From Cyclobacteriaceae bacterium (lineage in GTDB: Bacteria; Bacteroidota; Bacteroidia; Cytophagales; Cyclobacteriaceae), in assembly GCA_016787625.1 (NCBI GenBank), contig JAEUUD010000007.1:1-41202 (forward strand): DNA of 41,202 nucleotides. The letters run 5' to 3'. Made by a program: the position numbers and the translations under genes. Below are positions 1-41,202 of this stretch, piece after piece. The notes under the pieces are model-generated. The model was not told the origin of the DNA. It did not search any database and worked only from the letters and a program-made list of their open reading frames with translations. How positions within the stretch are numbered: position 1 is the first letter of the stretch; the number at the start of each line of letters is the position of its first letter.

Positions 1-2
1 AA

Positions 3-1655
3 CTAGCGCATGAAAAAATCAGGGTGCTTTTCCTCATGCCCGGTAGCTTCCTGGATCAAGTATGCCGCCTCCAGCATCGGACCCTCATCATAGAGATTGC
101 CAATGAGGATAATGGATGTCGGCCGGCCCCGCTTGTCAAAGCCATTTGGAATGGCAATAGCCGGATGCCCTGTAAGGTTGGTAATCAGCGAAATGTCACC
201 ATCCTCCGGGCCAACAATAAAATCAAACGGCGCAATCATCCTGTTGAATTTCTCAATCAGCAGTTTTCTGTGGCGGTAAGCCTGAAGATATTCTACGGCT
301 GAAATAAACCTGGACTGACGCAACGAGTTGGCCCTCGATCCTTCCTCCTGTTCCGAGAGCAGCCTGTCCCGGTGCTCACGCACCAGCTCATCAAAAAAGG
401 AACCAGCTTCCGCGCGCAGAATGATATCAAAAGCATTGAAATAAACGGAGTCTGGCAAGGACACTTCTTTGAGCTCAGCGCCTCTTGCCTTCAGCAGGGC
501 CAACGTTTCCTGATTGGGAGATCCTGTTCTGGTGGTATCGTTGTCAAACAGTTTAGAGAAATAACCAATCTTATATCCTTTCAGATCCTGTGGTGGATGG
601 AACGAAAACGGATAATCTACCGTCGACCGATCCTTCTCTTTCAATCCTTCCGAACCCCTGATGGCCTCAAACACCAGCGCACAATCATGTGCTGAACGGC
701 AGATCGGTCCAGCTTTATCCATCGACCACGACAGGCTCATCGCTCCGTGCCTGCTGACACTGCCGAATGTAGGGCGAAGTCCTGTGGCTCCGCATCGTGA
801 CGATGGCGCAATGATGGATCCAAGGGTTTCGGTGCCAATGGAAAATGCAACCAATCCCGCAGCTGTCGCAGAAGCTGAACCCGCTGAAGAGCCGCTGGCA
901 CCTTGCTTGAGGTCCCATGGATTTTTTGTCCTTCCGCCAAACCAGACATCGCCACGCGCCAAGGCTCCTGAAACCAGCTTGGCAACAAGCACAGCCCCGG
1001 CTTCTTCCAGTTTTTTCACGACCGTGGCTGTCTCGTTGATCACTTGATCTTTGTATGGCTCAGCTCCCCATGTAGTGGGATAGCCAGGTACAGAGAATAA
1101 GTCCTTGATGCCGTAGGGAATTCCATGGAGAGGACCACGATACTTCCCAGCTTTGATTTCTTCATCCGCCCTCGCCGCCTGTCTGAGTGCCAGGTCTTCC
1201 GTGATGGTGACGACCGCTTCCAACGTATCCTTGTATTTCTTCAGGCGACCAAGGTAGATGCTGGTCAGTCGTGTGGAAGTAAGCTTACCGGATTTTATAA
1301 GGTTGCTCAACTGTGCCACCGAGAGAAATGCGATCGCTTCGTCTGTGGCCGGTAATTCAACTTGTTCAGGCAGATGCCACACTGATCCTTGCGCCCTTAC
1401 TTTTGGCGTGAAGTGATCGGGACGTGGGTCAAAATAGGTTGCAGGCGCCAACTGTTGATCCAGTCGTATCTTACGCATGCTGTCATAGCCGCTCCTGTTG
1501 TCATCCAGGTATCCGAGCATCGTGCGCTTTTCCTTTTCTGTAAACTCAACGCCGATCAATTTCTCTGCCGCATTGATATCGCGAACGGTCATCCTCTGTG
1601 AGGACCGACAGCTCACAAGGAAAATCAAGGCTAATATCAGCGTTGTCTTATGCAT
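3..1655 (-). CDS. Amidase-signature family lipoprotein
   Basis: Predicted amidase-signature hydrolase (550 aa) that would cleave a C-N amide bond, exported to the periplasm or outer membrane. The first 16 residues form a hydrophobic lipoprotein signal ending LVSC. The Ser-cisSer-Lys triad can be placed: Lys in GIPYGIKDLF, cis-Ser in the GASGSSAGSA loop, and nucleophile Ser in GTETLGSIIAPSS. Usual family members read D-T-G-G-S-I-R at the last site, so the Asp, one Gly and the Arg are replaced here (E-T-L-G-S-I-I), which may shift substrate range. The stop codon lies at 3-5, so the gene is complete. It starts 8 bp after the DUF1684 gene and is probably cotranscribed with it. Substrate unknown; automated names such as glutamyl-tRNA amidotransferase subunit A would be misleading because the protein is exported and no gatB/C are nearby. 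Confidence 0.85.
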   Translation of the reverse strand: MHKTTLILALIFLVSCRSSQRMTVRDINAAEKLIGVEFTEKEKRTMLGYLDDNRSGYDSMRKIRLDQQLAPATYFDPRPDHFTPKVRAQGSVWHLPEQVELPATDEAIAFLSVAQLSNLIKSGKLTSTRLTSIYLGRLKKYKDTLEAVVTITEDLALRQAARADEEIKAGKYRGPLHGIPYGIKDLFSVPGYPTTWGAEPYKDQVINETATVVKKLEEAGAVLVAKLVSGALARGDVWFGGRTKNPWDLKQGASGSSAGSASATAAGLVAFSIGTETLGSIIAPSSRCGATGLRPTFGSVSRHGAMSLSWSMDKAGPICRSAHDCALVFEAIRGSEGLKEKDRSTVDYPFSFHPPQDLKGYKIGYFSKLFDNDTTRTGSPNQETLALLKARGAELKEVSLPDSVYFNAFDIILRAEAGSFFDELVREHRDRLLSEQEEGSRANSLRQSRFISAVEYLQAYRHRKLLIEKFNRMIAPFDFIVGPEDGDISLITNLTGHPAIAIPNGFDKRGRPTSIILIGNLYDEGPMLEAAYLIQEATGHEEKHPDFFMR

Positions 1656-1663
1656 GATGAACC

Positions 1664-2569
1664 TTAATGATGATCATAGTTCTTCTCTCCTGCCTTTATG
1701 TCAATGTCCAGCACATTCTGGATGGGCGGCAAGGGGCAGGTGGCAAACTCTGTGAACGCACATGGCGGGTTCTCTGCCTTGTTGAAATCCACGATGACTG
1801 AATTCTCAGTTCCCGGTTTTGGAACATAGAGATAGCGACCGGCGCCATAGGTCGTCCTGGCATTTGTCGCATCACCGAAGATGATGAACAATTCATCCCC
1901 TCCTTCATCCAATGCATCCAGGCGATACTCAACATCGTTAAGAGAAAAGATCAGGGTACCTGGTGCCGGCTGTTGTGTAGTTTGACCCAAGACGTTCGTA
2001 ATTGGAATCGTCTTCCCGGGAGTAGGTTCCCACTTGGCATTGACGCGATACTCTGCATCGACAGGAAAGCGATCAATACCTTCGAAAGACTTTAAGTTAG
2101 GGTGATTGAGATCACGGAGCCGCACGCCAAATCGATTGTCACGTCTGATGACGAACCATCTCAACGTACCCGACTCGAAAATAGGTTGTCTGGTAGAATC
2201 CGGATTGAATGCAATGGATTCCTTGACCGCCATGCCATTGGAAGTGACAAGGCCCTCCGTAGCGATCACCTGACTGACGGTGTCCCCGCTCAACATAAAG
2301 TACCCTGCTTGCTGCACGCCCCATGTTGATGGAAATATCAGGTTGTTGTCTTGCCCTGAACCAAACGTATTGATGCCCGGCTTAAGCCAGAACAGTCCTG
2401 CGATGTTGAGCCATCCCCGCTCGCTTCTTAGCGCTTCAAGACGCTTGTTATGCCATTGGTCAATCGTTGCGATATAATCAGCGTCGGCTTCCTTGCCGGT
2501 TGAACACGACGCAGCAATCAAGGCAAACATCCCCCATAGTACCATGTGAAAAGACCGAACCCGCAACAT
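1664..2569 (-). CDS. DUF1684 family lipoprotein
   Basis: Member of the DUF1684 family, recognised by the GWLNIAGLFWL motif near the N-terminus, the G-x-N-x-F-G run after it, and the C-terminal NPPCAFTEFATCPLPP signature. Molecular function is not established. The start at 2569 gives MLRVRS followed by a hydrophobic stretch and the lipobox ASC, a sensible lipoprotein signal (301 aa). In-frame ATGs also exist at 2617, which would add 16 uncharacteristic residues, and at 2545. The 2569 codon lies in the loop of a hairpin at 2557-2584, so 2545 deserves consideration. It is followed after 8 bp by the exported amidase gene on the same strand, suggesting a two-gene unit of envelope lipoproteins. Confidence 0.8.
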   Translation of the reverse strand: MLRVRSFHMVLWGMFALIAASCSTGKEADADYIATIDQWHNKRLEALRSERGWLNIAGLFWLKPGINTFGSGQDNNLIFPSTWGVQQAGYFMLSGDTVSQVIATEGLVTSNGMAVKESIAFNPDSTRQPIFESGTLRWFVIRRDNRFGVRLRDLNHPNLKSFEGIDRFPVDAEYRVNAKWEPTPGKTIPITNVLGQTTQQPAPGTLIFSLNDVEYRLDALDEGGDELFIIFGDATNARTTYGAGRYLYVPKPGTENSVIVDFNKAENPPCAFTEFATCPLPPIQNVLDIDIKAGEKNYDHH

Positions 2570-2584
2570 TCGGGATGCGGGTTC
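2557..2584 (-). terminator. Hairpin between the THX gene and the DUF1684 gene
   Basis: Perfect 9-bp inverted repeat (GAACCCGCA / TGCGGGTTC) with a 10-nt loop, about 47 bp after the THX stop codon. Read on the minus strand it is followed by GGTCTTTTC, a weak U-rich tail. It may attenuate or end the ribosomal-protein transcript before the lipoprotein genes. Confidence 0.45.
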
Positions 2585-2630
2585 TTTGGTATCGGATATC
2601 ACCTGATGGATGATCATCCTGAGTAAATAG

Positions 2631-2822
2631 TTATTCTGCTGCAGCGTCCTTCTTGCGGGGAGCGCGCTTCGCCTTAGGCTTTTCTGCGGCAGCAGCCGGT
2701 GCAGCTGAAGGTTTGGATGAAATGCGCTTCAGCCTGGACTTAATGCCTTTCTTGTTTCTGGATACGCCGTAAGAACCTCTCCAGATCTTACCTTTCTTGG
2801 ACTTTTTGTCTCCTTTTCCCAT
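2631..2822 (-). CDS. 30S ribosomal protein THX
   Basis: Small, very basic protein (63 aa) beginning MGKGDKKSKKGKIWRGSYGV, the diagnostic N-terminus of the Bacteroidota form of the small-subunit THX protein, which packs at the top of the 30S head. The C-terminal half is a low-complexity Lys/Ala/Pro tail extending the usual core of about 25-30 residues. The start is set at the ATG at 2822 because family similarity begins exactly there; an upstream in-frame start (2846) would add eight unrelated residues. A Bacteroidota-type promoter can be seen 22-52 bp upstream. Confidence 0.9.
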   Translation of the reverse strand: MGKGDKKSKKGKIWRGSYGVSRNKKGIKSRLKRISSKPSAAPAAAAEKPKAKRAPRKKDAAAE

Positions 2823-2843
2823 GTGTCTTAGATATTGAGGTGG

Positions 2844-2874
2844 CAATTATAGTCACGGTGAGCCTAAAATACAA
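2844..2874 (-). promoter_or_regulatory. Candidate promoter for the THX gene
   Basis: On the minus strand TTG (2872-2874) is followed after 20 bp by TATAATTG (2844-2851), one mismatch from the Bacteroidota TAnnTTTG element. The predicted transcription start is about 15-18 nt before the ATG at 2822. Confidence 0.45.
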
Positions 2875-2882
2875 TAAGAGGT

Positions 2883-3440
2883 TTATCGCTGGTATCCCGT
2901 CAACGGCAGACCAAAAAGCACGCAGTCTTTTAGGATATTGCCCTGATTGACAAAGGCAAACCATTTCGGTTTCCGATCAACAACCATTAAACCTGATTTG
3001 AGCAGCACCCTTTCAGAAGCAATGTTCTCAGCGTCAATAAATGTTCCCACGGTATGGACTCCTGGCGTAGCGCGCAGCAACCTCATCAACATGGAGCAAG
3101 CCTCCGTTGCATACCCCTGCCTCCAGTGTGTTGGGCTTAAGACATATCCAAATTGAATCTTGCCCAAATCATTGATCACGCCGCAGCTCCCTATGAACCG
3201 ATGATTCTTAAGGCGAATACCGTACGAAAAGTCAACGCCAGCTTGCCAGGCCGAACGTGTATACGCTAAGAACTGCCTCGTATCCTGGATCCGTTGATGT
3301 GTAGGCCAGGAAACAAACCTGGTTGCTACGGGCTTGCTGGCATAGGAATAGAAAATTTCTTCTGCATCTTCGCCCCTCAAACGTGATATCACCAGCCGGT
3401 CGGTCGTAAATTGCTCCGGCATCTGAATCCTGTCAGCCAT
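2883..3440 (-). CDS. GNAT family N-acetyltransferase (RimJ/RimL-like)
   Basis: Acetyl-CoA-dependent N-acetyltransferase of 185 aa with the RimJ/RimL layout: N-terminal TDRLVISRLRGEDAE strand and helix, central IRLKNHRFIGSCG strand (motif D/A region), LSPTHWRQGYATEA acetyl-CoA loop (motif A, Q/R-x-x-G-x-A), and a C-terminal AENIASERVLLKSGL motif B. The acceptor (ribosomal protein, other protein N-terminus or small molecule) cannot be deduced. The start at 3440 shares two bases with the start codon of the divergent gene at 3439. An alternative ATG at 3422 would still include the whole domain and would free a small spacer for promoters. Confidence 0.85.
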   Translation of the reverse strand: MADRIQMPEQFTTDRLVISRLRGEDAEEIFYSYASKPVATRFVSWPTHQRIQDTRQFLAYTRSAWQAGVDFSYGIRLKNHRFIGSCGVINDLGKIQFGYVLSPTHWRQGYATEACSMLMRLLRATPGVHTVGTFIDAENIASERVLLKSGLMVVDRKPKWFAFVNQGNILKDCVLFGLPLTGYQR

Positions 3441-3681
3441 GAGTTCAAATATCGTACATCGCTATTTCAAAAAAGAAATTGATGATACGACCATTCTGGT
3501 CAGGGTTAACCCGATTCACCTGAAAGGGGCCGAATTGATCATCCACCCAGGCGGTAAAGTCAGCTCCAGGGACCTTACCTTTGATGAAGCCATCTTTGAC
3601 GATCTTACCGTTGATGGCTTTTCAGAAACCAGCGCCATGGAGTTTCAATTGTATTCATCGGGTCTTGCCGGTGAAGTTTGA
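3439..3681 (+). CDS. Hypothetical protein, 80 aa
   Basis: Small acidic protein not assigned to a family. It has alternating hydrophobic residues typical of beta strands (TTILVRVNPIHLKGAELIIH) followed by an Asp/Glu-rich segment; no signal peptide, membrane segment or Cys/His cluster. It is likely cytoplasmic. Reasons to regard it as a gene: coding-like composition, a position tightly packed between the divergent GNAT gene (start codons overlap) and yebC (53 bp downstream, same strand), and a stop codon overlapping the -33 element of the yebC promoter. It could be cotranscribed with yebC. Function unknown. Confidence 0.65.
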   Translation: MSSNIVHRYFKKEIDDTTILVRVNPIHLKGAELIIHPGGKVSSRDLTFDEAIFDDLTVDGFSETSAMEFQLYSSGLAGEV

Positions 3682-3707
3682 CCTTTTCACGCAGCGTGAT
3701 ATTTTTG
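3677..3707 (+). promoter_or_regulatory. Promoter of yebC
   Basis: A full match to the Bacteroidota housekeeping promoter: TTTG at 3677-3680, a 19-bp spacer, and TATTTTTG at 3700-3707. Transcription would start near 3713, about 20 nt before the ATG. The -33 element overlaps the stop codon of the upstream 80-aa gene. Confidence 0.7.
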
Positions 3708-3734
3708 CAACTTGCCTGACTAACCCCCTATCCC

Positions 3735-4442
3735 ATGGGTCGCATATTTGAGAAGAGAAAGCACAAAATGTTTGCACGCTTTGACCGTATGGCCAAAGCC
3801 TTTACCCGTATTGGAAAGGACATTGCCATTGCCGTAAAGGCCGGCGGTCCTAATCCGGACAATAATCCACGGCTTAGGATGGCCATTCAAAACGCCAAAG
3901 GTGTGAACATGCCCAAAGACCGGGTAGAAGCCGCCATCAAGCGTGCATCATCCAAGGAAGAAAAGGATTTTCAGGAAGTCGTCTATGAAGGATACGGCCC
4001 ACACGGTGTTCCGATCCTTGTAGAATGCGCGACAGACAATGCCACGCGCACGGTAGCCAATATTCGCTTACATTTTTCCAAGAATGGTGGCAGTATGGGA
4101 AACTCCGGCTCAGTGTCCTTTCTTTTTGTTCGTCAGGGTGTATTTAAATTTGATCCTGCCAAACTTAATCTTGATCAGTGGGAGCTTGACCTCATTGATG
4201 CTGGTGCAGAGGACATTCACCGTGAAGAAGAGGAACTCATCATCTACACAAAATTTACCGAATTCGGACAGATGCAGAAGTTCCTGGAATCAAAAGGATT
4301 GGCTGCAAAAAGTGCCGAACTGCAATACATCCCCAACACAACCAAAGACCTTGGTGAAAAAGAACTTGACGAGGTGATGGAGTGTATCACCGCCCTCGAA
4401 GAAGACGAGGATGTTCAGAACGTTTATCACAACCTCGCCTGA
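3735..4442 (+). CDS. YebC/PmpR/TACO1-family protein
   Basis: Member of the YebC/PmpR/TACO1 family (235 aa, the normal size). Members have been described both as DNA-binding regulators and as factors acting on the ribosome during difficult translation. The start MGRIFEKRKHKMFARFDRMAKAFTRIGKDI, the segment AGGPNPDNNPRLRMAIQNAK and VYEGYGPHGVPILVEC are family hallmarks. The bacterial consensus N-terminus is usually MAGHSKW; the variant start seen here is of the Bacteroidota type. Its stop codon abuts the stop of the convergent LtaS-like gene with no spacer, so no terminator fits between them. A strong promoter lies directly upstream. Confidence 0.92.
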   Translation: MGRIFEKRKHKMFARFDRMAKAFTRIGKDIAIAVKAGGPNPDNNPRLRMAIQNAKGVNMPKDRVEAAIKRASSKEEKDFQEVVYEGYGPHGVPILVECATDNATRTVANIRLHFSKNGGSMGNSGSVSFLFVRQGVFKFDPAKLNLDQWELDLIDAGAEDIHREEEELIIYTKFTEFGQMQKFLESKGLAAKSAELQYIPNTTKDLGEKELDEVMECITALEEDEDVQNVYHNLA

Positions 4443-6392
4443 TCATTTCGGCGACTGGGATCCGGCAGTCGTGAGGTGATCATCGACCATCCTGTTTTTG
4501 TATTGCTGGATGAAAGCCTTGAGCTGCTTTTCCATCACGTTGACCGTATCCGGTAATTGCTGAATCAAATTGGTTGTCAGGTAACGATCATTTCTGAAGT
4601 CGTATAGGGCAACAGATTTGGTACCGTCAAACTGAAGAAGAAACCGATCGGAAAAGGACTGATACGTGTCGTCCAGAAAATTAAATGCCACGGGCTTTGT
4701 GGTTAAATCAAACACATCCCTCCCGAAGGCTATGTAAGGTTTATCGTAGTGCAATTTGCCAAGAACGGACGGCATGATATCAATCTGCTGCATGATGGAG
4801 TGTTTCATCTCCTGCGGCCCGGAACCAGGTTCGAAGAAGAAAATCGGAATGGCAAAGTAGCCCCACGAGGTGTTGTATTCAGCCTGGTGAATCTGGGCCG
4901 AAGCATGATCTGCTGTTATGACAAAAATGGTGTTCCCATACCAGGGCATTTTCGATGCCTTCCTGAAGAAAGTACGCAGTGCCTGGTCGGTATACTCAAT
5001 ACACCGGTAAATGGTAAGGTCCCCGCCCTTGAAAACGTTTTCATAATCTTCCGGGAGGTTGTAAGGGTGGTGAGAAGAGACCGAAAAGAAGTTCGTGTAA
5101 AAAGGCTGTTGGAAGGTGTTCATTTTTTCTGCGTAGAAATCGAGGAACTTATGATCCCAGATTCCCCATATCCCATCGTAGTCCTGGTTGTTGCCATACT
5201 CATCCTTGCCGAAGTAATCATCAAAGTCACAGGTGTTGGCAAATGCCTGGAATCCCATGGAGCCATTTGGAGCACCATGAAAAAACGCCGTGTAATATCC
5301 TTTCTCTTTCAATAGTCTGCTGAGGCTTGATACACGATTGCCTGAATAATGAGAAAGCACAAACGGCACTTCGATGGCCGGGATGCTGCAGATCACACTT
5401 GGCATGGCGTCAATCGACTTCCTTCCGTTGGCAAAGGCATACTGAAATACCTGGGAATGACCGATGAGCGAATCAAGAAACGGAGTGTATCCCCTGGTGT
5501 TTGGATTGTAGATGCCAAAGAATTCCCTCGAAAAACTCTCGAGAATAATAATCACAACATTTTTTGGAGAGAATGCCGAAGAGTCACGAGGTTGGTGAAC
5601 GGGGGAAAAAATCGCTTCCGCAGAGGCGTCAGACTCAAAGTAATTCACTTTTTCGATGACCGGTGTTCTTGCCGTTCGCAACAAGGCAAATGGCGTATTA
5701 AGGACCAGGTTGATGTCCTTAGGCATCGTCGCGTACTGGGCCGCATTGCTCAAGGTGATCGGGCGAGTGCTTTCTCCAAACCCTCCACGAATTCCAGCGA
5801 CAACAAGTCCTGAAATGATCAACATGCCGACGATACCGGACGAGTAAAAGAGAACAGGTTTCTGTACAACCGGCCCTGCAACCTTGATTCGGTTGACAGC
5901 GATGATCATGAGATAAACGAGGGCAATCAGAAAAAGTACCGCATACCAATAGTCCATGAAGAATTGAAAAAAGAGGCTGACAAAGTTCTGTTCATTCCTG
6001 AACTGCTGCATGACACTGAGTGTAGTGCGCTTGAGCGTGTACCGATAGTAAATCGTGTCGGCCACATTGACAGCCAACCCCAATGTGTTGGTTAAAACAA
6101 AGAGATATTTGAGGGCACGCTGATACCACCCCTTGAATCTGGTTTTGAGTGGAACGATCATCAGCAGCACAAAGAGGGCATTCAGGTAGAGAACAGCCGT
6201 GAGATCAAAACGAACGCCACCTGCCGAGATCCGCATAAAGCGGCTGAGCGTCATACCTGGAAAAAAGTCGATGTTAAACAGGTAAAATACCCATCGGCAC
6301 ACCATGAACAGGATGAGGATCAGCAGCAAGTGTGCACAAAGTGCGATGTAGATGTTACCCCCGGCGACGTAGGGACGGATCCAATTTTTCAT
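4443..6392 (-). CDS. LTA synthase-family sulfatase-fold membrane protein
   Basis: Polytopic membrane protein (649 aa from the start chosen at 6392) with about five N-terminal transmembrane helices (residues about 12-205) and a periplasmic alkaline-phosphatase-superfamily domain (about 275-600). Metal-site motifs are visible: NVVIIILESFSREFF (Glu285), the nucleophile region ANGRKSIDAMPS with Ser326 where Gram-positive LtaS has Thr, and ITADHASAQIH. In Gram-negatives this family includes phosphoglycerol or phosphoethanolamine transferases modifying glycans or lipids. Since Bacteroidota do not make lipoteichoic acid, the acceptor is unknown. An in-frame ATG at 6416 would add eight residues (MDCRRAQR). 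Its stop abuts that of yebC. Confidence 0.82.
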   Translation of the reverse strand: MKNWIRPYVAGGNIYIALCAHLLLILILFMVCRWVFYLFNIDFFPGMTLSRFMRISAGGVRFDLTAVLYLNALFVLLMIVPLKTRFKGWYQRALKYLFVLTNTLGLAVNVADTIYYRYTLKRTTLSVMQQFRNEQNFVSLFFQFFMDYWYAVLFLIALVYLMIIAVNRIKVAGPVVQKPVLFYSSGIVGMLIISGLVVAGIRGGFGESTRPITLSNAAQYATMPKDINLVLNTPFALLRTARTPVIEKVNYFESDASAEAIFSPVHQPRDSSAFSPKNVVIIILESFSREFFGIYNPNTRGYTPFLDSLIGHSQVFQYAFANGRKSIDAMPSVICSIPAIEVPFVLSHYSGNRVSSLSRLLKEKGYYTAFFHGAPNGSMGFQAFANTCDFDDYFGKDEYGNNQDYDGIWGIWDHKFLDFYAEKMNTFQQPFYTNFFSVSSHHPYNLPEDYENVFKGGDLTIYRCIEYTDQALRTFFRKASKMPWYGNTIFVITADHASAQIHQAEYNTSWGYFAIPIFFFEPGSGPQEMKHSIMQQIDIMPSVLGKLHYDKPYIAFGRDVFDLTTKPVAFNFLDDTYQSFSDRFLLQFDGTKSVALYDFRNDRYLTTNLIQQLPDTVNVMEKQLKAFIQQYKNRMVDDHLTTAGSQSPK

Positions 6393-6494
6393 GCGCTGCG
6401 CACGGCGACAATCCACTTGTATAATTCACTGCGCCGTACACGCAAAATACTCCACCGGGCGTTATTATGTATCGGCCAAATGGCTATTTTCTCT

Positions 6495-6502
6495 TAGTTT
6501 TG
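6495..6502 (+). promoter_or_regulatory. -7 promoter element upstream of the OMP gene
   Basis: TAGTTTTG fits the TAnnTTTG element, 57 bp before the ATG at 6559. I see no clear TTG at the expected -33 distance, so this is a weaker call. Confidence 0.4.
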
Positions 6503-6558
6503 TAAACCTGCGCTATGCAGTAACAATTGAATTCATCACCTAAGCCCAAGTCCCTCGC

Positions 6559-7434
6559 ATGAGGAAGGTCCTTTTCAGTCTATCCCTGGCTCTTCTTACT
6601 CAGCAACTTAGCGCTCAAAATGTTGAGTCGTTCGGCGTGTTTGGGGGAATTAGTGTCCCTATTACCATTGATCAGGGACTGGAAAGCGACCCAAGATTTG
6701 TTTCAAAGTTTGCGATCAACGGGACGCCATTCGGCTTTCATTACGGTTATGACAAACCGGGCCTGGGCTTTGTCATCTCGCCGAGCTACTTGTCTGTAGG
6801 GCAGAATTACATCATTAAGAATACGACAGGTGGAGATGTGGGCTCAAGGAACATCAATATGAACTACTTTAGCCTGCCCCTCGCACTGAAATTCCACCTG
6901 AATAGTATGGCCTTCTTCCGGTTGAGCATGGTTGCGGCGCTGGACTTCTGCTTCCTGATCGACGGAACAGAAACGTTTACTCATGTGGCTTCAAAACTCA
7001 GGTACCCCGTTGGTGTCTCTGTTCCCACCGACCCCGGATACACGGTCGTTTATGACGGCGTATTTGTTCCCGATGTTAAAGACCTCGTTCATGTTTCGAA
7101 GGATAAATTCAACAGTTTTCAGCTCTTCGGTGGCGTAGGCATGCGCGCTGATCTTGACCTCAATGATCATTGGAGTATCATGTGCGATGGCCGCGCGAAT
7201 TTTGCCTTGTTCGACTCACGCACCAGCACCTACCTGGATCAGTTGAAGAACCCAAGCGGCGCTGCAGATTTTCAGGGAAACCCAGGAGCTCCTGATCTTT
7301 CAGGCACACGTCGTGACATTTACCTCTGCTTCACCATGGGTATTTCGCGGATCATTACAACAAAAACAAAATTCAAGGAGCGTCATTCCGCTCCAATTCC
7401 AAAAATGAGTTATCCTAAGTCAAAGAAGAAATAG
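6559..7434 (+). CDS. Outer-membrane beta-barrel protein, porin-like (PorT-type)
   Basis: Predicted small outer-membrane barrel of 291 aa. A Sec signal peptide (MRKVLFSLSLALLTQQLSAQ, cleavage after LSAQ) is followed by alternating amphipathic strands such as NYFSLPLALKFHLN, FRLSMVAALDF and NHWSIMCDGRANFALF, with strand ends rich in aromatic residues, similar to the PorT/OmpA-like barrel group common in Bacteroidota. The last about 25 residues form an unusual basic tail (KFKERHSAPIPKMSYPKSKKK) after the probable final strand, not typical of barrels that end in an aromatic residue. Likely a structural or unknown transport function; no ligand can be assigned. Confidence 0.7.
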   Translation: MRKVLFSLSLALLTQQLSAQNVESFGVFGGISVPITIDQGLESDPRFVSKFAINGTPFGFHYGYDKPGLGFVISPSYLSVGQNYIIKNTTGGDVGSRNINMNYFSLPLALKFHLNSMAFFRLSMVAALDFCFLIDGTETFTHVASKLRYPVGVSVPTDPGYTVVYDGVFVPDVKDLVHVSKDKFNSFQLFGGVGMRADLDLNDHWSIMCDGRANFALFDSRTSTYLDQLKNPSGAADFQGNPGAPDLSGTRRDIYLCFTMGISRIITTKTKFKERHSAPIPKMSYPKSKKK

Positions 7435-7442
7435 GACGACCA

Positions 7443-7871
7443 TTATTCACTCCTTGAAGGCACAATCACCAGGGGTACACGAATCTCATCGACCAGTTCT
7501 TCCAACGACTCTGCATTGCCGATCGCCATACTTCTTGCCATCACGAGCAATGAGACATTATTCTTGCGGGTATACTCCTGAATGCGGTCACGTATAAATC
7601 CAACCTCCGTACGGAAATCAAATGTTACTTGCTGATCTCCGAGGAGCTGCGCTGCCAATGCATCAAACTTTGCCAGGGCTTCATGCTCTATCGCCAACTT
7701 TGACTGCACAACGTTATCACGCCTTTTCAGTTGATCAAGGCGATACGGATACAAAATACTGATGTGCATATTTCGAGTGCGCGCTTCCAGTATTGCCCAT
7801 TGAAGAACTTGTACAGATGCTTCAGAAAAATCAATCAAGCACAATAGTGAAGGTGTTCCTGACACTGGCAT
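7443..7871 (-). CDS. Universal stress protein, single domain (UspA-like)
   Basis: Cytoplasmic Usp-fold protein (142 aa): N-terminal LLCLIDFSEASVQVLQWAI, a central FDFRTEVGFIRDRIQEY, and the closing strand RVPLVIVPS. The nucleotide loop that in ATP-binding Usps reads G-2x-G-9x-G-S/T is degraded here (MARSMAIGNAESLEEL), so ATP binding is doubtful. It is divergent from the sensor kinase gene. The intervening region contains a TACGTTTG -7 element for this gene (7891-7898) and a perfect FNR-type palindrome 52 bp upstream of it, arranged as for the usp-ccoI operon. This suggests induction at low oxygen. Its stop lies 8 bp from the convergent barrel gene. Confidence 0.85.
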   Translation of the reverse strand: MPVSGTPSLLCLIDFSEASVQVLQWAILEARTRNMHISILYPYRLDQLKRRDNVVQSKLAIEHEALAKFDALAAQLLGDQQVTFDFRTEVGFIRDRIQEYTRKNNVSLLVMARSMAIGNAESLEELVDEIRVPLVIVPSRSE

Positions 7872-7890
7872 TAGCAGGGTATTCAGCCAA

Positions 7891-7898
7891 CAAACGTA
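7891..7898 (-). promoter_or_regulatory. -7 element of the uspA-like gene
   Basis: Minus-strand TACGTTTG, a perfect TAnnTTTG match 20 bp upstream of the start codon at 7871. The first base of the element is 52.5 bp from the centre of the FNR-type palindrome at 7944-7957, a distance suited to class I activation. Confidence 0.55.
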
Positions 7899-7943
7899 GG
7901 TACTGATTCTTGTAAGTCTGACCCTACTTTCTCAGGCGTCAGA

Positions 7944-7957
7944 ATGATTTAAATCAT
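7944..7957. promoter_or_regulatory. FNR/CRP-type operator (perfect palindrome)
   Basis: ATGATTTAAATCAT is a perfect 14-bp palindrome carrying the TGAT-N4-ATCA core of FNR boxes. It lies between the divergent uspA-like gene and the kinase-regulator operon. Its position relative to the usp -7 element fits activation, while it directly overlaps the kinase -7 element (TATTTTTG, 7957-7964), which fits repression. The protein bound is inferred to be the REC-CRP regulator encoded just downstream. Confidence 0.7.
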
Positions 7958-7964
7958 ATTTTTG
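7957..7964 (+). promoter_or_regulatory. -7 element of the kinase-regulator operon
   Basis: TATTTTTG matches TAnnTTTG exactly and overlaps the last base of the FNR-type palindrome. Transcription would begin only a few bases before the ATG at 7971, implying a leaderless or nearly leaderless mRNA and ruling out the in-frame TTG at 7962 as start. Confidence 0.45.
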
Positions 7965-7970
7965 CTGTCT

Positions 7971-9236
7971 ATGGATTCATCCAAGGTTCTATTTGGGAGG
8001 CCAGTGATCTCAGGAGATGCATTGAAAGAAATTTTTCAAAGCATGATGGAGGGCATTGTGGTGGTGGATAAGGCAGGCCAGATACTGGTGGTCAATCCGG
8101 TTGGAGAAAAAATGTTCGGCTACTCCACCGGGGAACTCCCGGGCATGCGTATGGAACAATTGCTTCCGGAACGGTACAGAACTCAGCACATCCTGTTCCG
8201 GGATTCCTTCCACAACAGTCCTGTTCCTCGCCGTATGGGACTTGGACGCGACCTGACAGCATTGAAGAAGGACGGCACCGAGTTCCCAGTAGAGATCAGT
8301 CTTAGCTATTCAACAGCCGGCGGTACATTCATTGCCATTGCGTTTATCAGTGACATTTCCTTAAGAAAAAAGGCGGAAGATGCTTTGAAGCAAAGTGAAG
8401 AGCAATTGATCGTGTATGCGTCTGAGCTGGAGAAAAAAGTGAAAAGCCGTACTGAAGATCTGAATGTCTCTATTCAAAACCTCGAGCGCGAGGTGACTGA
8501 ACGCAAGAAAGCCGAAGAGGAAGTTCGAAAGGCGCTTGAGAAAGAACGCGAACTCAATGATATGAAGTCCAAATTTGTGTCCATTGCATCTCATGAATTC
8601 AGGACCCCGCTTAGCACCATTCTCAGCTCTATTTCCCTGATTGACCAATATCGAAAGGCCGGCGAGCTGGATCGCATTGACAAGCACGTCAGCCGTGCCC
8701 GCATTTCTGTGAATCATCTGACAACGATTCTCAATGACTTCTTGTCCGTAGGACGCCTTGAGGAAGGCAAAGTGGATATTGTTACGGAGCAGGTTGCCAT
8801 TCTTGAGTTATTCAACGACATCGTTGAAGAAATCAAACTACAACTGAAACCGGGGCAGGAAATCGTTATCGCTTGCAACACGTCAGCTCCAACCATCAAG
8901 ACCGACCCCAGGATGCTCCGAAATGTTCTCTTCAACCTTCTTTCCAATGCCAGCAAGTATTCGGGGGACAACACCATCATCAACCTTGATGGTGTGCAGG
9001 ATTCCAGGCATTTTACCATCCATATAAAAGACAGGGGAATAGGCATTCCCAAAGAAGACCAGCTCCATGTGTTTGACCGGTTCTTCCGGGCAACCAATGC
9101 GATTAACATCCAGGGTACCGGCCTTGGGTTAAACATTGTTAAGCGCTACATTGATTTACTAAAAGGCTCCATCTCTTTCGCCAGTGAATATGGTAAAGGG
9201 AGTACCTTCACTATTCAATTACCTTTGGCAACATGA
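7971..9236 (+). CDS. Soluble PAS-domain sensor histidine kinase, FixL-like
   Basis: Cytoplasmic two-component sensor kinase (421 aa, no transmembrane segment). Domains: PAS about residues 15-132, a heptad-rich helix about 135-200, dimerisation/HisKA with phospho-acceptor His208 in ASHEFRTPLST, and an HATPase with N box (NLLSNASKYS), G1 (DRGIGIPKED), F box and G2 (GTGLGLNI). In the PAS domain His73 (in RYRTQHILF) and Arg93 (in MGLGRDL) are 20 residues apart, as are the haem-ligating His and oxygen-sensing Arg of Bradyrhizobium FixL; this makes a haem oxygen sensor possible, but many non-haem PAS domains share this pattern. The stop overlaps the next gene's ATG (ATGA at 9233), so the regulator is its cognate partner. 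Confidence 0.88.
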   Translation: MDSSKVLFGRPVISGDALKEIFQSMMEGIVVVDKAGQILVVNPVGEKMFGYSTGELPGMRMEQLLPERYRTQHILFRDSFHNSPVPRRMGLGRDLTALKKDGTEFPVEISLSYSTAGGTFIAIAFISDISLRKKAEDALKQSEEQLIVYASELEKKVKSRTEDLNVSIQNLEREVTERKKAEEEVRKALEKERELNDMKSKFVSIASHEFRTPLSTILSSISLIDQYRKAGELDRIDKHVSRARISVNHLTTILNDFLSVGRLEEGKVDIVTEQVAILELFNDIVEEIKLQLKPGQEIVIACNTSAPTIKTDPRMLRNVLFNLLSNASKYSGDNTIINLDGVQDSRHFTIHIKDRGIGIPKEDQLHVFDRFFRATNAINIQGTGLGLNIVKRYIDLLKGSISFASEYGKGSTFTIQLPLAT

Positions 9237-10294
9237 AGAAAATCCTTCTCATAGAAGATAATACCGAGATCAGGGAAAACACGGGTGAGATTCTTGAATT
9301 GGCAGGGTACAATGTCATTTCCGCTGAGAACGGAAAGGCGGGTGTTCAAATGACCCAGGAACAACTTCCGGATCTGATTGTATGCGACATCATGATGCCG
9401 GAACTTGATGGATACGGTGTCCTACACATCCTGAGTCAGCGTGAAGAAACAGCCAGAATCCCATTCATCTTTCTCACCGCGAAGACAGAGAAGGCCGACA
9501 TACGAAAGGGTATGGAATTAGGGGCCGATGACTACCTGACCAAACCCTTCAGCGAAACCGAGCTCCTCAATGCTGTTGACGTACGGCTAAAGAAACATGC
9601 ACTAAGGGTTGATGAATACCATAGCACTCCTGAAGGTTTAGAAACATTTATCCGGGATGCACAAAAAGTGCTTAACCTCAAGGATCTATGTAAAGACAAA
9701 AAGGTGAAGCAATTCAAGAAGAAGACCGAAATCTTCAGTGAAGGCGACGCACCACAGTATGTTTACTTTCTCAAATCAGGCGATGTCAAAATATTCAAGT
9801 CCCATCAGGATGGAAAGGAACTGATTACCAACTTATACAGGGAAAATGACTTTTTCGGCTTTGAACCCATCCTTGAAGGAAGTGACTATCACGATTCTGC
9901 CGTGGCCATGCAGGATGCTGAGGTCATCGTTATACCCAAGCATGATTTCCTCGCTCTGCTCTACAGCCACCATGATGTTGCATCAGGCTTTATTTCCCTG
10001 TTGTGCAAGAAAGTGGCAGAAAAGGAAAAACAGTTACTGAACCTGGCCTATAGTTCTGTGAGGCAAAGAACGGCAGAAGCGTTGCTTAAAGTCATCCAAT
10101 TGAAAGACAATAAAGACAAGATTCAAATCTCACGTGATGACCTTGCCAAAATTGTCGGCACAGCTTCCGAATCAGTTATCCGCGTTCTTTCCGATTTCAA
10201 GGATGAAGGCTTGATAGAAATTGAAGGTGGCAAGATCAGGGTATTACAGCCTACTAAACTAGAGAAAATCGTCAGGTGGAACGTCGCGAGGTAG
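9233..10294 (+). CDS. Response regulator: receiver fused to CRP/FNR DNA-binding module
   Basis: A 353-aa fusion. The N-terminal receiver (about 1-120) has the acidic pocket (Glu8/Asp9), phospho-acceptor Asp52 in VCDIMMPELDG, Thr82 and Lys104 (LTKPF). After a linker comes a cyclic-nucleotide-binding-type beta barrel (about 160-270) and a C-terminal Crp helix-turn-helix (about 285-345). The recognition helix TASESVIRVLSDF keeps Glu313 and Arg317, the residues that read TGA half-sites in FNR and CRP. No N-terminal Cys cluster is present, so it is not itself an Fe-S oxygen sensor; phosphorylation by the coupled kinase presumably replaces that. It is the likely activator of the surrounding cbb3 and nos genes. 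The stop codon abuts the convergent SafE-like gene's stop at 10295. Confidence 0.9.
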   Translation: MKKILLIEDNTEIRENTGEILELAGYNVISAENGKAGVQMTQEQLPDLIVCDIMMPELDGYGVLHILSQREETARIPFIFLTAKTEKADIRKGMELGADDYLTKPFSETELLNAVDVRLKKHALRVDEYHSTPEGLETFIRDAQKVLNLKDLCKDKKVKQFKKKTEIFSEGDAPQYVYFLKSGDVKIFKSHQDGKELITNLYRENDFFGFEPILEGSDYHDSAVAMQDAEVIVIPKHDFLALLYSHHDVASGFISLLCKKVAEKEKQLLNLAYSSVRQRTAEALLKVIQLKDNKDKIQISRDDLAKIVGTASESVIRVLSDFKDEGLIEIEGGKIRVLQPTKLEKIVRWNVAR

Positions 10295-10981
10295 TTAAGG
10301 GCAAACTACTTCCGTATTGACAGTCTCTCTGGGTCTGAGGTCTCGGTAATCCAGGGAGGTAGACCTTACGATCAGGAGCAATCCCATAACAATCAAGAAC
10401 ATCGTATTGAATTGCTGTATGCGATACCCCCCTTGGCGCAAGACCGGTGCAAGCAATGATACCAAGCCAAGCATGGCAGGGAGCGTACCTGCCCCAAACA
10501 GCATCATGAACAAGAATCCATCAACAGCACCAGGCAATAATGCACAATAGGCAAGGGCAAGGAAGGTGAGCCCGCATGGCAGCAACCCATTAATACAGCC
10601 CAAAAGGGCCATCGAAGAAAATGAACCGCCTTTCAGTTGTCGCGAAAACACTTTCTTAACCCATAAACTAAAGTGATGTAACAGAGAGCTGATGAAGGGA
10701 ATCCTGAATTGCCCTGCGCCGGTAATCCCGATAATAATGAGAAAACCACCGAGTACGATGGAAAGGGTATTCTGTATTTCAGTCAAACCTGCCAACCTAC
10801 CAAATGCGCCTGCAAGCGCGCCTAAAACGGCATATGTAAGTATTCGCCCGGAATTATATACGACCCTATTAACAAACGCAGCCTTTGTCACTGACGAAAC
10901 AGCCATCGCCAGAGGGCTGCACATACCTACGCAATGCAAACTGCCCACAAAACCAATCATGAAAGCCGTTACAATCATCAC
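10295..10981 (-). CDS. DsbD_2/SafE-like membrane protein of the cbb3 operon
   Basis: Six-helix inner-membrane protein (228 aa) of the COG2836 type, usually labelled sulfite exporter TauE/SafE but related to the DsbD_2 membrane domain. The N-terminal helix carries HCVGMCSPLA and the fourth helix GLLPCGLTF, paired Cys residues consistent with thiol or copper handling. As the last gene of ccoNO-P-G-H (its ATG overlaps ccoH by 4 bp), it most likely assists copper delivery or cytochrome maturation for the oxidase rather than sulfite export. That role is inferred from context. Confidence 0.85.
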   Translation of the reverse strand: MMIVTAFMIGFVGSLHCVGMCSPLAMAVSSVTKAAFVNRVVYNSGRILTYAVLGALAGAFGRLAGLTEIQNTLSIVLGGFLIIIGITGAGQFRIPFISSLLHHFSLWVKKVFSRQLKGGSFSSMALLGCINGLLPCGLTFLALAYCALLPGAVDGFLFMMLFGAGTLPAMLGLVSLLAPVLRQGGYRIQQFNTMFLIVMGLLLIVRSTSLDYRDLRPRETVNTEVVCP

Positions 10982-11406
10982 AAGTAGATAACCTGTTCAA
11001 GGTAATACGGCTTTCCGTCCATGGACCAACGCATCTTTGCCCTGTACATGCCTGACGCCATATTACTTACGTTCATTCTTATGCGGCCTCCTTCTGCAGG
11101 AGTCAGAACAAAAGTCCGATCCATGGATTTACTCGAGGGTCTGAACAACTCAAGCCTCGCCTCTGATATGTCTGATAGCCTAACAAAGCGTATTTCAACC
11201 TCAGTGCCAATGACCCCGATAATAGGCTTCTCCGGTAAAGCGCTCGTGTTCCTCATCCTGTCAATCTGTTCCTGAAACATCAGTTCTTGCTGATAATAGT
11301 CCTCGGCTACAAGTGGTATATCCTGTCGAATGCAAACAACGACAAGCACGCCGATAAACACAGCAAACAAAACAAACGCAAGGGCAATTGATTTTCCCCA
11401 GTTCAT
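10978..11406 (-). CDS. ccoH: FixH/CcoH family cbb3 assembly protein
   Basis: Single-pass inner-membrane protein (142 aa): one N-terminal helix (SIALAFVLFAVFIGVLVVV), then the conserved LVAEDYYQQEL motif and a periplasmic beta domain. FixH/CcoH proteins bind the nascent cbb3 oxidase and are needed for its assembly. The ends overlap ccoG upstream and the SafE-like gene downstream by 4 bp each, giving translational coupling inside the cco operon. Confidence 0.88.
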   Translation of the reverse strand: MNWGKSIALAFVLFAVFIGVLVVVCIRQDIPLVAEDYYQQELMFQEQIDRMRNTSALPEKPIIGVIGTEVEIRFVRLSDISEARLELFRPSSKSMDRTFVLTPAEGGRIRMNVSNMASGMYRAKMRWSMDGKPYYLEQVIYL

Positions 11407-12860
11407 TGACTTGATTTTACTGGCCCAATAAACTTTACACGTACTTCTTCAAGGAGCTCAAGATCTCTGTACACGCCAAGGGTCACTTCTGTCTTTGAAT
11501 GCTCGATTTGGTCAGCATGAATCCTGATAAAACACATACGTTTTGCCAGCCCACCTGCCTGAAGGACAATCCGATCGCCTTCAGGCATGAAAAGCGAGAT
11601 GCCTTCCGGGCTGAGAGGTTTCAATTGCAGCGACATCTCATCAAATGTCTTGTTGACAAATTCTATGGTGTAGAGGTTTGATACAAATCCATCATCTGCC
11701 TTTTGAAACAAAGTGCCAGGCACCTTCAACATCGTGGTTTCAACTTCCGACCGTGTAAACAGTGTAAACCCCAGAAGGCCAAGAAGTATACAGAGAACAA
11801 CAGAGTAACCCGCCACCCTGGCTGTCAACAATCGCTGAACTCCATTCTGTATCGAAGCATGAGACGCATACCTGATGAGTCCGGCAGGTTTGTCTATTTT
11901 CAACATCACCTCATCACACGCATCCATACACGCTGTACAGTTGACACATTCCAATTGGGTCCCGTTCCGAATGTCGATACCCGTAGGGCAAACATGCACG
12001 CACAATTTGCAGTCAATGCAATCACCAACTTTTGGCGGATTCATCACTCCTTTCTTGCGTTTCCCCCGTGGTTCACCCCGGAGCCAGTCGTAGGCCACGA
12101 CAATAGAATCCTTGATCAGCAGAACACCCTGCAATCGACCATAAGGACACACAACAACGCATGCTTGCTCGCGGAAATACGCAAATACACTATAAAATAT
12201 CCCCGTAAATACAATCATTGCCGTGAATCCAGTGACGTGATTAGCCGGAGAATTCATGATAATAGCCAACGCCGCATCTTTTCCGATGACGTAGGCCATA
12301 GCGATGTGGGCAATAAGGATGGAAAGGGTAAGAAAAATTGCCTGTTTGACGATTTTCTTTACAACGATGGCGATAGTGAATGGTGCTGAATCATTCCGTC
12401 GCTGTTCGTTGGCATCTCCTTCAATCCAATATTCGATCTTTCTGAACACCATCTCCATGAACAAGGTTTGAGGGCACATCCAGCCGCACCAAAGGCGGCC
12501 AAACACTACGGTAAATAGGATAACAAAAACAAAAAAGGTGATCAGTACCAGCGCGAGCAGCACGAAATCCTGCGGCCAAAAAATCTGACCAAAGACGACA
12601 AATTTCCTTTCAAATACATTCAGCAGAAGTAGCGGGTTGTCATCAATTGTTACAAAAGGGCCAATGAAGAAAAGGGAAAGGAGAAAAATGGTAACAACGA
12701 CCCTCTTACGGTGATAAGAACCTGACGGCTTCTTCGGATAAACCCAAATGCGCTTACCCTTCTCATCAACCGTACCCATGGAGTTACGGAACTCTTCATC
12801 GTACTGGTAGAATTCACCAGCATTCGCTGAAGCATCCCGCATCGCTCCGTCCTGACTCAT
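11403..12860 (-). CDS. ccoG: CcoG/RdxA/FixG polyferredoxin, cbb3 maturation
   Basis: Membrane polyferredoxin (485 aa) that reduces Cu(II) to Cu(I) for CuB insertion in the oxidase. Visible: the N-terminal half with four or five transmembrane helices and CGWMCPQTLFMEMVFRKIEYWIEG (NapH-like CxxxCP), CVVVCPYGRLQG, then two 4Fe-4S motifs (CIDCKLCVHVCPTGID and CVNCTACMDACDEVM), a further helix near residue 345, and a C-terminal IgG-like periplasmic domain. It sits between ccoP (4-bp overlap) and ccoH (4-bp overlap). Confidence 0.95.
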   Translation of the reverse strand: MSQDGAMRDASANAGEFYQYDEEFRNSMGTVDEKGKRIWVYPKKPSGSYHRKRVVVTIFLLSLFFIGPFVTIDDNPLLLLNVFERKFVVFGQIFWPQDFVLLALVLITFFVFVILFTVVFGRLWCGWMCPQTLFMEMVFRKIEYWIEGDANEQRRNDSAPFTIAIVVKKIVKQAIFLTLSILIAHIAMAYVIGKDAALAIIMNSPANHVTGFTAMIVFTGIFYSVFAYFREQACVVVCPYGRLQGVLLIKDSIVVAYDWLRGEPRGKRKKGVMNPPKVGDCIDCKLCVHVCPTGIDIRNGTQLECVNCTACMDACDEVMLKIDKPAGLIRYASHASIQNGVQRLLTARVAGYSVVLCILLGLLGFTLFTRSEVETTMLKVPGTLFQKADDGFVSNLYTIEFVNKTFDEMSLQLKPLSPEGISLFMPEGDRIVLQAGGLAKRMCFIRIHADQIEHSKTEVTLGVYRDLELLEEVRVKFIGPVKSSQ

Positions 12861-13966
12861 CGGTCGCCCACACGTTTGATGCTATCGGCAGTTTCTTCAA
12901 CAGGAGGTACATACTCTTTTCCCTGAGGTGCTTTTGCACCGTCAGGGTTTGAACCCTGCAGGCTCATGACAAAGAATGTAACATCCCTGACATCGGAAGG
13001 GCTCATCACCTTTCCCCATGCGGGCATTCCTTTTTCCACGACACCGGATTTGATCGTTGTGAAAATGGTCCTTATATCACCGCCATGAATCCAGAACATG
13101 TCTGTCAGGTTTGGACCAATGGCATTTCCACCCCCATCATTGCGGTGACATGAACCGCAGTTATTGCTCATGAACACTTTCTTCCCGTTGGTGATAAATG
13201 CTTCCTCTTTGGTGTAGGTTAAAGTATTTTCGTCAATGACAGTAACGGGTTGTGAGGCCCGGTATGCGCGAAGCTGCTCCGCAGCCAGCGCAACATCATT
13301 TTCATACTCTGCCCCTGAAAGCGGCATGGAACCCATGAAGTGATAGATGGCCATGTAAATGACAGCCCATACCATAGAACCATAGAAAAGCCCTTTCCAC
13401 CAAGGCGGAAGATGATTGTCCAACTCTCGGATTCCATCAAATTCATGACCTAGATCGATGTCCTTTTCCTGCTCAAGGGGAACGGAAGCATTGAATTGAT
13501 CCCAAAACTTTGTCCACCATGAAACGCTGGGAACATAGGTCATTCCCAACTTCTCAGCACGTTCCTTTTCCGCCTGATGAACAAACATGTTCAGTACCTT
13601 CAGCATGTAAACGGCGACCACCATGACCAACACGAGTGTTACAAATACAAGCGTTGTTGTAACATACAGCGGCATCATAGGATTATTGAATGGGTCGATC
13701 CAGAATGATTGATCGGATGTCTCCTGAGCCATCAGCTCGGAGCCCGGCATCAGAAATAGAAAAAGTACCAATACCTTACGCCATGGCCAACCACCTGTTG
13801 GTTCCGACTCATCCTCAAAAGGAAGGCCTTTCATTTTCTGTATGTATGTTTTATCGGCACTGAAAACCCACCACAAAAGGCAAATGAAGAAAATAAAGAA
13901 AATGGAAAATGAAATGATCGGCCAAACAGCTATGTGATCAATGCCTTGAAGAATGTCTTTGTACAT
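12857..13966 (-). CDS. ccoP: cbb3 oxidase subunit CcoP, mono-haem form
   Basis: Cytochrome c subunit of cbb3 oxidase (369 aa) feeding electrons to CcoO/CcoN. It has four hydrophobic helices (about 13-37, 64-75, 98-122 and 190-214), the last preceded by the PPWWKGLFYGS motif diagnostic of CcoP. One haem c site only is present, CGSCH at 270-274, with Met314 (KGMPAWG) as the likely axial ligand; proteobacterial CcoP has two. The N-terminal helix followed by a polar segment resembles a fused CcoQ/FixQ, so no separate ccoQ is expected and none is visible. It is 7 bp downstream of ccoNO. Confidence 0.92.
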   Translation of the reverse strand: MYKDILQGIDHIAVWPIISFSIFFIFFICLLWWVFSADKTYIQKMKGLPFEDESEPTGGWPWRKVLVLFLFLMPGSELMAQETSDQSFWIDPFNNPMMPLYVTTTLVFVTLVLVMVVAVYMLKVLNMFVHQAEKERAEKLGMTYVPSVSWWTKFWDQFNASVPLEQEKDIDLGHEFDGIRELDNHLPPWWKGLFYGSMVWAVIYMAIYHFMGSMPLSGAEYENDVALAAEQLRAYRASQPVTVIDENTLTYTKEEAFITNGKKVFMSNNCGSCHRNDGGGNAIGPNLTDMFWIHGGDIRTIFTTIKSGVVEKGMPAWGKVMSPSDVRDVTFFVMSLQGSNPDGAKAPQGKEYVPPVEETADSIKRVGDR

Positions 13967-13973
13967 AAGTGTT

Positions 13974-16100
13974 TTACTTTTCTGCTACTTTTTCTGCTTT
14001 TATGTCTTTACCAAGACGCTGGAGATAGGCGATCAGGGCAATGATTTCTGACTCAGGAATTACTTCTATACCTTCCATACCTAGATTCTCTGTCATGTTT
14101 TTGGCTTGCTTCATCAGGTCTTCATTTGCCTGGCCCTCATATCCATCAGGGTACGGAACACCAACCTTTCGTAGTGCCGAAATCTTGCCAGCCGTCTCAT
14201 CCAGGTCGATGGTTTGCTCAAACAACCATGGGTATGGCGGCATGATCGATCCGGTTGAAACAGCATCAGGCGCCAACATATGATTGTAATGCCACGAATC
14301 AGAATACTTGCCGCTGGTTCGGTGAAGGTCAGGGCCAGTTCGCTTTGAACCCCACAAGAATGGATGATCATACACAAACTCTCCTGCCTTTGAATACTCT
14401 CCGTATCGCTCTGTCTCCGATCGAAAGGGCCTAACCATTTGAGTATGACAATTCACACATCCTTCCCTGATGAAGATGTCACGGCCATGCAGTTCCAGAG
14501 GTGTGTAGGGTGTGACGGCTGCTATCGTCGGAACGTTTGATCTTATCAAAAAGGTGGGGACGATCTCAACGATGCCGCCGATAAGTATCGCCACGAATGT
14601 TAATACTGTAAACAAAACTGGTTTGCTTTCCATCACCTGATGGTGCCAACCACCTGAAGCGACTTTGGGAACTACAGCCAATGGCGAAGCTTCTGCCGGC
14701 TCATTGGCAATGAACTTTCCGGCATTCGCGGTCTTTATCAGGTTGTAGGTCATAATAATGGCACCTGTGAGATACAGGGCGCCGCCGACAGCCCTCAGCA
14801 TATACAGAGGAATGATTTGAATGGTCGTCTCAAGAAAATTCTTGTAGACAAGGAATCCTTCAGGGTTAAATTCCTTCCACATCAAACTCTGTACAACACC
14901 TGCCACATACATTGGAAGTGCATAAAAAATAATTCCAAGTGTGCCCAGCCAGAAGTGTACATTGGCCAACCTGGTCGAGTATAGATTGGTTGCCCACATC
15001 CTGGGTACCACCCAATAAAGGATACCAAAAATCAGGAACCCGTTCCACCCCAGTCCGCCAACGTGAACATGGGCAACAATCCAATCAGTAAAATGCGTGA
15101 TGGCATTAATGTTCTTCAGGGAAAGCAACGGGCCTTCCAGTGTTGCCATGCCGTATGCGGTGACTGCTACGACCATAAACTTGAGCACCGGATTTTCTCT
15201 AACGCGGTCCCAGGCGCCGCGCAGGGTCATGAGGCCGTTCAACATCCCACCCCAAGAAGGAGCTATGAGCATAATTGAAAATACGGTACCCAGTGATTGG
15301 GCCCAGTCTGGCAGCGCTGTATAAAGCAAGTGATGTGGGCCAGCCCAGATGTAAATAAAAATCAAAGACCAAAAGTGAACGATCGACAGGCGGTATGAAT
15401 ACACCGGTCTGTTCGCCGCCTTGGGCAGGAAGTAATACATAAGACCGAGGAACGGCGTGGTAAGAAAAAATGCTACGGCGTTGTGGCCATACCACCATTG
15501 CACGAGAGCATCCTGAACACCTGCATAGAAAGAGTAGCTCTTCATCCAGGTAACAGGCACCGCAAAGGAGTTGACTACATGGAGGACAGCCACCGTCACA
15601 AATGTTGCGATGTAAAACCAAATGGCGACGTACATATGCCGCTCCCTCCTCCTCAGGATGGTTCCGATCATGTTCCAGCCGAAGACCACCCAAATCAAGG
15701 TTATGGCAATGTCGATCGGCCACTCCAACTCCGCATACTCTTTCGAGGTGGTAAATCCCAGCGGTAAAGTGATAGCGGCAGCGACGATGATCGATTGCCA
15801 ACCCCAAAAGTGTATCCAGCTCAACCCATCACTGAACATCCGGGTCTTCAGCAGACGCTGCATGGAGTAGTAAACGCCGGCGAACATGGCATTGCCGACG
15901 AATGCAAAGATGATGGCGTTGGTATGAAGTGGTCTTATCCTCCCGAAGGTGGTGTAAGGCAAGTCAAAATTGACAATAGGGTAAAAGAGTTGAATGGCCG
16001 CCGTGAGACCCACAAGCATGCCCACCAATCCAAAAATGACGGTCGCTATGATAAATGCCTTGACAATTTTATTGTCATAACTGAACTTGTCCAACTCCAT
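13974..16100 (-). CDS. ccoNO: Fused cbb3 cytochrome oxidase subunits CcoN-CcoO
   Basis: Catalytic and mono-haem cytochrome subunits in one 708-aa chain. Residues 1 to about 480 are CcoN: haem ligand His59 (RPLHTNAII), CuB site WWYGHNAV, GPHHLLY, and HVHVGGLGWNG. After a linker, a transmembrane anchor (about 505-525) leads to the CcoO domain with CVNCH at 548-552, the conserved QMVRPFRSE and axial Met620 (SIMPPYPW). The start MELDKFSYDNKIVKAF at 16100 is where CcoN similarity begins; upstream in-frame codons reach 16157 but overlap the promoter region. The CcoN-CcoO fusion is a known Bacteroidota arrangement. First gene of the cco operon. Confidence 0.95.
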   Translation of the reverse strand: MELDKFSYDNKIVKAFIIATVIFGLVGMLVGLTAAIQLFYPIVNFDLPYTTFGRIRPLHTNAIIFAFVGNAMFAGVYYSMQRLLKTRMFSDGLSWIHFWGWQSIIVAAAITLPLGFTTSKEYAELEWPIDIAITLIWVVFGWNMIGTILRRRERHMYVAIWFYIATFVTVAVLHVVNSFAVPVTWMKSYSFYAGVQDALVQWWYGHNAVAFFLTTPFLGLMYYFLPKAANRPVYSYRLSIVHFWSLIFIYIWAGPHHLLYTALPDWAQSLGTVFSIMLIAPSWGGMLNGLMTLRGAWDRVRENPVLKFMVVAVTAYGMATLEGPLLSLKNINAITHFTDWIVAHVHVGGLGWNGFLIFGILYWVVPRMWATNLYSTRLANVHFWLGTLGIIFYALPMYVAGVVQSLMWKEFNPEGFLVYKNFLETTIQIIPLYMLRAVGGALYLTGAIIMTYNLIKTANAGKFIANEPAEASPLAVVPKVASGGWHHQVMESKPVLFTVLTFVAILIGGIVEIVPTFLIRSNVPTIAAVTPYTPLELHGRDIFIREGCVNCHTQMVRPFRSETERYGEYSKAGEFVYDHPFLWGSKRTGPDLHRTSGKYSDSWHYNHMLAPDAVSTGSIMPPYPWLFEQTIDLDETAGKISALRKVGVPYPDGYEGQANEDLMKQAKNMTENLGMEGIEVIPESEIIALIAYLQRLGKDIKAEKVAEK

Positions 16101-16130
16101 GAGCGCTGCTGTTAAGGTTTTTGCTTGCCT

Positions 16131-16168
16131 CAAAAGTATGCGCACATAAAAAATCAAAATATGATTTT
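16131..16168 (-). promoter_or_regulatory. Candidate ccoNO promoter region with AT-rich dyad
   Basis: Minus-strand TACTTTTG (16131-16138) matches TAnnTTTG, 31 bp before the ccoNO start. Just upstream is an inverted repeat AAAATCA-AAATA-TGATTTT (16150-16168) with half-sites pointing the opposite way from an FNR box. An alternative, one-base-short -7 element (TATTTTG) lies inside this dyad, 49.5 bp from the centre of the FNR-type box at 16204-16217. Which is used cannot be decided from sequence. Confidence 0.4.
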
Positions 16169-16203
16169 CGTCGGTGGCAATATGACCTCAAACAGGCATT
16201 CTA

Positions 16204-16217
16204 CTGATGAATGTCAT
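16204..16217. promoter_or_regulatory. FNR/DNR-type box between ccoNO and the DUF2892 gene
   Basis: CTGATGAATGTCAT carries TGAT-N4-GTCA. Its centre is 29.5 bp upstream of TACCTCTG (16240-16247), a near match to TAnnTTTG for the plus-strand DUF2892 gene; this is the same distance as for the nosZ and fasciclin boxes. It is also 110 bp upstream of the ccoNO start codon on the other strand and could serve both. Confidence 0.6.
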
Positions 16218-16267
16218 GCTTTTCAGGGTAAGGGGTTTGTACCTCTGCGTCACTAAAACAACAACAT

Positions 16268-16492
16268 ATGAAAGCCAACGTTGGAATGACAGATAAACTT
16301 ATCCGCTATGGCATTGCAGCAGCCCTGGTCTCCCTTCAATTGTCAGGTGTACTGACGGGAACCCTGGGTATCATTGCCCTTGTGGCTTCAGCCATGATGC
16401 TGATCTCAGGGATGATCAGTTTTTGTCCGCTGTATACAGCCTTCGGATGGAATACCCGGAACCAGGATGCATCGAAGAACCTTAAGCATTAA
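16268..16492 (+). CDS. DUF2892 (YgaP-like) inner-membrane protein
   Basis: Small two-helix membrane protein (74 aa): MKANVGMTDKLIRYGIAAAL opens the first helix, GTLGIIALVASAMMLISGMISF forms the second, followed by the hallmark CPLYTAFGWNT of DUF2892. Function is not established; related domains accompany rhodanese modules in YgaP-type proteins. It is transcribed away from ccoNO and has its own FNR-type box and -7 element, placing it in the low-oxygen set. It ends 27 bp from the convergent globin gene. Confidence 0.85.
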   Translation: MKANVGMTDKLIRYGIAAALVSLQLSGVLTGTLGIIALVASAMMLISGMISFCPLYTAFGWNTRNQDASKNLKH

Positions 16493-16509
16493 CAGGTAAG
16501 TCTTACCTG
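16493..16509. terminator. Hairpin between convergent DUF2892 and globin genes
   Basis: CAGGTAA-GTC-TTACCTG is a perfect 7-bp stem starting at the base after the DUF2892 stop codon and ending 11 bp before the globin stop codon. It has no U-run, so termination efficiency is uncertain; it may act in both directions. Confidence 0.4.
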
Positions 16510-16519
16510 AGCTCCAAGT

Positions 16520-16873
16520 TCAGGCGTTCAACCCCATACGGTGCTGAAAAAGCGACGCAATCGCCTTTGCTCTCTCAATGGCTTCGCTGGCCTTAGGGCC
16601 TTCGAAATGCTGATTGACTGTCTGGCTAAAAAGCTTTAGCCAGCGTCTAAAGTGCCGTGCCGTGATAGGGAGAGAAACATGCTTTTGATAAGGGTTGCCG
16701 CGATAGGACTGCTCAGCCAGCAATAGCGAAGCCCAGAAGGAATACATTGTCGGCATATGAGCTGGCCAGTCAACATGGGCGAACACCGGGCTCAGTAAGT
16801 CATCGGCAATGACTTTATCATAAAAAGTGTCAACAAGAAAAACAATGTCTTCCCTCCGTGTGATATCGCTCAT
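16520..16873 (-). CDS. Group III truncated haemoglobin
   Basis: Cytoplasmic 2-on-2 globin (117 aa) of group III: the helix B segment VDTFYDKVIADDLLSPVF with distal Tyr18, Trp47 in YSFWASLLL, and proximal His74 in ITARHFRRWLKLF. Group III globins are poorly understood; those studied are linked to nitric oxide or low-oxygen physiology. It lies 17 bp after the fasciclin gene, probably cotranscribed, with an FNR-type box upstream of the pair, which fits a role in NO or oxygen handling beside N2O respiration. Confidence 0.9.
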   Translation of the reverse strand: MSDITRREDIVFLVDTFYDKVIADDLLSPVFAHVDWPAHMPTMYSFWASLLLAEQSYRGNPYQKHVSLPITARHFRRWLKLFSQTVNQHFEGPKASEAIERAKAIASLFQHRMGLNA

Positions 16874-16890
16874 GCAAATCAGGTTAGCCT

Positions 16891-17448
16891 TTACTTCGAT
16901 GGTGGCAGCAGCACAGCATCGACAATGTAAATGACACCATTGGATGCTGGTACAGTGGCCACAATATTAGCTCCATTGACAGTATACTTTCCATCTGCCA
17001 CCCCGATCACGATGTCGTCCAGATTCACCTGATTGATCTTTTGCCCGTCTCTGAGGTTCTCAAGCTTGTATACGCCTACGGCAACATGGTATTCCAGGAT
17101 GTTGCGCAGTGCATCCTTCGACTCTTTTTTAAGCAGTCCCTCAACGGTCCCCGCTGGCAGTTTATCAAATGCTGCATTGGTTGGCGCAAAGACCGTAAAT
17201 GGCCCCGCATTGGTCAGCACATCAACATACTCCGCAGCCTTTAACGCAGTGACCAACGTGGTATGATCGGCCGATCCCACTGCCACGCGAACAATATCCT
17301 TTTGAGAGTCATCATCCTTTACTGTGGACTGACCTCCGCCAGTTGGTTGCGCAACCGCAGTGTCCAAAGTTTGATTGCTTCCTGATGAACAAGCGACAAG
17401 TGTGATTGCTGCAACGAGAACAACAACAGCATGGTTTAGGTTTTTCAT
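16891..17448 (-). CDS. Fasciclin (FAS1) domain lipoprotein
   Basis: Exported lipoprotein (185 aa). A signal ending LVACSSG is followed by a low-complexity linker (about 22-50) and one FAS1 domain with H1 and H2 motifs: GPFTVFAPTNAAFDKLP and NILEYHVAVGVYKL, ending VPASNGVIYIVDAVLLPP. FAS1 domains mediate adhesion or carbohydrate binding, but the reason for location beside a globin and nos genes is unclear. An FNR-type box and a near-consensus -7 element lie in front. The stop is 17 bp from the globin start. Confidence 0.9.
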   Translation of the reverse strand: MKNLNHAVVVLVAAITLVACSSGSNQTLDTAVAQPTGGGQSTVKDDDSQKDIVRVAVGSADHTTLVTALKAAEYVDVLTNAGPFTVFAPTNAAFDKLPAGTVEGLLKKESKDALRNILEYHVAVGVYKLENLRDGQKINQVNLDDIVIGVADGKYTVNGANIVATVPASNGVIYIVDAVLLPPSK

Positions 17449-17482
17449 ATACTATACATTTTTTTGATGTCAATTGGATAGA

Positions 17483-17490
17483 CGAAACTA
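17483..17490 (-). promoter_or_regulatory. -7 element of the fasciclin-globin unit
   Basis: Minus-strand TAGTTTCG, one mismatch to TAnnTTTG, about 35 bp before the start codon. It is 29.5 bp from the centre of the FNR-type box at 17513-17526. Confidence 0.45.
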
Positions 17491-17512
17491 AGTGACTGGC
17501 GGCTTAGGCAAC

Positions 17513-17526
17513 CTGATGAACATCAT
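17513..17526. promoter_or_regulatory. FNR-type box upstream of the fasciclin-globin unit
   Basis: CTGATGAACATCAT carries TGAT-N4-ATCA. It lies between the end of nosY and the fasciclin gene, and its centre would be near -40 from the predicted transcription start, the class II activator position. Confidence 0.65.
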
Positions 17527-17545
17527 ACACATCAACCTACTTTCT

Positions 17546-18313
17546 TCATATGTCCTTGCTGAGAAATTTTCGTAAGGAATAAATTAGCGGCAATACAATC
17601 CATAGGACGAGCATGGAGGCAGAAAAAACTGTACCCAAACTTGTCCCAAAGAAGCTCTTGTAGAAAGCGCCTGTGTATCCCATCAATGCCGAGATATCAA
17701 GCTTGAGAAGTATGACAATCCTGGCAAGGTCAACAGGATTGAACGACACCAAAGCAAGGGTCACTTTCTCCATGGGGTAGTCGCTAAATGAATAAATGAT
17801 GTACAACATGAATCCATCGTAAATAAGACCAAAGTAGAACCAAAAGAGCAGTGCAATACCGATCCCTCTGGCCTTATCACGTGTAGATACAGAAGCTGCA
17901 AATGCAAGCGAAACAAAAACCCATGTAAGCAATAGTCCGGCAAAAACAAGGTAAAGGGAGCCCCAATCAGGGCTAAGCATGAATATTGGTACTCCAACAC
18001 CCAATAAGTACGCTACTGATAAAGTAAACGAAGCAGCAATGTATTCACTGAAGAAAATAACTTTCCGGTCAATCGGTTGTGAGAGCAGCAACTCAATGAA
18101 CTCGTAAGAATTGAAGAAGTAGATCGTTGTAAAAATGATACTAACAAGTGGCACAACCATAAGGATGATGTTCATCAAACTCAGCACGGCCTTACCCGGG
18201 TCACTATCAAGACTGAACAAACTGAGGGTGATTACCATAAGAAACAGGGCATATAGAATGACGAACCTGTTTCTCAGGATATCATAAAGGACATGTTTGG
18301 TAATCCTGATCAT
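17546..18313 (-). CDS. nosY: NosY, ABC transporter permease for NosZ copper-site assembly
   Basis: Inner-membrane permease (255 aa) with six predicted helices, e.g. FVILYALFLMVITLSLFSL and IGIALLFWFYFGLIYDGF, and the motif DKARGIGIAL typical of NosY. It pairs with NosF and NosD to support copper-cluster assembly of nitrous oxide reductase. The ATG overlaps the nosF stop by 4 bp. It is the last gene of the nos operon. Confidence 0.92.
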   Translation of the reverse strand: MIRITKHVLYDILRNRFVILYALFLMVITLSLFSLDSDPGKAVLSLMNIILMVVPLVSIIFTTIYFFNSYEFIELLLSQPIDRKVIFFSEYIAASFTLSVAYLLGVGVPIFMLSPDWGSLYLVFAGLLLTWVFVSLAFAASVSTRDKARGIGIALLFWFYFGLIYDGFMLYIIYSFSDYPMEKVTLALVSFNPVDLARIVILLKLDISALMGYTGAFYKSFFGTSLGTVFSASMLVLWIVLPLIYSLRKFLSKDI

Positions 18314-19032
18314 GGAGAAGGTCTTTTGAAATCTCTGCGCATCATTTCTGCAATGGCCTGACCGAGCTTCTCCCGACCTGCTTCAACCTTAATGGCTGGT
18401 ATTGATGCAGCGTAGCGAACGGCACCCTCCTGTAGATAAACAATCTCTGACGTCAGTTCATCAAGGTCGCTCATCATGTGCGAGGTAATGAGGAAGATCT
18501 TTCCCCTGGACTTTTCCTTGAGTATTTTGGCTTTGAGAACTTCAGCAGCCAGGGGATCAAGCCCAGCCGTTGGCTCGTCAAGGATCATGATCTTGGGGTC
18601 AAACAGAAAGGCAATGGCTGCGCTTACTTTCTGACGGGTTCCGCCCGAAAGGGTGTGCATCCTCTTATCAAACAACGCTTTCAACCCAAGGTCAGCGACA
18701 AGTTCTTCATCCGTTTCCGATCTGGTATGCCGAAGGTCACGAATCATATCAAGCACATGTCCGATCCGCATATTATCAGGATACCGGCCGATCTGGGGCA
18801 TATATCCAATCTGTTCACGGTAAGCCCATTGGCCTTTGATCACCTGCCCGGAAACCTCAATACTGCCTTTGTCGGGAAGCACCATTCCAAGTATACTCTT
18901 GATGAGTGTGGTCTTTCCTGATCCGTTTGGCCCAACAATAGCGTATGAGTTGCCATCCGTGAAAGATGCCGAGATCATTCTCAACACCTCCAGGTTTCCA
19001 AAACGTTTACAAACATCCCTAATCTCGATCAT
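18310..19032 (-). CDS. nosF: NosF, ABC transporter ATPase
   Basis: ATPase (240 aa) with Walker A GPNGSGKTT, Q loop GYMPQIGRYP, signature LSGGTRQK, Walker B IMILDEPTAGLDP and H-loop ITSHMMSDL. The C-terminal region is that of NosF, which energises NosD-NosY. The start MIEIRDVCKRFG at 19032 overlaps the nosD 3-prime end by 14 bp, longer than the other junctions in the operon. Confidence 0.94.
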   Translation of the reverse strand: MIEIRDVCKRFGNLEVLRMISASFTDGNSYAIVGPNGSGKTTLIKSILGMVLPDKGSIEVSGQVIKGQWAYREQIGYMPQIGRYPDNMRIGHVLDMIRDLRHTRSETDEELVADLGLKALFDKRMHTLSGGTRQKVSAAIAFLFDPKIMILDEPTAGLDPLAAEVLKAKILKEKSRGKIFLITSHMMSDLDELTSEIVYLQEGAVRYAASIPAIKVEAGREKLGQAIAEMMRRDFKRPSP

Positions 19033-20290
19033 AGGCTTTCATAGCAGGAAAATCGTCCTTGAGGTTGGCAGGTGTGACTGCCGGGACAACCTTTTCAGCA
19101 CGATCGATGAGGAATACAAGGAAACTGCGCCAAAGCATGACAGCAGTAGGCATTTTCTCGACAATCATACCATAGAGACTTACCGGGTGAAAGGGAACAT
19201 CACCATGCCCGTCGCGGTTAAGGTCATACCCATCATACTTGTCCCAGTAGTTCGATGTAATGGTATTGAGTGAAATCGATCCGTTGGTGGAAATATCAAA
19301 AGTGTTCCTCACAAAATTGTTTCTTTTCAGAAGGTTGCCATCACAGCTTGCCTGTACCTTCATGGCCCATCCGTTCTCGCGGAACTCGTTGTCCTGGATG
19401 ATCATCCGGCTGGATCCCTCCATATAAATAGCCACAGTGTTTCCTTCAAACCTACATTGTTCTATGCGGCTGTCGCCAATATCCTTTAACAGCAACGCAT
19501 ATGAGGCAGCTCCCTTGCTGTCAAGGAAACGATTACCTGTCATCTTCACATTCCTGGTATACATGACCGCCACGCCAGAACCGTTGCCGGTGAATATATT
19601 GTAGAGATAGTCATCATCGTGAGAAAACATAAAGTGGAGTCCATACCTAAGATTGCGTCGGCTGATATTCTCAACGACACGGGACTTGGTGACAAACTCA
19701 AAGTAAATACCATCGCGGTGTCCTTCGATGGTGTTCTTGCTTATGGTAACCCGATTACACTTCCAAAGGTGAATACCGTTGCCAGACTGGACTCCTGCTG
19801 TGTCTTTTACTGTTGATGTCAGTGTATTTCCACGGATAATGCAATCCGAGGAGTTTGAAAGATGAATGCCAAAGAAAGCATCGACGAATTGATTGTCAAG
19901 GATGCTCAACCCTACAGCATCCAGACCTTTGATTGCGGCAATGTCGTGAATGCTCGCCCGTCCGGTGTTGACCAACTTCAAACCCTGAATCGTAACTCCA
20001 GAGGCTGCAACGGTAAAAATCTCATACTTACCTTCTCCATCGATCACCGGCAGATGCTCGCCGATAATGGTGATCATTTTCTGAACAATCAGGTTGCCTT
20101 CCTTGTACGTACCGGGTTCGACGAGAATGCTGTCGCCGGGATCGGCCATTTCAATCGCTGCCCTGAGAGAACGAACCTTCTCTTCCAACCCGACACGAAT
20201 TGACCTTGCAGAAGCTGAAATCGGATAGAATAAAGCACAAAAAATTACTCCATTGGCAATGAACCGGGAAGTGAAGTTGAAATCCGTCAT
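19019..20290 (-). CDS. nosD: NosD, periplasmic copper-processing protein
   Basis: Exported right-handed beta-helix protein (423 aa). A signal peptide (about 1-28, ending ASA) precedes repeated carbohydrate-binding/PbH1 turns such as IRGNTLTSTV, ISKNTIEGHRDGIYFEF, VENISRRNLRYGLHFMFSHD and MTGNRFLDSKG, ending in NYWDKYDGYDLNRDGHGDVPFHP, which is diagnostic for NosD. It shuttles copper from NosL to NosZ in the periplasm. It overlaps nosL by 4 bp. Confidence 0.95.
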   Translation of the reverse strand: MTDFNFTSRFIANGVIFCALFYPISASARSIRVGLEEKVRSLRAAIEMADPGDSILVEPGTYKEGNLIVQKMITIIGEHLPVIDGEGKYEIFTVAASGVTIQGLKLVNTGRASIHDIAAIKGLDAVGLSILDNQFVDAFFGIHLSNSSDCIIRGNTLTSTVKDTAGVQSGNGIHLWKCNRVTISKNTIEGHRDGIYFEFVTKSRVVENISRRNLRYGLHFMFSHDDDYLYNIFTGNGSGVAVMYTRNVKMTGNRFLDSKGAASYALLLKDIGDSRIEQCRFEGNTVAIYMEGSSRMIIQDNEFRENGWAMKVQASCDGNLLKRNNFVRNTFDISTNGSISLNTITSNYWDKYDGYDLNRDGHGDVPFHPVSLYGMIVEKMPTAVMLWRSFLVFLIDRAEKVVPAVTPANLKDDFPAMKAYDRD

Positions 20291-20745
20291 TTGAATTGAG
20301 TGGCGACTTCACCCCATGCCATGAAGATTCCGCCGTTGGCTCTTTTGTAGGCCATAGCACGCTCGTATGATTCAAACGCGGCGATCTGGCTGGCCATGGG
20401 ACTTCTTATGGATTCTGCCTTTATATAGAAGGCCTCCTCAACGCCAAGCAGGCTTCCTTGCGTTTCAAAATCAACGGCCAGTCTGTGAACAAAGTCCCCT
20501 GGTTCTTCCCACCCTGAGTGGTAAAATCCCAGCATGCAATTCATGTCATCAAACTTGTATACTTTTCCTTTTTTGGTAACCAGTTCTGCACCAAATCGTC
20601 GGTCTACCAAGGTCATTTTGCACGTATAACAAGCATCAATGCCAAATTCCAACGGTTCAGGTTCGGTGGAACAACCCGCTAGCCACCAGGATATCGCAAT
20701 CAGCAACAGAGAGGGAATACCTTTCATTCGAGTGATCATTCTCAT
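20287..20745 (-). CDS. nosL: NosL, copper chaperone lipoprotein
   Basis: Outer-periplasmic Cu(I) chaperone (152 aa from 20745). The lipoprotein signal ends LAGCST; a metal-binding CYTCKM follows, and DDMNCMLGF lies in the second half, all typical of NosL. The start is placed at 20745 because that ATG overlaps the upstream stop (ATGA) and gives a clean signal peptide; earlier in-frame codons would add 22 Arg/Cys-rich residues that lie inside the upstream gene. Confidence 0.9.
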   Translation of the reverse strand: MRMITRMKGIPSLLLIAISWWLAGCSTEPEPLEFGIDACYTCKMTLVDRRFGAELVTKKGKVYKFDDMNCMLGFYHSGWEEPGDFVHRLAVDFETQGSLLGVEEAFYIKAESIRSPMASQIAAFESYERAMAYKRANGGIFMAWGEVATQFK

Positions 20746-21323
20746 TTCCTTCTTCTCCACTCGTATAGAACAACAACAAAAATGATCAGGCCTACGCCTA
20801 TAAAAATCCATCCGCCCAGATCTGGCCCTGAGTACGCGGTAAAATTCAGGAGTACTTTGGTACCGATCAGCGGTGGTTGATAGGACATCCCCTCAACTTT
20901 AATCGCTGCTTCCGGGTTGAGGTTATGGCCATAATCGTAGCCCCACAGGTAGAAATCCACAAGTGCCGCTAAGGCTGTCATCACAAGTAAAAGGAAGTAT
21001 GCAGCCAGTCCTCTCCATTTTGCAACTAAAGCTGTAAGCAAACCGAGTGTGATTATGCTGCCCAGTATATAGATCATGTAGCCGAATTCAGGAAACATAC
21101 TGACTTCAATATGCCTCATGCCGATGTAGTGATTGAGGGCACTGATAATTTTCACATCGCCACTGAGTGTATTGATCCAGATTTTCATTTCCAATCCCTC
21201 AGGGTACTGTGGCGCCCACAGGAGAATCCGCCAAAGCGGAACATAGAACGCTGTGATCAGTGACAGTACGGAAACTGCTATGACAATCCTTGATATTAAG
21301 TTCAGAGGTTTCATGATGACCAT
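20742..21323 (-). CDS. NosB-like polytopic membrane protein
   Basis: Inner-membrane protein (193 aa) with four to five helices: residues about 8-32 (IVIAVSVLSLITAFYVPLW), 80-102, 108-128 and 168-188. Conserved-looking features are a Trp/Tyr-rich first loop (PEGLEMKIW), SGDVKIISALNHYIGM, and WGYDYGHNLNPEAAI. Its place directly after nosZ and before nosL corresponds to nosB of clade II nos clusters, whose role in N2O reduction is still poorly defined. Identity is based on position and topology rather than a strong motif. In-frame ATGs exist at 21323 and 21314; the former has the better A-rich leader. Confidence 0.65.
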   Translation of the reverse strand: MVIMKPLNLISRIVIAVSVLSLITAFYVPLWRILLWAPQYPEGLEMKIWINTLSGDVKIISALNHYIGMRHIEVSMFPEFGYMIYILGSIITLGLLTALVAKWRGLAAYFLLLVMTALAALVDFYLWGYDYGHNLNPEAAIKVEGMSYQPPLIGTKVLLNFTAYSGPDLGGWIFIGVGLIIFVVVLYEWRRRK

Positions 21324-21335
21324 TTGTTACTTAAT

Positions 21336-21369
21336 GGAGATGCTCCCGATTACACCGGGAGACATCTCC
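21336..21369 (-). promoter_or_regulatory. Strong hairpin downstream of nosZ
   Basis: GGAGATGCTCCCG pairs with CGGGAGACATCTCC, a 13-bp stem with one bulged base and a 7-nt loop, in the 87-bp gap between nosZ and the nosB-like gene. No U-run follows on the minus strand. It may stabilise the cytochrome c-nosZ part of the message or partly terminate it, lowering expression of the assembly genes. Confidence 0.55.
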
Positions 21370-21410
21370 GCCCGAATTTCACGGGTACCTGCAACTATGA
21401 ATGAAACAGG

Positions 21411-23396
21411 TTAATTCCCTCCGGTCGCCTCTGTCTCTACCTTGCCAGTAGAGAACTTCAGCGGCACACCAGATCCAGCAGGTGATACCCTTATATATCC
21501 CTGCATTTCCTGATGCAAGGCCGAACAAAAATCTGTGCAGTAGAACGGGAACACGCCTGTTGATAAAGGTTTCCACTTCAAGGTCTGCGTCTCACCCGGC
21601 ATGACGAGGATCTCAGCGTTGGAAGCGCCCTTGATGGCAAAGCCATGAGGGACATCCCAATCCTGTTCGAGGTTCGTTACATGGAAGTATACGTCATCGC
21701 CGACCTTCACCCCTTCAATGTTATCAGGAGTAAGATGAGAACGGATGGCTGTCATATAAACATGAACTTGATTGCCCTTGCGTTCCACGCGAGCTTCCTT
21801 TTCACCCTTTGCTGCATATGGATGAGCATTCTCCTCTATCTTGTAGAACTTCACTGAGTTAGGCTGAATTAAGCTTGCAGGGATGGCTTCCGCATAATGC
21901 GGCTCCCCAACAGTGGGAAAGTCCAGCAAGAGCTGCATTTTCTCGCCTGAGATGTCGTACAACTGGGCTGATTGGGTTAGCTCAGGTCCGGTAGGCAGAT
22001 AACGATCCTTAGTGATCTTGTTGTATGCAATCACATACTTACCCCAGGGTTTTGCTGTTGGTCCTCCGGGTACACAGAGGTGGCCGATGGAATAGTAGGT
22101 AGGAATCCTGTCAATGACTTCAAGTGTTTTTACATTCCACTTCACGATCTCTGAAGAAACAAAGAATGAGGTGTAGGCATTACCGGCATCATCAAATTCT
22201 GTATGGAGCGGACCAAGACCGGGTTTCTTCACCTCACCCTGCAACGCACTTTCATATTTAATCACCGGGATACCGCCAAACTCACCTTCAAAGTCATTGT
22301 TGGCAATGGCTTGCTGGATCTTCGTGAACGAGAAGACAGGTATCAGGGCCGCCAACTTGCCGCTGCCAACAATAAACTCACCCGTAGGATCGGTATCGCA
22401 GCCATGCGGTGATTTGGGGCAAGGAATAAAATAAACAACATCCTTCAATTCTGTCGGATCGAGCTGAAGCACTTCCTCCATCATGGTCGAAGTCGTCATG
22501 CTGGTCTTCTCATCCAACACGTTATGAGCGTACTTCGCCTTCACTTTCTTACCCTTTCCTGCCTTGATGTACTCCTCAGCCTTCTTCCAGTTCACAGCCA
22601 TAATAAAATCCTTGTCTTTCTGGGAAGCGTTGACTTCCAGCAGCGTATAGGCCTGCTCGGTGTTGTAGCATGAAAAAAAGAACCAGCCACCTGATGGGCC
22701 CTTCCCGGCCCGGGCGAGATCAAAGTTGACACCAGGTGTAAGCAGTTGAAACGCAATGTTCATGTTTCCTGAAGTCTTATCAACGCTAATAAAGCTGATG
22801 GTTCCTTTGAAATTCTGCTTGTAGCTGCTGATAGGAACATCCGTCTTGTCTCCTATTGGTATACTGAACCGTGTTCCAGCTACGACATACTCAGAGTTTT
22901 CTGTGATAAATGGCGAAGAGTGATTCCCGCCGCTATTAGGCAACTCGATGATCTCTGTCGTATGGAAAGTCTTCAAATCAACACGGGCAACCCTGGGTGT
23001 GTTGTTGGCGTTTGCAAAAGCCCATCGGCCATCATGGGTTCCGTTGGTCACCGACAAGGCAATGTGATGAAGGTCATCCCATGGAACATATCCATGAGAT
23101 GTATTCAGCATAGGTTTGCTTTCTTCACTGTATCCGTAGCCATTTTCAGGGAATTGAGAAAATACGGGAATGATCCTGAACAATCTACCTGAAGGAAGGC
23201 CATAAATGCCGATTTGACCATTGAATCCACCAGAGACGATGTTGTAAAATTCATCATACTGACCAGGTGCAACATATACTTTAGAAGCAGCACCACCTGT
23301 GACAGCCTCCTTTGGTCCTTTGGGAGCACAAGAGAACATTGCCGTACCAAGTCCAATGATGGCCAGTGTCAAGGCATGTCGGGTTAATATTTTCAT
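21411..23396 (-). CDS. nosZ: Nitrous oxide reductase NosZ, clade II, lipoprotein-type signal
   Basis: Reduces N2O to N2 (661 aa). The beta-propeller domain holds the CuZ ligands: DLHH at 108-111, NGTHDGRW, GGNHSSPF (His159), CPKSPHGCDTDP, GPLHTEFD, HLCVPGG and EPHYAEAI/AHPYAA. The C-terminal cupredoxin domain holds the CuA site C620-x3-C624-S-x2-H628-x2-M631. The N-terminus has no twin arginine; it is a Sec signal with Cys23 in MFSC, suggesting lipid anchoring. These features place it in the Sec-dependent clade II. It follows a cytochrome c gene by 42 bp and precedes the nosB-like gene and nosLDFY. Confidence 0.97.
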   Translation of the reverse strand: MKILTRHALTLAIIGLGTAMFSCAPKGPKEAVTGGAASKVYVAPGQYDEFYNIVSGGFNGQIGIYGLPSGRLFRIIPVFSQFPENGYGYSEESKPMLNTSHGYVPWDDLHHIALSVTNGTHDGRWAFANANNTPRVARVDLKTFHTTEIIELPNSGGNHSSPFITENSEYVVAGTRFSIPIGDKTDVPISSYKQNFKGTISFISVDKTSGNMNIAFQLLTPGVNFDLARAGKGPSGGWFFFSCYNTEQAYTLLEVNASQKDKDFIMAVNWKKAEEYIKAGKGKKVKAKYAHNVLDEKTSMTTSTMMEEVLQLDPTELKDVVYFIPCPKSPHGCDTDPTGEFIVGSGKLAALIPVFSFTKIQQAIANNDFEGEFGGIPVIKYESALQGEVKKPGLGPLHTEFDDAGNAYTSFFVSSEIVKWNVKTLEVIDRIPTYYSIGHLCVPGGPTAKPWGKYVIAYNKITKDRYLPTGPELTQSAQLYDISGEKMQLLLDFPTVGEPHYAEAIPASLIQPNSVKFYKIEENAHPYAAKGEKEARVERKGNQVHVYMTAIRSHLTPDNIEGVKVGDDVYFHVTNLEQDWDVPHGFAIKGASNAEILVMPGETQTLKWKPLSTGVFPFYCTDFCSALHQEMQGYIRVSPAGSGVPLKFSTGKVETEATGGN

Positions 23397-23438
23397 ACAA
23401 TCAAATTTTTAGGTTAAGAAATATGTCGTCGTTTTAGC

Positions 23439-23900
23439 TCATTTCTCTCCGTCGTTCTTTCTCATGAACTCAAGAATGTCCCTTGCATCGCCAATAGAAA
23501 CATTCTGGTTTGGCATCCGGGTGAGGCAGAGTTCCAGGAGCTTTTGCGCTTCAGCGTCATTGTCCAACATCACCTCCACATTGGTGATCATATTCATGAT
23601 CCACTCAGGTTTTCTGGACTTGGTTACACCTTTCCACCCCGGACCGACAATGCGCGTCTCATCAAGTTTGTGGCAGGCCGAACATTTCATTTCATAAATG
23701 GCAAGCCCCCGCGAAACCCGCTCCTGTTCTATGGGCGTTTTCAAGGTGACATTCTTCACAGCACCGATGCCTTTTGTCGGATCAGTGATTACAGCTTCAG
23801 GAGCAGACTTGGTCAGGTCTGGATACTCCTCCGTCGTTTTTGGCTTGTCGGGTGCGCACGATACGCTGAGCAACACGAGCAAGAAAATGAAGAGCTTCAT
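23439..23900 (-). CDS. Mono-haem cytochrome c lipoprotein, probable electron donor to NosZ
   Basis: Exported c-type cytochrome (153 aa): lipoprotein signal MKLFIFLLVLLSVSC, a 50-residue linker, then haem site CSACH near residue 73 with IVGPGWKGV after it and the axial Met in LTRMPNQNVS. As the first gene of the nos operon it most likely passes electrons from the quinol side to NosZ, comparable in position to NosC in other clade II clusters though not clearly homologous. An FNR-type box lies 126 bp upstream of the start. Confidence 0.88.
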   Translation of the reverse strand: MKLFIFLLVLLSVSCAPDKPKTTEEYPDLTKSAPEAVITDPTKGIGAVKNVTLKTPIEQERVSRGLAIYEMKCSACHKLDETRIVGPGWKGVTKSRKPEWIMNMITNVEVMLDNDAEAQKLLELCLTRMPNQNVSIGDARDILEFMRKNDGEK

Positions 23901-23989
23901 GTTATATATGGTTTGATATTCATATGACGCTCATTTCAAAATGTGTCAGGCACTCTGACGACTGAACATTGAATCGTCATTTGATGAAG

Positions 23990-23997
23990 TAAACGTA
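23990..23997 (-). promoter_or_regulatory. -7 element of the cytochrome c-nosZ operon
   Basis: Minus-strand TACGTTTA, one mismatch to TAnnTTTG, 29.5 bp from the centre of the FNR-type box at 24020-24033. It predicts a leader of about 85 nt before the cytochrome gene. Confidence 0.5.
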
Positions 23998-24019
23998 CCC
24001 GTGAAATGAGAGCTCCGTC

Positions 24020-24033
24020 CTGATTTTTGTCAG
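24020..24033. promoter_or_regulatory. FNR/DNR-type box upstream of the nos operon
   Basis: CTGATTTTTGTCAG carries TGAT-N4-GTCA, matching the box before the usp-ccoI operon at 11 of 12 core positions. It would lie near -40 from the predicted start, a class II position. Confidence 0.7.
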
Positions 24034-24041
24034 GCTGAGGT

Positions 24042-24059
24042 ATGACTCTTTTGAGTCAT
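24042..24059. repeat. 18-bp inverted repeat between ccoS and the nos operon
   Basis: ATGACTC-TTTT-GAGTCAT, a perfect 7-bp stem with a TTTT loop, 17 bp after the ccoS stop codon and 9 bp from the FNR-type box. The half-site spacing is too wide for FNR. It could end the ccoS transcript, although no U-run follows, or bind a second regulator. Confidence 0.5.
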
Positions 24060-24075
24060 GGACTAAGGGTGTAAA

Positions 24076-24264
24076 TCAGTGTGGTGAGTCCTTCTCCGTT
24101 TGCTTGTCCTCTGGCTGACCCGGAGGGTTATCGTCAAACAAAATCCTCACCGAAGGGGTGATCATGTCATCATATTGCCCGGATCGAACATTCCAAAAGA
24201 ACACCCAAAGAAAAATCAGGGCGATGGTCAGACTAATTACGATAAGCATCACGACAATGATCAT
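24076..24264 (-). CDS. ccoS: CcoS/FixS, cbb3 oxidase maturation protein
   Basis: Short single-helix protein (62 aa): MIIVVMLIVISLTIALIFLWVFFW then the diagnostic WNVRSGQYDDMITPSVRILFDD. CcoS is needed for cofactor incorporation in cbb3 oxidase. The start at 24264 is where family similarity begins; in-frame codons upstream belong to the overlapping end of the previous gene. It follows the acyl-CoA transferase stop by 4 bp, whereas in most genomes it directly follows ccoI. Confidence 0.9.
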   Translation of the reverse strand: MIIVVMLIVISLTIALIFLWVFFWNVRSGQYDDMITPSVRILFDDNPPGQPEDKQTEKDSPH

Positions 24265-24268
24265 ACGA

Positions 24269-25564
24269 CTAGGTTGTACGATCGAATTGGTAATTTTTAA
24301 AACGGTCAAATGCAGCCTTGTCAAGCATTTCCCGGTGATTGGGATGGGCAATTTCGATCAGGGATTTAGCACGCTGCCGCATGTTCAACCCGAACAGGTT
24401 GGTCACACCATACTCGGTGACGATGTAGTGCGCATGACCTCGGGTTGTCACTACTCCAGCTCCAGGTTTGAGAAATGGAACAATCTTGGAGGTGCCTTTG
24501 CTTGAAACCGATGGAATGGCAATGATGGGCTTCCCTCCTTCCGACAAGGCTGCGCCGCGCATGAAATCCATTTGGCCGCCGATCCCGGAATACTGAAAAC
24601 TTCCGATAGAGTCAGAACATATCTGCCCGGTAATATCAATTTCAATGGCGCTGTTGATGGCCGTCACTTTGGGATTGGTTCGGATCACAGCCGTATTATT
24701 CACGTAATCCACCCTGAGCAATGAAACGGCGGGATTATCATCAATAAAGTCATAGACTTTGCGACTACCCAGCACAAAGGCTGTCACGATCTTGCCACGG
24801 TGTTTCTTCTTGTGCTCTCCAGTGATCACGCCTTTCTCAACCAGCGGGATCAGCCCGTCTGAAAACATCTCCGTATGCACACCCAACTCCTTGTGGTTGT
24901 GTAGACTGGCTAGGACGGCATCTGGTATCGACCCAATCCCCATTTGCAGTGTTGCTCCATTTTCAACCAACGATGCACAGTTCTGGCCGATCCGCAGAGC
25001 AATGTCAGATAAAGCAGGATTAATGACTTCCGGAAGTTCTTGCTCGTGATAGACCAATGCATCAAATGAATCAACCTTCACGATCCCGTCACCATGAGAA
25101 CGCGGCATGCGGGGGTTGATCTGGGCAATGACATGTCTTGCATATTTCATCGCCGACAACACCGTATCGACGGATACACCTAGCGAGCAATATCCATGCT
25201 TGTCGGGGGGCGAAACCTGCACAAGGGCAACATCCAACGGCAATACCCTATCAGAAAAAAGTTTAGGGATATCACTCAAAAACACGGGTACATAGTCGCC
25301 TCTGCCGTCATTGACCGCTGCACGTACATTCTCAGAAACAAAAAGCGCATTGACCCGAAAATTATCCTTGTATTTTTTGTCGGCGAAAGGCACTTCACCC
25401 TGCAGACTGATGCTGACCAGTTCCACATCATAGAGGTCAGCGGACCGTTCAACCATTTTGTTGATCAGGTGATGAGGAGTTGCCGCGCCACCATGAATAA
25501 AAACCCGGTTGCCGGGTTTGATCACTTTCAATGCCTCTTCAGCAGGCACGTATTGCTCTGTCAT
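24269..25564 (-). CDS. Acetyl-CoA hydrolase/4-hydroxybutyrate CoA-transferase family
   Basis: Class I-type acyl-CoA:carboxylate CoA-transferase (431 aa). Visible: N-terminal GNRVFIHGGAATP, the catalytic Glu region LGVHTEMFSDG (likely Glu232), the substrate-loop YSGIGGQMDFMRGAALSEGGKPIIAIPS and the C-terminal LTEYGVTNLFG-like ending (IVTEYGVTNLFGLNMRQRAKSL). Such enzymes move CoA between acetate and other short acids. It is embedded between ccoI (9 bp upstream) and ccoS (4 bp downstream), implying coregulation with oxidase biogenesis. Natural acceptor unknown. Confidence 0.88.
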   Translation of the reverse strand: MTEQYVPAEEALKVIKPGNRVFIHGGAATPHHLINKMVERSADLYDVELVSISLQGEVPFADKKYKDNFRVNALFVSENVRAAVNDGRGDYVPVFLSDIPKLFSDRVLPLDVALVQVSPPDKHGYCSLGVSVDTVLSAMKYARHVIAQINPRMPRSHGDGIVKVDSFDALVYHEQELPEVINPALSDIALRIGQNCASLVENGATLQMGIGSIPDAVLASLHNHKELGVHTEMFSDGLIPLVEKGVITGEHKKKHRGKIVTAFVLGSRKVYDFIDDNPAVSLLRVDYVNNTAVIRTNPKVTAINSAIEIDITGQICSDSIGSFQYSGIGGQMDFMRGAALSEGGKPIIAIPSVSSKGTSKIVPFLKPGAGVVTTRGHAHYIVTEYGVTNLFGLNMRQRAKSLIEIAHPNHREMLDKAAFDRFKNYQFDRTT

Positions 25565-25573
25565 ATTAAGAAA

Positions 25574-27946
25574 TTAAGAAAGGCCCTCACGCTTGGCAGT
25601 CACATTTACTGCAAGTACAGAAAAACCAACAACACTGATGCTACTGAGCGGCATCAAAATGGCTGCAATGAGGGGTGTAAGGTGCCCGGTGATGGCTATC
25701 CCAAGAGCAATCGCGTTGTAGCAAAATGAAATCGCGAATGCGATACGCAGGATCCCCGAAGCACTTCGCGTCAATCGCATAAACCGATGGAGATCCTTCA
25801 CCCTTTCTCCAAAGAGGATTCCATCACAAGAGGGTGTAAATACGCCCGTATCATCCGTTACAGCAATACCAACATCACTTTGCTTCAACGCACCTGTGTC
25901 ATTGAGGCCATCACCAACCATCAGTACCTGCTTACCCTCCTCCTGCATTGACTTAACATATGTCTGTTTGTTAAGAGGGCTTTGGTTAAACAGAATGTCC
26001 GAGTTCTTTCCAAAAATCCGTCGCATGGATATCATGTCGCTGTCCTGGTCGCCTGATAGCAACGACGCCTGCATCGCCAATTGTCCGATCATGTCCTTCA
26101 TGCCTTCACGGGGCCTGATGCCTATGCGAAAGCACCCGAGGGTTGCGCCATCTACTGACAACCAGACCGTCCCTTCGTGAGGGGGCGATGGTGCGCCAGC
26201 AAAAGCCGATGATCCAATCCTGTAGTCTCTACCCCAGACCCTTCCTTGAATTCCTTTTCCAGGAATCTCCTTGAAATCCTTAATATCAGCTGCGAGGTCC
26301 CCATTTATCGACTTTGATACAAGCACACTCAGAGGATGGGTTGAACAGCTGGTCAGCAGCCTCGTTGCCTGCATCTCTTCATCTGAGCATACACCTTCAA
26401 ATACAATCGCTGGCTGTTCTCCGTAGGTAACTGTACCCGTCTTATCAAAAACGACACAGTCAATCCTGGATAGTCGCTCAATCACATCGGTATTCTTCAG
26501 GTAAAGCCGGTTGCGGCCAAAGACCCGCAGCATGGTCCCATAGGTAAATGGGGCTGCAAGCGCCAGAGCACATGGGCATGCTACCATAAGCACTGAGGTC
26601 ATCACGAGCCACATCTTGCCAGGGCTCATGAAGTACCAATACAAAGCAGTCACGATTGCCAAGCCCATAACAACCCAGGTAAATATTCTTGCGGCGCGAT
26701 CAATGGTCCGTTGGTAAGAGCGTTCATTGTTCTTACGGAATGAGGCGTGATTCCACAGGCTGGTCAGGTAGCTTTGTGTTGCCTTCTTTTCAATCCTGAA
26801 CCTTGCCGGCTGACCAATGAGCCTTCCTCCTGCATAAATGAAATCATTTGCAACTGCAAGTACAGGTCGTGACTCGCCAGTAACAAAGCTGTAGTCAATG
26901 AATGCTTCAGCATCCGTAAGCCTGGCATCCGCCGGGATGACTTCGAGGTTGCGAATGCGGACCTGATCTCCAGGTCCAAGCTCCTCAATCAAGGTTGGCT
27001 TCCACGTGTCACCCGTCCATCGCTGGACAGCAAGGGGAAAGTATGACTTGTAGTCCCGGTCGAATGAGAGGCTATCATAGGTTTTCTCCTGAAACCAACG
27101 GCCAATGAGCAGAAAAAAAACAAGGCCTGAGAACGAATCAAGATATCCTGGTCCGTATCCGGTCACAATTTCCCAGATGCTTCGCCCAAATAGAGCGATA
27201 AGTCCTGCTGCTATCGGAACATCAATGTTGATTTGCCGTTGTGCAAAACTCTTCCATGCCGCATCAAGATAGATCCGGGCGCTGAAAACCAGAACAGGCA
27301 ACGCCAGAGCCACATTGAGCCATGAAAATACAGTTCTTAGTACTGTATCTTGCTCATCCAGGCCCAGGTATTCCGGAAAACTAAACAACATGATATTGCC
27401 GAAGGAGAAACCGGCAATGGCTAGTCGCACCGTCAGTAATTTTCCGTCACGTTCCTCTGGTTTGGAGTTGTCCACCTGGTCAATCACAGGAGGATAACCT
27501 ACCGAGGCCATCCTCGCGGCAATCCTACGCAAGGAAACGCGACCTGGATGAAATTCAACAACCACCGACTTCCGTGCAAAATTCACTTCAGAACGCAGTA
27601 TGCCGGCGTCAAGGCTTCGAAGTTTTTCGAGCAACCAGATGCACGATACACAATGAATCGCAGGAACCCTCCAGGTGATACGGGCAAATGAATCCGAGGA
27701 AAAATCAAGCAGGCGGCGCTGAACGGCAGGGTCATCTAAAACAACATACGCCTCATCATCAACAGGACGGATGGTAGCACCCGGATGGGTTTCATACTGG
27801 TAATAGTCGCACAGGTTGTTGTCCTCAAGAAGTTCATAGACCACCTTGCATCCATAACAGCAGAAGTTCTTTTCTGCAATGGCGAATGAGACACTATCGC
27901 ACGCCTGCCCACAGTGATAACACACCAGATCTTCCCCAACTTCCAT
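25574..27946 (-). CDS. ccoI: CcoI/FixI copper-transporting P-type ATPase
   Basis: P1B-type ATPase (790 aa) that supplies copper for cbb3 assembly. An N-terminal Cys-rich metal domain (Cys9, 12, 16, 29, 30, 33) precedes an HMA domain with CVSC at 99-102; TGES 357-360, CPC 457-459, DKTGT 501-505 (phospho-Asp501), HPLS near 545 and the hinge GDGLNDTGAL complete the ATPase core. The Cys-rich extension and linkage to ccoS identify CcoI rather than the detoxifying CopA. The start is 5 bp after the upstream usp stop. Confidence 0.94.
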   Translation of the reverse strand: MEVGEDLVCYHCGQACDSVSFAIAEKNFCCYGCKVVYELLEDNNLCDYYQYETHPGATIRPVDDEAYVVLDDPAVQRRLLDFSSDSFARITWRVPAIHCVSCIWLLEKLRSLDAGILRSEVNFARKSVVVEFHPGRVSLRRIAARMASVGYPPVIDQVDNSKPEERDGKLLTVRLAIAGFSFGNIMLFSFPEYLGLDEQDTVLRTVFSWLNVALALPVLVFSARIYLDAAWKSFAQRQINIDVPIAAGLIALFGRSIWEIVTGYGPGYLDSFSGLVFFLLIGRWFQEKTYDSLSFDRDYKSYFPLAVQRWTGDTWKPTLIEELGPGDQVRIRNLEVIPADARLTDAEAFIDYSFVTGESRPVLAVANDFIYAGGRLIGQPARFRIEKKATQSYLTSLWNHASFRKNNERSYQRTIDRAARIFTWVVMGLAIVTALYWYFMSPGKMWLVMTSVLMVACPCALALAAPFTYGTMLRVFGRNRLYLKNTDVIERLSRIDCVVFDKTGTVTYGEQPAIVFEGVCSDEEMQATRLLTSCSTHPLSVLVSKSINGDLAADIKDFKEIPGKGIQGRVWGRDYRIGSSAFAGAPSPPHEGTVWLSVDGATLGCFRIGIRPREGMKDMIGQLAMQASLLSGDQDSDMISMRRIFGKNSDILFNQSPLNKQTYVKSMQEEGKQVLMVGDGLNDTGALKQSDVGIAVTDDTGVFTPSCDGILFGERVKDLHRFMRLTRSASGILRIAFAISFCYNAIALGIAITGHLTPLIAAILMPLSSISVVGFSVLAVNVTAKREGLS

Positions 27947-27951
27947 CCAGG

Positions 27952-28776
27952 CTATTTTACAACGTACGTCCAGATGGCGCAGTCGATATGATTGACTACG
28001 TCTTCGGCTATACTTCCCATGGCCAAATGAGCAATCCCTCTCCTTCCGTGAGTACGCATGGCGATCATATCTGCCTTGGACTCAGCAGCGAATGCTGCGA
28101 TCCCTTCCTCTTGGGTCATGGCGTTGCAAGTATTCAGCGTGTAGTTTTTAAGCATAAACCGTTTGGCAAACTCTTTTAGGGTGGGCTTGACGCTGCTATC
28201 TGTCCTAAACATCACGGGCGTGTTGACATAAAGTACATGCATAGTAGCGCCAAAAAAAGCCTGTAACTCCTTGATCTCCATCATTAACGGCTCCAGATCA
28301 AAATCCGGCAGAGTAGGCACAACAATATTGCGGACGGTCTTCATCGCTTTCTTGATTGAAAGGACTGGTACGGGACTCGAGCGAACAATCTTCTCCGTGT
28401 TTGATCCGATTGTGAAATCCTTCAAGCCTGTTGCACCGTGTGTCCCAAGTACGACCAGGTCGCATTTGGTCGTCCTGATCATCCTTCTGATCACAGGTAC
28501 AGCAACGCCGTACTCTACATACGTTTTTATTTTAATAGGAAGGTCCTTTGCCCACTTGTTGCGCATTTTTTGGAAGTCGTATTCTACCGCCTTCTTCCTG
28601 TCGGCCATGTAGGCTTTCTCGAAGGCTAGAACAGCACCGGAATCATATAGCGCAGGAAGTTCTACTACGTGAAGAAGGTGCACAGTACCCTGGCTTTTTT
28701 CAGCCATGCTTACTGCAAATTTGAATGCCTCAATGGAGGGAAGGGAAAAGTCGCAGGGAACAAGTATTGCTTTCAT
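27952..28776 (-). CDS. Tandem universal stress protein
   Basis: Two Usp domains (274 aa from 28776). Both keep the ATP loop G-2x-G-9x-G-S: GTHGATGLKDFTIGS in the first and THGRRGIAHLAMGS in the second. The first domain starts MKAILVPCDFSLPS. An earlier in-frame codon at 28821 lies beyond the -7 element and is rejected. It is the leading gene of usp-ccoI-CoA transferase-ccoS, with an FNR-type box 80 bp upstream of the start. Usps of this kind are commonly induced by oxygen limitation. Confidence 0.88.
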   Translation of the reverse strand: MKAILVPCDFSLPSIEAFKFAVSMAEKSQGTVHLLHVVELPALYDSGAVLAFEKAYMADRKKAVEYDFQKMRNKWAKDLPIKIKTYVEYGVAVPVIRRMIRTTKCDLVVLGTHGATGLKDFTIGSNTEKIVRSSPVPVLSIKKAMKTVRNIVVPTLPDFDLEPLMMEIKELQAFFGATMHVLYVNTPVMFRTDSSVKPTLKEFAKRFMLKNYTLNTCNAMTQEEGIAAFAAESKADMIAMRTHGRRGIAHLAMGSIAEDVVNHIDCAIWTYVVK

Positions 28777-28796
28777 CTGGTGGTTTTTTACTTTCC

Positions 28797-28804
28797 CAAA
28801 CTTA
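28797..28804 (-). promoter_or_regulatory. -7 element of the usp-ccoI operon
   Basis: Minus-strand TAAGTTTG, a perfect TAnnTTTG match 20 bp upstream of the start codon. It lies 51.5 bp from the centre of the FNR-type box at 28849-28862. Confidence 0.6.
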
Positions 28805-28848
28805 GCCCCATCATGGACCACAACGAGTGAGGTCAGTCAAGGAGGCAG

Positions 28849-28862
28849 GTGATTTTAGTCAG
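28849..28862. promoter_or_regulatory. FNR/DNR-type box upstream of the usp-ccoI operon
   Basis: GTGATTTTAGTCAG carries TGAT-N4-GTCA. The predicted centre is near -62, a class I position, and almost the same distance as for the other usp gene at 7871. Confidence 0.7.
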
Positions 28863-28905
28863 CGATCAGCCATCACTAATGACTACGATGGGCGCCTTCT
28901 GACAC

Positions 28906-29976
28906 TTATTTATCCACTTCCCTTACTCCCAATATCATGGACAAAGTCTTCATGTGGGGGTTGTGATCGGCTATAAGCTTGGCAATACCGATGAAAGGTA
29001 CAAAGAGGATCATGCCAGCTACGCCCCACAGGAGACCCCCGGCAAAAATTGCGATGAGCACAACGAGGGTATTCACCTTGAGACGCTTACTGACGGCAAA
29101 GGGAAAGATAATATTGGCCTCGAGGTACTGTACGACGGTGAATACACCAACAACACCAACTGGATACCATATAGAGTCATAGGTTGTCCATGCCATGGCG
29201 ATTGGCAGCAGAGATCCTGCCATAATTCCGACATAGGGAATAAACGTAAGCACGGAAGCAATGAAGCCGAAGAGGAATGGGTGAGGTATTCCGAGAATCC
29301 ACAAGCCTATGCTGTTGAGGATGCCCACCGCAAGGTACACGATGCCCATACCCTTAATGAAATTGAAGTACGTCTTCACGGTGAGGAGAAGAAGTGCGTG
29401 GGTATCCTCGGTGCGTTCCGATGGAACCAACCGATAGAGAACATTCACCCAATGGTGTCGATAATAGAGGATAAGGACAGCATAAACGGGAACGAGTATC
29501 AGAAACACAGCGGAGACTGTTGAAAAAGAAATCGCCCTGGTGATGATGGTCCAGGTACTTTCTGCTGCCTGCTTGCCGAGGCTCGAAACAAAAAGGGCTT
29601 GCTGCTCTGGCGAAATACCAAGTCCAGAAGCCAGGGTCCCGCTAAGGTCGCTGAGCATATCAAGAAATTTCTCCTGCACGGATGGCCATTCATCCATAAA
29701 CAGGACGACCTGCTGCACCAAAACCATGAACACGATGGCAGCAGCGGCAATTAGAATAACAACGTGAATAATGATCGCTGTCATTCTTCCAACACCTTTT
29801 CGTTCCATCCACGCGCAGGAAGGATACAGCACAAAGCTGATGAGGAGTGCAAAGCTCAGCGGCACCAGAATGTCGCGGCCAAAGTAAAGAATCACAGACC
29901 CGTAGATGAGGTATTGAAAGTATACCAGCCAGGACGTCGATTCCTTTAATTCAGGTGTAGATTCATGAATGGGCAT
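28906..29976 (-). CDS. AI-2E/PerM-family membrane protein
   Basis: Inner-membrane protein (356 aa) with about eight helices, a hydrophilic helical stretch about 85-140 (SVQEKFLDMLSDLSGTLASGL) and conserved motifs of the AI-2E transporter superfamily: ILGIPHPFLFGFIASVLTFIPYVG and VNTLVVLIAIFAGGLLWGVAGMILFVPF. Members export a range of substrates or act as antiporters; no specific substrate can be inferred. The start is the ATG at 29976. It lies upstream of the usp-ccoI operon on the same strand, with a 129-bp gap holding the FNR-type box, so it is probably a separate unit. Confidence 0.82.
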   Translation of the reverse strand: MPIHESTPELKESTSWLVYFQYLIYGSVILYFGRDILVPLSFALLISFVLYPSCAWMERKGVGRMTAIIIHVVILIAAAAIVFMVLVQQVVLFMDEWPSVQEKFLDMLSDLSGTLASGLGISPEQQALFVSSLGKQAAESTWTIITRAISFSTVSAVFLILVPVYAVLILYYRHHWVNVLYRLVPSERTEDTHALLLLTVKTYFNFIKGMGIVYLAVGILNSIGLWILGIPHPFLFGFIASVLTFIPYVGIMAGSLLPIAMAWTTYDSIWYPVGVVGVFTVVQYLEANIIFPFAVSKRLKVNTLVVLIAIFAGGLLWGVAGMILFVPFIGIAKLIADHNPHMKTLSMILGVREVDK

Positions 29977-30034
29977 GCAACAAGGTACAAAGAGCAAAGA
30001 TACCAGGAAGCCAATGCTTCGATGAATGGGCGGA

Positions 30035-30433
30035 TTACTCTTTATCGTTCGGCCCTATCAGGTCCCACAGGTTGCCATAGAGGTCTTTGAAGACAGCCAC
30101 TGTTCCATAAGGTTCAACAGAAGGCTCTCTTACGAACACCACACCTTTGGATCTGAATGTCTGATAGTCCCGGTAAAAATCGTCGGTGTGCATAAAGAGA
30201 AATACCCTGCCACCAGTCTGATTACCAACCCGTTCTTGTTGCTCCTTATTGGCGGCCTTTGCCAGAAGTAAACGGCAACCTGTACCTCCCACGGGTTCAA
30301 CGAGCACCCAGCGTTTGGTTGCTGTGAGCTGGGTGTCTTCCACCAGGGTAAAGCCAAGATCGCCGACATAAAAATCGATGGCTTTGTCGTAGTCATCTAC
30401 AACAAGGGCGATTTGAGCGATGCTTCTTTTCAT
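30035..30433 (-). CDS. VOC/glyoxalase-like family protein
   Basis: Vicinal oxygen chelate fold protein (132 aa) with the usual beta-alpha-beta-beta-beta modules: IAQIALVVDDYDKAIDFYV followed by LGFTLVED, and FLFMHTDDFYRDYQTFRSKGVVFV followed by AVFKDLYGNLWDLIGP. Members include glyoxalase I, dioxygenases and antibiotic-binding proteins; the reaction here is unknown. The gene is single and ends 58 bp from the AI-2E gene start. Confidence 0.85.
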   Translation of the reverse strand: MKRSIAQIALVVDDYDKAIDFYVGDLGFTLVEDTQLTATKRWVLVEPVGGTGCRLLLAKAANKEQQERVGNQTGGRVFLFMHTDDFYRDYQTFRSKGVVFVREPSVEPYGTVAVFKDLYGNLWDLIGPNDKE

Positions 30434-30518
30434 TGAGCAGGTGAAGGTTGGACCTCAAGATAGAGTATAAGTTAAATCTGAGCCCGGCCGCTGACTTGAA
30501 CCATTGACATCCGGGCAC

Positions 30519-30546
30519 AAAAAAGCCCTCCGCAGCAGCAGAAGGC
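30519..30546 (-). terminator. Intrinsic terminator of the tRNA-Glu transcript
   Basis: Read on the minus strand, a 9-bp stem (GCCTTCTGC with GCGGAGGGC, two G-U pairs) with a 4-nt loop is followed by TTTTTT. It lies 8 bp beyond the 3-prime end of the tRNA-Glu; the G-U pairs are stable only in the minus-strand RNA. Confidence 0.8.
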
Positions 30547-30553
30547 GTTCCTG

Positions 30554-30625
30554 TAGTCCCAACGGGAATCGAACCCGTGTTACCAGAATGAAAATCTGGT
30601 GTCCTAACCCCTAGACGATGGGACC
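30554..30625 (-). tRNA. tRNA-Glu (anticodon TTC)
   Basis: A complete 72-nt cloverleaf: acceptor stem GGTCCCA paired with TGGGACT, anticodon stem CCAGA/TCTGG with a TTTTCAT loop (anticodon TTC), T arm CGGG-TTCGATT-CCCG, discriminator A. The CCA end is not encoded (CAG follows). A second, truncated copy lies 470 bp away. Confidence 0.95.
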
Positions 30626-30816
30626 GGTTAAAACAGGCCGCAAAGATAGCCTGAGAACTTGAATTGCAAAATGAAGCATTCAAAAGAAGGGCACTATCCT
30701 AAGAATGCAACCAACTGCCTTATATACATCTGACCCGCTCCTGTTTTAAAGTACTTCTCTCGAGCTCTTGCGTCGACTGAAGATGCAAAGAACTCAGTAT
30801 GGATGACCTTCCATGG
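30571..30816. repeat. Direct repeat, copy 1 (tRNA 5-prime part to GIY-YIG 3-prime half)
   Basis: This stretch is nearly identical to 31041-31281: a handful of substitutions, one single-base insertion next to the tRNA 5-prime end and a 6-bp deletion near the nuclease C-terminus. It includes tRNA-Glu from its T loop to its 5-prime end, the 68-bp spacer and the C-terminal half of the nuclease gene. Confidence 0.9.
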
Positions 30817-30996
30817 ACCCAAACCAGAAGTAAACTTGGACTTTCCTGAATTATGCTCCTTAACCCTCCGATCCAATGAAGTGGTCATACCTGTATAGTA
30901 CCGGAGCCTGGCTCCTTCGCACTTTAAGATGTATACAACGTAAGTAATCAGAATTTTTATTTGCTGATAGTACGGGAATCCCCGCCCGACCGCCAA
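30694..30996 (-). CDS. GIY-YIG single-domain nuclease, copy 1
   Basis: Small GIY-YIG endonuclease-domain protein: YVVYILKCEG, then RYYTGMTTSLDRRVKEHNSGKSKFT and WKVIHTEFFASSVDARAREKYFKTGAG, matching the GIY-YIG core with the catalytic Tyr, Arg (LDRR) and Glu (AREKYF). It is about 80 aa if measured by similarity. No ATG is available in frame at the domain start: the reading frame stays open into the neighbouring palindrome and begins at TTG 30996, so the start is uncertain (possibly CTG or ATT near 30951) and expression doubtful. Its C-terminal half is almost identical to copy 2; the N-terminal halves differ. Confidence 0.7.
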   Translation of the reverse strand: MAVGRGFPYYQQIKILITYVVYILKCEGARLRYYTGMTTSLDRRVKEHNSGKSKFTSGLGPWKVIHTEFFASSVDARAREKYFKTGAGQMYIRQLVAFLG

Positions 30997-31041
30997 GAGT
31001 CACGCAATAGGAAAGTATGATAGTATGTCAGGCGGGCGGGG
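30980..31041 (-). repeat. GC-rich palindromic element A
   Basis: About 62 bp bounded by CCCCGCCCGACCGCC and its imperfect complement GTCAGGCGGGCGGGG, with a 32-nt unrelated centre. On the minus strand its ends match those of element B at 31518-31576 (CCCGCCCGCCYGAC left, GGCGGTCGGGCGGG right). It abuts the truncated tRNA-Glu on one side and the start of GIY-YIG copy 1 on the other. Confidence 0.75.
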
Positions 31042-31095
31042 AACCCGTGTTACCAGAATGAAAATCTGGTGTCCTAACCCCTAGACGATGGGACC
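31041..31095 (-). pseudogene. Truncated tRNA-Glu remnant
   Basis: Identical to the intact tRNA-Glu from the 5-prime end through the anticodon to the T loop, then replaced by palindromic element A. The T-stem 3-prime strand and the acceptor 3-prime strand are missing, so it cannot fold into a tRNA. The break lies in the T loop. Confidence 0.88.
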
Positions 31096-31281
31096 TGGTT
31101 AAAACAGGCCGCAAAGATAGCCTGAGAACTTGAATTGCAAAATGAAGCATTCAAAAGAAGGGCACTATCCTAAGAATGCAACCAACTGCCTTATATACAT
31201 CGCTCCTGTCTTAAAGTACTTCTCTCGAGCTCTTGCATCGACTGAAGATGTAAAGAACTCCGTATGGATGACCTTCCATGG
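31041..31281. repeat. Direct repeat, copy 2
   Basis: Second copy of the 30571-30816 segment, same orientation, offset about 470 bp. It covers the tRNA-Glu remnant, spacer and the C-terminal half of the second GIY-YIG gene. Beyond 31281 the two nuclease genes lose nucleotide similarity. Confidence 0.9.
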
Positions 31282-31410
31282 CCTTGAGGCGGCAGTAGAC
31301 CTGCACTTACCATCATTATGTTGACTCAAACCCCTCTCCAAATCGCAGGTCATACCCACATAATATTTGAGGATCCTTCTGCTCTTTAGAACATAAACGG
31401 TGTATCTCAT
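31165..31410 (-). CDS. GIY-YIG single-domain nuclease, copy 2
   Basis: Complete small GIY-YIG protein (81 aa): MRYTVYVLKSRRILKYYVGMTCDLERGLSQHN, then WKVIHTEFFTSSVDARAREKYFKTGA. The catalytic Tyr and Glu are kept, but the conserved Arg region reads LERG instead of LDRR, and the C-terminus has lost two residues (6-bp deletion). A 12-bp perfect hairpin sits one base upstream of the ATG. Bacteroidota genomes often carry several such stand-alone GIY-YIG genes of unknown role. Confidence 0.78.
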   Translation of the reverse strand: MRYTVYVLKSRRILKYYVGMTCDLERGLSQHNDGKCRSTAASRPWKVIHTEFFTSSVDARAREKYFKTGAMYIRQLVAFLG

Positions 31411-31411
31411 A

Positions 31412-31438
31412 GTAATTCCAACCTTAGGTTGGAATTAC
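31412..31438 (-). repeat. Perfect hairpin abutting the GIY-YIG copy 2 start codon
   Basis: GTAATTCCAACC-TTA-GGTTGGAATTAC, a perfect 12-bp stem with a 3-nt loop, ending one base before the ATG at 31410. In the mRNA it would occlude the ribosome-binding region; as DNA it could be a nuclease recognition site. No counterpart is found before copy 1. Confidence 0.75.
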
Positions 31439-31517
31439 CTTTCTGTATTCAAAGACCATTCCTTATCGAAAGCAGAACTATTTTGATCCGGTTAGTGTAT
31501 TAGGTCATTAATACTTG

Positions 31518-31576
31518 ACCCGCCCGCCCGACAAATTGATGTTTCTTTTCAGTTGCATAAAGGCGGTCGGGCGGGT
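31518..31576 (+). repeat. GC-rich palindromic element B
   Basis: Bounded by ACCCGCCCGCCCGAC and GGCGGTCGGGCGGGT, with a 10-bp core stem and an unrelated AT-rich centre. It is the same element type as A in the opposite orientation. It lies 43 bp before gapA and is followed by TATTTTT, so it might also work as a plus-strand terminator. Confidence 0.75.
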
Positions 31577-31600
31577 ATTTTTACGCGCTTGAATTCTTAA

Positions 31601-32617
<1,017 letters not shown>

Positions 32618-32649
32618 CCTCTTCATTTCAGGTTAAATACTATTGGTGA

Positions 32650-33513
32650 TCACCCGGGGAGCTGAGCCTTTCTGGACTGTGAATCTTTGTACCAGATATT
32701 CAGCACGACCCCGATAAGTACCACGAGCATGCCGAGGTGAGCCTCCAGGCTGAAACGTTCACCGAAAAGAAAATATCCTATGGCCAGGGCGTAGATGATG
32801 CCAACGTACTTAAGGCTAACTACTTTCGACAGTTCGTCCGACTGATAAGACTTCGTCATAAAGTATTGTGCCGTTTGTGCTGTCAGTCCAATAAATCCCA
32901 GTATCAGCCAATCCATGCCCGTTGGCCATACCCAGGTTACCGTACCCATCAGAAGAAGTGTGACCGGCAGGGATACAAGTGGAAAATAAAATGTGATAAT
33001 GAGAGGATGTTCTGACTGTTTCAGTTGACGGATCATATTGTATGCAAGCCCGGCGCAACAGGCAGAACCTACACCAAGCAGGAGGTAATTGGTTTCTATC
33101 CTGTTGTCAAACCCCTGAACCATGAGCACTCCAATGAATGATATCCCAAAGAAAACCCACTGCAAAGGTTTGACGGGCTCACGCACAATCCAGATGCCCA
33201 TAATGGCAGTAAAGATGGGAGACAGATATTGGAGGGTCACCGCACTGGCGAGTGGCATGTGCTGCAATGTGATGAAGTAAAGGACAAGGGAACTTGAGCC
33301 AAACAGGCCACGAAGGACCAGCGCTTTGCTGTTGTTACCAGGCAATGGAACATGGTTGTACTTAAGTACTCCGTATGCAATGATGAGGGACACCAGAGAC
33401 CTTAAAAGGGCGATTTCGACAGCAGGCAGGTGCCCTATGATTTTGACCGCCGCGTTCATAAGGGCGAAGAAGAACGTGGCCAGCAACATATATCTCACAC
33501 CTGGGGACAGCAT
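32650..33513 (-). CDS. DMT-superfamily (EamA) transporter
   Basis: Inner-membrane protein (287 aa) of two EamA repeats, ten predicted helices, e.g. MLLATFFFALMNAAVKIIG, the IFTAIMGIWIVREPV motif closing repeat one and IYALAIGYFLFGERFSLEA in repeat two. It is likely an exporter of amino acids or metabolites; the substrate is unknown. The start is the ATG at 33513, since the upstream in-frame codon is TTG. Confidence 0.85.
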   Translation of the reverse strand: MLSPGVRYMLLATFFFALMNAAVKIIGHLPAVEIALLRSLVSLIIAYGVLKYNHVPLPGNNSKALVLRGLFGSSSLVLYFITLQHMPLASAVTLQYLSPIFTAIMGIWIVREPVKPLQWVFFGISFIGVLMVQGFDNRIETNYLLLGVGSACCAGLAYNMIRQLKQSEHPLIITFYFPLVSLPVTLLLMGTVTWVWPTGMDWLILGFIGLTAQTAQYFMTKSYQSDELSKVVSLKYVGIIYALAIGYFLFGERFSLEAHLGMLVVLIGVVLNIWYKDSQSRKAQLPG

Positions 33514-33875
33514 CCTGCAAGAAAGCAAATCACATGCAGGTTGTAGGTGATTTGGTCACCCAGCGATCTCTTATCGTCAAAAAACAGGCTAATTCTGCGC
33601 CTTCCTAAGGTAACCCATCGTGTAAGGTTCACTCGAAAATCGTGCAATTGAAAGCCTCTAAACCATGGTCACGATGAGGAATTGGGGTAACGCCAAATGC
33701 GGCAACCCTCTTTACCCGGCTGATTATTAGTCAATTACAGAGAAGAGGTCGGCAACCCACGCCTTCGCAGGAGGCCTCAGAAGGTTAGTGTACGGATGTA
33801 GTGTTTGGGGCGACTTTGGAAGAATTCTGACTTCAGGCCAGCGCACCTTTGATCCAACAAAAAGAGAGAGGGGAT
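33514..33875. other. Gene-free region, possible structured leader
   Basis: No convincing reading frame in 362 bp between the divergent DMT gene and the small secreted protein gene. It holds two copies of CGGCAACCC (33700-33708 and 33750-33758), a GGGTAA/TTACCC pair (about 33686 and 33712) and a CCTCTT/AAGAGG pair (33707-33712 and 33743-33748). The stretch around 33630-33695 faintly resembles the sequence order of c-di-GMP-I riboswitches, but expected stems do not all form. It might be a long 5-prime untranslated leader. Confidence 0.3.
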
Positions 33876-34172
33876 ATGGCAACAAGGATTATCAACATCT
33901 TCAACATCCGGCACCGGCTAACCCAGGTGTTGGTCTTCGTCATCTGCGTTACAGCATGCATGCTGTTCTCTCAGGTTGCCGAAGCAGGTATAGGCGGACC
34001 CAAGCCGAAGAGGTATGACAAGCCGAAGTATCGTGTTGCCGTCCACAGCAATTCCAACCGCGTCGTTAAAGTACTATACTGGAAGAGACGAGATGCACCC
34101 AAATCGTCCTTCGTTGCCTCCAACCGGAAAGCCCGCAAGCAAGCCATGGCTGAAACCGATACGGCATACTAA
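33876..34172 (+). CDS. Small secreted basic protein, hypothetical
   Basis: A 98-aa protein not assigned to any family. An N-terminal signal peptide (RLTQVLVFVICVTACMLFSQVAEA, cleavage after AEA) is followed by a mature basic region rich in Lys, Arg and Tyr (GPKPKRYDKPKYRVAVHSNSN, VVKVLYWKRRDAPK). The start is set at the ATG at 33876, preceded by an AGAGAGGGG purine tract; an upstream in-frame codon would add nine residues. A good intrinsic terminator follows, supporting a monocistronic gene with a long leader. Confidence 0.65.
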   Translation: MATRIINIFNIRHRLTQVLVFVICVTACMLFSQVAEAGIGGPKPKRYDKPKYRVAVHSNSNRVVKVLYWKRRDAPKSSFVASNRKARKQAMAETDTAY

Positions 34173-34201
34173 TATTCAAGACAAGGGGTGTTTAGTGATA
34201 G

Positions 34202-34230
34202 GCCTCTGCAGTTTCTGCAGGGGCTTTTTT
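34202..34230 (+). terminator. Intrinsic terminator after the small secreted protein gene
   Basis: Ten-base-pair stem GCCTCTGCAG-TTT-CTGCAGGGGC (one G-U pair) followed by TTTTTT, 30 bp after the stop codon. It also lies directly before the aminotransferase gene, so that gene needs its own promoter or readthrough. Confidence 0.88.
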
Positions 34231-34258
34231 CTTGCGATATTCGCCCACGACAGCCCCA

Positions 34259-35458
34259 ATGAACTTCGATAAGAACATCTTTCTCCATAAGCTCGCTCAG
34301 ACTTCCTCCTCACCCTTCGGCATCGCCATTGAAAGGGCCGAGGGTACATTCCTTTATGAACCAGATGGCAAGCGATACTTTGACATGATTTCAGGCATCG
34401 CTGTTACCAACATCGGCCACCGGCATCCGCACGTTGTTAAAGCCATCAAGGAACAGGTTGACAAGCACCTGCACGTCATGGCTTATGGAGAATATATACA
34501 GTCGCCGTCGAACCGGCTGGCCGCTAAACTCACGAGCTTGCTTCCTCCCGAACTCAATTGTTGTTACCTGGTCAACTCTGGAACAGAAGCCAATGAGGCT
34601 GCGCTGAAACTGGCCAAGCGGGTAACAGGGCGAAGCGAGATCATCTCCTGCCGCAAATCCTATCACGGAAGCACGCATGGCTCCCTCAGTGTTTCAGGAA
34701 ATGAAATCAAGAAGAATGCCTTCCGGCCTCTCCTACCCGACGTGCGATTCATTGACTTCAACGTCATGGCGGACCTGGAACTCATAACAGACCGCACTGC
34801 ATGTGTGATCTTGGAGACCATTCAGGGCGATGCTGGCGTGCGCATACCTGCCAAAAAATATATGGAGGCCGTCAGGAAGCGGTGTACCGAAACCAAAACG
34901 CTCCTCATACTTGATGAAATTCAGTGCGGCATGGGGCGTACCGGCAAGTTGTTTGCGTTTGAACACTTCGGCATCGTACCCGACATCCTCACCGTTGCCA
35001 AGGCCTTCGGCGGCGGACTGCCGATAGGTGCGCTCATCTCCTCAGAACAATACCTCAAGGCCTTCACCACCAACCCTGAGCTCGGACATATCACCACGTT
35101 TGGCGGTAATCCGGTTTGCTGTGCCTCCGCCCTGGCTACACTGGAAGTGATCGAACAGGAGAACCTTTTGGCGGATGTAGAAAGAAAGGGATTGCTCCTT
35201 GAGTCGCTCATTCGCAGTTCCGAAATCAAGGAGATAAGGCGCTTAGGCCTCATGTTCGCCGTCGATTTTGAATCCGCTGAGCGGGTGAACCAGATCGTTG
35301 ATTATGCGAAGCAGCGTGGCGTTATCTGCTATTGGTTTCTTTCACATCCTCACAGCTTCAGGCTTGCGCCGCCATTAACGATTTCTGATGAGGAGATTCG
35401 CGAGGCCTGCGCGGTCATCAAGTCGGCCATCGAGGCCTCCAGAAACCCGTACCACTAG
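34259..35458 (+). CDS. Class III PLP-dependent aminotransferase
   Basis: PLP enzyme (399 aa) of the acetylornithine/4-aminobutyrate aminotransferase group: DMISGIAVTNIGHRHP, the phosphate-binding VNSGTEANEAA, LLILDEIQCGMGRTG with the PLP-contacting Asp219, and TVAKAFGGGLPIG with Schiff-base Lys248. The substrate cannot be fixed; no arginine-biosynthesis or GABA genes are adjacent. The start is the ATG at 34259; an upstream TTG (34232) falls just after the terminator U-run. Its stop lies 3 bp from the convergent hslV stop. Confidence 0.88.
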   Translation: MNFDKNIFLHKLAQTSSSPFGIAIERAEGTFLYEPDGKRYFDMISGIAVTNIGHRHPHVVKAIKEQVDKHLHVMAYGEYIQSPSNRLAAKLTSLLPPELNCCYLVNSGTEANEAALKLAKRVTGRSEIISCRKSYHGSTHGSLSVSGNEIKKNAFRPLLPDVRFIDFNVMADLELITDRTACVILETIQGDAGVRIPAKKYMEAVRKRCTETKTLLILDEIQCGMGRTGKLFAFEHFGIVPDILTVAKAFGGGLPIGALISSEQYLKAFTTNPELGHITTFGGNPVCCASALATLEVIEQENLLADVERKGLLLESLIRSSEIKEIRRLGLMFAVDFESAERVNQIVDYAKQRGVICYWFLSHPHSFRLAPPLTISDEEIREACAVIKSAIEASRNPYH

Positions 35459-35461
35459 GAC

Positions 35462-35998
35462 TCAGAGTTTCTCAATCACAAGGTTGTGATTGGTATAGAT
35501 GCAGATATCAGCAGCGATAGTAATGCTTTCGCGAACAATCTCCTCTGCTGACAAGTGTGGAGCATGTTTCTTCAAAGCAAGTGCTGCTGACTGCGCATAC
35601 ATGGCACCTGAGCCAATAGCCGCCACCTGGTGATCAGGTTCTATCACATCCCCGGTGCCTGAGAGCATAAGCAATTCATCCTTATTGACCGTGATGAGCA
35701 TGGCCTCCAGTCTGCGGAGAAACCTGTCCATACGCCAGTCCTTTGCCAGCTCAATGGCAGCACGTTTCATATTGCCGCTGTAAGCGTTCAATTTTTCATC
35801 AAATCGATCCAGCAAAGTGAATGCATCTGCTGTAGAGCCAGCAAAGCCCACAAGTACCTTTCCATCCTGGAGCTTTCTTATTTTTCTTACGTTGCTCTTG
35901 GCAATTGTGTTTCCCAGCGTGGCCTGTCCATCGCCGCCGATGGCCACCTGACCATTATGCTGAACAGCAAGGATCGTGGTCGCGTGAATGGGAGTCAT
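35462..35998 (-). CDS. hslV: HslV (ClpQ) proteasome-like protease subunit
   Basis: Peptidase subunit (178 aa) of the HslUV ATP-dependent protease: STT-type N-terminus ([22 protein letters not shown] region), [15 protein letters not shown] and [14 protein letters not shown]. The catalytic Thr follows a six-residue leader (MTPIHA), which would be cleaved. hslU is not adjacent in the visible window. The gene follows pdhC on the same strand across a 61-bp heptamer-repeat tract. Confidence 0.93.
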
Positions 35999-36056
<58 letters not shown>

Positions 36057-36059
36057 TCA

Positions 36060-37670
36060 TTAAATAAGGATTCTGACGGGGTCTTCGAGAAGTCCCTTCA
36101 AGGTCTTCAGGAAACCTGATCCGACAGCACCGTCTACAGCACGGTGATCACAGGACATCGTGACCTTCATCACGTTGCCCGGAACGATGGCGCCATCCTT
36201 GACAATCGGTGTTTCCTTGATGCCGCCTACGGCTAGGATACATGCGTCAGGAGGATTAATAATAGCCGTGAATTCTTCTATACCGAACATACCGAGATTG
36301 GAGATGGTGAAGGTACTTCCCTCCCAATCGCTCGGCTGTAGCTTTTTATCGTGTGCTTTTTGAGCCAGGTCTTTCACTTCCGTGGCGATATGTGAAAGAG
36401 ACTTGTTGTCAGCAAACCTGACCACCGGAACCAATAGGCCATCTTTTACTGCTACCGCGACTCCGATATGGATGTGGTGATTCCTGCGAATCTTGTCGCC
36501 AAGCCAGCTGACGTTCACGTCCGGGTTTTGCCTTAGTGCCGCAGCAACAGCCTTGATCACCATGTCATTGAAGGAGATCTTTACCGGTGATACTTCGTTC
36601 ATGCTCTTCCTGGCCTCCACAGCCTTATCCATGTTGATTTCCATGGTGAGGTAGAAGTGCGGTGCGGTAAACTTGCTTTCCGCAAGGCGCTTGGCAATCG
36701 TCTTCCGCATTTGCGAAACCGGTATTTCCTCAAAGCTCTCCTTGCCCACAACCTGCGGCAGCACGATCGGTGCAGCTGCCTTACCAGGTGCAGGAGCAGA
36801 CCCTGGCTTGTAGTTCTCAATATCTTTGCGCGTCACCCGTCCGTGATCGCCCGATCCTGCGATACGACTGATGTCATACCCCATGTCCTTTGCCATTTTC
36901 TTCGCGAGCGGTGACGCCTTTACCCGGCCGTTGGAAGTTGACTCTTGCGCTGGTCTTTCAGGTGCTGCGACCGGAGCGCTGTTTTCAGGAGCTGCAGGTG
37001 CGGCAGCAGAGGCCGGCACTGAACTTCCTTTTGCCTGGAATGCCTTGAGCAGTGTTTGCCAGTCAGCGTTCTTATCTCCGATAATAGCGAGTACACCATT
37101 GATGGCTACAGCTTCCTTCTCCTTGGCTCCAACATACAACAAGGTTCCTGTGTTGTACGACTCGTACTCCATCGTTGCCTTGTCCGTCTCTACTTCGGCG
37201 AGGAGCTCACCTGATTTCACAGGATCACCTACTTTCTTATGCCACTTGGCGATGACACCTTCACTCATCGTGTCACTCATCTTAGGCATCGGAACTATTT
37301 CTGCCTTGATGCCGCTGGTATCAATGGCCGGAGCAGTTGCTGTGGACGGCGCTGGTGGTGAAGGAGCTTTCACAGCCTCAGCCTTTGCTGGTTGAGTACC
37401 GCCACCAGATAACAACGCACTGAAATCCTCACCAGGCTTACCGATGATGGCCAGCACGTCGTTGATCTTTACTGCCTGCCCTTGCTGTGCACCGAGATAC
37501 AGAACAGTACCTGTATTGAAAGACTCATAGTCCATGGTGGCTTTGTCGGTCTCGATTTCGGCCATCAATTCTCCTGACTTTACGGAGTCCCCAACCTTCT
37601 TATGCCACTTGGCGATGACGCCCTCGCTCATCGTATCACTCATCTTCGGCATCCGGACTATCTCGGCCAT
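36060..37670 (-). CDS. pdhC: Pyruvate dehydrogenase E2 (dihydrolipoamide acetyltransferase)
   Basis: E2 component (536 aa) of pyruvate dehydrogenase. Two lipoyl domains carry lipoyl-Lys43 and Lys164 in ETDKATM motifs, joined by Ala/Pro-rich linkers; the E1/E3-binding domain (KASPLAKKMAKDMGYDISRI) is near residue 255; and the C-terminal catalytic domain ends with SCDHRAVDGAVGSGFL (active-site His and Asp). The PDH-type assignment rather than 2-oxoglutarate is based on the double lipoyl layout and IAGSGDHGRVTRKDI. A strong promoter lies 26-61 bp upstream. Confidence 0.93.
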   Translation of the reverse strand: MAEIVRMPKMSDTMSEGVIAKWHKKVGDSVKSGELMAEIETDKATMDYESFNTGTVLYLGAQQGQAVKINDVLAIIGKPGEDFSALLSGGGTQPAKAEAVKAPSPPAPSTATAPAIDTSGIKAEIVPMPKMSDTMSEGVIAKWHKKVGDPVKSGELLAEVETDKATMEYESYNTGTLLYVGAKEKEAVAINGVLAIIGDKNADWQTLLKAFQAKGSSVPASAAAPAAPENSAPVAAPERPAQESTSNGRVKASPLAKKMAKDMGYDISRIAGSGDHGRVTRKDIENYKPGSAPAPGKAAAPIVLPQVVGKESFEEIPVSQMRKTIAKRLAESKFTAPHFYLTMEINMDKAVEARKSMNEVSPVKISFNDMVIKAVAAALRQNPDVNVSWLGDKIRRNHHIHIGVAVAVKDGLLVPVVRFADNKSLSHIATEVKDLAQKAHDKKLQPSDWEGSTFTISNLGMFGIEEFTAIINPPDACILAVGGIKETPIVKDGAIVPGNVMKVTMSCDHRAVDGAVGSGFLKTLKGLLEDPVRILI

Positions 37671-37701
37671 TGGTTTTTGCTGTTTTGGATCAGAATGAAC
37701 T

Positions 37702-37731
37702 CAAAAATAGACGTAATAGAGGGATTTTCAA
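37702..37731 (-). promoter_or_regulatory. Promoter of pdhC
   Basis: Minus-strand TTG (37729-37731), a 19-bp spacer and TATTTTTG (37702-37709), a full match to the Bacteroidota promoter. The predicted transcript starts about 25 nt before the ATG. Confidence 0.7.
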
Positions 37732-37754
37732 GCGCCGAATAGCACTTTCCAAAG

Positions 37755-40730
37755 CTAGAAGTTGAAGGCCCCGATGAGGATTTCAAACAGGGTGGCCGAA
37801 GGAGTAATACCATAGCTGTAGCGCACACCCACATTGAATTGAGGGAGAAATCGCATCACATTGATGTCCAGCTTCAACTCTCCACCAACTGAGGTGTAGG
37901 TCTGACTGAAAGCCGCCGTCGGAAACACGCTCTGACCAAAACCATAGTCGAAGAATCCGTTGGCCCGGATTCGCTGGATATTCACTAAAGGCCCGACAGC
38001 GATATCCGGATACCATACTGGAAAGGTGTAATTGGTGGCCAACGTATAAAAATCCTCGAACCTGGAAACACTCTGGCCGCGTGGAAGGGGTATCTGATTC
38101 CTGAACAAATAATTGTCAAGTCCCCTTCCGTCAGCATAGGCTTGGTAAATCTGACTATTCTGATAAGCCCAGTATGTCCACAATGAGTGATGCTTGAAGA
38201 GTCCCGGAAGGTACAAGGTTGCCAGCACGGAAAACTGCCCACCGGAAAAATCTCCTCCATATGGCGTATTGAAATAGTCGATGAATATCGTTTGTCCCCA
38301 CTTGCTGTTAATGTCGCGACGGCTTCGCTTGAGCAAATGATACGCTGACATGCTGAAGTGATTGTACTTCAACAGGCCGTTATCCTGATACGTCCTGAAA
38401 AAATACTGAGGGTAGTTGGCAGGAAAAACCCTGCCGCCACCATCTACGCTGTTCTTGAAATCAGAAACCCAACTGAAGCCAACATTGTTGGCAATGTCAA
38501 GACTGCTCAGATACTTTGATCGCGTGAGCAACAAAGGGATTCTGATACCGGCTTCCAGGGTCTTTTCCGACCATGAAAAATTCAGGGTATCCACCGTTGC
38601 TGTCGTGTCTGTACCAACCACCTTGTCATAATCGATCAAGCCTTCGTTGACCGAGCGGTCGGATTTTGTTGCACGAAAATCAAGGATGGGGAAAAAACCC
38701 TGGTAGCTGATCCCGGCACCCCATTGCCCTGTTCGCTCATTGAGGTCATAGGTGTATCCTACGTTGATGCGCGTCGTGCTGAGAATATCCTGTGAGGTAA
38801 TACCAATGTTCACCTGCGTAAGTGAGTTGACCAGGTAGGGTCCCCAACTGTGCGGATTGATCATACCCGAAGCTCTCCGGTACCGTTTTGTCTCATAGAT
38901 TGTTGACGGCACCTGGCTCAATACCTGACTGTTCCCCTCTTGCTCAACGAGGTGTTGAAAATTCAGGTTGGGTGCCGATACGGCCGGAACGAATGGTTTC
39001 CATGATGCACTATCAAACGGCATGCTTACAACATCTATCCCATCACGTGTCTGGTCATTATAAAAAATCAAAGTGCCATCCCTGGAAATGCAGGGGTTGT
39101 AAGCACCATACCGGCTCGTCGTCACCTGTGAGCGCTTTCCCGTTGCAAGGTTGATAACGTGAATATTGTCGATGCCTCCTTCAGGTGAATTGAAGAAAAC
39201 GTATTTCATGAAAGGAACCGGGTAGCCAATGTTCTCCATTGACCTGGGAAGCAACTCACGCTGCAAACCCGAAGACAACTGAACTTCAATCATTGTTTTT
39301 CCATCCTTGTTGGTACTGAGCATCACCACCCCGTTGCCGTCTGAGGTCCAGTGAGGCATGGCCAAAAGGTCGTTCCCTGCATTGGGTAGTGTCTGAAGAA
39401 CACGCCCGGAGAAGTAGTCGAGGATCACCAACCGGATGGAATAGTCGGTGGTCGTCTCGATGGTCGCAACACGATAGCCGTCCGGCGAAAGAGCCGCTGC
39501 ACTATACCGCGTGTGATTGGAGACGATGGTGGCCTTGCGCGTTCCGAAGTCATATCCCTTCACCATGCTGTAGTTGTGCACAAGCCACCTTGGATCCAAT
39601 CGGTACTCATTCCACACGACCCGCATGTTCGTTGCCGAAAGCATGCCGGCCTCATTCACGATGCCTTGCACGTACTTCTTCTCCTCCTTACCATCACGTG
39701 AGAGCACGACAAGCTGATCGATATCTCCAATACCTGATTTAACCGCGACAATGTTTCCATTCTCCAGCACCTGCGGGAACATGTAATCGGTGTAAGCTGA
39801 CGACTTCCTTTTAGTCAACCGGTCGAAGGGTGTAAACACAAGACCTTCGATGGCTTTTTGGTAGTCCTCCTGGCGCTGTTTGGCCATGTCGCGGTAAACA
39901 TCGGTTACATACATCCCGGTTTCCTTTTTCAAGGCGTTTGAAAAAGCGAAGGGGATAAATGGTGCACTCCATGAACGGCCCACAACCTTCTCCCAAATCT
40001 CCGGATCATTGGTTTTTCTGCGCAGATGCGCCACCATGTTGTAACCCAGCACATAGTGGTCCGGGATATTGTGTTTGTATGACCGAAGGTATTGCTTGTG
40101 GTAGTTGAATGTTCTTCCCTCCATAGCATTCGTTCTGAAGAGAATATCGAAATTGGGTATACGACCTCTTCCACTTTGGGTGAAGGCAGTCTCCGTGGCT
40201 ACGGCATCACCTTCCCAAAACCACTGCGGTGCGGCAGCAAATGCAAAACCTGCCGTTGCCTGTTGACCGAACAAGTAATAGAATGCCTTGTTAAAACCTG
40301 TGATGCTTCGCTGGAACTGAACCATGTGGCGGTACTCATGGACTGCCAGGTTGTTCATCCAGTCGTTGGTACCGATGAAGTTATAATTCTGCGCTGGCAT
40401 TGTATAAAATTCCGATCGCCTTGGCGCCATGGTGACAAAACCATTGGAGAAAGAGGACTGGTTTTGAAGAATAACAGAAATCTTTTTGGGTAATGTCCCC
40501 ATTGTTTTGGATTCAGGGGTGCGGATTGTCTCCAGCGTATTGGCCATTCGTTGGGCCTGAACCTCAAAGCCTTCCGGGTAAAGAAGTCGGAAATTTGGGG
40601 TGTTAATTTGATGCCACTTGACTCCGGGAGCGTTGGTTTCCAGGACGGTGGATGTCTGACTATATGCATAAGCTGTTGTCAGACAAAAGAAGACCAACCA
40701 TCCAACCCGGCGCATGAAGAGCATTTTCAA
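37755..40730 (-). CDS. Metallopeptidase-like/PD40 propeller/outer-membrane barrel protein
   Basis: Large exported protein (991 aa). Signal peptide about 1-24 (FFCLTTAYAYSQ). Residues about 35-300 form a gluzincin-like peptidase module with HEYRH (131-135) and a possible third zinc ligand Glu173 in WFWEGDA. The middle (about 320-620) has repeated PD40/TolB-type strands such as LSPDGYRVATIETT, HWTSDGNGVVMLSTNKDG and ISRDGTLIFYND. The C-terminal about 330 residues look like an outer-membrane barrel (LTQVNIGITSQ, FGVRYSYGITPSATLFEILIGAFNF ending in Phe). It may be a surface protease; substrate and activity are unknown. An alternative ATG exists at 40715. Confidence 0.8.
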   Translation of the reverse strand: MKMLFMRRVGWLVFFCLTTAYAYSQTSTVLETNAPGVKWHQINTPNFRLLYPEGFEVQAQRMANTLETIRTPESKTMGTLPKKISVILQNQSSFSNGFVTMAPRRSEFYTMPAQNYNFIGTNDWMNNLAVHEYRHMVQFQRSITGFNKAFYYLFGQQATAGFAFAAAPQWFWEGDAVATETAFTQSGRGRIPNFDILFRTNAMEGRTFNYHKQYLRSYKHNIPDHYVLGYNMVAHLRRKTNDPEIWEKVVGRSWSAPFIPFAFSNALKKETGMYVTDVYRDMAKQRQEDYQKAIEGLVFTPFDRLTKRKSSAYTDYMFPQVLENGNIVAVKSGIGDIDQLVVLSRDGKEEKKYVQGIVNEAGMLSATNMRVVWNEYRLDPRWLVHNYSMVKGYDFGTRKATIVSNHTRYSAAALSPDGYRVATIETTTDYSIRLVILDYFSGRVLQTLPNAGNDLLAMPHWTSDGNGVVMLSTNKDGKTMIEVQLSSGLQRELLPRSMENIGYPVPFMKYVFFNSPEGGIDNIHVINLATGKRSQVTTSRYGAYNPCISRDGTLIFYNDQTRDGIDVVSMPFDSASWKPFVPAVSAPNLNFQHLVEQEGNSQVLSQVPSTIYETKRYRRASGMINPHSWGPYLVNSLTQVNIGITSQDILSTTRINVGYTYDLNERTGQWGAGISYQGFFPILDFRATKSDRSVNEGLIDYDKVVGTDTTATVDTLNFSWSEKTLEAGIRIPLLLTRSKYLSSLDIANNVGFSWVSDFKNSVDGGGRVFPANYPQYFFRTYQDNGLLKYNHFSMSAYHLLKRSRRDINSKWGQTIFIDYFNTPYGGDFSGGQFSVLATLYLPGLFKHHSLWTYWAYQNSQIYQAYADGRGLDNYLFRNQIPLPRGQSVSRFEDFYTLATNYTFPVWYPDIAVGPLVNIQRIRANGFFDYGFGQSVFPTAAFSQTYTSVGGELKLDINVMRFLPQFNVGVRYSYGITPSATLFEILIGAFNF

Positions 40731-40800
40731 TATGAAAACTACACCATCGAAAGCGAAATAAAAATCCGGAAAGAAAAAATCACACGATGCACGCGAGGTA

Positions 40801-41202
40801 CTACTCCGTATAGCGTTTGCCTGCCGTCGCTACCGCAGACACATTGAAAAAACCGAGGACCTTACTTCCGGATGGATTTGTGTTGACAAGGTTTGTGGAC
40901 ACGTTAGCCAGAGGTGTAGAGAACAGTTCCTGAAATCCGCCAGGCCTGTCTGTTTGAATCTGCACTTGATTGAGATAGGTAAATGCGGCCGTTGTTATCG
41001 AGTGTATCTGCACCTGGATGGAATCTCCATCGGCAATCGGCGATAACAATGTCCCATCAGCATCTTCATCCTGGGCGTTGATCCTTCGGCGGACTGGCGG
41101 TATGAAAGTAACACCGTCGGTCTGACCCCCAATAGAAAGTCCCGCATCATAGGCGATATTGATTTCGCTGGGTTTCAACAATGCGACACCATTTTTGAAC
41201 GT
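40801..41202 (-). CDS. C-terminal part of a DUF4249-like lipoprotein (truncated by window)
   Basis: The last 133 codons of a gene running off the right edge of the window; the frame is open to position 41202. The segment GDSIQVQIHSITTAAFTYLNQVQIQ, then SNLVNTN-like (STNLVNTNPSGSKVLGFFNVSAVA), resembles the end of the Bacteroidota DUF4249 family, lipoproteins that usually neighbour TonB-dependent receptors. Apparent starts inside (TTG codons near 41181) are not real starts. It lies 70 bp upstream of the 991-aa gene on the same strand, so the two may form one operon. Confidence 0.6.
   Translation of the reverse strand, partial: TFKNGVALLKPSEINIAYDAGLSIGGQTDGVTFIPPVRRRINAQDEDADGTLLSPIADGDSIQVQIHSITTAAFTYLNQVQIQTDRPGGFQELFSTPLANVSTNLVNTNPSGSKVLGFFNVSAVATAGKRYTE

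Follow-up and report, generated by a model that had tools for sequence, protein, structure and literature searches.

FixL is a heme-bound kinase that is inhibited by O2, and FixJ combines a receiver with a helix-turn-helix (HTH) domain of the NarL/LuxR type. Two further heme-PAS proteins, DosP of E. coli and FG214, are relatives in fold and sequence of the PAS domain considered here. They represent different systems, since DosP is not known as a histidine kinase that has a receiver–FNR fusion for its partner, and FG214, by its structure title, is a one-component transcription factor with no such pairing. Passages of PMC7888657 describe that in rhizobia hFixL signals via FxkR and so induces FixK, that FixK and FnrN act on anaeroboxes before fixNOQP, and that TTGAT-N4-ATCAA is present upstream of fixNOQP.

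Here we analyse a kinase–regulator gene pair of a Bacteroidota genome in its context of 41,202 nucleotides, hereafter called the window. The pair resembles the FixL–FixJ–FixK and hFixL–FxkR–FixK chains in its FixL-like PAS kinase, its FNR-type box and its putative cbb3 targets. It differs from FixL–FixJ–FixK in that receiver and FNR-type output form a single protein, and from FixJ in that this output is a Crp HTH (HTH_Crp_2) and the receiver scores best as OmpR/PhoB-like. With stand-alone FNR and FnrN the fusion shares the fold, the recognition helix, the box and, in many fusion-negative genomes, the place near ccoNO; unlike them, it lacks all four cysteines and has acquired a receiver and a partner kinase. 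Most likely, the pair works like the rhizobial FixL–FixJ–FixK chain with one transcription step fewer; it stands outside both the FixJ family and the iron-sulfur FNR proteins.

Results

The kinase and regulator genes overlap by the four bases ATGA (9233–9236). The kinase reading frame (7962–9236, plus strand) begins with TTG at 7962 and has an in-frame ATG at 7971, from which a protein of 421 amino acids is encoded with the Pfam domains PAS (4e-11), HisKA (2.8e-11) and HATPase_c (4.9e-26); its sequence reads as that of a soluble protein. The regulator has 353 amino acids and comprises Response_reg (residues 4–115; 1.2e-29), cNMP_binding (159–243; 3.6e-22) and HTH_Crp_2 (278–346; 3.2e-15). Domain matches and overlap bear out an earlier note on this DNA, which had described a PAS kinase coupled through ATGA to a regulator made of receiver, cNMP barrel and Crp HTH. 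The assembly to which the window belongs (3.24 Mb, 502 contigs, 84% complete) contains one copy of the fusion. Coordinates are compiled in Table 1.

Table 1. Features of the window around the kinase–regulator pair (HK, histidine kinase)
Feature	Position	Strand	Remarks
Universal stress protein (USP), divergent from HK	7443..7871	-	
Box TGATTTAAATCA between USP gene and HK	7945..7956	.	centre 79.5 bp before USP ATG and 20.5 bp before HK ATG
PAS-HisKA-HATPase histidine kinase	7971..9236	+	PAS similar to FixL/DosP heme PAS; His73 (numbering from ATG 7971) aligns with FixL H200
Response regulator: receiver (D9, D52, T82, K104), FNR-like cNMP barrel, Crp HTH	9233..10294	+	without the FNR cysteines
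Putative target operon ccoNO-ccoP-ccoG-fixH-ccoH-like (cbb3 oxidase and assembly)	10295..16157	-	ccoNO ATG probably 16100
Box TGATGAATGTCA before ccoNO	16205..16216	.	110.5 bp before presumed ATG 16100; partner box with one mismatch at 22 bp
Putative targets: globin, fasciclin, nosY, nosF, nosD, nosL, unknown, nosZ, cytochrome c	16520..23900	-	
Box TGATGAACATCA	17514..17525	.	71.5 bp before fasciclin-globin pair; partner box looked for, none found
Box TGATTTTTGTCA	24021..24032	.	126.5 bp before cytochrome c-nosZ...nosY; partner box looked for, none found
Putative targets: USP, CcoI-type ATPase, acetyl-CoA hydrolase, CcoS-like ORF	24076..28821	-	
Box TGATTTTAGTCA	28850..28861	.	79.5 bp before presumed USP-ccoI ATG; one-mismatch partner 22 bp away

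Convergent genes at the 3' side of the pair encode a DsbD_2/CcoH-like protein, FixH, CcoG, CcoP and a fused CcoNO. Beyond this cbb3 operon the window holds nosZ, nosD, nosF, nosY, nosL and the gene of a CcoI-type ATPase, as well as a small CcoS-like open reading frame (within 24076–24351, minus strand) that was recognised by eye only. The neighbourhood thus agrees with the earlier placement of the pair beside a cco operon and near ccoI/S and nosZ, with the same reservation for CcoS.

The acidic pocket, phospho-acceptor aspartate, Thr/Ser and lysine of response regulators are all present in the fusion receiver. All 81 fusions compared retain D9, D52 and K104, and 78 of them have T82, the other three having serine. 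The best NCBIfam scores of the window receiver are those of OmpR/PhoB-type families, judged from 25 of 111 families listed. When the whole fusion was submitted to Foldseek, TM scores were low (about 0.26–0.30 of the query) because solved CRP/FNR chains match one part of the fusion only.

The PAS domain of the kinase is close to heme-binding sensors. Searched against PDB sequences it gave 17 matches headed by FixL, and 14 of the 17 were FixL, DosP/EcDos or FG214 heme PAS domains. Its structure, predicted from a 26-row alignment with a mean pLDDT of 86.7, had heme-PAS chains (FixL, FG214, DosP/EcDos) as its first 23 Foldseek matches, and LOV-type PAS domains did not appear before rank 24. The window kinase has a histidine aligned to the proximal heme ligand of FixL, H200. 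When 72 kinases were examined, 66 of 70 PAS domains had histidine at this position, and in a larger set of kinases adjoining a fusion 118 of 124 did; the kinases of loci L097, L103 and L117, which are separated from the regulator, keep the histidine as well. The domain is likely to bind heme because it is nearest to the FixL/DosP heme PAS and the position of the ligand histidine is retained. The residue equivalent to FixL Arg220, on the distal side, is arginine in the window kinase and in only 38 of 70 PAS domains of the family; hence, the ligand chemistry may vary. A second similar PAS domain that could serve as a within-genome control for the histidine was not found in the window genome at E ≤ 0.001 (84% complete).

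In an even draw of 392 genomes across the phylum Bacteroidota the fusion was found in 59 (E ≤ 1e-60) and ccoNO in 256 (E ≤ 1e-100). The two co-occur: ccoNO is present in 54 of the 59 genomes with the fusion versus 202 of the 333 without it (odds ratio 7.0; p 1.1e-6, treating genomes as independent). In 24 of the 59, among them the window genome, G214 and G218, ccoNO lies within 25 kb of the fusion, compared with about 0.6 expected by chance from rough arithmetic (50 kb in about 4.5 Mb). Of the other 35, 30 have cco in a different place or on a separate contig, and 5 have no cco at the threshold. Surroundings were fetched for the 64 fusion copies matched in this draw, the window's own being left out. 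A same-strand kinase adjoins the fusion in 57 of them, and the stretches hold ccoNO in 20 cases, a gene of the double-USP type in 21 and nosZ in 3. A scan of named genomes returned at least 586 related stretches, some on short contigs, of which the best 80 were kept as loci; among these 80, a kinase on the same strand lies within 300 nt of the fusion in 71, ccoNO is present in 30, ccoI in 30 and nosZ in 8. At L097, L103, L117 and L174 the cco operon lies between the kinase and the regulator, one at each of its ends. Matches at E ≤ 1e-40 were obtained in 29 of 58 relatives, most of them from the window's genus. A linkage of REC-cNMP-HTH_Crp proteins with cco and nos genes across Bacteroidota had been predicted by the earlier note, and the check, with ccoNO nearby in 24 of 59 genomes, upholds it.

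As judged by sequence, the output part of the fusion is related to FNR but lacks the Fe-S cysteines, and a receiver has been joined to it. Barrel and Crp HTH are present, with Glu (E313) and Arg (R317) in the recognition helix of 81 of 81 fusions as in stand-alone FNR relatives, and the helix motif TA[ST]E[ST]xIR is common to the fusion and the four-Cys FNR of Bacteroidota. The four cluster cysteines of FNR are missing, the aligned window protein having cysteine in none of the four columns. By contrast, 27 of 30 fetched stand-alone FNR relatives possess all four (the other three have none or one), and the four are invariant in an 11-row alignment of stand-alone FNR (A1); these proteins would be expected to carry an Fe-S cluster. 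Three stand-alone relatives that were tested score best against the NCBIfam model Fnr, below its cut-off. In a quick, unrooted tree of the CRP part (108 sequences, branch support approximate) the 34 fusions fall on one side of a branch with an SH-aLRT of 99, so that one receiver-joining event is enough to account for them.

Barrel and HTH are also shared with CRP. The Arg-Ser of the CRP cAMP pocket, R82-S83, aligns with His220-Asp221 of the fusion; position 220 is variable and position 221 acidic in 80 of 81 fusions. Control by cAMP was rejected on account of this replacement in the window regulator.

The fusion and the four-Cys FNR seldom share a genome when the fusion is linked to cco. For the 59 fusion genomes the FNR was searched with A1 at E ≤ 1e-30 and cysteines were read in L292–L311; in the 24 cco-linked genomes they were read in every stand-alone match. 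The four-Cys FNR was present in 1 of these 24 (G222, 20 kb apart), in 19 of the 30 with cco elsewhere, in none of the 5 without cco, and in all 23 of the fusion-negative genomes examined from the class. Where the fusion sits beside genes of low-oxygen respiration, the iron-sulfur FNR thus usually appears to be absent. In the window genome (84% complete) no stand-alone FNR was detected at E ≤ 1e-30, and its one other Crp-like match is 23% identical. Eight of the 24 cco-linked genomes (G155, G416, G147, G316, G425, G269, G144, G366) encode other Cys-rich stand-alone Crp/Fnr proteins, and those of G144 and G366 have cysteine in three of the four FNR columns; therefore, Fe-S sensing may persist there. 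Some of the drafts are incomplete.

Within the window's genus (37 genomes, G000–G035 and G202) the fusion occurs alone in 19, FNR alone in 13, both in 3 and neither in 2 (Fisher 1.9e-5, genomes taken as independent), with FNR called by HMM score (E < 1e-80) and its cysteines read for G202 only. The two genomes with neither are only 77–78% complete, and in the fusion-only genomes G001 and G030 there is, in addition, a stand-alone Crp/Fnr match of lower score (E about 1e-49). The best tree from a single housekeeping protein, which covers 30 of the 37 genomes, implies 8 changes of the fusion and 6 of FNR; the well-supported branches alone require fewer, namely 4 and 5 for the "only" states. Five independent pairs on supported branches comprise none in which the two change together and about 3 in which they change in opposite directions, which is not significant alone. 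This near-exclusive occurrence with stand-alone FNR, absent from the earlier note, is the stronger pattern.

In the window TGAT-N4-RTCA gives 17 strand-matches versus 4.5 (sd 2.5) in shuffled sequences, and none of 100 shuffles reached 17. Distinct TGAY-N4-RTCA sites number 12, of which 5 are intergenic compared with about 1.3 expected by area (4,352 of 41,202 bases are intergenic). Box TGATGAATGTCA also lies 59.5 bp before a divergent small open reading frame. A de novo count of gapped 4-base dyads in the upstream regions of the putative targets ranked TGAT-N4-ATCA, TGAC-N4-GTCA or shifted versions at the top for HK, ccoNO, ccoI, double USP and nos cytochrome c; they were not top upstream of ccoG, globin or the fusion gene. 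The TGAY-N4-RTCA box precedes ccoNO in 37 of 42 cases, ccoI in 23 of 33, the nos cytochrome c gene in 9 of 11, USP142-type genes in 8 of 8, double-USP genes in 28 of 52 and HK in 58 of 125. It is rare inside operons (ccoG 0/40, ccoP 1/38, nosZ 0/9), and it precedes the fusion gene in 10 of 136 and globin in 2 of 12 cases. Dyads and counts together corroborate the type of box read by the earlier note, as TGAT-N4-RTCA, and locate it on cco, nos, USP and HK promoters. Kinases adjoining a fusion have the box in 57 of 119 upstream regions, and the remaining upstream regions from these loci have it in 167 of 1001 cases. This background is high, perhaps because neighbours are themselves regulon members.

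Boxes often come in pairs. Exact pairs are spaced by 22–23 bp in 37 of 62 cases; among pairs of exact or one-mismatch boxes 58 of 180 have a spacing of 22, the mean being 1.1 per spacing from 13 to 120, peak included. Two of the five intergenic boxes of the window have a 22-bp partner.

The box is also found where the fusion is not. It precedes ccoNO in 21 of 23 cco-positive, fusion-negative genomes of the same class versus 2 of 27 outside the class (both sets hand-picked from genomes with a listed ccoNO position), and in 25 of 30 genomes with the fusion but cco elsewhere. Therefore, the box is not the fusion's alone and cannot by itself assign the binder. In fusion-negative genomes of the class the four-Cys FNR, which in many of them is encoded about 3 kb from ccoNO, would be the obvious user.

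The doubled cco box, defined as a box plus a partner with at most one mismatch at 21–23 bp, was considered as a sign of control by the fusion. Among cco promoters that have a box, the partner is present in 25 of 37 where ccoNO and the fusion are neighbours, in 5 of 8 where the fusion is elsewhere and FNR is absent, in 3 of 17 where the fusion is elsewhere and FNR is present, and in 4 of 21 with FNR and no fusion. In the last three sets, i.e. leaving out loci with ccoNO near the fusion, family f25 has a partner in 0 of 32 boxed cco promoters (29 with FNR, 3 without) versus 12 of 14 in the other families (7 of 9 with FNR, 5 of 5 without). Doubling thus tracks lineage rather than regulator, and its use as a sign of fusion control was rejected.

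Discussion

The earlier note had viewed the pair as a FixL–FixJ–FixK cascade compressed into two genes. Part of this view stands, as the PAS domain is FixL-like and the heme-histidine position is kept. Its literal form, a fusion of FixJ with FixK, was rejected: the receiver scores best as OmpR/PhoB-like, the output is HTH_Crp_2 rather than that of a FixJ-type partner of FixL, and the recognition helix is shared with the four-Cys FNR.

Taking together what the sequences show, namely architecture, adjacency, linkage, box distribution, cysteine absence, recognition helix and near-exclusion with FNR, we consider it fairly probable that the pair is a low-oxygen two-component switch in which a heme-PAS kinase phosphorylates the receiver–FNR fusion, which activates the cco, nos, USP and its own promoters via TGAY-N4-RTCA. 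Heme, O2 as the signal, phosphotransfer and the sign of regulation are what we infer here. By analogy with FixL, the PAS domain probably holds heme, loss of O2 would free the kinase, and the freed kinase would phosphorylate D52 of the fusion. Once phosphorylated, the fusion probably binds to TGAY-N4-RTCA in dimeric form, frequently with two dimers on a pair of boxes spaced by 22 bp, and would then activate the operons for cbb3 oxidase and nos, the USP genes and also its own promoter. Its role at the cco promoter would be the one that the four-Cys FNR probably plays in other Bacteroidota.

The same circuit could serve another signal if the PAS domain senses NO, CO, redox or another cofactor and so reports nitrogen oxides or the state of electron transport. 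Such a role would suit the nosZ genes near some copies (8 of the best 80 of at least 586 loci; 3 of 64 fetched stretches) and the varying R220 equivalent (Arg in 38 of 70); yet the closest solved PAS relatives are mostly O2-sensing heme PAS domains, the cbb3 oxidase is a recurrent linked target, and near-exclusion with the FNR type also points to oxygen, so that we regard a different signal as rather unlikely. Still less probable is a fusion acting as repressor or modulator, with another Crp/Fnr protein activating cco and nos from the same box. The window genome (84% complete) shows no stand-alone FNR at E ≤ 1e-30 and has one other Crp-like match of 23% identity, and 23 of 24 cco-linked genomes lack the classic four-Cys FNR. 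Such a role would nevertheless be compatible with the occurrence of the box without the fusion, with the other Cys-rich Crp/Fnr proteins in 8 of the 24 linked genomes, and with a box centred only 20.5 bp before the HK ATG in the window.

Passive linkage, i.e. a mobile or clustered respiratory island that carries an unrelated two-component system, could explain why 35 of 59 genomes have the fusion and no ccoNO within 25 kb. It seems very improbable, however, given that the association survives differing gene orders, for example where kinase and regulator flank the cco operon (L097, L103, L117, L174), and that boxes are found on cco, nos, USP and HK promoters.

Within the literature searched, in which subscription papers and preprints were thinly covered, no prior description of the kinase/receiver–FNR pair was found. 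The accessible part of PMC8510549, on CRP/FNR proteins in a wastewater community, does not contain the word "receiver", and according to the accessible part of PMC1183210 DNA-binding response regulators were left out of consideration there. Judged by sequence, many Bacteroidota have a pair of genes in which a kinase whose sensor domain resembles an oxygen sensor probably phosphorylates, and thereby controls, an activator of the FNR type. If so, low-oxygen respiration in a considerable part of the Bacteroidota (the fusion is present in 59 of 392 sampled genomes), carriers of nitrous oxide reductase included, would be controlled by a route absent from that literature, and TGAY-N4-RTCA, often doubled at 22 bp, could be used to predict N2O reductase and cbb3 regulons.

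We give about even chances to a broader proposal, namely that the input and not the output of the low-oxygen regulon has changed in Bacteroidota. Direct Fe-S sensing would have given way to signalling by a heme kinase while the operators, often doubled, stayed the same, a Cys-less FNR would have joined a receiver perhaps once, and the choice would have flipped several times in one genus. If so, close relatives that possess either FNR or the kinase–fusion pair would represent a natural experiment in which the sensor was replaced and the promoters were kept. Against a clean exchange, the FNR gene in this genus is mostly far from cco or on another contig, G018 being an exception.

In six genomes of family f25 (loci L153, L154 and L156–L159), the gene pair encoding the PAS histidine kinase and the receiver–FNR-like fusion regulator is located near universal stress protein (USP) genes rather than cco genes. 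Four of these genomes (G190, G159, G174, G281) have retained a stand-alone FNR relative with four conserved cysteines, and a cco match is absent in two (G186, G289). Taken together, the USP neighbourhood, the retained FNR and the missing cco matches suggest that the main regulon of the pair is a different one in these six genomes.

Kinase and regulator genes are separated in L097, L103, L117 and L174, where they flank the cco operon, one at either end. The same cco-to-regulator order is found in L169 and L171, with the kinase absent from the fetched stretch. Fusion genes 52–53% identical to the window fusion also occur in L059, L080 and L106 (record titles Bacteriovoracaceae, Deltaproteobacteria and Azovibrio), perhaps reflecting misbinned contigs or transfer.

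A second type of stand-alone Crp/Fnr protein, present in families f22 and f23 (L383–L386, L389–L394, L397), carries an N-terminal C-x4-C-x2-C cluster, in some sequences followed, after two intervening residues, by an additional cysteine; it is possibly an Fe-S or NO sensor.

In the window, the box (TGAY-N4-RTCA) at 16205–16216 is common to ccoNO and a divergent small ORF. Fasciclin genes repeatedly adjoin nosZ in several relatives.

Genes noted in the window
Feature	Position	Strand	Remark
Small membrane-protein-like ORF, 74 aa	16268–16492	+	divergent from ccoNO
Globin-like gene and fasciclin-domain gene	16520–17448	-	one box upstream of both
Acetyl-CoA hydrolase/transferase gene	24269–25564	-	between ccoI and CcoS-like ORF
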